Below are positions 1 through 35,698 of a stretch of DNA of 35,698 bases, piece by piece. Numbering within the stretch: the first letter of the stretch is position 1; each line of letters starts with the position of its first letter. The position numbers were made by a program, and so were the translations under genes. The stretch lies in assembly GCA_021736445.1 (NCBI GenBank), contig JAIPGA010000020.1, forward strand, positions 1-35,698. Direction: 5' to 3'. The notes beneath the pieces are model-generated. The model searched no databases, was not told where the DNA came from, and was given only the letters and a program-made list of their open reading frames with translations. Origin of the DNA: Synergistales bacterium (GTDB taxonomy: Bacteria; Synergistota; Synergistia; Synergistales; Aminiphilaceae).

Positions 1-44
1 AGCCAGTCGAACAGATCCTTCCAGAACCAGGAGGGGCGTTCCAT
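1..44 (-). CDS. 5' end of a minus-strand gene leaving the left edge
   Basis: An ATG on the minus strand at 44 opens a frame reading MERPSWFWKDLFDWL to the window edge without a stop. A purine-rich AAAGGGG stretch lies about a dozen bases upstream and could serve as a ribosome binding site. Only 14 codons are visible, so no function can be assigned. The start is followed upstream by a non-coding stretch, which fits a gene beginning here, but a chance open frame is possible. Confidence 0.4.
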   Translation of the reverse strand, partial: MERPSWFWKDLFDW

Positions 45-266
45 GTCAGAGCTGTCCCCTTTCTCTTGTTCCTGCGTGTTCTGTCTCAGAGCCGGATGCG
101 GCACAGCTTGCTCACCCTCCCGATAGAGGTTGGAAACACCTGCTCAATAGAGCTTGGGAACAAGTATAGCACGTTGTGCCCAGAGGATACACGAAAGAAA
201 TCCGTCCCTTTGTGCAGGAGTACCTACGGACACAGGGACGATGGTCACGGGACGGCCGCAGTGCGC
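45..266. other. Intergenic region between two minus-strand genes
   Basis: No convincing gene is seen. The segment is less GC-rich than its neighbours. On the minus strand a TATACT hexamer (about 165-170) could be a -10 box for the gene starting at 44, but no good -35 element is obvious. It separates the stop of the EFR1-type gene at 267 from the start at 44. Confidence 0.35.
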
Positions 267-1097
267 TCACTCCGGCGTGTCGCCGCCCTCCGGGGCCGGT
301 GCCTCCCCGGGGCCGCCCAGGGAGAGCAGGTCGGCCCGTCGGACCGACCGGTACGGGGCGTACTCGGTTCCGCCGAAGCGGATGGCCCTGGTGGGGCAGA
401 GGGCGAAACAGCGCTGACAGAGGACACAGCGGTTGGCGAACTGCGGATTCCCGTCGCCCCGGATGGTGATGTTGTCTACCGGACAGACTCTGGCGCAGAG
501 GCCGCACTGGATGCATCGGTCGGTGTCGGCGCTGATGGGGAACCTCCTGCGCATCATGCGGTAGGGCAGGCTGGTTTCCTTGCGGCCGATAAACCGGAAC
601 AGCGGCCCCAGAAACCACCCCTTCTTCCACTCCGCGCTGCCGTTGATGATCATCTGGGCGTACTCCCTCGCCTGGTCCTTCCCCTTGTCGATCTGTTCGC
701 GGTCTGCATGGGAGATGCCGTCCTTGCGCTGGTAGTTGGTGGGCATCTTGATCTCCCGGGCCCCTGCGGGGGTGTATCCCCTGGTCTCCAGGAGCTTCCG
801 GAGCGGACCGACGATGCCGCCGGAGAACCCCGCCAGGGTGTCTACCATAAAGGCCTCCTGGCCGTTGCTTTCGGGCAATGACTGCAGGGCCTTCCAGACA
901 AAGGGATAGGTGGACTGCATCGCGACGGGGAAGGCGAACCCCAGCAGTTCCTCCCCGGTGAGGTGGTCCCACTGCCCCTCGACCAGGGGATGGAACGAGA
1001 CGGTCATGCCTTCGTGTCGGAATGTGTCGGCCATGGCCTCTGCCACAGCCAGGGTGTTGCCGGTGCCGGAGAATACGTGAAAGGCGACGGTGCGCAT
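267..1097 (-). CDS. EFR1-type flavodoxin/ferredoxin fusion protein
   Basis: The 276-residue product starts with a flavodoxin-like segment carrying the FMN-phosphate loop FSGTGNT (about residues 9-15). It ends with a ferredoxin domain holding two four-cysteine motifs, CIQCGLCARVCP and CVLCQRCFALCP, each able to bind a [4Fe-4S] cluster. This is the layout of EFR1-family proteins, which are thought to pass electrons between flavin and iron-sulfur centres in the cytoplasm of anaerobes. The ATG at 1097 is chosen because GAGGGAGG lies just upstream; the longer open frame has no family-like sequence before it. It is divergent from the photolyase gene, with an inverted repeat between them. The electron partner is unknown. 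Confidence 0.85.
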   Translation of the reverse strand: MRTVAFHVFSGTGNTLAVAEAMADTFRHEGMTVSFHPLVEGQWDHLTGEELLGFAFPVAMQSTYPFVWKALQSLPESNGQEAFMVDTLAGFSGGIVGPLRKLLETRGYTPAGAREIKMPTNYQRKDGISHADREQIDKGKDQAREYAQMIINGSAEWKKGWFLGPLFRFIGRKETSLPYRMMRRRFPISADTDRCIQCGLCARVCPVDNITIRGDGNPQFANRCVLCQRCFALCPTRAIRFGGTEYAPYRSVRRADLLSLGGPGEAPAPEGGDTPE

Positions 1098-1132
1098 CGA
1101 TACTACCTCCCTCAGTGGCATGTTGTGACGAC

Positions 1133-1158
1133 TGGGTGGATTGTGTGGGGTCCACCCA
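1133..1158. promoter_or_regulatory. Inverted repeat in the divergent intergenic region
   Basis: TGGGTGGA (1133-1140) and TCCACCCA (1151-1158) are perfect 8-base arms around a 10-base spacer. They lie 36 bases upstream of the EFR1-type start codon and beside a TATTAT box on the minus strand (about 1170-1175). The position fits an operator or a leader hairpin controlling the flavodoxin gene. No regulator can be named. Confidence 0.4.
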
Positions 1159-1287
1159 CTGTGCCGCAATAATACCATGTTTTGACGTCGCTTCGTACCG
1201 GAGAAGACGGGCTTGCCGCCCGCTGTGCGTACAGCTACGATGGTTGGCGGATACCAGCGGATCGAACGCAGAGTGGAGGCGGGATGC

Positions 1288-2646
1288 ATGTTGGTGGACG
1301 CGCGTCGTGTTCGAGCTGTGGATAGAGGGACCCGCGGGAGTGGGCCGGTGGTCTGCTGGATGAGCCGGGACCAGCGGGTGGATGACAACTGGGCGCTGCT
1401 TTTCGCCCGGGAGATGGCGCTGGAACGCGCCGTACCGTTGGTTGTGGTCTTCTGCCTTTTCACCCCCTTCCTGGGGGCCGGTCTGCGGCAGTACGGCTTT
1501 CTGCTCCGCGGGCTCGCCGAGGTGGAGCGGTCGCTGCGGGAGCGGGGGATTCCCTTTGCCCTCCTCCGGGGTGACCCGAGGAATCGGATCCCCGCATTCG
1601 TGGAGGCGCACCGCTGCGGGGCGGTGGTGACGGACTTCTCGCCTCTGCGCATCCGCACCGCCCAGGTTGCCGACGTTGCCGCCGCCCTGGAGGTGCCCCT
1701 CTACGAGGTGGACGCCCACAATGTGGTGCCCGCGCGGTATGTAACGGACAAACGGGAGTACGCCGCCCGGACCATCCGTCCCAAGCTCTGGCGGACGGCC
1801 CCGGCCTTTCTCACGGACTTCCCGGAGCTGGAGGAGATGGACGGCCCCATCGACAGATGGCCGCCGGTGGACTGGGACCAGGTCTGGGCCGGCCTGGATG
1901 TGCGCGGCGATATCCCCGAGGCGACCTCCATCGTTCCGGGGGAGGCGGCGGCGTTGCGATGTCTGGAGGGGTTTCTTGCCGAGCGGTTGGCCCGGTATCC
2001 CGAGGAGCGCAACGATCCCGCCCGGGACGCCCTCTCCGGCCTGTCGCCCTATCTGCATTTCGGCCAGATCGCCCCGCAGCGTGCGGCCCTGGCGGTGCAG
2101 GCCGCCGACGCGCCGCAGGAGGCGAAGGACGCCTTCCTGGAGGAGAGCATCGTCCGTCGTGAGCTGGCGGAGAATTTCTGTCTCCATGCCGAGGACTACG
2201 ACCACATGTCGGCCTTCCCCGACTGGGCCCGGACAACCCTGGCCGAGCACGCGGAGGACCCCCGTCCCGCCCTCTACAGTCTGGAGGAGATGGAGCGTGC
2301 CGCCACCCACGACGAGGCCTGGAACGCCGCCCAGAAGGAAATGGTGCGCACCGGCAAGATGCACGGCTATATGCGGATGTACTGGGGCAAGAAGATCCTG
2401 GAGTGGTCGCCCACGCCGGAGGAGGCACTGCGGCGGGTGATCCTGCTCAACGACCGTTACGAGCTGGACGGACGGGACCCCAACGGCTACACCGGCGCCG
2501 CCTGGTCCATCGGAGGGGTCCACGACCGCCCCTGGAAGGAGCGCCCTATCTTCGGCAAGATCCGCTATATGAACGACCGCGGCCTCCGGCGGAAGTTCGA
2601 TGTCGACCGCTATATCCGGAAGGTGGAGGCGCTGGAGCAGCCGTGA
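1288..2646 (+). CDS. phr: Class II CPD photolyase
   Basis: The 452-residue product is a class II deoxyribodipyrimidine photolyase, a cytoplasmic FAD enzyme that uses blue light to split cyclobutane pyrimidine dimers. The N-terminal alpha/beta domain is followed by the helical FAD domain. Family hallmarks include the region around LSPYLHFGQIAPQR, the segment RRELAENFC, the W- and M-rich YMRMYWGKKILEW helix and a C-terminal DPNGYTGAAWSIGG motif. The length matches the family. The ATG at 1288 is preceded by GGAGG at proper spacing; the frame upstream of it is unlike photolyase N-termini. It is a single gene, divergent from the EFR1-type gene and not obviously in an operon. A photolyase in an anaerobe relative suggests exposure to light at times. 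Confidence 0.92.
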   Translation: MLVDARRVRAVDRGTRGSGPVVCWMSRDQRVDDNWALLFAREMALERAVPLVVVFCLFTPFLGAGLRQYGFLLRGLAEVERSLRERGIPFALLRGDPRNRIPAFVEAHRCGAVVTDFSPLRIRTAQVADVAAALEVPLYEVDAHNVVPARYVTDKREYAARTIRPKLWRTAPAFLTDFPELEEMDGPIDRWPPVDWDQVWAGLDVRGDIPEATSIVPGEAAALRCLEGFLAERLARYPEERNDPARDALSGLSPYLHFGQIAPQRAALAVQAADAPQEAKDAFLEESIVRRELAENFCLHAEDYDHMSAFPDWARTTLAEHAEDPRPALYSLEEMERAATHDEAWNAAQKEMVRTGKMHGYMRMYWGKKILEWSPTPEEALRRVILLNDRYELDGRDPNGYTGAAWSIGGVHDRPWKERPIFGKIRYMNDRGLRRKFDVDRYIRKVEALEQP

Positions 2647-3063
2647 CGGCGGTTGCGGAAGGGCTGGGGGGTTGTCGGTTTCCTCCCTGGACCGCGCCGC
2701 AATCCTTTCCGAGCTTTGTGTGGCGAACCAAAAACACCTTTGATAACTGCGCGATCGCTGTAACGGCAAGGAACGGCACATCGCTGTTGTGCGGCATCCC
2801 CGCCGGGGACGATTCAGAGCAATTGGCAGCTGTGGACGCCGATAGGGCCGCGATTCGGGTTTGCCCTCCAATTTCGGCGGTATTTGCGCGAGAGGTTGCG
2901 CGAGGTACGCTGAGGACAGCTTGCAACCATTGTGCAATGTGAAACTCCCCGTTATCCTTACACACTGTAGGTGCCCGCAAATCGTTGCGGGCCTTCGTTG
3001 TAGGAGGGGGCGGCGCCGAGACGCCGCGCTCGTACCAAAAAACTAACAGGTGGTGTGCACAGA
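2647..3063. other. Long intergenic region upstream of asnB, with promoter and leader hairpins
   Basis: No gene is supported. The segment is visibly AT-richer than the flanking genes. A possible promoter is TTGTGC (2930-2935), a 17-base spacer and TATCCT. Downstream are two small hairpins: GCCCGCAA/TTGCGGGC (2973-2980/2985-2992), followed by a weak T-rich tail, and GCGGCG/CGCCGC near 3011-3028. The first could act as an attenuator ahead of asnB or as the photolyase terminator. Confidence 0.45.
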
Positions 3064-4608
3064 ATGTGTGGTATTTGCGGTATCTGGGGCGACGATGATG
3101 GTGAAACGCTGCTACGGATGATGCGGGGCATGACGCACCGCGGGCCCGATGCAGACGGCTCTATGGATTTCGAAGGGGGCCAATTCGGGCACAGGCGTCT
3201 TTCCATCATGGATGTGGCAGGCGGCGACCAGCCCCTGCAGACAGTGGACGGCCGGCATACGGCGGTGGTGAACGGGGAGATCTACAACTACCCCGAGCAC
3301 TACGGGAAGCTCTCCAAAGACCGGGCGTTCAGGACGAAAAACGACTCCGAAGTGATCCCGCACCTCTACGACGAGAAGGGTACCGCCATGGTCCACGAGC
3401 TGGACGGCATGTTCGCCTTCGGCCTGACCGACGGTACGGACCTCTTTCTCGCCCGCGATCCCCTGGGAATCAAGCCCCTCTACTACACCTCCGACGAAAA
3501 GGGCAATCTCTACTTTGCCTCGGAGATGAAAAGCCTCCCCGACAAGGGCAACCCCTTCCGGGAGTTCCCCACAGGCAGCTGGTACCACTCCAGGGAGGGC
3601 TTCCACCGGTACTATACCGTTCCCCAGCCGAGCTATGAGGAGATGGACACGGACCTCTGCGTGCAGAAGGTGCGGAACGCCCTGGACAGGGCGGTCCACA
3701 AGCGCCTGATGAGCGATGTGCCCCTGGGCTGTTTCCTCTCCGGCGGGCTGGACAGCAGCATCACCTCGGCGCTGGCGTCGCAGTATGTCCAGCCGCTGCA
3801 CACCTTCGCCACGGGCTACGAAGGCAGCAAGGATCTGGCCAAGGCGCGGATGGTGGCCGACCATATCGGTTCCATCCACCACGAGTACATCATGACCGAC
3901 GACGAGATCCTGGAAAACATGGCCGGCATCATCTACTACCTGGAATCCTTCGAGCAGGCCACGGTGCGCAACGCCATCCCCAACTACTTCACCTCCAAGC
4001 TGGCGTCGCAGTATGTCACTGTGGTCATCACCGGCGAGGGGGCCGACGAGCTCTTCGGCGGCTACACATGCTACAAGGACATCGATGATCAGAGGGATCT
4101 GCAGGAGGAGCTGCGCTGCTCGCTGCAGGACTTCCACAACCTCAATCTCCAGCGCGCCGACCGGGCGACCATGGCCTACTCCATTGAAGGCCGTGTGCCC
4201 TTCCTCGACGAGGAGATGGTGGCTCTGGCCCAGCGGGTGCCCCCGCAGCTGAAGATCAAGGGCGACCCCGCCATGGAGAAGTGGGTCCTCCGCGCGGCCT
4301 GCGAGGACCTGCTGCCCCACGAGATCGTCTGGCGCACCAAGGAGCAGTTCGACGAGGGCAGCGGCATCGTCGACTCCGTCAGCCGGGTGGTGGACAAGGC
4401 CATGACCGACGAGGAGGAACGGCGTCACCGTGACCGTTATCCCGAGGTCTTCCTCCGTTCCAAGGAGGAGTGCTACTACCACAAGCTCTTCACCGAGGTT
4501 TTCCCCAACCACGAACGGATGACCGACACCGTGGGCCGCTGGTCCGAGGACATGGACTCCCGGAAGCGGTACCGCCGCGGTCCCGCCGAGGCGGGGGTGG
4601 CCGCGTAG
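3064..4608 (+). CDS. asnB: Asparagine synthetase, glutamine-hydrolysing
   Basis: The 514-residue product makes asparagine from aspartate, glutamine and ATP. The start is set at the ATG giving Met-Cys-Gly-Ile, because the cysteine after Met is the glutaminase nucleophile. The class II amidotransferase domain covers about residues 1-190 (THRGPDA, HRRLSIMD, NGEIYNY). The synthetase domain follows, with the pyrophosphate-binding loop SGGLDSS (about residues 222-228) and GEGADELFGGY. It is shorter than the enterobacterial enzyme, mainly at the C-terminus, but no key motif is missing. A strong hairpin with a T-run follows at 4691-4726, so it appears to be its own transcript. Confidence 0.93.
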   Translation: MCGICGIWGDDDGETLLRMMRGMTHRGPDADGSMDFEGGQFGHRRLSIMDVAGGDQPLQTVDGRHTAVVNGEIYNYPEHYGKLSKDRAFRTKNDSEVIPHLYDEKGTAMVHELDGMFAFGLTDGTDLFLARDPLGIKPLYYTSDEKGNLYFASEMKSLPDKGNPFREFPTGSWYHSREGFHRYYTVPQPSYEEMDTDLCVQKVRNALDRAVHKRLMSDVPLGCFLSGGLDSSITSALASQYVQPLHTFATGYEGSKDLAKARMVADHIGSIHHEYIMTDDEILENMAGIIYYLESFEQATVRNAIPNYFTSKLASQYVTVVITGEGADELFGGYTCYKDIDDQRDLQEELRCSLQDFHNLNLQRADRATMAYSIEGRVPFLDEEMVALAQRVPPQLKIKGDPAMEKWVLRAACEDLLPHEIVWRTKEQFDEGSGIVDSVSRVVDKAMTDEEERRHRDRYPEVFLRSKEECYYHKLFTEVFPNHERMTDTVGRWSEDMDSRKRYRRGPAEAGVAA

Positions 4609-4690
4609 CCCACGGGTTTGCTCCCCGGGGGGCGCACACCCCAGCCGAAACGGTATGCTTCGGAAGGGGACAACAGCATAGAGGTATCTC

Positions 4691-4726
4691 CGCCGGAAGG
4701 GGCCCAGGCCTCTTCCGGCGGGTTTT
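4691..4726 (+). terminator. Rho-independent terminator after asnB
   Basis: CGCCGGAAG (4691-4699) pairs with CTTCCGGCG (4712-4720), and the hairpin is followed by GGTTTTG. Position and T-run fit a terminator for asnB. Confidence 0.8.
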
Positions 4727-4754
4727 GTCGCGCGGTTGGCAATCGGTGTACAAT
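4725..4754 (+). promoter_or_regulatory. Possible promoter for the DUF364 gene
   Basis: TTGTCG (4725-4730) and TACAAT (4749-4754) are separated by 18 bases, about 70 bases ahead of the next start codon and directly after the asnB terminator. The match is moderate. Confidence 0.4.
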
Positions 4755-4824
4755 GCCCTTCAGAAAACACCAATGACCGGAAGGCGTTGCCAGGCGACGC
4801 CGTGCAAACGGAAGGAGACAGGGA

Positions 4825-5580
4825 ATGGAGTCGATGCTGCAGACACTGCGCAAGCGCGTGAGAGAGCTGATGGAACAGCAGGGAATCGGTGCGGAAACGC
4901 CGGTCACCGTTGAACCCCTCGGTGTGGAGGAGGCCATCGGTGACCCGGCCCCCTACCGGGACTACCCGCTGCTGCGGGGCAAGGAGAAACTCGTCCAGGC
5001 CGAGATCCACGGGGCCAAAGGGCAGGCGTTCACCTCGTCGCCGCTCCGGTGGCACGGGACCCTGGCCGACGTGCTGGCGCTTTCCCTGGAGGGCGACCGC
5101 AACGGCGCGCTCTTCATCGCCGCGGTGAACGCCCTGGGCCGCTACGCCGGCGTCGCCGACGATACCATCCACTGCAGGGACAAGGCGCCCGAGGAATGCT
5201 CAAGGAGGATTGCGGAGTCGGTCCGCGAGGAGTTCGGTGATGTCTCCATCGGGATCGTAGGCTACCAGCCGGCGATCACCAACGCCCTGGCCGAGCGCTT
5301 TGGTGTGGACCGGGTTCATGTGGTGGACCTGGACCCCGACAACATCGGCAGGGAGGTCGCCGGAGGCGTCACCATCGGCCACGGCGACCGCGATCTGGAG
5401 ACCCTGGCGGACCACTGCGACATGGCCCTGGCCACGGGTTCGACCATCGTCAACGGGACCATCGACAGGGTAGACCGGGTCTTCCTGGAACGGAACATCC
5501 CGGTGCTCTACTTCGGCACCACCATCGCCGTTCCGGCGGTGCTGCTGGGGTTGCGCCGCATCTGCTTCGAAGGGGCCTGA
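4825..5580 (+). CDS. DUF364 (putative heavy-metal chelation) domain protein
   Basis: The 251-residue product resembles the DUF4213/DUF364 family: an enolase-N-like first half and a Rossmann-like second half carrying the typical ATGSTIVNGTID motif near residues 206-217. Family members are often found near metal or molybdenum genes and are proposed to bind metals, but no reaction is established. GAAGGAG sits 8 bases upstream of the ATG. It is followed after 39 bases by the SMR pump and then by a CDF metal exporter, so the three may form a metal or drug resistance group; that link is inferred from position only. It has no signal peptide and is probably cytoplasmic. Confidence 0.75.
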   Translation: MESMLQTLRKRVRELMEQQGIGAETPVTVEPLGVEEAIGDPAPYRDYPLLRGKEKLVQAEIHGAKGQAFTSSPLRWHGTLADVLALSLEGDRNGALFIAAVNALGRYAGVADDTIHCRDKAPEECSRRIAESVREEFGDVSIGIVGYQPAITNALAERFGVDRVHVVDLDPDNIGREVAGGVTIGHGDRDLETLADHCDMALATGSTIVNGTIDRVDRVFLERNIPVLYFGTTIAVPAVLLGLRRICFEGA

Positions 5581-5619
5581 CATGGCCCTGCGGGCAGGGG
5601 ATAGAGGGAGCCCGGGACC

Positions 5620-5949
5620 GTGACCTATCTCTATCTCCTCTTTGCGATCATCGCCGAGGTCTTCGCCACCAGTATGCTCAAACTCTGCAACGGCTTCACC
5701 CGTCCCGGCATCACGGCTGTTTCGATGATGGGATACATGACGGCCTTCTATTTCATGAGTCTCTCCTTCCGGGCCATTCCCTTTGGTATCGCCTACGCCA
5801 TATGGTCCGGAGTGGGGATTGTCTTCATCACCTTTGTCGGGGCCTTCGTATTCCGCCAGCTTCCCGACCTTCCGGCGCTGGTGGGGATAGGACTCATCGC
5901 CGCCGGGATCGTGGTGATCCATCTCTTTTCCAAGACGGTGCGACTGTGA
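5620..5949 (+). CDS. EmrE-like small multidrug resistance transporter
   Basis: The 109-residue product has four predicted membrane helices and closely follows the small multidrug resistance family. It keeps the essential membrane glutamate (residue 13 here, Glu14 in EmrE) and the AYAIWSGVGI motif with the substrate-stacking tryptophan. Members work as dimers in the inner membrane and exchange cationic, often aromatic compounds for protons. The start is a GTG with AGAGGGA upstream. It follows the DUF364 gene closely and may share its transcript. The exact substrate cannot be read from sequence; Gdx/SugE guanidinium exporters are relatives, but the motif pattern is nearer EmrE. Confidence 0.88.
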   Translation: MTYLYLLFAIIAEVFATSMLKLCNGFTRPGITAVSMMGYMTAFYFMSLSFRAIPFGIAYAIWSGVGIVFITFVGAFVFRQLPDLPALVGIGLIAAGIVVIHLFSKTVRL

Positions 5950-6051
5950 GGAAAAGGGAGGGACGAGGGGCGATGCGGGAGAGCATCTGCCGTTGGCCGC
6001 ACGACAAAACGTTGCAGCTGGTGCGGAGTCTGCGGTGATGCGGTTGGCGGT

Positions 6052-6107
6052 CCTGTGGCGACCGTCTCCCTCCGGAACCGGCGGGACGGGGCTATTGGGT
6101 CCACAGG
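6052..6107 (+). other. Possible structured leader before the CDF exporter
   Basis: CCTGTGG (6052-6058) can pair with CCACAGG (6101-6107), enclosing an inner CCGTC/GACGG stem (6062-6066/6085-6089). It lies about 45 bases upstream of a metal exporter, where metal-sensing RNA would be plausible. It does not match any riboswitch consensus I know, including NiCo and yybP-ykoY, so this is only a structural suggestion. Confidence 0.25.
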
Positions 6108-6150
6108 GCCTCAGGTTCGCGAACAATGAAGACGGAAAGGATCGGTAGTG

Positions 6151-7068
6151 ATGGCACACCATCATCATCACGACCACGGAACGGAACAGATGGGCGACGG
6201 CAGGCTGACGGCGGCGCTTGGCGTCAACCTGCTGCTCACACTGGTGCAGGTGGTGGGCGGTATCCTCTCGGGGAGTCTGTCGCTCGTCGCCGACGCGCTG
6301 CACAACCTCTCCGATGCCGCCTCCCTGGGGATCGCCCTGGTGGCCCGCAAGATCGGCCGCCGGCCGCCGGATGCCTTCAAGACCTTCGGCTACAAGCGGG
6401 CGGAGGTCATCGCGGCGCTGGTCAACCTGGTCACCCTGCTGCTGATCGGCTGCTATCTGATCTACCAGGCGATCTGGCGCTTCGTGGAGCCCCAGCCGGT
6501 GGAGGGCTGGACGGTGGTCATCGTGGCCGGTGTGGCCCTGGTTGTCGATGTGGTGACCGCCGTGATCACCTTCTCCATGTCCAAAGGAAGCATGAACATC
6601 AAGGCCACCTTTGTGCACAACCTCTCCGATGCCTTCGCCTCGGTGGCGGTGATCCTGGCGGGGACGCTGATCCTGCTCTACGGCTGGTACTGGACGGACA
6701 CGGTGCTGACGCTGGCCATTGCGGGGTATGTGCTCTGGCAAGGTATCGCCATGCTGCCCGAGACGATCCACCTGCTGATGGAGGGCACCCCCTCCCATCT
6801 GGCGGTGGAGGAGGTCATCGCGGCCATGGAGACGGTAGCGGGCGTCGAGAATATCCACCATGTGCATATCTGGCAGCTCGACGAGCACCGCAACGCCCTG
6901 GAGGCCCACGTGGTGGTCCGTTCCCGCACACTGGAAGAGACGGAGAGGGTCAAACGGGAGCTCAAGGCTGCCGTGGCCGAACGCTTCGACGTCACCCATT
7001 CGACACTGGAGTTCGAACATCCCGAGGAGGCCTGCGCCGACCCCGGCCCCGGGAGCGCAGGGCCATAG
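6151..7068 (+). CDS. CDF-family divalent metal cation exporter (CzcD/ZitB type)
   Basis: The 305-residue membrane protein starts with a His-rich segment (five consecutive His within the first ten residues). Six predicted helices follow, with the paired metal-site motifs HNLSD in helices 2 and 5 (about residues 51-55 and 155-159). The C-terminal cytoplasmic domain includes VHIWQLDEHRNALEAHV. CDF proteins export Zn, Co, Cd or Ni by proton exchange. The His/Asp sites favour zinc-type selectivity, but nickel or cobalt is possible, and the nickel-cofactor genes elsewhere in the window make that worth noting. GGAAAGGA precedes the ATG at 6151; a GTG three bases earlier is an alternative. Confidence 0.9.
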   Translation: MAHHHHHDHGTEQMGDGRLTAALGVNLLLTLVQVVGGILSGSLSLVADALHNLSDAASLGIALVARKIGRRPPDAFKTFGYKRAEVIAALVNLVTLLLIGCYLIYQAIWRFVEPQPVEGWTVVIVAGVALVVDVVTAVITFSMSKGSMNIKATFVHNLSDAFASVAVILAGTLILLYGWYWTDTVLTLAIAGYVLWQGIAMLPETIHLLMEGTPSHLAVEEVIAAMETVAGVENIHHVHIWQLDEHRNALEAHVVVRSRTLEETERVKRELKAAVAERFDVTHSTLEFEHPEEACADPGPGSAGP

Positions 7069-7113
7069 GGAGACCGGTCGTATCACGGCCTGGGCGGTAG
7101 GTGACATACGCAA

Positions 7114-7138
7114 CGCCGGGCGGATGAACCGCCCGGCG
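7114..7138. terminator. Bidirectional terminator hairpin
   Basis: CGCCGGGCGG (7114-7123) and CCGCCCGGCG (7129-7138) form a perfect 10-base stem with a 5-base loop. It sits between the convergent ends of the CDF exporter (plus, ends 7068) and the beta-helix gene (minus, ends 7159), so it probably ends both transcripts. Confidence 0.7.
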
Positions 7139-7158
7139 CAGGTTGTGTTGGGGCTGCG

Positions 7159-8748
7159 CTACCGCCGCCGGAGAGCGAGAACGCCTGGTATGAGCAGGAG
7201 GGCCGCCGCGAAGGAAGCCACGCCCACCGAGCACCCTCCGCCACCGCCGCCCGGCGAGGAGCTTTCCTGGAGCTCGAAGGCGCCGATGTCCGGTCCGTCG
7301 CCGGAGGGCCGGGGCTTGCCGCGCTGGTCCGTGTCGGGAACGTCCCCGGAAGAGGCGGCGTTGCGGGCAGAGCTCCCGCTCGCGATGACACAGGTCTTGG
7401 TGGGGCCGTCGTTGTCGGCGGGCTCCTCCAGCTTGGGATTCCCGTTGGTGTTGTTGTCGCCGAGGCTGTCGAGATCGCTTCGGTTGAGGACACAGGAGTC
7501 GGCCGTGATCCTTGCATCGTCGCCGACGTCGATGATCCGGTCCCTCTGGTCGCCCCAGAGGATGCTGTTGACGGCGGCGACCCGGGCGTCGGCAAGGGCG
7601 ATGCAGTCACCGCCTCCCTGGGCCGCGTTGCCGGCGAAGGTGCAGAAGCGGAAGCGGGTCTCGTTGCCGTCCTGGGCGGCGAAGGCCCCGCCCTTGCCGG
7701 TGCTGCGGTTGCCGCTGAAGGTGCAGTTGATGATGGTGGGATCGTTGTCCTTGCAGCAGAGTGCTCCGCCCTCGCCCTCAGCCTGGTTGTCCAGAAAGGC
7801 GCAGCGCCGGATCACGGGGTCCGCGTTGTTTTCTGGGTAGCTGTCCAGTACGTGGGAGACTACCCCGCCGCCGTCGCCATCTTCGGCGTTATTGGAGCTG
7901 AAGGTGCAGTCCTCCAGCACAAGATTGCTGTCGTTGTCGAGCAGTCCCCCGCCGCTTTCGGTTGCGATGTTGCCGGTGAAGGTGCATCCGGCGATGTCCG
8001 CCGAGTAACAGTGGCTCACCATCGCGCCGCCGCCGAGCTGGGCGCTGTTGTCCTCGAAGGTGCTCTGCTCCACCGTGATGCGGCACCGGTATCCGGAGAG
8101 GCCGCCGGCGTACCCCGTGGCGTGGTTGTCCCTGAAGGTGCAGTTTCGGATCGTGATGTTTTCCATATAGCTGGTGTGCATCCCCGCCCCGATGTGGTAG
8201 ACAGGCTCGCTGGGGTCCACGGGCGCCCGGTCGGCGTAGCCGCCCTCGATGGTAAAGCCGTCTATGACCACGTTCTGGTCGTCGTCCTCGGAACTCGCGT
8301 CGGGGTCGTCGGCGGTGACCACCTGGTAGCTGTTGTCTGCAGAGACCGCGGGATTGCCGATATTGCCGCTGAGGGTTGTCTCGTTGAACTCGAAATCCCG
8401 TTCCGACAGGGAGCTCTCGCCGCCGTCGAAACCGCCGTAGAGCGCAACGCCCCTGGAGAGATCAAAGGCCGTGGCGCGCTCCTCGTGGGTGGGTTCGTAG
8501 GTCTTGACGGGGAGGTACTCCCCCTCGGCCACCCAGATCTCGTCACCGGGGTCGGCCTTGTCGAGGATGCCCATCAGGTCGGCGGAGGCCCTGGCCCAGG
8601 TCGTTCCGTCGCCCCGCCCGTTTTCCGCGACGTACCATCGGGCGGCTTCGCCGGTTGCGGCTCCGCTCAAGACAAAGAGGGCGACCGCACAGATCCCAAG
8701 CATTGCAAGAGCGCACCGCTTCCTTCCGTGATTCCCTCCAGATCGCAC
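7159..8748 (-). CDS. Exported right-handed beta-helix protein with Synergist-CTERM tail
   Basis: The product of about 529 residues has a signal peptide (basic RKR then a hydrophobic run ending near TGEA). It continues with many beta-helix rungs of the form NCTF-x-x-N and GGG, and ends in a Gly-rich stretch, GGCSVG, a hydrophobic segment and terminal RRR. That tail matches the Synergist-CTERM sorting signal, so the protein is probably anchored or processed at the cell envelope. The GTG at 8748 is chosen because it gives a proper signal peptide; ATG at 8703 is an alternative. It is a clear paralog of the beta-helix part of the gene at 10251-14278 but lacks the protease and several rungs. Function is unknown; such folds often bind or cut polysaccharides or act as adhesins. 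Confidence 0.78.
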   Translation of the reverse strand: MRSGGNHGRKRCALAMLGICAVALFVLSGAATGEAARWYVAENGRGDGTTWARASADLMGILDKADPGDEIWVAEGEYLPVKTYEPTHEERATAFDLSRGVALYGGFDGGESSLSERDFEFNETTLSGNIGNPAVSADNSYQVVTADDPDASSEDDDQNVVIDGFTIEGGYADRAPVDPSEPVYHIGAGMHTSYMENITIRNCTFRDNHATGYAGGLSGYRCRITVEQSTFEDNSAQLGGGAMVSHCYSADIAGCTFTGNIATESGGGLLDNDSNLVLEDCTFSSNNAEDGDGGGVVSHVLDSYPENNADPVIRRCAFLDNQAEGEGGALCCKDNDPTIINCTFSGNRSTGKGGAFAAQDGNETRFRFCTFAGNAAQGGGDCIALADARVAAVNSILWGDQRDRIIDVGDDARITADSCVLNRSDLDSLGDNNTNGNPKLEEPADNDGPTKTCVIASGSSARNAASSGDVPDTDQRGKPRPSGDGPDIGAFELQESSSPGGGGGGCSVGVASFAAALLLIPGVLALRRR

Positions 8749-9100
8749 AACGCACCAGTCCCTTCCATCTCCGATTCTGTTCCCGGCCGTACCGGCCTTT
8801 TGCCCCTTATGCGGCGGTTTGTCGGTCCTGCCGTAGACAGGCTTGTTCCATTGCAGCATCTCGTTTAGTCTATCATACCTTTTTGCTCTCTCCGTAGTCC
8901 GGGAACAGCCAAAGCGCCGGACACCTGTCACAGGCATCCGGCGCTGGCTGAGATAGGGAAACGGTTACCGCGTGGGCGTTACCACCGGTACCTTGTGTCC
9001 CGCCGCCCTGCTGCCGATAACCAGAATGGACTGTCCTGTTCGCGCGCATTGTTGCGCGGGGCATACCTCGCCTTAGGGCGATCACGGGAGGAGTCATGCT
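8749..9100. other. Divergent intergenic region with a long hairpin
   Basis: No gene is supported. The main feature is AGCGCCGGA/TCCGGCGCT (about 8912-8945), whose loop contains a second small inverted repeat (CCTGT/ACAGG). There is no T-run on either side. It separates the minus-strand beta-helix gene from the plus-strand gene at 9101 and may carry promoters for both. Confidence 0.4.
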
Positions 9101-9925
9101 ATGGGCGGCTTTTCGATAGAACATCTGTGGCAGGGGCAGACACTGCAGGGGAGCCTGCATGCTGCGCTGAAGAGCGGTTCCGCCGGGAAGGGAGAGGCAT
9201 CGCCGGATTTCTCCGCGGCCCTCTCGGCGGAGCAGGGGATGAAGTGGGGCGAGTGGATCGAGGTTGACGGCACATCCTACCGTCGTGTGGTGCCGCCGGG
9301 AGGGGCACGGAGAGGCGTCTCCTTCTACGCCGACCGGGAGGGCAATCTCTACTCCAAGGTGATCGTTCCCGGTGCGGAGCTCACCAGGCAGGAGGCGCCG
9401 GAGTGGTTTTCGGCCAAGGGGATCGGTGCGCCGCCGGCACAGGGTACGCCGACCCCGACCCCATCGGTCTTCCCCCAGTATCCCCAGGAGATGCAGGTGG
9501 GGGAGTGGGTGGACATCGAGGATGGCCGGTACCGGCAGGTCTTTCCGCCGGGTCCGCGCCGCGAGGGGATCGCCTACTTCGCCGACGAGGGCAACTTCTT
9601 CCGGCGGGCCGTCTATCCCGGGGCGCAGCTGAGTGCCGTCGAGCCGCCCGACTGGTTCGATCCCGCCAAGGTGGGAACGCCGCCTGCCTCCGGCGAGGTG
9701 CAGCCGTCACCGTCACTGGATGGCCCAGCCTCGGATGATGTGCCGGAAGCCCCGCCGGGTCCGGAGTCCGGCGACGAGACCACCGGTGAGGCTGTCACGG
9801 AGCTCGCGGCGACGCTCGCCGCCCTCTCCCAGTCCCTGGGCTCCATGGCCGGATCGATCCATACGAACCGGAGTGATATCGCCGGCATCGTCCAGGCCCT
9901 CTTCGGCGACCGCGACGAGGCCTGA
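9101..9925 (+). CDS. Unrecognised protein with two tandem ~60-residue repeats
   Basis: I do not recognise this 274-residue protein. It contains two clearly related units, about residues 50-112 and 132-193. Each begins with GEW(I/V), followed by a YR-x-V-x-PPG segment, then (S/A)YFAD or SFYAD-x-EGN and PGA-x-L, and ends in P-(E/D)-WF. The linker between them is rich in Thr-Pro. The C-terminal 80 residues are Pro/Ser/Glu-rich and finish in a possible amphipathic helix. No signal peptide or membrane segment is visible, so it is probably cytoplasmic unless exported by a non-classical route. GGGAGGAG lies just before the ATG at 9101. A terminator hairpin follows at 9975. Confidence 0.75.
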   Translation: MGGFSIEHLWQGQTLQGSLHAALKSGSAGKGEASPDFSAALSAEQGMKWGEWIEVDGTSYRRVVPPGGARRGVSFYADREGNLYSKVIVPGAELTRQEAPEWFSAKGIGAPPAQGTPTPTPSVFPQYPQEMQVGEWVDIEDGRYRQVFPPGPRREGIAYFADEGNFFRRAVYPGAQLSAVEPPDWFDPAKVGTPPASGEVQPSPSLDGPASDDVPEAPPGPESGDETTGEAVTELAATLAALSQSLGSMAGSIHTNRSDIAGIVQALFGDRDEA

Positions 9926-9974
9926 TCCCTCACCGACTACGTTTACATCGCATAGCCGACCTCTGCACCAGAAT

Positions 9975-10012
9975 GCGCCGGGCGCTCTCCCTCCTCGCCC
10001 GGCGCAACTTTG
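9975..10012 (+). terminator. Terminator after the repeat protein
   Basis: GCGCCGGGCG (9975-9984) pairs perfectly with CGCCCGGCGC (9996-10005), followed by AACTTTGT. It lies 50 bases after the stop of the gene at 9101-9925. Confidence 0.65.
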
Positions 10013-10097
10013 TGACTCCACCCTTTTCAGGCTCCGTCTATGGTTCCCCTGCAGCTCAGGCAGGAGGGAGGTGCCTGTGATTTCGCAAGCTACAGGG

Positions 10098-10128
10098 AAG
10101 GCCGGGCACCCCTAAGGGACCCGGCCTT
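10098..10128. terminator. Second hairpin in the 9926-10250 gap
   Basis: AAGGCCGGG (10098-10106) pairs with CCCGGCCTT (10120-10128), followed by CGTTGTG. It lies about 90 bases beyond the first terminator. It could be a back-up terminator or the end of a short untranslated RNA covering roughly 10010-10130, which I cannot identify. Confidence 0.45.
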
Positions 10129-10164
10129 CGTTGTGCCGACGGTTGGAACCGTCCTGCCGTTGCC

Positions 10165-10202
10165 GCCCCGGACGGGGAAAGGATCTCCTCCCCGTCCGGG
10201 GC
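10165..10202 (-). terminator. Strong hairpin after the protease/beta-helix gene
   Basis: GCCCCGGACGGGG (10165-10177) pairs perfectly with CCCCGTCCGGGGC (10190-10202), a 13-base stem with a 12-base loop. It lies just past the minus-strand stop at 10251 and most likely ends that transcript, although there is no U-run. Confidence 0.6.
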
Positions 10203-10250
10203 GTATTGTGGTGAAGCATTCTCTTGCTCGGGTGGATCGAGAGGCCTGTT

Positions 10251-13136
10251 CTACCGCCGCAGCGCCAGGAGCCCCGGCACAATGAGGAGCAGCAGCGCCA
10301 GAGCGGAGGGGCCCATGCTGCAGCCGCCGCCGCTGTCGCCGGTCCCTGTGGGGCTCGGTTCCCCTGTGGGCGTTGCCGCCTGGTAGGTCACGATGGCTAC
10401 GTCGGTTTCCACGGTTCCCACAACCTGGTCCAGGTCGTAGTCGCCGTTATCCTTCACGCTCAGTGTGATCCCGTCGTCGGTCTCTTCGACATCCAGATCC
10501 TCGCTGATGTAGTCGGGATCGAATCCTTTCCAGTCGCCGCCCTGGTTTTTCACCAGCACCTTTGTCCTGGTTTCGGCCTGGGCGGTCATCTCGTTGCCGC
10601 CGCCATTGCCGATGGTGAAGCGTGTCTTGTCCGTTCCGGCTTCCAGTCTGGTTTTCACCGTGGTGGCCCGGGTCTTGTCCACATCGCCGTTGATCTCGCC
10701 GGAGTCCACCAGCCCCTGGACCTGCTGCTGGACTTCCTCCTTCTCTCCGTCGTCCATGGGCTCGACATCGGCGCTGACCGTGCCGGAATCCTCGTCAGGC
10801 GTCACGTCGTCGCTGTCCACATCCTCAGGCTCGGAGCCCGGTACCGGCGTGGGCGTGGGTCCGGAGGTCGGCGTGGCGGTGGGTGCCGTCGTCGGCGTAG
10901 GTGTGGCTGTGGGTGGCACAGATGTCGGCGTGGCTGTCGGCGCGGGGATCACCCGCTGGGCTTCATAGGCGCCGATGTCGGCCGTGCCGTCGGCCGGCCA
11001 GGGGCGCTGCATGCCGCGCTGGTCCATTGCGGGCGCGACGTCGTTGGATGCGTTGTCGAGCGCGGAGCTGCCGTAGAGAAGTGCGCAGGTCTTTGTGGGT
11101 CCGCCGTTGTCCTTCAGCGTGTCCAGCATCGGATCGGCGTTGGTGTTGTGGTCGCCGAAGATATTCGGGGTGCTCATGTTGAGAACACAGTAGTCGGCTG
11201 TCGATCCCTGGTCGTCGGAAAGCGTAATGAGGTCAGCCGCTTCATCCCAAAGGATTGAGTTTGTTGTTGTTACGGTAGAGGACTCCGCATAGATTGAATT
11301 GCCTTCTTGGCTGGCAGCGTTACCGACGAACGTGCAATTTTTGATAGTGGTTTCACTGCCTTCACGGGCATGAACGGCTCCTCCACGGCGCGAAGCAGAA
11401 TTGCCGTAGAAGGTGCAATTAACTATGGTTGGATTGCTTGGTGTCGGATCTTCATCCCTGTAGGCGGCAATTGCTCCACCATCATTGGTAGCATGATTAT
11501 TTTCAAATAGGCACCGCCTGATCGTGCTGTCGCTGGCAGGAACATTTGAAATAGCCCCAGCGAGTTTTCCCGCCGAGTTTCCAACAAAGTAACAATCCTC
11601 AATGACAGTATCACTGTCATACCAGTTGCCTATGGCTCCTCCTGAACGTGTATGGGCGGTATTGTTTTCAAAAAGTGAGTTTGAGATTTGAGCGGCTGAA
11701 CCTGAATTAACCACCGCACCGCCGCCCTGAAGCGCTTCGTTGTTCAGGAATTTACAATAGTTAATTACAGGGGAACACTGGTAATTGTATACTGCTCCAG
11801 CGGCCCCTGCCTTATTCCCGTCAAAGACATTATTGGTGATTGTGGCGTCTTTGTCCTTGCAGCAGAGAGCCCCGCCCCCCACCGCGGCCTGGTTGTCCAG
11901 AAAGGTGCAACGGCGAATGACAGGTCCGGCCTCGTTTTCGGGATGGTTGTCCTTTACATGAAATGCGACCCCGCCGCCGTCGCCGCTTTGGGCCCTGTTT
12001 GTGTGGAAGGTGCAGTCCTCAAGCACCAGATTGCTGTCGTTGTCGAGCAAGCCTCCGCCGCTTTCGTCAGCGGTGTTGCCGATGAAAACGCAACCGGAGA
12101 AGTCAGCCGTATAGCAGTGGCTTACCAGCACGCCGCCGCCGTGGAAGGCATTGTTCTCTTCAAAGGTGCACTGTTCTAGCGTTAAATTGCTCCGGTATGC
12201 CGAGAGGCCGCCTCCTAAATAAGTGGCATGGTTGTTCTTGAAGACGCAGTTTTTTATGGTCACTGTACTCATATAGGTGATATGGATACCTGCGCCGATT
12301 TTGTAATACTCTGAAGAATCCAGATCTGCGTATCCGTCACGGATGGTGAACCCGTCGAGAACCACTGTTCCGTCGTGGTCCTGCGAGCTGGTGTCGGGGT
12401 CGTCGATTGTCACCACATGGTAGCTGTTGTCGCTGCTCTCTTCCTTTGTTCCGATGTTGCCGGTGAGGATGGTTTCGTAGTTGCTGACACTCCGGTTCCC
12501 CATATCGCCGCCCCGGTTCGGGAAGCCGCCATACAGGGAGACGCCCTCTTTGATCTCAAAGGCGATGGCCCTGTCGTTGCTGGTGGGAGCTCCTTCAACG
12601 TCGGTGGGAGAGTAGGTCCCTTCGGCCACCCAGACCTCGTCGCCGGAGATAGCCTTCTGCAGGATGCCCGCCAGATCCGAGGAGGCGTTCTCCCAGCTTG
12701 AGCCGTCGCCGGAACCGTCTTCGGTGACGAAGTAGCGGGTGCCTGCGGCGTCGTCGGTGAAGGCCTTGAGACAGACATTGGCGTTGCTGTAGCCGGTGGT
12801 CAGATCGGTCCAGGCCGTCCCGTTGCGGGAGATGTAGCTCTGCCCCGCCGACGCCGTGGCGTTGCTGCTGCAGCCCCTGATCGGGCGTTCCACCGTGATC
12901 GGGTATTCATAGCCGTGACTGGTGAGCCGCACCACAACGGAGAAATAATCCCCTAATGCGGTATAGGTCGGACTGTCCAGCGGTACCGTCACGTAGCCGG
13001 AGTGGTCCAGCGAACCTACGGTGGTCCCGGCCGGAACCCCCTGTCCCGGGCTGACGGGCTCCGCCGGCAGGCCTGTGTAGACGGCGATCTCGTAGTCCGC
13101 GGAGGCGCCGTTGTTGTAGAACGAGACGGCCCTGAG
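10251..13136 (-). pseudogene. 3' part of a frameshifted protease/beta-helix surface protein
   Basis: This frame continues the protease gene at 13016-14278 after a one-base shift near 13130-13141. It first encodes a lectin-like beta domain (from AVSFYNNGASADYEI, about 120 residues). A long right-handed beta-helix with many NCTF/GGG rungs follows, then a Thr-Pro-rich linker and a small acidic domain of about 150 residues. It ends in GGGCSMG, a hydrophobic run and RR, the Synergist-CTERM pattern. About 961 residues are readable here. Upstream of 13136 the same open frame only shadows the protease and is not real. The rungs encoded at about 11400-11860 are absent from the paralog at 7159-8748 and are AT-richer. 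The whole is probably one surface protein of about 1,340 residues, broken here. Confidence 0.75.
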
Positions 13137-14278
13137 ACGGCTTCGTTGCCCTCGGCCTGGAAGACATTGGCGAACCAGGCGGTTTCCGAGTCGTACCCGA
13201 CGGTATCGCAGGCGCCCAGGGGATCGTACTGGTAGATATTGTCGTAGTTGTCGGTCTCCTCCACGGTGAAGGCGGTGCCGTGGTAGATGCCCTTGCTGTG
13301 GTAGGAGGCATAGAAGTATCCGTTGTCGCCCCAGTCGGTTCCCCAGCTGTTCCGGACGATCCAGGCGCCGTCCCCCGGAGGCTCCGTGGCGAAGTTCTCT
13401 CTGGGGTAGCTGTCGTTCCAGCCGACGATGCTGACGCCGTGGTTGGAACCGCCGGGGTCGTGGTCCAGATAGTAGGCGTGGTGCTTCGCGCTCCAGGCGT
13501 CCCCGGAGATGACCCCCGAATCGGGGATCATGGCTTCTGTGGCGTACATGCCGATGCCGATCGCTCCGTAATGCGTGAGGGCGTATTTTGTGTTGTCGGC
13601 GTTGATGGGGGGCTGGGGAGCGGAACGGGAGGGGGCCAGGTAGAGGTAGGAGGCATGTTGCAGATGCTTCCGCACCGTCTCGTTGCCGGTGGGGTTGGGG
13701 CCGCCGTAAGGAACGGCGCTCTCCCAAACCGGACAGTCCCACCTGGCCAGCACTGCCGTGGCTTGCAGGAAATCGCCGCCGGCGTCGGCCCAGGGTTCAC
13801 CGGTGTCGTTGTCGAAGGTTGGCGTTCCCTTGTACACCTCGTACCCCAGCTGCCACTCCGAGTAGTTCGCTTTGCCCATGCCCTGTTTCATCACGGAAGA
13901 CTCGATAGCCGCCTGGGTGGCGAAGGTCCAGCACAGGCCGTAGGGCCTCTGCTCCCGGATGGAGGAGACCTCGCCGCGTTCCCGCAGGTCGTAGGATGCC
14001 GGGAAGGTCTGCCGCTGTCTGCCGGATTCCGTCTTGAACATCCGCTGCCCGGCCAGGTGGGAGAGGTCCACCGGCGGAGGGATGTAGCCTGTCGGTCTCT
14101 GTTGACCTCCTCTATCGCTGTTCGGGCTGTTGTCACTCTGCTGTTTTTCCAGATAGGCGAGGAAGTCCGGGTTCAAAGGCGCCGAATGCGGTGTGGCCGC
14201 AAGGGCCGTTCCGCAGTAGAGCAGGGCCGCCAAAATGAACAATGACGCAATACAGGATCTTTGTGCGAAGGGTCTCAT
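13016..14278 (-). pseudogene. 5' part of the same gene: exported papain-like (C1A) cysteine protease
   Basis: The frame opens with a signal peptide (hydrophobic core, cut likely near GTALA at residue 27). A C1A peptidase domain follows, with Gln110, catalytic Cys116 in the GLCWTFA motif, His280 in NHGVSIVGW and Asn310 in RNSWG. All catalytic residues are intact. AAGGAGG precedes the ATG at 14278. After NVFQAEGNEA the reading frame becomes nonsense (Ser/Thr/Arg-rich), while sense sequence resumes in another frame at 13136; only about 380 residues are genuine. A missing base in this strain or an assembly error both explain it. The secreted protease plus lectin-like plus beta-helix order is typical of Synergistota surface proteins. 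Confidence 0.78.
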
Positions 14279-14660
14279 GGTACCTCCTTTCTCGCAACTT
14301 TCACGCGGGGTATCCCCACTGCACTCAACAGAATTAATGTATTCAATTTACGTAGCAATCTATGATAACCATGACCACGCACAGAATACCTTCTGTGCGT
14401 GGCGGCTGCAAGCCTTCGTTGTGTTCTGAAAGATTCTGTTTTCCGGAATCCGGGAGAGATATGCACGGTGTCGTGCCTTCGGTTTGGAGGTGTGGATCCC
14501 GTCGACGTCACCCGATTCGCTTCCGGAGACCATCTTCGGGACCTACTGTTCGATCTTTCCCGTATCCTCTGCTTGGGGGATGGACCGTCGGTGTCCGCCC
14601 GCCGGCGTTTTGTGCTACCGTGTATCCCACAATCATGCGGTTCTATCGAGGTGATGCTCT
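14279..14660. other. Divergent intergenic region between the protease gene and larE
   Basis: No gene is supported. The part near the protease gene (about 14320-14370) is AT-rich and probably carries its promoter; TTATCA, a 17-base spacer and TGAATA on the minus strand is one candidate. A perfect inverted repeat lies at 14375-14402. The remaining part toward larE shows no clear promoter to me. Confidence 0.45.
14375..14402. promoter_or_regulatory. Perfect 12-base inverted repeat (operator or hairpin)
   Basis: CCACGCACAGAA (14375-14386) and TTCTGTGCGTGG (14391-14402) are perfect arms with a 4-base loop TACC. There is no T-run on either side. It sits about 100 bases upstream of the protease start and 260 upstream of larE, so an operator is as likely as an RNA hairpin. 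Confidence 0.5.
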
Positions 14661-15473
14661 GTGGACAAGGCGGCGGCGGTCCGGGGGTTCTTCGCGGAAC
14701 GTCCCGATACATTGGTGCTCCTCTCCGGGGGGGTGGACAGCGCGGTGCTCGCTCTCCTGGCCGGAGAGGCGGCCCACAGGGTGCGGGCCCTGACGTTCCG
14801 GACGCCGCTGGTATCCGGGGACGAACTGGAGACAGCGGCGGCGGTGGCGGCGCATCTGGGCCTGCGGCACAGCGTTGCGGATGCGGATGTCACCACCGAC
14901 AGGCGCGTGACCGCCAACGGGCCCGACCGCTGTTACTGGTGCCGCAAAAAGCTCCATGCCAAGGCCTGGGAGGAGGCCCGCCGGCTGGGCTGCAGTACTG
15001 TGGCCGGCGGCGTCCAGGCCGATGAGATCGCTGAAGGGAGACCGGGGGTGCGTGCCGCCGCGGAGGACGGCATCAGCCACCCCCTGGCCGAGGCGGGCCT
15101 GACCAAGAAGGAGATCCGTTCGCTGGCCCGTGCGGCGGGGCTGCCCAACGCCGACCGGCCGCCGGCGCCCTGTCTGGCCACGCGTTTTCCTCCCGGTGTG
15201 TCCATGGATCCGCACTGGACGGGCCGGATCGGGGAAGCGGAGCGTCTCCTGAGGGGCGAAGGGCTGCGGGCGTTCCGGGTCCGCTGGTTTCCCCCTGGCG
15301 CGGCCATCCTGGAGGTGGCGCCCCGGGAGATGCCGCTGGTCTGGGAGCGAAAGGGGCGAATCGTGACGCTGCTCAGAGAGGTAGGGTTCCCTGTGGTCTC
15401 CCTCGATCTGGAGGGATTGCAGCGCGGCAAGATGGAACGTTTTGCGGAGGTGCCAGACCATGATCCTCGTTGA
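14661..15473 (+). CDS. larE: LarE: ATP-dependent sulfur transferase for the nickel-pincer cofactor
   Basis: The 270-residue product belongs to the PP-loop LarE family, with the loop LSGGVDSAV (Ser22-Ser27). LarE adenylates the pyridinium dicarboxylate precursor and adds the sulfur atoms that later bind nickel. Three cysteines stand out: Cys91 and Cys94 in CYWC and Cys171 in PCLATRFP. Enzymes with a single conserved Cys give up that sulfur, whereas those with three, as described for Thermotoga, hold a [4Fe-4S] cluster and may turn over repeatedly. This protein fits the second type. GAGGTG lies about 8 bases before the GTG start. It overlaps the next gene by 14 bases and heads the nickel-cofactor block. 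Confidence 0.9.
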   Translation: MDKAAAVRGFFAERPDTLVLLSGGVDSAVLALLAGEAAHRVRALTFRTPLVSGDELETAAAVAAHLGLRHSVADADVTTDRRVTANGPDRCYWCRKKLHAKAWEEARRLGCSTVAGGVQADEIAEGRPGVRAAAEDGISHPLAEAGLTKKEIRSLARAAGLPNADRPPAPCLATRFPPGVSMDPHWTGRIGEAERLLRGEGLRAFRVRWFPPGAAILEVAPREMPLVWERKGRIVTLLREVGFPVVSLDLEGLQRGKMERFAEVPDHDPR

Positions 15474-16539
15474 TCCCCAGTGCGGTGTGACGGCGTTCGG
15501 CCTGGCGGCGGTGCTGGAGGTCCTCTCTCCGGGAAAGGAGCGGGATGCGCTGGTTCTGCCCGGAGGGGAGCGGTTCGAGCTGGTCTTTGCGTCGGAACGG
15601 CGCGGCGGCAGGGAGGTGCGCACCGCTTCGGTGACCGGGAGCGGAACCTCCGATAGAGGCATTGCGATGGAGGAGGTCTCCGCTGCCCTCGGAGAGGACT
15701 TGGCCTCGGGCGTGTTGCAGGAGTGCCGGGACTATCTCCGTGAGCTGGCCGAGGTCTACGATGAGGCCGGCGAGGCGTCTCCCGGGGGAGGCTTTTGGAT
15801 TCAGTCCGCCCTGACGGCGCTGGCCGTGTTCCGCCGGATGGCCGTCCCCGGCCGGACATTCCGTTCCCTCCCTGCGGGTGTCGGCGCCGGTATGGAAGAA
15901 GACGGAGCCAGGGTGACACCGCTGCCCTGCCCCACCGTTCTGGAGGTGGCGCGCCGTTATGCCTTCCCGGTGCGCGGTCTTCCCGGAACGGGACGCCGCA
16001 GCGACGCGGCGGGGCTGCTCCTCCTGGCGCGGCTCTCTGCCCCTGTGGAGCGTCTGCCGTCGATTGTGCCGGGCAGGCAGGTCTACGGCGCCGGAGTCGG
16101 CGGGAGCACGGTGCGCGCCATGGAGCTCCGGGAGGCGGAGCTGGAGGAGGTCTGGCTGGTGGAGGCGGCTCTGGACGACGCCACCGGCGAGGAGATGGGC
16201 CGGGCCATCGAACAGATCCAGGAGGCGGCGCTGGAGGCCCACGTGGTCCAGGGGATCGGCAAGAAGGGACGGCCGCTCTATCTGCTGCGGGCCCTGGCGC
16301 GGGGCGACCAGCTGGAAGCGGTGCTGGAACGCTACTTCCGGGACACGCCCACCATCGGTGTGCGCTACTGGCCGGTGGGGCGCTTCCGGATGCAGCGGGC
16401 CGTCCGGGATGGCGAACTGCTGGTGGACGGTTGCCGCCTGCCCACCAGGGTGAAGATCTCCCGGTTGGGCGATATCCTCAAGGGGAAGGCCGAGGCCGAC
16501 GATATCGGGCGGTACCTCCGCACCCCGAAGGACGGGTAG
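15460..16539 (+). CDS. Divergent full-length LarC paralog
   Basis: The 359-residue product lines up with LarC along most of its length but is degenerate. PCPTVLEVARRYAFPVRG and the following SDAAGLLLL correspond to the PAPATL and TTPTGAVLL blocks of LarC1. LDDATGEEMG, GKKGRPLYLL and TPTIGVRY match the C-terminal LarC2 domain (DDMTGE, MKKGRPG, TTTIGVR). The LarC hallmarks CFSGISGDM and HFHEVGAVDSI are missing, so canonical nickel insertion is doubtful. It overlaps larE by 14 bases, with GGAGG 9 bases before the ATG at 15460, so the two are surely co-translated. Possible roles are a chaperone for LarE, a scaffold, or an insertase for a variant cofactor; none is proven. It is not annotated as larC because the real LarC1 and LarC2 are encoded downstream. 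Confidence 0.7.
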   Translation: MILVDPQCGVTAFGLAAVLEVLSPGKERDALVLPGGERFELVFASERRGGREVRTASVTGSGTSDRGIAMEEVSAALGEDLASGVLQECRDYLRELAEVYDEAGEASPGGGFWIQSALTALAVFRRMAVPGRTFRSLPAGVGAGMEEDGARVTPLPCPTVLEVARRYAFPVRGLPGTGRRSDAAGLLLLARLSAPVERLPSIVPGRQVYGAGVGGSTVRAMELREAELEEVWLVEAALDDATGEEMGRAIEQIQEAALEAHVVQGIGKKGRPLYLLRALARGDQLEAVLERYFRDTPTIGVRYWPVGRFRMQRAVRDGELLVDGCRLPTRVKISRLGDILKGKAEADDIGRYLRTPKDG

Positions 16540-16580
16540 ACCGAAGAGCCGGAAAGTGTTGCCAATATTCTGGGCAACCC

Positions 16581-16608
16581 TTGCGTTGAGCAGCGTGGTG
16601 TGTATAAT
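16581..16608 (+). promoter_or_regulatory. Sigma-70-type promoter upstream of larB
   Basis: TTGCGT (16581-16586), a 16-base spacer and a perfect TATAAT (16603-16608) lie in an AT-rich gap of 180 bases between the LarC paralog and larB. This is the best promoter match in the window and suggests larB and what follows can be transcribed separately from larE. Confidence 0.65.
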
Positions 16609-16677
16609 AACGTAATAGGTTTGCTATCATGTCCACATACCTGTATAGTTGTATATTCAGCAACCATGATAAAGTTT

Positions 16678-16703
16678 CTTCAGGGTGACGTCATACTTCA
16701 GGG
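16678..16703. promoter_or_regulatory. Palindrome flanked by direct repeats before larB
   Basis: CTTCAGGG occurs at 16678-16685 and again at 16696-16703, 18 bases apart, and the palindrome TGACGTCA (16686-16693) lies between them. It is in the leader downstream of the TATAAT promoter and 19 bases before the larB start, a good place for a repressor site. It does not match the Escherichia coli NikR consensus. Confidence 0.4.
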
Positions 16704-16721
16704 AATGGAGCGCTGCGCTGT

Positions 16722-17498
16722 ATGGACGAACGGGAACTGCGGCTGCTGGCGGAGAAACTGCAGAGCGGGGAGATCACGATCAGGAGCTTTGTGGATGCTC
16801 TGAAGGGGCTCCCCTTCAAGGATCTGGGAGAGGTCAAGCTGGATACCCACAGAGCCCTGCGGAACGGCTTCCCCGAGATTATCTACTGTCCCGGCAAGTC
16901 GCCTGGACAGCTGGAGCGCATTGCCGCGACCCTCGGCGAGGGGGGAGGCAATGCGCTTTTTTCGCGCATCGACAAGGAGCAATACGAACGGGTGCGTTCG
17001 CTGCTCCCCGGTCTGGAGTATCTCGAAAACGCCGGGATGGCCCGGCTCTGGCGGCAGAGGGACGTGGCGGAGAGGGGCCGGGTGCTCGTGGTCACCGGGG
17101 GCAGCAGCGATGTCCCCGTGGCCGAGGAGGCGGCCGTCACTGCGGAGACCATGGGCTGTACGGTGCGGCGGGTCTTCGACGTCGGTGTGGCGGGGCTGCA
17201 CCGGCTGCTGGCCAATCTCGACGCCATCTTTGAGGCCCGGGTCATCGTCGCCATTGCCGGGATGGACGGTGCTCTGCCCAGTGTCGTGGCGGGGATCGCC
17301 TCCTGTCCGGTGGTCGCCGTGCCCACCAGTGTGGGATACGGCGCGGCCCTGGGAGGGATCGCGCCGCTGCTGACGATGCTCAACTCCTGCGCGCTGGGTG
17401 TGACGGTGGTGAATATCGACAACGGTATCGGTGCGGGATACGCGGCGGCACTGATGGTGGATCACGACTCTACGGGGAGGGAAGGATCGGCTTCATGA
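16722..17498 (+). CDS. larB: LarB: NaAD carboxylase/hydrolase of nickel-pincer cofactor synthesis
   Basis: The 258-residue product matches LarB, a relative of PurE that carboxylates the pyridinium ring of nicotinic acid adenine dinucleotide and releases AMP. The N-terminal half has FPEIIYCPGKSP, and the PurE-like half begins at VVTGGSSDVPVAEEA and runs through AGMDGALPSVVAG and VPTSVGYG to the C-terminal GIGAGYAAA. Length and motifs are normal. A weak GGAG precedes the ATG at 16722. It overlaps larC1 by an ATGA, which suggests translational coupling. Confidence 0.93.
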   Translation: MDERELRLLAEKLQSGEITIRSFVDALKGLPFKDLGEVKLDTHRALRNGFPEIIYCPGKSPGQLERIAATLGEGGGNALFSRIDKEQYERVRSLLPGLEYLENAGMARLWRQRDVAERGRVLVVTGGSSDVPVAEEAAVTAETMGCTVRRVFDVGVAGLHRLLANLDAIFEARVIVAIAGMDGALPSVVAGIASCPVVAVPTSVGYGAALGGIAPLLTMLNSCALGVTVVNIDNGIGAGYAAALMVDHDSTGREGSAS

Positions 17499-18343
17499 AT
17501 ACTGTCCTCTATCTCAACTGTTTTTCCGGTATCAGCGGCGATATGGTGCTGGGCGCCCTCCTGGATATCCTGGGGGAGCGGGAGCTGCAGCCCTTCCTCG
17601 AGGGGCTGGCGCTGGAGGGATACGGCGTGACGGTGCGGCAGGCGAAGAAGGCGGGCATCGCGGGACTGGATGTGCAGGTCCACGCCGAGGAGGCCCATCC
17701 GCATCGGGGGCTGCGGGATGTGCTGGATATCCTGGAGCAGAGCGAGCTGAGCCCCTTTGTGCAGGAGAAGGCCGGGGCCGCCTTCCGTCTGATGGCCGAC
17801 GCCGAGGGCGTCGTCCACGGCATGCCGCCGGAGGAGGTGCACTTCCACGAGGTCGGCGCCGTGGATTCCATCGTGGATATCGTCGGCGCCTGTGCCCTGA
17901 TGGAAGCCCTGCAGCCCGCGGCGGTTGTCGCCTCGGCCGTCAATGTGGGGTCCGGTACAGTGCACTGCGCCCACGGCGAGTTCCCCGTTCCGGCCCCGGC
18001 GACACTGAAACTCCTGGAGGGAATCCCCGTCTATGCCAGGGGCGAGGCCATGGAACGCACCACTCCCACCGGTGCGGTGCTGCTGCGGACCTTTGCCGAT
18101 CGCTACGGACTGCTGCCCCGGGGTGTGGTGGCCGCCACCGGCTATGGTCTGGGCGACCGCGATTCGGACCTGCCCAACCTGCTGCAGGGGGTGTTGCTGG
18201 AGGCCTCCGGGCATACCCAGGGCCGGGAGGAACACCACGGCCATCCGCAGGAACACGCCGGGCATCAACACGGCCATCCCCACGAGCATCCCCACAGTCA
18301 CGACCATCACCACGGAGGGGAACACGACGCCCCGGCAGAGTAA
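17495..18343 (+). CDS. larC1: LarC1: N-terminal half of nickel insertase, with His-rich tail
   Basis: The 282-residue product is the N-terminal LarC domain (DUF111 family), which with LarC2 inserts nickel into the pincer cofactor in a CTP-dependent reaction. Hallmarks are CFSGISGDM (about residues 9-17), EEVHFHEVGAVDSIVDIVG and TTPTGAVLL. Instead of continuing into the CTP-binding domain it ends in a His-rich tail (about residues 237-282) that probably binds or stores nickel. In Lactobacillus plantarum LarC1 and LarC2 arise by programmed frameshifting from one locus; here the second half is a separate gene 2.2 kb downstream, with another gene between. Confidence 0.9.
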   Translation: MNTVLYLNCFSGISGDMVLGALLDILGERELQPFLEGLALEGYGVTVRQAKKAGIAGLDVQVHAEEAHPHRGLRDVLDILEQSELSPFVQEKAGAAFRLMADAEGVVHGMPPEEVHFHEVGAVDSIVDIVGACALMEALQPAAVVASAVNVGSGTVHCAHGEFPVPAPATLKLLEGIPVYARGEAMERTTPTGAVLLRTFADRYGLLPRGVVAATGYGLGDRDSDLPNLLQGVLLEASGHTQGREEHHGHPQEHAGHQHGHPHEHPHSHDHHHGGEHDAPAE

Positions 18344-18664
18344 GAGGCGAATCCGGGCTTTCCCCGGCAGCCGATAGATGGAGTCAGCCCGTCTGCGGCG
18401 CAGCGTCTGCGTGACGCAACGCGAAAAGCAGCCCCCCAGCGGGGTGTCTGCAGCCGCAGGCGGGGAGGGACATCTCTCGCCCGTCACAGCCCACAATGGT
18501 TGGCCTGGGAGATCGGTACGATCTGTTGCCGCTGTCACACCGCAGCGGAACGGTGCGGAACGAGCAGAAAGGGGGTATGGGTGGAGGGAGACATCCCGTC
18601 TGACGGAAACAGAAGTGATTGAGCCAAAATGAAGAGTTTCGAATCCCAGGAGGTGTATACGGTA
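18344..18664 (+). other. Leader/intergenic region before the 596-residue gene
   Basis: No gene is supported. Several potential stems are visible: GCGTC/GACGC (18403-18407/18413-18417), CCCC/GGGG within GCAG/CTGC (18428-18451), and the inverted repeat AGATCG-GTA-CGATCT (18510-18524). The length is unusual for a gap inside an otherwise tightly packed block and suggests a regulated leader or a promoter. It does not match a cobalamin or NiCo riboswitch as far as I can tell. Confidence 0.4.
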
Positions 18665-20455
18665 ATGCAAAAGGAGATCTATGCCGCCATCGCGGCGTCC
18701 AATACCTTTGTAGAGAACACCACAAGCGACCGTCTCGAGGCGATCACCAAGGGCCACGGCATGCTGAACCTCGCCGTCTACAGCGCGGCGAACGCGATGA
18801 CCGAGGAGATCCTCAACGGCAGGAGCACCAAGCTCTCCGACGCCAATATGGAGTATCTGCCGGTGGACTGCATCATGGACAAGGGGATCGAGGCCGCCAA
18901 GGAGGCCGGCGCCGACGCCGCCAACGCGGCGCTGATCGTCGCGGTCTTTCTGAACCTCGCCGGCACCGCCTCCAGAGCAGGCGTCCCGGCGGGGAACCGC
19001 AAGCTCGGCTCCATGGCCAGAATGAAGGCCGGTGCGAGCAGAGCCGGTGTCCAGGCGATCCCCACCTCGAAGCTGACCAACAAGATCTCCGCCTTCCCGG
19101 CGGTGAAAGCCATCTACGACGCCATCGACAAGGGCGAGATCACCCGCTTCAATGGCGCCGACGTACCGCCCTTCGTGGCAGGCGGCGCCGTCTACGGGCA
19201 TAGCGTGCTCGGTGAGGACATGATCTATGCCGACATCACCCTGAAGGGGACCAAGGTGGGCGTGGAGGCCATGTTCCGGGCCTACCAGAACGTGGGCATC
19301 AACCCCAATCCCTGGCTGTCGGCGGCGCTGGCCGCTGCAGCGACGCTGGAGATCGTCAACCCCGACGGCATGATCGGCGAGGAGTACGGCGAGTTCTTTG
19401 TCCAGGGGACGGGCTATCTGGCCGGCAAGGGCGCCGCCGAGGCGGCCGGCTTGCCGGAGAAGCTCCACCTCCGCGGTACCGGCGAGGAGTTCGACACGGC
19501 TTCCCTCATCGGTGACCTGGGCATGATCCTCAAGGACGTGGGCGCTCCGACCGTTGTTGGGATGATGACCTTCAACGAGATGATGGCCGCCTTCCAGGAA
19601 GGCCCGATGATCGGCGCGGGTTTCGGCGCCGGCCCGGTCAACCCGCCGCTGGCCCATCTGGTGGGGGACTGCATCTGCGCCGCCAAGAAGCTCATCGACA
19701 CCGAGGGCGACAAGGACGCCGCCGCCGACATGATCCGGGAGATGAAGCTCAACGAGTGGATCGATCCCGAGATCTCGGCCTTCTCCGGCAACACGGTGGC
19801 CCACAAGGCCGAACAGGTGCGGCGCGGCCCCGTGACCTCGGCGGTGATCATGGGCACCCAGGGAATCCGCAACAACATGGAGTACCGGCTGGCCAAGTAT
19901 GCCCTGGACGAGCTTGAAGCCGGCAAGGATCTCAAGGATATCTGCTACGACATCGACGTGAAGCGCCAGGAGAAGGTGGAGCAGCGTACCGGTATGATTC
20001 TGGGCGGGCTCTTCGGCAAGGAGATCGGCATCAAGTTCAGTAAGCTGAAGGGCGGCGCCCGCCGCAGCCATCCCTTCGCCGAGACCTTCTGGGGCTTCGA
20101 CGCCGATATCGACGCCGTTGTCACCGTGGACGGCAAGGAATTCAAGATCGAAGGCCTGTCCCACAAGACGGTGCCCGATGTGGTGCTCAACAAGAAGTCC
20201 GACTGGACCATTCCTATCACGGTGGCTTCCGTGGCGGCCCAGGAGCTCATGTACATCGGCTGCTGCACGGTGAACGTGGTGATCCCCGCCGCTGTGGCGG
20301 CGACCTCCGGCAAGATGGGCTGGAAGGACGCCGGCAAGTACGCCGAGAAGGGCGCCAGCATCACCAACGCCATCCCCGGCGCCAAGGACAAGGCCCGCGA
20401 GGTGGCCCGTCTGGCCGTGCGTCTCATGCAGGATATGGAGGACGTCAAAGAGTAG
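18665..20455 (+). CDS. Unrecognised 596-residue protein inside the lar locus
   Basis: I do not recognise this family. The ATG at 18665 is chosen because an excellent AGGAGGTG lies 9 bases upstream; an in-frame ATG at 18629 has no such site. The protein is rich in Ala and Gly with no signal peptide or clear membrane helix, so it is probably a cytoplasmic enzyme. Candidate metal or catalytic residues are histidines in [27 protein letters not shown] and EGLSHKTV and the Cys pair in YIGCCTVN. It shows none of the LarA signatures I know. The strong ribosome site, consistent use of GC-ending codons and a stable hairpin after the stop suggest high expression. Its place between larC1 and larC2 suggests it uses or helps build the nickel-pincer cofactor; that is inference. 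Confidence 0.7.
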
Positions 20456-20469
20456 GAACGCTATGGTGG

Positions 20470-20497
20470 AAGGAGGGGGCCGGATGGCCCCCTCCTT
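20470..20497 (+). terminator. 12-base-pair hairpin between the 596-residue gene and larC2
   Basis: AAGGAGGGGGCC (20470-20481) pairs perfectly with GGCCCCCTCCTT (20486-20497) around a GGAT loop, 15 bases after the stop codon. The T-run is short, so it may act as a partial terminator or as an RNA-stabilising hairpin that raises the upstream message above larC2 and the genes beyond. Confidence 0.65.
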
Positions 20498-20525
20498 TGC
20501 TGCCTGCAAGAGAGATGGGGTGTCC

Positions 20526-21044
20526 ATGCTACTGCTGGTCAATGCCGACAACATTTCCGGTGAGGGGCTTCCCTACCTGATCGACGGACTGATGGACCGT
20601 GGTGCGGCGAGTGTCCATGCCGTTCCGGCCGTTACCAAGAAGGGGCGCAGCGAGTTCCTCTTCTTTATCGATGCGCCCCGGAGCTGTCTGCAAGCCCTGG
20701 GGGCCTTTCTGGCGCTGGAGCTGGACACGTTGGGCATGAGGGTCATCGAGCCGGAGCATGTGCCCTTCACGCCCGTACGGCACAGGGTGGTCGGCGTTGC
20801 GGCGGAAGGTCTCCGGGGAGCCTCACTGGAGGTGCGCGTCAAGGAGACCCGGGGAACCGACGGCGCGCGTTCCTGCAAGGCCGAGTACGATGACCTGGAG
20901 CGGGTGCTGCAGAGCGGCATGGCCGACCCCCCTCTCTCCTTCAAGATCGTGAAGTCCGCCGTGGAGCTTGCCGTCATGAGCGGCGAGCCGGTCCATGTGG
21001 GCGGACTGGGTTTTACCCCGCCTGAAGAAACCGAAGGGGCGTAA
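20526..21044 (+). CDS. larC2: LarC2: CTP-binding half of nickel insertase
   Basis: The 172-residue product corresponds to the C-terminal LarC domain, which binds CTP and manganese and carries out cyclometallation. Matching blocks are VNADNISGEGLPYLIDGLMDRGA (read in parts), VTKKGR (about residues 37-42) and EYDDLERV near residue 120. The longer frame from 20463 would run through the 12-base-pair hairpin, so the ATG at 20526 is preferred; GTG at 20520 is an alternative. It follows the unknown 596-residue gene and precedes the methylene-H4MPT dehydrogenase gene by 40 bases, linking the nickel block to the one-carbon block. Confidence 0.83.
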   Translation: MLLLVNADNISGEGLPYLIDGLMDRGAASVHAVPAVTKKGRSEFLFFIDAPRSCLQALGAFLALELDTLGMRVIEPEHVPFTPVRHRVVGVAAEGLRGASLEVRVKETRGTDGARSCKAEYDDLERVLQSGMADPPLSFKIVKSAVELAVMSGEPVHVGGLGFTPPEETEGA

Positions 21045-21084
21045 TCCCTTGCCGGGCGGAGAAACGGGAAGGAGCGATGCAGCG

Positions 21085-21948
21085 GTGAAAAAGATTCTGC
21101 TTCAGCTGGATACCGACATACAGCCCAGTGTGTTCGACGCGGTGACGGCCTACGACGGCGGCGCCGACGCCCTCCTGCAGCATGGAGGGATCACGCCGGA
21201 GAACGCCGTGCCCCTGGTGCACGGGGTGATGTTCACCCGGGGCGGCGAGAAGTCGAAAAACAGCGCCGTCTTTGTGGGCGGCTCCGATGTGGCCGCCGGC
21301 GAGGCGGTGATGGAGGCCGTCAAGGGCGCCTTCTTCGGGCCGGTGCGCAACTCGGTGATGCTCGATTCCAACGGCTGCAACACCACCGCCGCGGCGGCCG
21401 TGGCCAAGCTGGTCGGCGTGGCGGACGTGAAGGACCGGAAGGTCGTTGTGCTGGCCGGAACCGGCCCGGTGGGACAGCGTGCGGCGGGCTTCTTCGCAGG
21501 CGAGGGCGCCAGGGTCACCCTCACCTCCCGGAGCATGGAGAAGGCACAGAGGGCCTGCGATCAGGTGAACAGGCGTTTCGACAGCAATGTGGAAGCGGCC
21601 GAGGTGAACGACGAAGCCTCCACCGCCGCCGTGCTGGAAGGCGCCGTAGCGGTGCTGGCCACCGGGGCCGCCGGAACGATGCTGCTCCCCGAATCGATCT
21701 GGAAGGGCCACGCCACCCTGAAGGCTTTGGGCGATCTCAACGCCGTACCGCCTTCGGGGATCGAGAACATCAAGCCCCACTGGAACGGCAAGGATAAGGA
21801 CGGCCAGATCATCTTCGGCCCCATCGGTGTGGGCGGTTTGAAGATGAAGGTTCAGCGGGAGTGCGTGGCCCGGCTCTTCGGGAGCAACGAACTGGTGCTG
21901 GATGCCGGTGAGGTCTACGATATCGTGAAGGAGCTCAAAAACGACTGA
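21085..21948 (+). CDS. mtdA: NAD(P)-dependent methylene-H4MPT dehydrogenase, MtdA type
   Basis: The 287-residue product closely follows the MtdA/MtdC family, which oxidises methylene-H4MPT (or methylene-H4F) to the methenyl form with NAD(P)+. Seen motifs are QLDTDIQPSVFD, YDGGAD, MLDSNGCNTTAAAA and the nucleotide-binding loop LAGTGPVGQRAAG (about residues 119-131), then DLNAVPPSGI and GVGGLKMK. The length equals MtdA of Methylorubrum. The GTG start is set by GAAGGAG upstream; an earlier GTG-type extension has no family match. NAD versus NADP preference cannot be read with confidence. It opens the H4MPT block and would pass its product to Mch (33255). Confidence 0.88.
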   Translation: MKKILLQLDTDIQPSVFDAVTAYDGGADALLQHGGITPENAVPLVHGVMFTRGGEKSKNSAVFVGGSDVAAGEAVMEAVKGAFFGPVRNSVMLDSNGCNTTAAAAVAKLVGVADVKDRKVVVLAGTGPVGQRAAGFFAGEGARVTLTSRSMEKAQRACDQVNRRFDSNVEAAEVNDEASTAAVLEGAVAVLATGAAGTMLLPESIWKGHATLKALGDLNAVPPSGIENIKPHWNGKDKDGQIIFGPIGVGGLKMKVQRECVARLFGSNELVLDAGEVYDIVKELKND

Positions 21949-21955
21949 CCTGCCT

Positions 21956-21976
21956 GCCTGCCGCGGAGAGGCAGGC
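21956..21976 (+). other. Small hairpin after mtdA
   Basis: GCCTGCC (21956-21962) pairs with GGCAGGC (21970-21976). There is no T-run. It may be a weak terminator or processing site in the 63-base gap before the ATP-grasp gene. Confidence 0.35.
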
Positions 21977-22011
21977 CTGGACGTCGGCCCACAGAGGCGC
22001 GTGTAGCCGCC

Positions 22012-23172
22012 GTGTCCCCTGCCGATGCTCCCCTCCTTCTGGTGGGATTCAGCATCAGGGCGATGGCCTGCTCCGCCGCGATCGCGGGATACCGCCGGAT
22101 CACGGCGGTGGACGCCTTCGGCGACAGCGACCTCCACGGCTGCGCCCGCACCGTCTCCACGGGACGCGATCTGGGGATGCCCTTCTGCGACCAGGCGCTG
22201 CGTTCCGCCTGTGCGGGGATCCCGCGGCGCTGGTTCGCCTACGGTGGAGGGATGGAGCATCGTCCCGACCTGGTGGCGGAGCTCGCCGGGGGAGCTGGTC
22301 TGCTGGGCAACCCGCCGGAGGTCCTCCGGCGGGTTCGTGATCTCCGGCGGCTCCACCGTGTCTGCCGGGAGGAGGATATCCCCGTACCGGCCACGCTGCA
22401 CCCTCCGCAGGACAGCTGTCCCAGAGACGGTGCCTGGCTGCGCAAGCGGACCGCTTCGGCAGCGGGGGCCGGTGTGTGCGGGGATGACGGGGGTTCTCTC
22501 CGGGAGGGCGAGGTCTTTCAGCGGCATGTCCCGGGGCGGGTGATCTCCTGTGCCTTCCTGGCCGCTCCCGAGGGGGTGCGGCTCCTGGGGGTCACCGAAC
22601 AGCTGGTGGGGCGGGAGGCCTTCGGCGCTTCGGGGTTTCTCTGGTGCGGGAATGTCACGCCCCTGCCGGGGAAAAGCGAAATGGTGCGGTGGGTTGCGGA
22701 GCACTGCCGGCGCTACGCCGGGGCGCTCACCGGAAGGTTCGGTCTGGTGGGGCTGAACGGCATCGACTTGGTGCTTCCCCCCGCGGGACCGCCGGTGCTT
22801 CTGGAGGTGAACCCCCGCTTTACGGGCTCTATGGAACTCTTTGACGTTCCGGACAGACCGCTTTTCGGGCTCCACAGTGCGGCCTGTCTGGAGGGGGAGC
22901 TGCCTGATGCGGGTCCTTGGGAGGAAGGGGGGCTCTTCAGGGGGAAGGCCGTCGTCTATGCCCGCAGACCCTGCCGTGCCCCCGGTACGGATGAATGGCG
23001 CCGGCGGGGGCGGCGGGACATCCCCTGGAAGGGGGACCGTTTCGCGTCCGGTGAGCCCATCTGCACCGTTCTGGCCTCGGCTCCCGATGGGGCGGGCTGT
23101 CTGAACGGACTGGAGCGTCAGGCGGAGGATGTCTACCGCGAGATGCTGTGTCTCCGGGATGGTGCGGGCTGA
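22012..23172 (+). CDS. ATP-grasp protein of the H4MPT/methanofuran cluster
   Basis: The 386-residue product resembles the predicted ATP-grasp ligases that accompany H4MPT genes in methylotrophs and archaea. It starts with LLLVGFSIRAMACSA and AVDAFGDSD, a Rossmann-like N-domain typical of that group. Near residues 250-275 it has the ATP-grasp metal-binding core GLVGLNGIDLVL...LLEVNPRFTGSMEL. ATP-grasp enzymes join a carboxylate to an amine, so glutamate addition to the methanofuran or H4MPT side chain is a reasonable guess, not proven. The GTG start at 22012 lacks a good ribosome site and could be a few codons off. The fwdD gene follows after 49 bases. Confidence 0.75.
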   Translation: MSPADAPLLLVGFSIRAMACSAAIAGYRRITAVDAFGDSDLHGCARTVSTGRDLGMPFCDQALRSACAGIPRRWFAYGGGMEHRPDLVAELAGGAGLLGNPPEVLRRVRDLRRLHRVCREEDIPVPATLHPPQDSCPRDGAWLRKRTASAAGAGVCGDDGGSLREGEVFQRHVPGRVISCAFLAAPEGVRLLGVTEQLVGREAFGASGFLWCGNVTPLPGKSEMVRWVAEHCRRYAGALTGRFGLVGLNGIDLVLPPAGPPVLLEVNPRFTGSMELFDVPDRPLFGLHSAACLEGELPDAGPWEEGGLFRGKAVVYARRPCRAPGTDEWRRRGRRDIPWKGDRFASGEPICTVLASAPDGAGCLNGLERQAEDVYREMLCLRDGAG

Positions 23173-23221
23173 TGCCTCTCAGGATTGCCAAGGAAGAGCG
23201 GGAAGGAGGAACCAGACCACT

Positions 23222-23572
23222 ATGGCTGATGTGGATACTGCCCGTCGGTTCGTGCTCGTCACGGGACGGACGCCTGGGCAGACCAGAGGGATGCACCGGG
23301 GGAAGACCACCGACGAGTACCGGGAGGCCGTCTCGGTGGTGCAGCTGCACCCCGAGGCCCTGTCGGTGCTGGGTGTTCGGGAGGGGCAGACGCTTCTGCT
23401 GCGCACCGCCGCCGGCGAGGAAAGCTTCACGGTCCGGACGGACAGCGGGCTGCCCCGGGACATGGTGTTCGTCCCCATGGGTCCGGCGGCGAACACCCTG
23501 GTGCCCCCGGAGACGGCGGGGTGCGGGATGCCGTCCTTCAAGGGGCTTGCCGTGGAGGTGATCCCGCAATGA
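23222..23572 (+). CDS. fwdD: Formylmethanofuran dehydrogenase subunit D (molybdopterin-dinucleotide-binding)
   Basis: The 116-residue product matches archaeal FwdD/FmdD: GRTPGQTRG near the start, TDEYREAVSVVQLHPE, then MVFVPMGPAANTLV, and finally GMPSFKGLAVEV. In archaea FwdD folds with FwdB to hold the tungsto- or molybdo-bispterin cofactor. GGAAGGAGG lies before the ATG at 23222, and the longer frame is rejected because the family starts at this point. It overlaps fwdB by ATGA. As far as I know the formyltransferase/hydrolase complex of methylotrophic Proteobacteria has no FwdD, so this subunit argues for a redox-active complex. Confidence 0.88.
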   Translation: MADVDTARRFVLVTGRTPGQTRGMHRGKTTDEYREAVSVVQLHPEALSVLGVREGQTLLLRTAAGEESFTVRTDSGLPRDMVFVPMGPAANTLVPPETAGCGMPSFKGLAVEVIPQ

Positions 23573-24879
23573 AAGAGATCAACAATGCTGTCTGCACCTT
23601 CTGCGGTTGCCTCTGCGACGATATCGCCGTGGTCCTGGGTGATGACGGCGGCGTGCGGGTGAAGGGCGCCTGCACCAACGGGAAGGGGCACATCGAGGGC
23701 TACGACGCCGCACCGGTCTCTCCCATGGTCCGGGGGGAGCCTGTCTCCTGGGACCAGGCACTGGACGAGGCCGCGGCGATCCTCGGTGACGCCGAAAGCC
23801 CGCTGATCTACGGCCTCAGCTCCACGGCCTCGGAGGCCCAGCGGAGATGCGTGGCCCTGGCCGACCGGATCGGTGCGGCCATCGACACCACCTCCTCGGT
23901 CTGCCACGGTCCCACGGGGATCGCCATGCAGAACTTCGGCGAGCCCACCTGCAGCCTCGGCGAGGTGTTGAACCGGGCGGACCTGCTGCTCTTCTGGGGC
24001 TGCAACCCCGCCGTGGCCCACACCAGGCACTTCACCCGCTACTCGCTGATGCCCAGGGGACGGTTCACCCCCAGGGGGAGGAAGGACCGGAGGATGATCC
24101 TCGCGGATGTCCGGCGGACACCCAGCGCGAACGCCGCCGACCGCTTCCTGCAGGTGGAGCAGGGGAGCGACTACGAGGTGCTGGGTGCCTTGCGGGCGCT
24201 GGTGCAGGGGAAAAGGGTCCGTGCCGATTCGGTGGGCGGCGTGCCCCTGGAGGAGCTCGGCGCCCTGGCCGAGGAGCTCGGGAGCTGCCGCTACGGTGCG
24301 GCCTTCTTCGGCATGGGGCTCACCATGACCTCCGGGCGGGATCTCAACATCGGGCAGTACTTCTCGCTGGTCCGTGATCTCAACGCCCACACCCGTTTTT
24401 CGGTGGTCGCCCTGCGGGGCCACGGCAACGTGGCCGGCGCCGATGCGGTGATGACCTGGCAGACCGGCTACCCCTTCGCCGTCAGCCTGGCCGGCGGCGT
24501 GCCCACCTACGGACCCGGCGAGTTCACCGCCGTGGACATGCTGTCGCGGAGGGAGGCCGACGCGGCGCTGGTTGTCGCCTCGGATCCCGGGGCGCACTTC
24601 CCGGCCGGAGCGGTCCGGGGGCTGGAGGGGATCCCCAGAGTGGTGATGGACCCTGTCGTTTCGCTCACCGCACAGGACGCCACGGTCTACCTGCCCACCG
24701 CCCAGTACGGCGTGGACGCCGAGGGGACCTACTACCGGATGGACGGGGTGCCCATCCGGACCCGTGCCTTCCGGGAACGGCTGCGCCCCACCGATGAAGA
24801 GGTCTTTGACGGTGTCCTGGAGCGGCTCCACGGCGGCCGGGTGGAGTCGACGACACCGATTGAGGAGGTGCAGCGATGA
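23569..24879 (+). CDS. fwdB: Formylmethanofuran dehydrogenase subunit B (W/Mo catalytic subunit)
   Basis: The 436-residue product is the catalytic subunit that interconverts CO2 and formate in formylmethanofuran dehydrogenase. It keeps the [4Fe-4S] motif Cys9-x2-Cys12-x3-Cys16 with Cys35, and the metal-ligand Cys112 in SSVCHGPTG, the counterpart of the W/Mo-binding Cys or Sec in methanogens. Further family blocks are LLFWGCNPAVAHTRH, FFGMGLTMTSGR, LRGHGNVAG, ASDPGAHFP and DAEGTYYRMDGVPI. In the hydrolytic FhcB of methylotrophs these ligand residues are reported lost. GGAGGTGATC precedes the ATG at 23569; a start at 23521 would only lengthen the overlap with fwdD. It overlaps fwdA by ATGA. Which metal is used cannot be told. 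Confidence 0.92.
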   Translation: MKEINNAVCTFCGCLCDDIAVVLGDDGGVRVKGACTNGKGHIEGYDAAPVSPMVRGEPVSWDQALDEAAAILGDAESPLIYGLSSTASEAQRRCVALADRIGAAIDTTSSVCHGPTGIAMQNFGEPTCSLGEVLNRADLLLFWGCNPAVAHTRHFTRYSLMPRGRFTPRGRKDRRMILADVRRTPSANAADRFLQVEQGSDYEVLGALRALVQGKRVRADSVGGVPLEELGALAEELGSCRYGAAFFGMGLTMTSGRDLNIGQYFSLVRDLNAHTRFSVVALRGHGNVAGADAVMTWQTGYPFAVSLAGGVPTYGPGEFTAVDMLSRREADAALVVASDPGAHFPAGAVRGLEGIPRVVMDPVVSLTAQDATVYLPTAQYGVDAEGTYYRMDGVPIRTRAFRERLRPTDEEVFDGVLERLHGGRVESTTPIEEVQR

Positions 24880-26564
24880 GCGGAACGCAGCCGGTGGGCA
24901 TCCTGGGCGGCTTCCTCTACGATCCCGCCAACGGTGTGGACGGAGCGGTCCGGGATATCTGGATCAAGGACGGCAGGGTGGCGGCCCCCGAGGAGGTGGA
25001 TCGGGAGCATGCCCGCATCATCGATGCCCGGGGGATGAATGTCTTTCCCGGCGGCGTGGACCTCCACGCCCACATCGCCGGCGCCAAGGTGAACCACGGC
25101 CGCAAGCTCTGCCCCGAGGACCATGCCGACCACAAGCGGAACCGCGCCGAAGGGGGCCGTTCCGGGGCGGGCTTCACCGTGCCCACCACCTTCATGACGG
25201 GCTGCATGTACGCCGAACTGGGCTACACCACCGTGATGGAGGCGGCCTGCGCCCCCCTTGTCGCCCGCCACACCCACGAGGAGCTGGAGGACATGCCTCT
25301 GCTGGACAAGGGGATCCTGGTGACCCTGGGCAACAACGAGTTCCTCTTCGACTGCATCGCCCGGGGCGAGACGGAGCGGGCCAGGGATTTCATCGCCTGG
25401 ACGCTCCAGGCCGCCCGGGGGTACGGCATCAAGGTGGTCAACCCCGGCGGCGTGGAGAACTGGAAATCCCAGCGGGGGAACGCCCACCACTGGGATCAGG
25501 AGATCGCCGGTTTCGGCCTGACCCCCCGGAGGGTGCTGGACACACTGATCGGGGCGGCCGACGAACTGGGTCTGCCCCACGGCGTGCACCTCCACGGGCT
25601 CAACCTGGGGACCCCCCAGAGCGCCGAACAGACCCTGGAGTCCATCCGCTTCGCCCAGGGGCGGCTGCACCTGACGCATCTGCAGTTCATGAGCTACGGT
25701 GACGACGGCAAGGGGCGGTTCCGGAGCCGCACCGAAGAGCTGGCCGAGGCGGTGAACGCCAACAGCAACGTCACCTTCGACGTGGGGCAGATCGTGTTTG
25801 GTCCGGCCACCACCATGACCTCCGACGGGCCGTTCCAGTACAACCTGGGCTGTATGACGGGTCACAAGTGGTTCGGCGGCGACGAGGAGAACGAGACCGG
25901 CGGCGGCATCGTGCCGCTGCGGTACAGCCGGAAGAACAGGATCAACGCCCTGCAGTGGGTAACGGGGCTGGAGCTCTTCCTTCTGGCCGAGGATCCCTGG
26001 CGGGTGGCCCTCACCACGGACCATCCCAACGCCGGGCCCTTCTTCTGCTATCCCCAGGTGATCCGGCTGCTCATGGACCGGGACTACCGGGCGGAGATCC
26101 TGGAGACGCTGCCCGCTTCGGTCCGGAAGCGCTCGCTGCTGAAAGACATCGACCGGGAGTACACCCTCGGGGAGATCGCCATCATCACCCGGGCCGCACC
26201 GGCCCGGATCCTGGGGCTCTCCCGCAAGGGACATCTCGGTGTGGGCGCCGACGGCGACGTGGCTGTCTACCATCCCGACGACGACGGCGCACGGACACCC
26301 AGATGCCGCAGCGTCGTTCCCTGCCGGCGGGCGCTGGACCTGCCGCGCTGGGTGCTGAAGGGAGGCCGGGTGGTGGTAGAAGCCGGGAGGTTCACCGGGG
26401 AGACCGGCGATGCGGGCACCACCTTCCATGTGACGCCGGACTACGATCCCTCGGTGGAGAAGCCGCTGCGGAACCACTTCAAGCGGTACTACTCCGTGGC
26501 CTTCGACAACTATCCCGTGCAGGACGCCTACCTGGGGAGCGGGGAGTCGGTCCCATGCCGGTAA
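24876..26564 (+). CDS. fwdA: Formylmethanofuran dehydrogenase subunit A (formamide hydrolase site)
   Basis: The 562-residue amidohydrolase-fold subunit links formate and methanofuran at a two-zinc site. Seen ligands are His64 and His66 (DLHAHIAG), the lysine to be carboxylated Lys186 (GIKVVNPGG), His240 or His238 (GVHLHGLN), His268 (LTHLQ) and Asp382 (TTDHPN). The full length and motif order match archaeal FwdA and bacterial FhcA. It starts within the fwdB stop codon and its end overlaps the folK-mptA gene by 10 bases, so all are probably one operon. In the complex formate is expected to move through an internal tunnel between FwdB and FwdA. Confidence 0.94.
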   Translation: MSGTQPVGILGGFLYDPANGVDGAVRDIWIKDGRVAAPEEVDREHARIIDARGMNVFPGGVDLHAHIAGAKVNHGRKLCPEDHADHKRNRAEGGRSGAGFTVPTTFMTGCMYAELGYTTVMEAACAPLVARHTHEELEDMPLLDKGILVTLGNNEFLFDCIARGETERARDFIAWTLQAARGYGIKVVNPGGVENWKSQRGNAHHWDQEIAGFGLTPRRVLDTLIGAADELGLPHGVHLHGLNLGTPQSAEQTLESIRFAQGRLHLTHLQFMSYGDDGKGRFRSRTEELAEAVNANSNVTFDVGQIVFGPATTMTSDGPFQYNLGCMTGHKWFGGDEENETGGGIVPLRYSRKNRINALQWVTGLELFLLAEDPWRVALTTDHPNAGPFFCYPQVIRLLMDRDYRAEILETLPASVRKRSLLKDIDREYTLGEIAIITRAAPARILGLSRKGHLGVGADGDVAVYHPDDDGARTPRCRSVVPCRRALDLPRWVLKGGRVVVEAGRFTGETGDAGTTFHVTPDYDPSVEKPLRNHFKRYYSVAFDNYPVQDAYLGSGESVPCR

Positions 26565-28021
26565 GCGGACAGCCTGCCCACGAGGTGTACCTGCTGCTGG
26601 GCGCCAACCTGGGCGACCGGCAGAGCAACATGCTCCAGGCGCTGCAGTACCTGCAGGGACGGGCCGTGATCGAGCGTGTCTCCTCCTTCTACGAGACCGA
26701 ACCGGTGGGGTACGCCGACCAGCCCTGGTTCCTCAACCTGGTCTGCCGGCTGCGCACGGACATGGAGCCGGTGGAGTTCCTGCGCTTTCTCAAATCCATC
26801 GAGATGCGCATGGGGCGGGTGGACAGCTTCCGGAACGCCCCCCGTCCCATCGATCTGGACATCCTGGTCTATGACGATCTCCAGATGGACACCGGGGAGC
26901 TCACCATCCCCCACCCCAGGATGGCCGAGCGGGCCTTTGTCCTGGTGCCCTTCGCGGAGCTGGACCCCCATGTGGTGCCGGCCGGGTACAGCCGCTCCGT
27001 CGGGGAGCTTGCCTCCGCGATGGACGGCAGCGGTGTCGTCAAGGTGGAGCAGAGCCTGCGCTTCAATCTGGAGCGGGACATCCAGCGGGGCAAACCCGCC
27101 GTGCCGGTGAGCCTCAGCCGGGTGGGGGTGACCAACCTCCAGCGGATCATCCGGATGAGCGACCACGGCAAGGAGACCCTCTTTTACGCAGAGATGGATC
27201 TGTTCGCCTATCTCAGTGAGGCACAGACGGGGATCCATATGTCCCGGTTCAGCGATGTGCTGGAGCGCCTGGTGGAGGAGATCACCCTGGAGGCCTCCAC
27301 CAGCATCGAGGGGATCGCCGAGCGGCTGGCCCGCCAGGTGACCCGCACCCAGGAGGCGGAGCGTGCGGAGGTGCACATCCGGGCCAAGTATCCCCTCAAG
27401 AAACGCACGCCCATCTCGGGCAAAAGGGTGGAGGAGCTCTACACCTTCATCGGAATCGCCGCCTGCAACGGCCGGGAGACCCGTCGCCTGGTCGGTGTGG
27501 AGGTGGAGGGGATGACCGCCTGTCCCTGCGCCCAGGACATGATCCGCAGCCACTCCAGGAAACTCCTGGTCGATGAGGGGTACAGCGAGGAGGACGCCCG
27601 ATACATCGTGGACCTCCTGCCGCTGGCCTCGCACAACCAGCGCGGACGGGGAACCCTGCTCATCGGCAGCGAGCAGGCGGTACGCGCCGAGTATCTGGTG
27701 CATGTTCTGGAGGCCTCCATGAGCTCCGAGACCTACGAACTGCTCAAGCGTCCCGATGAGTTTTTCGTGGTCAACAAGGCGCATCAGAACCCGATGTTCA
27801 CCGAGGATGTGGTCCGGGAGGTCTTCCGGAATCTGGTGGACATCTATCCCGATCTGCCGGACGACAGCTTTGTCCTGGTGCGGCAGGAGAATCTGGAGAG
27901 CATCCACCAGCACAACGCCTTCGCCGAGCGTTCCGGTACCCTCCGGGCCATCCGGTCGGAGCTGGAAAGCGGACAGGGCGTCGGCGAGGCCCTGACGCTG
28001 GAGGAGTGGCTGCGTTTCTGA
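26555..28021 (+). CDS. Fusion of HPPK (FolK) and MptA/FolE2-type GTP cyclohydrolase
   Basis: The 488-residue protein joins two pterin enzymes. Residues about 10-165 are a bacterial 6-hydroxymethyl-7,8-dihydropterin pyrophosphokinase, with LLLGANLGDR, FYETEPVG, WFLNLV and the signature RPIDLDILVYDD (97-108). Residues about 185-488 are a type IB GTP cyclohydrolase with HMSRF (228-232), TACPCAQ (321-327) and SHNQRG (359-364); the last two look more like the iron-dependent archaeal MptA than bacterial FolE2. Together they would supply the first and a later step of the pterin half of H4MPT. Archaea use the unrelated MptE for the kinase step, so the fusion mixes bacterial and archaeal solutions. 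The ATG at 26555 follows GGGGAG and overlaps fwdA. Confidence 0.9.
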   Translation: MPVSGQPAHEVYLLLGANLGDRQSNMLQALQYLQGRAVIERVSSFYETEPVGYADQPWFLNLVCRLRTDMEPVEFLRFLKSIEMRMGRVDSFRNAPRPIDLDILVYDDLQMDTGELTIPHPRMAERAFVLVPFAELDPHVVPAGYSRSVGELASAMDGSGVVKVEQSLRFNLERDIQRGKPAVPVSLSRVGVTNLQRIIRMSDHGKETLFYAEMDLFAYLSEAQTGIHMSRFSDVLERLVEEITLEASTSIEGIAERLARQVTRTQEAERAEVHIRAKYPLKKRTPISGKRVEELYTFIGIAACNGRETRRLVGVEVEGMTACPCAQDMIRSHSRKLLVDEGYSEEDARYIVDLLPLASHNQRGRGTLLIGSEQAVRAEYLVHVLEASMSSETYELLKRPDEFFVVNKAHQNPMFTEDVVREVFRNLVDIYPDLPDDSFVLVRQENLESIHQHNAFAERSGTLRAIRSELESGQGVGEALTLEEWLRF

Positions 28022-28614
28022 TGGTACGCCGTGGCGGGAATCGTCAACCCCGGCGGTGGCCGGCACCGTCTGACGGTGGTGGCGGCGGGTCTCTCCGGAC
28101 GGCCTGGTGCGTCACCGGGGCGGGCTATCTGCTGGAGGAATCCCTGGATCTGGCCCTGGAGACGGCGGGGACGGTCACCCTCTTTGCATCCGGGGCCGGG
28201 GCCGAGGTGCTCGCCATGTACGGCCTGACAGACAGGGTGCGGTCTTCGGGGCTGCGTTACGTGGCAGACCAGGCGGCCAGCGCTCCCTCCTGCGGGGCCA
28301 TGTCGCTGGGACGCTACGACCGTCTGGTGATCGCCCCGGCCACGGCCAACACGGTGGCCAAGTGCGCCCAGGGGATCGCCGACACCCTGCCCACCAATCT
28401 CTTCGCTCAGGCCGGCAAAGCGGGGGTTCCCTCCTGCGTGCTGCCCACCGACAACCCGGGGGAGGTAGAGACGAAGGATCCAGGCGGACATACCTTCCGG
28501 TTGTGCCCCCGAGCGGTGGATCTGCGGAACCGCTCCCTGCTGGCGGATCTCCCCCTGGTGGAGGTGGTCGATTCGGTGGAGAGGCTCCGGCGATGGCTGC
28601 GCACCTCTTCCTGA
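28021..28614 (+). CDS. DmrX/DmrB-like flavoprotein, probable dihydromethanopterin reductase
   Basis: The 197-residue product has the flavoprotein fold of the UbiX/archaeoflavoprotein group: AWCVTGAGYLLEES near residue 28, VTLFASGAGAEVLAMYGL, then the flavin-site segments APATANTVAK and GIADTLPTNL. Relatives DmrB and DmrX reduce dihydromethanopterin to the active tetrahydro form, the last step of cofactor synthesis, and occur in H4MPT clusters. The ATG overlaps the previous stop as TGATG, with GAGGAG upstream; the first 25 residues are not conserved and a later start is possible. Its last bases overlap the next gene by 22. Confidence 0.8.
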   Translation: MVRRGGNRQPRRWPAPSDGGGGGSLRTAWCVTGAGYLLEESLDLALETAGTVTLFASGAGAEVLAMYGLTDRVRSSGLRYVADQAASAPSCGAMSLGRYDRLVIAPATANTVAKCAQGIADTLPTNLFAQAGKAGVPSCVLPTDNPGEVETKDPGGHTFRLCPRAVDLRNRSLLADLPLVEVVDSVERLRRWLRTSS

Positions 28615-29924
28615 CGGGACAGCTGGCGGAGGCCTCCCTCCGGGCGACGCTGGCCGAGATGGCTCCCTCCTTCGACTACGGGATCCACGTGCTGCCGATC
28701 ACCGTAGCGGCGCTTGCCGACTGCGGCTGGATCGCGGCGCGCCTGCCCGATCTCGGCGGCTACGACACCCTGGTCTTCCCCGGCCTCTGCCAGGGCGACG
28801 GGGAGGTGCTGGCCGCCGCCGCACCGGGCGTGGAGGTCCTGCGGGGGCCGGAGGATCTCAAGGATCTGCCGGGCTTTTTCGGCCTGCAGGGAGCGACGCC
28901 GTCGCTGTCGGACTACCGCATCGAGATCGCGGCGGAGATCGTGGACGCCCATCTCCTGGCTCCGGAGGCGCTGCTGGCGGCGGCCCGGCGTTACGCCCGG
29001 CAGGGCGCCGATATCATCGACCTGGGCGGTCCCGTCTCCGGCGCCTACCCCGGTGTGGCCGGGCAGGTCACGCTGCTGCGGGAGGAGGGCTTCCGGGTCA
29101 GTGCGGACAGCTTCCACGGCGAGAGCCTGCGGGCCGCCTCGCGGGCCGGGGCGGAGCTGCTGCTGAGTGTCAACAGCAGTAATATCGAGATCGCTCCGGC
29201 GCTGGAGGGAACGGTGGTGCTGATCCCCGATTTTGACGACCGGAGCATCGCTTCGCTGGAGCGCAACATGGAGCGGCTCCGGCGGTGGGGGGTGCCCTTC
29301 GTGGTGGACCCCGTGCTGGACCCCTTCCCCTTCGGCCTTCTGACCTCTCTGGAGCGCTACATCGACTTCCGGCGGCGCTATCCCGAGGTGGGACTCTTCA
29401 TGGGCATCGGCAACCAGACGGAGCTGGTGGAGGCCGACTCCACGGGGATCAACGCGTTGCTGGCGGCGATCTGCACCGACCTCGATGTCGGCGCGGTCCT
29501 CACCACATCGGTGGTCTCCTGGGCGGCCGGTGCGGTGGCCGAGTTCGATCGTGCGAGACGGCTGATGCACTACGCGCGGGAGCGGCGGTGTGTGCCCAAG
29601 CATGCAGGAGCCGGCCTGGTGACCGCCCGGGATCTTCCCCACAGCGTCTTCGGCGGGGAGGAGCTCGGGCGGATGCAGGAGGTTGTGCGGGACGACAACT
29701 ACCGGATCTTCGTCTCGCCGCCCTGGATCTACATCTTCAACGGCGGGTGCTTCCTCCGCGGTGCGAGCGCCGAGGAGCTGTGCCGGCGGCTGGCTGTGGC
29801 GGATTCCTCCCACGCTTTCTATCTGGGGCGGGAGCTCCAGAAGGCCCAGACGGCGCTGGAACTGGGTAAGCGCTACAGGCAGGACCAGCCTCTCGATTGG
29901 GGGTATATCGCGGAACAGCCATGA
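28593..29924 (+). CDS. Dihydropteroate-synthase-like protein of the H4MPT cluster
   Basis: The 443-residue product begins with a small alpha/beta domain (HLFLTGQLAEASLR, about residues 1-110). A TIM-barrel follows that resembles dihydropteroate synthase: ADIIDLGGPVSGAYP, VSADSFHGESLRAA, LLLSVNSSNIE, VVDPVLDPFPFG and LFMGIGNQTELVEAD. The matching archaeal proteins are proposed to join the activated pterin to beta-ribofuranosylaminobenzene phosphate. A C-terminal segment of about 100 residues with FVSPPWIYIFNGG is shared with this group and not with folate DHPS. The ATG at 28593 is used because the longer frame has no family match. It ends in an ATGA overlap with the next gene. Confidence 0.85.
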   Translation: MAAHLFLTGQLAEASLRATLAEMAPSFDYGIHVLPITVAALADCGWIAARLPDLGGYDTLVFPGLCQGDGEVLAAAAPGVEVLRGPEDLKDLPGFFGLQGATPSLSDYRIEIAAEIVDAHLLAPEALLAAARRYARQGADIIDLGGPVSGAYPGVAGQVTLLREEGFRVSADSFHGESLRAASRAGAELLLSVNSSNIEIAPALEGTVVLIPDFDDRSIASLERNMERLRRWGVPFVVDPVLDPFPFGLLTSLERYIDFRRRYPEVGLFMGIGNQTELVEADSTGINALLAAICTDLDVGAVLTTSVVSWAAGAVAEFDRARRLMHYARERRCVPKHAGAGLVTARDLPHSVFGGEELGRMQEVVRDDNYRIFVSPPWIYIFNGGCFLRGASAEELCRRLAVADSSHAFYLGRELQKAQTALELGKRYRQDQPLDWGYIAEQP

Positions 29925-31483
29925 TCATCGAGACGATTCTGACGACAACCACAGCAGACGGAAGGGCGCACGTCGCCCCCATGGGGGTGGAGGACCGCTC
30001 CCCAGGGGAGCTTCTGGTCCGTCCCTTTGTCGCCGGCCATACCTGGGCGAATCTCCAGCGCTGCGGCTACGCCGTGGTCAACATCGTGGACAGGGTGCTT
30101 CCCTTTGTGCAGAGCGCCCTGGGGGACCCTGCGCTGCCCTCCTTTCCCGCCGTTGCGATCCCCTCCTCTGTCCTTGACGCCGCCTGCAGCTGGCAGGAGG
30201 TGGAGCTGGTGGAGCGGGGAACCCGGGGGGAGCGCGGCTGGGCCCGCCTTCGGGTGGTCCATCAGGGGCGGCGACGGGAACCACAGGCGCCCAACCGCGC
30301 CCGGAACGCCCTCCTGGAGGCCACGATAGCGGCGACCAGGGTCCACATCCATGGAGAGGAACCCTTCCGGACAGAGCTTGCCCGGGCCGCCGAACTGGTG
30401 GAGCGGACCGGCGGCGCCGAGGAACGGGAGGCCCTGGCGCTGCTGCAGCGATGGGGCGACGGATATCCGGTCGATGGAATGCCTGTGGTCGGCGGAAGGG
30501 CTCCGGAACGGGAGCGTCCCCGTCGGGTGCGGGTGGTCTCCCATTCCCGGTTGCATCTTGGTTTTCTGGATCTCAACGGAGGTCTGGGCCGAAGGTTCGG
30601 CAGTATAGGAGTGGCGCTGGAACGGCCTGTCATGGAGCTGACAGCCACTGCGGCGACGGAACTCAAGGGCGAAGGTGACGACCGGGAGCGGATGCTGGGC
30701 TACGCCGAAGGCTACTACAAGGCCACAGGTATCCCCGAAGGGGAGCGGGCCCTGCTGGAGCTCACCTCGGCGTTGCCTGCCCACGTGGGACTCGGTTCGG
30801 GCACCCAGCTCGCACTGACAGTGGGCCGTGCGCTGGATCTGCTCCACGGCGGAGCCCACAGCATCCGGGAGCTAGCTGTCATGATGGGGCGGGGAAAACG
30901 TTCCGGCGCCGGGATCGCTCTCTTCGACCGTGGAGGCTTTGTGGTGGACGGCGGCCACCGGTTGCAGGGGACGACCGCGGTGCCGCCGCTGCTCTGGCGC
31001 CGGCCGCTGCCCTCCTCCTGGCACTTCGTGGTGGCCATCCCCGGTGTGCAGTGCGGGATCAGCGGCGAGGCCGAGAAGGGTGCCTTCCGCGGTCTTCCCG
31101 ACCCCCCTCCGGAGACGGCGGCGCCCATCTGCCGCCATACCCTGATGGGGCTGATGCCGGCGGTGGAGGAGGGCGATATCGAAGCCTTCGGGCGCTCCCT
31201 GACCACCATCCAGAAGCTGGTGGGGGACTGTTTCGCCCCCGCCCAGGAGGGACGCTATGCCTGCCCGCTCTCGCGGGCGCTGATCGACCAGTTGCGTGCG
31301 CTGGGAGCCTTCGGCGTGGGGCAGAGCTCCTGGGGCCCCACGGTCTACGGTCTGGTCGAGGGAGCCGATGCGGCGGAGGCCATTCGTCGTCGCCTGGAGG
31401 AGCGCTCCGAGCGGCGTGACGTGGTGACGGTCTTCACCTCTCCTGCGGCAACTGGGGGCGCACGATGGAGTGTGGAGCGCTGA
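29921..31483 (+). CDS. mptG: DUF447 - beta-RFAP synthase (MptG) fusion
   Basis: The 520-residue protein has two parts. Residues about 1-185 match DUF447, a split-barrel FMN-binding-like domain always seen near H4MPT genes (TTTADGRAHVAPMGV at the start, HTWANLQRCGYAVVNI). Residues about 200-520 are beta-ribofuranosylaminobenzene 5'-phosphate synthase, a GHMP-fold enzyme that condenses 4-hydroxybenzoate or p-aminobenzoate with PRPP. Seen motifs are SHSRLHLGFLDL, PAHVGLGSGTQLA (286-298), KRSGAGIALFDRGGF and GQSSWGPTVYG. In methylotrophs I know these as two genes; the fusion suggests the DUF447 domain acts with MptG. The ATG at 29921 lies in the ATGA overlap. Confidence 0.88.
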   Translation: MIIETILTTTTADGRAHVAPMGVEDRSPGELLVRPFVAGHTWANLQRCGYAVVNIVDRVLPFVQSALGDPALPSFPAVAIPSSVLDAACSWQEVELVERGTRGERGWARLRVVHQGRRREPQAPNRARNALLEATIAATRVHIHGEEPFRTELARAAELVERTGGAEEREALALLQRWGDGYPVDGMPVVGGRAPERERPRRVRVVSHSRLHLGFLDLNGGLGRRFGSIGVALERPVMELTATAATELKGEGDDRERMLGYAEGYYKATGIPEGERALLELTSALPAHVGLGSGTQLALTVGRALDLLHGGAHSIRELAVMMGRGKRSGAGIALFDRGGFVVDGGHRLQGTTAVPPLLWRRPLPSSWHFVVAIPGVQCGISGEAEKGAFRGLPDPPPETAAPICRHTLMGLMPAVEEGDIEAFGRSLTTIQKLVGDCFAPAQEGRYACPLSRALIDQLRALGAFGVGQSSWGPTVYGLVEGADAAEAIRRRLEERSERRDVVTVFTSPAATGGARWSVER

Positions 31484-31502
31484 AGGAATGGAGGAACCTC
31501 AA

Positions 31503-32405
31503 GTGTTGATCAACGGCGTGGAGGTTGTCGACACCTTTGCGGAGGCCTTTGGAATGTGGGGCACCCGTTTCTGCATCACCGCCGCGGACGACCATTGGCT
31601 GCAGGCGGCGGCGGGAAGCGTGGCGGGATTTGCCACCTCCGTGATAGGGTGCGGTTGTGAGGCTGGTGTGGAGCGATGGCGGTCTCCCGAGGAGACGCCA
31701 GACGGACGTCCCGGGGTGGATGTGCTGCTCTTTGTCCCCTCCAAGAAAAACATGGAAAAACAGCTTATCGGTCGGGTGGGGCAGGCGGTGATGACCTGCC
31801 CTACCACGGCTTGTTACGCGGCCTTGGAAGGAGAGCGGTCTGTTGCTGTGGGCGCGCGGTTGCGCTATTTCGGCGATACCTTTCAGGTGAGCAAGCTTCT
31901 GGAGGGAAGGCGATACTGGCGGATTCCCGTTATGGGTGGCGAGTTTGTTGTTTCCGACAGCTTCGGGATGCAAAAGGGGGTCGGTGGTGGCAATTTTCTT
32001 ATCATCGCTACGGATCAACCCTCGGCGCTGAAGGCCGCCAGGGCGGCGGTGGAGGCCATGACGTCTTTGAAGGGAAGCATTCTTCCCTTCCCCGGCGGGG
32101 TGGTCCGCAGCGGCAGCCAGGTGGGGTCGCGCTATGCCTTCCTCCCGGCCTCCACCAACGTGGCCTACTGCCCTGTCCTGAAGGGAGCGGTGGAGAGCGC
32201 CCTGCCCGATGAGGCCAACGCGGTCCTGGAGATCGTCATCGACGGTCTGGACCGGGAGTCGGTGGAGGAAGCCATGCGGACCGGTATCACCGCGGCCTGC
32301 CTGGAGGGCGTCCTGCAGATCGGCGCCGGAAACTACGGCGGATCCCTGGGCGATCACTGCATCGGCCTCTACGATCTCTTCGGGGAAGGGGGAAACCAGT
32401 CATGA
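31503..32405 (+). CDS. ftr: Formylmethanofuran:H4MPT formyltransferase
   Basis: The 300-residue product moves the formyl group between methanofuran and H4MPT. It matches archaeal Ftr and bacterial FhcD throughout: VLINGVEVVDTFAEAFGMWGTR (in parts), FATSVIGCGCEAG, PPEETPDGRPGV-like SPEETPDGRPGV, GEFVVSDSFG, GVGGGNF, PFPGGVVRSGSQVGSRYAFLPASTN and the C-terminal IGAGNYGGSLGDH. The GTG at 31503 is preferred over ATG 31488 because GGAGG lies at proper distance before it and the protein then begins exactly like archaeal Ftr. It overlaps fwdC by ATGA. It links the Fwd complex with Mch. Confidence 0.92.
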   Translation: MLINGVEVVDTFAEAFGMWGTRFCITAADDHWLQAAAGSVAGFATSVIGCGCEAGVERWRSPEETPDGRPGVDVLLFVPSKKNMEKQLIGRVGQAVMTCPTTACYAALEGERSVAVGARLRYFGDTFQVSKLLEGRRYWRIPVMGGEFVVSDSFGMQKGVGGGNFLIIATDQPSALKAARAAVEAMTSLKGSILPFPGGVVRSGSQVGSRYAFLPASTNVAYCPVLKGAVESALPDEANAVLEIVIDGLDRESVEEAMRTGITAACLEGVLQIGAGNYGGSLGDHCIGLYDLFGEGGNQS

Positions 32406-33274
32406 CCACGAGTTCCGTTATGGAAGGACACTGCCTGGACGAGCTGATGGAAGAAGGCGTCATCCTCGAATCCCTCAAGGAGGACAGCCTTCCCGTGGAG
32501 GCGCCCTGCCTCCGTCCGGGGACGATCCTGGGCAGGGAGCCCGGCGAGATCGCGGCGCTTCCCCTGCAGGTGGGCAACCGCCGGCGGCGGCTCGACGAGC
32601 TCTTCCGGATCACCGTGAAGGGCGACAGGGCGCTGGTCCTCAGAGGCAATCTGAAACAGATCAAGCGGATCGGCGAGCAGATGGAGGGCGGTACCCTTAT
32701 CGTGCAGGGCGACCCGGGGATGCACCTGGGCGAACGGATGGAGGGCGGCGCTATCTATGTGGAGGGGAACCTCCCCGACTGGTGCTGCTGCGGGATGCGG
32801 GACGGTGCTGTCCGTGTGGCCGGGAATGCCGGCAACATGCTGGCCGGTGCCCTGCCCGGCGAGAGCCGGGGAATGCGCGGCGGTACCGTGGTGGTCATGG
32901 GCGACACCGGGATACGAACCGGCGAGGCGCAGCGGCGGGGGCTCATCGCCGTGGCGGGGAACGTCGGCGCCTTCGCCGGAGCGCGGATGGTGGCCGGAAC
33001 CATCGCGGTCTGCGGACGGCTTGGGACCAGGGCCGGCGGCGGTATGAAGCGGGGCACCATCCTGGCTCTGGGCGGGGTGGAAGCCATGCTGCCCACCTTT
33101 ACCCGGGCCTGCCGCTACCGGAGCCCCTTTGTGGAGCTCTACCTGCGGCATCTGCAGCAGCTGGGGCTCCCTGTGGACGCGCCGTCGGCGGGCGGTGCCT
33201 TTGTCCGCTGGACCGGCGACAGCACCACCATTGGGAAAGGAGAGATCCTTGTCTATGAACACCACGCTGAATGA
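32402..33274 (+). CDS. fwdC: Formylmethanofuran dehydrogenase subunit C
   Basis: The 290-residue product has the repeated GxxxG-type beta-helix seen in FwdC and in the C-terminal domain of glutamate synthase. Examples are GGTLIVQGDPGMHLG, GGAIYVEGNLPDWCCCGM, GAVRVAGNAGNMLAG and GGTVVVMGDTGIRTG. In the complex FwdC is structural, holding FwdA and FwdB together, and in methylotrophs FhcC plays the same part. The C-terminus (FVELYLRHLQQLGL) is family-like. It starts in the ftr stop codon and overlaps mch by 20 bases, so three successive genes of the pathway are coupled. The separation of fwdC from fwdDBA by biosynthetic genes is notable. Confidence 0.9.
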   Translation: MTTSSVMEGHCLDELMEEGVILESLKEDSLPVEAPCLRPGTILGREPGEIAALPLQVGNRRRRLDELFRITVKGDRALVLRGNLKQIKRIGEQMEGGTLIVQGDPGMHLGERMEGGAIYVEGNLPDWCCCGMRDGAVRVAGNAGNMLAGALPGESRGMRGGTVVVMGDTGIRTGEAQRRGLIAVAGNVGAFAGARMVAGTIAVCGRLGTRAGGGMKRGTILALGGVEAMLPTFTRACRYRSPFVELYLRHLQQLGLPVDAPSAGGAFVRWTGDSTTIGKGEILVYEHHAE

Positions 33275-34205
33275 ACGGGCCGCCGTGCTGGTGCAGGAGC
33301 TGATCCACGAAGCCGAACAGCTCGATGTGGCGGTCCACCGTACCGAGGCGGGGCCCGTGGTTGTGGACGCCGGAGTGGAGACCGCCGGTTCCCTGGAGGC
33401 GGGACGCCTCTACGCCGAGGCCTGCATGAGCGGACTGGGCAGGGTGGCCTTTGTGCCCTACGTGCATGAGGGGCTCTCCATGCCGGGCGTCTCCGTGACG
33501 GTCAGCCGTCCGGTGCGGGCCTGCCTGGCCTCGCAGTACGCCGGATGGCAGGTTAGCGGCGGGGACTATTTCGCCATGGCCTCCGGCCCGGCGCGGATCC
33601 TCCGGGGAAAGGAACCGCTGCTGGAGGAGCTGGGAATCACCGAGGAGCCCGGCGTGGCCGTATTGACCCTGGAGAGCGACAGCCTCCCGCCGGCGGAGGT
33701 CACCCGGCAGCTGGCGGCGGACTGCGGGATCCCGCCGCAGACGCTCTACCTGGTGGTGGCCCCCACCAAATCGTTGGCGGCCTCTGTCCAGGTGGTCGCC
33801 CGGGTGGTGGAAACGGGCCTCCACAAGATGCACGAGGTGGGCTTCGATATCCGGGCCGTCAAGAGCGGCTGGGGGACGGCGCCGCTCCCACCGGTGGGCA
33901 GGAACACCCTCCAGGCCATGGGCTGGACCAACGACGCCGTGCTCTACGGCGGCGACGTCTGGTACGCCGTGGACTGCGAGGACAGCGCCGCGGAGGCGGT
34001 GCTGGAGCGTCTTCCCTCCTCGGCGGCCAGGGATTTCGGCGTGCCCTTTGCGGAGCTTTTCAAACGCTACGACGGCGACTTCTACCAGATCGATCCGCTG
34101 CTGTTCAGCCCGGCGCGGGTGACCCTCAACAACCTCGCCACCGGACGGATCTTCCGGGCCGGCGAGCTTGCGGTCCCGGTGCTCTCCGAGGAATGGGGGC
34201 TGTGA
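33255..34205 (+). CDS. mch: Methenyl-H4MPT cyclohydrolase
   Basis: The 316-residue product hydrolyses methenyl-H4MPT to 5-formyl-H4MPT. It follows the Mch family from NERAAVLVQELI through GRLYAEACMSGLG, SRPVRACLASQYAGW, SGPARIL and APTKSLAASVQVVARVVETGLHKMHEVGFD (in parts), to PLPPVGRN, GWTNDAVLYGG and the C-terminal DPLLFSPARVTLNNLATG. The ATG at 33255 has GGAGAG upstream and overlaps fwdC by 20 bases. Together with MtdA, Ftr and Fwd it completes the chain from methylene-H4MPT to CO2. No missing key residue was noticed. Confidence 0.94.
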   Translation: MNTTLNERAAVLVQELIHEAEQLDVAVHRTEAGPVVVDAGVETAGSLEAGRLYAEACMSGLGRVAFVPYVHEGLSMPGVSVTVSRPVRACLASQYAGWQVSGGDYFAMASGPARILRGKEPLLEELGITEEPGVAVLTLESDSLPPAEVTRQLAADCGIPPQTLYLVVAPTKSLAASVQVVARVVETGLHKMHEVGFDIRAVKSGWGTAPLPPVGRNTLQAMGWTNDAVLYGGDVWYAVDCEDSAAEAVLERLPSSAARDFGVPFAELFKRYDGDFYQIDPLLFSPARVTLNNLATGRIFRAGELAVPVLSEEWGL

Positions 34206-35101
34206 GGGTCGCCATCCTGGGCAAGCGCGACGGCTGGCATGTCCGGTCGCTCCAGCGCAGCCTGGGTTGCAGGGGGATCGACGCGTCCTGTCTTTCCGCC
34301 ACCCGCTTTCTCTCCCGCTGCGGCGGGGCACCGCCACTGGAGTCCGGAGGGGTGGATCTCGCCGCGCTGGATGTGCTCTTCGTCCGCTCCGTTCCAGGCG
34401 GATCGCTGGAGCAGGTGATCTACCGGATCGACGCCCTCCACCGGCTGGAGAGCCTTGGGGTGCGGGTGGTGAACACGGCGGCGGTGATCGAACGTACAGT
34501 GGACAAGCTCTTTACCCTGGCCACGCTGGAGGGGGCCGGTCTGCCCGTACCGGCGACGGTGGCCTGCGAACGTTTCGACCAGGCCATGGAGGCCTTCGCG
34601 GAACTGGGCGGCGACGTGGTGGTGAAGCCCCTCTTCGGCTCCGAAGGGCGGGGCATGCTTCGGGTGGACGATCCGGAGCTGGCCGACCGGGTCTTTTCCG
34701 CGCTGGAGCAGCAGCGTTATGTCTTCTACCTCCAGGAGTACCTTCCCCACGGGAACTGCGACTACCGGGTCTTCCTGATGGGCGGCGAGGTGCTGGGGGC
34801 CATGCGGCGTTGCGGGACAGGCTGGCGGACCAATGTGGCCCAGGGGGGGCGGGTCGCCCCTGTTGAGATGGACCGGGAGCTGGAACGGCTGGCTTTGGAG
34901 GCCGCTGCGGTGGTGGAGGCCGACTATCTCGGCGTGGACATCCTGCGTACCGACGACGGCAGGACCATGCTGCTGGAGCTCAACGGAATCCCCGGCTGGC
35001 GGGGTTTCCTGAAGGCCACGGGAATCGACGCGGGGGAGGTGCTGATCCATCGTGTGTTTGGAAGACGGCAGCCTGCTGTGCTCTGCACCCCCGGCCGCTG
35101 A
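34202..35101 (+). CDS. RimK-like ATP-grasp ligase of the H4MPT cluster
   Basis: The product of about 299 residues is a RimK/MptN-type ATP-grasp enzyme, with RVAILGKRDGWHVRSL at the start, the ERTVDKLFTLATLEGAGLPVPAT block (in parts), VVKPLFGSEGRGM, YLQEYLPHGNCDYRVFLMGG and the metal-binding end LLELNGIPGWRGF. Archaeal MptN adds glutamate to H4MPT, and the methylotroph OrfY is similar; a role in side-chain glutamylation is likely but the substrate is inferred. The GTG at 34202 overlaps the mch stop as GTGA and has GAGGAA at good spacing; ATG 34193 is an in-frame alternative only nine bases upstream. Confidence 0.82.
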   Translation: MRVAILGKRDGWHVRSLQRSLGCRGIDASCLSATRFLSRCGGAPPLESGGVDLAALDVLFVRSVPGGSLEQVIYRIDALHRLESLGVRVVNTAAVIERTVDKLFTLATLEGAGLPVPATVACERFDQAMEAFAELGGDVVVKPLFGSEGRGMLRVDDPELADRVFSALEQQRYVFYLQEYLPHGNCDYRVFLMGGEVLGAMRRCGTGWRTNVAQGGRVAPVEMDRELERLALEAAAVVEADYLGVDILRTDDGRTMLLELNGIPGWRGFLKATGIDAGEVLIHRVFGRRQPAVLCTPGR

Positions 35102-35698
35102 GACACAGGTGGCCTGGGCCTGCCAGCTGGCCTGCCAGCTGGAGGTGGCCGCCGACAAGCCCGGGAACGTGACCTACCACAAGCCCTTCGCCGATGTGGC
35201 GGCCGAGCAGTTTCTGGCCAGCAGCATCGCCATCGGACCTGCCTTCCGCCGTATCGCCGACCGGGGGGTGGGCGCCGTCATCCTGCAGGCCGTGGAGGAC
35301 ACCAGGTATCTGGTGGACAGCAACACCAATCTGGGGATGCTGCTCCTGCTGGCGCCGCTGGCCAGGGCGGCGCTGCGGACCCGGCCGCGGACTTTCCGGG
35401 ACCGGGTCGGTGCCGTCCTGGAGGAGCTCACCGTCGCCGATACCGCCGATGTCTACCGCGCCATCCGGCTGGCCATGCCCGGCGGTCTTGGCGGGGCCCA
35501 CCGCTACGACGTATGCGGGGAGACGCCCGCGGTGCCGCTGCAGGAGGCCATGAAGGAGGCCGCCCCCCGGGACAGCGTGGCCGGGGAGTACGTCACCTCC
35601 TTCGCCACGACCTTTTCCATCGGTCTCCCCGTTCTGCGGAGGGCTCTCTCTCATGGGCACCGACTGCGGGACGCCGTGACCCAGAGCTACCTCGTCAC
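35052..35698 (+). CDS. CitG/MdcB-like protein (triphosphoribosyl-dephospho-CoA synthase family), cut by the right edge
   Basis: About 215 residues are visible with no stop before the edge. ACQLEVAADKPGNVTYHKPFAD matches (in parts) the family opening, where the Lys-Pro-Gly-Asn-Val motif is characteristic. NLGMLLLLAPLARAA and PGGLGGAHRYDV follow. Classical CitG and MdcB make the prosthetic-group precursor for citrate or malonate decarboxylase, but relatives of unknown activity recur in H4MPT/methanofuran clusters, which suits this site better. The GTG at 35052 with GGGGGAGG upstream is taken as the start and overlaps the ATP-grasp gene by 50 bases; a later GTG at 35109 is possible. Confidence 0.8.
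   Translation, partial: MCLEDGSLLCSAPPAAETQVAWACQLACQLEVAADKPGNVTYHKPFADVAAEQFLASSIAIGPAFRRIADRGVGAVILQAVEDTRYLVDSNTNLGMLLLLAPLARAALRTRPRTFRDRVGAVLEELTVADTADVYRAIRLAMPGGLGGAHRYDVCGETPAVPLQEAMKEAAPRDSVAGEYVTSFATTFSIGLPVLRRALSHGHRLRDAVTQSYLV

Follow-up and report, generated by a model that had tools for sequence, protein, structure and literature searches.

A candidate second family of nickel-pincer nucleotide enzymes encoded beside solitary LarC2 proteins in bacteria and methanogens

Introduction

LarA is the only enzyme known to use the nickel-pincer nucleotide (NPN) cofactor. Members of the LarA superfamily, characterized by the Lar_N (PF09861) and LarA_C (PF21113) domains, are racemases and epimerases of lactate, malate and gluconate.

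LarA binds NPN through a histidine on the nickel and often through a lysine, and LarC is reported to make a cytidinylylated (CMP-bearing) P2TMN intermediate that it later hydrolyzes (PMC11796402). Genomes that are larBEC-positive and larA-negative have been predicted to hold further NPN-binding proteins (PMC11796402).

Here, we analyze a 596-residue protein, called X below, that is encoded among NPN biosynthesis genes in the window, i.e., the whole 35,698-nucleotide stretch of Synergistales DNA under study. A preliminary description of this DNA had proposed X as a candidate second nickel-pincer enzyme, and our results support this reading: X matches no known family, and its relatives are found nearly always in genomes carrying larB (38 out of 41). 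The literature searched, which took in few subscription journals, contained no description of the X family.

Gene organization of the locus

The genes of interest form a same-strand block on the forward strand in the order larE-like, divergent larC-like, larB, larC1, X, solitary larC2 and mtdB, followed by a methanofuran/H4MPT C1 cluster. Profile matches bear out the earlier placement of larB and larC1 before X and larC2 after it on the same strand. LarB, the carboxylase/hydrolase of NPN synthesis, occupies positions 16722–17498 (NF033503, 8.8e-83), and LarC1, the N-terminal half of the nickel-inserting cyclometallase, positions 17495–18343 (TIGR00299, 1.6e-59). Downstream of X lies a solitary LarC2-like protein (LarC2s; 20520–21044), which belongs to the LarC2 family with 52.4 bits against the NF052512 cut-off of 50 and is the candidate dedicated maturase of X. 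Two further genes extend the earlier gene list. One encodes a LarE-like ATP-pyrophosphatase (sulfur insertase; 14661–15473) related to the larE gene of the rhizobial X operons, and the other a second, divergent LarC-like protein (15442–16539) with an intact LarC2 domain, a KKGR motif and an eroded LarC1 part. The LarC1 part of this protein has no recognizable motifs, and it is possibly a regulatory or maturation paralogue.

Directly 3′ of LarC2s, an MtdB-like methylene-tetrahydromethanopterin dehydrogenase is encoded at 21085–21948 (PF09176, 2.9e-28). The C1 cluster then spans 22012–35101 on the same strand and comprises genes for an ATP-grasp protein (starting at 22012), a molybdopterin-binding protein (23129), FmdB (23521), FmdA (24876), a DUF6513/DUF4346 protein (28107), a DUF447 and GHMP kinase protein (29897), Ftr (31470), a GXGXG subunit (32402) and a RimK-type ATP-grasp protein (34193). 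No Rfam riboswitches were found within the window. On the reverse strand, positions 10254–14278 encode a large beta-helix/lectin-like protein that adjoins a papain-family cysteine protease with a lectin-like domain and is probably surface-exposed.

The preliminary description had also drawn on the lack of a LarA homolog. The window indeed contains no LarA, but the source genome carries one on another contig (G000:C64:12113-12721, 7.4e-60, with a second match), so that, in its original form, the argument built on the absence of LarA is weak.

The open reading frame of X is intact, running from ATG at 18665 to TAG at 20453–20455 on the forward strand, and close relatives that share the initial methionine support this start. 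The strong ribosome site noted earlier is AGGAGGTG at 18648–18655, and the hairpin after the stop codon is a GC-rich one at 20466–20502, within a stretch (20453–20525) that folds with −37.1 kcal/mol (z −3.6). Since larC2 probably starts at GTG 20520 or ATG 20526, and not at ATG 20463, the hairpin stands between X and larC2 rather than inside larC2. Its position is kept with a different sequence in five out of six relatives folded, namely Synergistota loci L018 and L019 and Desulfobacteria loci L025, L063 and L028; no such hairpin was seen downstream of X in the sixth, L020. This arrangement is consistent with the production of more X than LarC2.

The codon usage of X (effective number of codons, 34.2; GC3, 0.89) resembles that of the C1 enzymes FhcA and FhcB in the window (31.7 and 33.5) and not that of the lar genes (38.5–40.9), with MtdB left out of the comparison. 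Across loci, in length-matched comparisons, the codon bias of X exceeded that of the LarC halves (p = 0.0007) and marginally that of LarE (p = 0.03), while the difference from LarB was not significant (p = 0.23). High expression of X, as suggested previously, is plausible on the evidence from the window.

X represents a protein family with an apparently new fold

X had no match in Pfam, NCBIfam, PHROGs, PADLOC or PDB sequences, and its Pfam search remained empty up to E = 1, with neither Lar_N nor LarA_C detected. A match to a known nickel-independent family, which had been named as a refuting result, was thus looked for in these databases and not found. Profile searches of Pfam and PDB with the X profile and with its relatives (the latter to E = 10) gave chance-level matches only; weak PDB profile matches to ribosomal S24, a designed repeat and 4h7l were judged to be of this kind. 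A serine dehydratase/cysteine desulfidase assignment was also considered, and neither Pfam, PDB profiles nor Foldseek supported it. The absence of a LarA motif noted earlier was borne out at the profile level, where comparison with an 11-sequence LarA alignment gave an hhalign probability of 0.14%, i.e., unrelated.

A scan of GTDB species genomes recovered 91 relatives, of which 80 were kept (39–80% identity, mostly full length). They span about eight bacterial phyla and methanogens: Synergistota, Chloroflexota, Thermodesulfobacteriota, Bacillota, Actinomycetota, Pseudomonadota and one Balneolaceae MAG are among the sources, and cultivated carriers include Rhizobium tropici CIAT 899, Eubacterium callanderi, Acetomicrobium hydrogeniformans, and Methanolobus and Methanosarcina species. 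One Acetomicrobium-group genome holds a decayed X (L009; G011:C1:927500-927670) with ~57 residues left, in frame with unrelated sequence.

An AlphaFold2 model built from 73 sequences was largely helical and of high confidence (pLDDT 92.6, pTM 0.92). Foldseek returned no PDB match at E ≤ 0.001 (best E, 0.3), with TM-scores of at most 0.19 among the matches listed and nothing LarA-like among the 50 matches listed; a viral fold library likewise gave no match. The LarC2s model served as a positive control in the same pipeline and returned the LarC2 crystal structures 6bwq and 6bwo with a probability of 1.0, so the fold search can be trusted. Judged from the model, the fold of X is apparently new.

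Ten basic residues are invariant across the 73 sequences: H31, H179, H331, K113, K136, K290, R112, R119, R126 and R467. The PAGNRK loop (residues 108–113), which holds R112 and K113, is likewise invariant. By their nature, the invariant residues would be able to bind nickel and a nucleotide.

A solitary LarC2 protein accompanies X

In 86 out of 97 loci, X has a same-strand neighbor, no more than 500 bp away, that encodes a LarC2 domain without a fused LarC1. These loci are partly redundant; after collapsing at 80% identity, the association was seen in 35 of the 39 groups. Six of the 11 exceptions (L022, L073, L013, L087, L092 and L093) reach a contig end, and at two more (L024 and L053) a solitary LarC2 stands 1.3–1.8 kb from X. 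L088 has its sole solitary LarC2 at a distance on the opposite strand, and none was found near X in L067 and L071. The partner is encoded upstream of X in most Firmicutes and downstream elsewhere.

LarC2s of the window matches the profile of 6bwo (7.5e-11), and its KKGR motif is retained along with other invariant residues. For the window and the Firmicutes, a simpler account may be that LarC has been split into LarC1 and LarC2s, with X placed between the two parts. Methanogens and rhizobia encode a full-length LarC, whose LarC2 part carries KKGR, alongside LarC2s, and the solitary protein is thus an extra copy there. A tree separated the X-linked solitary proteins, LarC2s of the window among them, from fused LarC2 domains by a branch with 97/97 support; as it contains few fused rows and long branches, this separation is indicative.

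X co-occurs with NPN biosynthesis and takes the position of LarA

Homologs occurring mostly outside lar genomes would have spoken against a role in NPN biochemistry, and the opposite was observed: the relatives are mostly linked to lar genes, and LarB is present in 38 of the 41 X-positive genomes across many phyla, including genomes in which it is not beside X. It was not found in the remaining three (G188, G204 and G216). LarA scored above the cut-off in 24 of these genomes, lying near X in L060, L067, L076 and L088, and did not do so in 17, of which 16 have LarB. The exception, Anaerosphaera multitolerans (G204, L050), encodes X, LarC2s and LarC1, with neither LarB nor LarA found.

Among 188 genomes of the window's phylum, LarB exceeded the cut-off in 167, whereas any X match was found in 13 (12 long, one a fragment). 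LarB is near-universal there, so its co-occurrence with X within this phylum is uninformative; the far greater rarity of X in turn indicates that it is not needed for NPN synthesis.

Rhizobia strengthen the case beyond what the window offers by itself, with LarA-less genomes that combine X and larBCE. Their gene order is X-LarC2s-LarC-LarE-LarB, often with a gene for a NixA-type nickel transporter after it, and other Rhizobiaceae have LarA-LarC-LarE-LarB (L107, L108 and L110). Because the operon orders match and the X-carrying genomes have no LarA, X with LarC2s can be said to occupy the LarA slot; X is thus found where the apoenzyme gene of a lar operon would be expected, including in genomes without LarA. 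A sample of 200 Rhizobiaceae contained LarB in 10 genomes, far less often than the X-positive genomes do (38 of 41), and X in one. Of these 10 LarB-positive genomes, LarA is present in six, X in one (G226) and neither in one; the other two show a weak LarA-like match close to larB.

L106 and L109 are LarB loci with no LarA by phmmer and a weak Lar_N match near larB (E ~1e-4), corresponding to a strongly divergent LarA-like protein. At L111 (G316), a larC-larE-larB operon occurs in a genome in which the search recovered no LarA or X; the upstream same-strand gene is aldo/keto-reductase-like and is possibly another orphan NPN user.

Two clades of X differ in metabolic neighborhood

The X tree comprises two main clades: clade A with the X of the window, other Synergistota, Chloroflexota, Desulfobacteria and methanogens, and clade B, which includes the rhizobia. 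Ftr, a marker of H4MPT C1 metabolism, was present in 16 of 18 clade A and 5 of 25 clade B bacterial genomes tested (Fisher p ~1e-5, with the genomes being related and hence not independent). C1 genes stand beside X in nine bacterial loci. The relation is one-way, since four X-less Synergistota also carry Ftr. Clade A enzymes, the one in the window included, probably feed or draw on H4MPT C1 metabolism. Formaldehyde-activating enzyme (Fae) was considered as the C1 entry point and is absent from the source genome and most C1-linked X genomes, an absence that is suggestive only.

Rhizobial X genes are preceded in the same direction by amino-acid ABC transporter, MalY-like and RidA genes, and MalY-like or RidA-like genes occur near X in some Firmicutes too. 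In Anaerosphaera (L050 and L052), X-LarC2s-LarC1 stands between a SelD/TusA-like/aminotransferase-V set and folate C1 genes; the aminotransferase-V is cysteine-desulfurase-like, and the folate genes are of the FTHFS, FTCD_N and FTCD_C types. In A. multitolerans, with no LarB found, a seleno- or salvaged pincer might conceivably be in use. In Lachnospiraceae, HxlR-type regulators, sugar-acid genes and LarA found beside X were too variable for a substrate assignment. Taken as a whole, the neighborhoods suggest a chemistry of small amino or hydroxy acids with a connection to C1 units.

Discussion

On the evidence of sequence, genomic context and model, we consider it likely that X belongs, as the apoprotein, to a second NPN enzyme family distinct from LarA, with LarC2s as its dedicated maturase. 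X would use the cofactor made by LarB, LarE and LarC, which LarC2s would finish or hand over. The NPN mononucleotide could dock in the largely helical protein through invariant arginines and lysines (the PAGNRK loop, R119, R126 and R467), with one invariant histidine (H31, H179 or H331) completing the nickel square and the remaining histidines and acidic residues forming putative acid–base pairs. The cofactor would then reversibly take a hydride from a substrate of the small amino- or hydroxy-acid type. Several observations weigh against this reading: LarA is also present in 24 of the 41 X-positive genomes and in the source genome, A. multitolerans has X with neither LarB nor LarA found, and LarC1 and LarC2s of the window and of Firmicutes may be parts of a split LarC.

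A constant LarC2s partner, adjoining X in almost every group, would also be expected if X carried or stored NPN or served as a scaffold for its assembly, working with LarC2s to supply LarA or some other target with the cofactor, and LarA does share a genome with X in the 24 cases above and sits near it at four loci. Such a role is nevertheless unlikely: most LarA- or LarB-containing genomes do without X, a carrier in the LarA-less rhizobia would have no recipient, within the window X has a codon bias like that of abundant metabolic enzymes and unlike that of lar biosynthesis genes, and its invariant His/Asp/Glu set looks catalytic. The embedding of X among larB, larC and larE in several phyla could alternatively reflect an additional biosynthetic step, in which X would, e.g., modify a precursor or serve as another donor of nickel or sulfur. 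We regard this as distinctly improbable, as the known steps of NPN synthesis are complete without X, most LarB-positive genomes of the phylum have no X, and X keeps its own LarC2s even beside the full-length LarC of methanogens and rhizobia.

It is more improbable still that X is a nickel-independent C1 or amino-acid enzyme whose presence in lar operons is incidental. Clade A X genes do head H4MPT C1 clusters, and the rhizobial ones do follow amino-acid ABC transporter, MalY and RidA genes; these partners, however, vary by lineage, whereas the LarC2s partner hardly ever does. Within the preferred reading of X as an NPN enzyme, a more specific and rather unlikely version is that X uses CMP-capped NPN and that LarC2s may keep or restore the cap. 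If so, X would be the first nickel-pincer dinucleotide enzyme, with a new fold, a reaction beyond 2-hydroxy-acid racemization and a possible link to H4MPT C1 units.

X is a concrete, testable candidate NPN enzyme found in both bacteria and archaea. If the assignment is true, organometallic nickel biochemistry would gain a second protein family with an apparently new fold, which may link NPN to C1 metabolism.

Among described systems, X fits the predicted class of NPN-binding proteins in larBEC-positive, larA-negative genomes (PMC11796402) in 16 of the 41 X-positive genomes. No cyanobacterial relative was among the 80 X loci kept, and X is probably not the cyanobacterial NPN-binding protein. 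LarC2s shares the fold, KKGR motif and invariant residues of the LarC2 domain of the nickel-inserting cyclometallase LarC (PDB 6bwo/6bwq/6bwr), but it is not fused to LarC1 and falls on the other side of the dividing branch in the tree. X itself differs from the LarA superfamily in having no sequence or profile similarity to it, in being mostly helical with no PDB fold match, and in bringing a solitary LarC2 of its own, absent from those rhizobial LarA operons that were examined. Like LarA, however, X fills the slot before larC-larE-larB in Rhizobiaceae, appears by association to depend on the same biosynthesis genes, and has invariant histidines and lysines that could bind nickel and cofactor.
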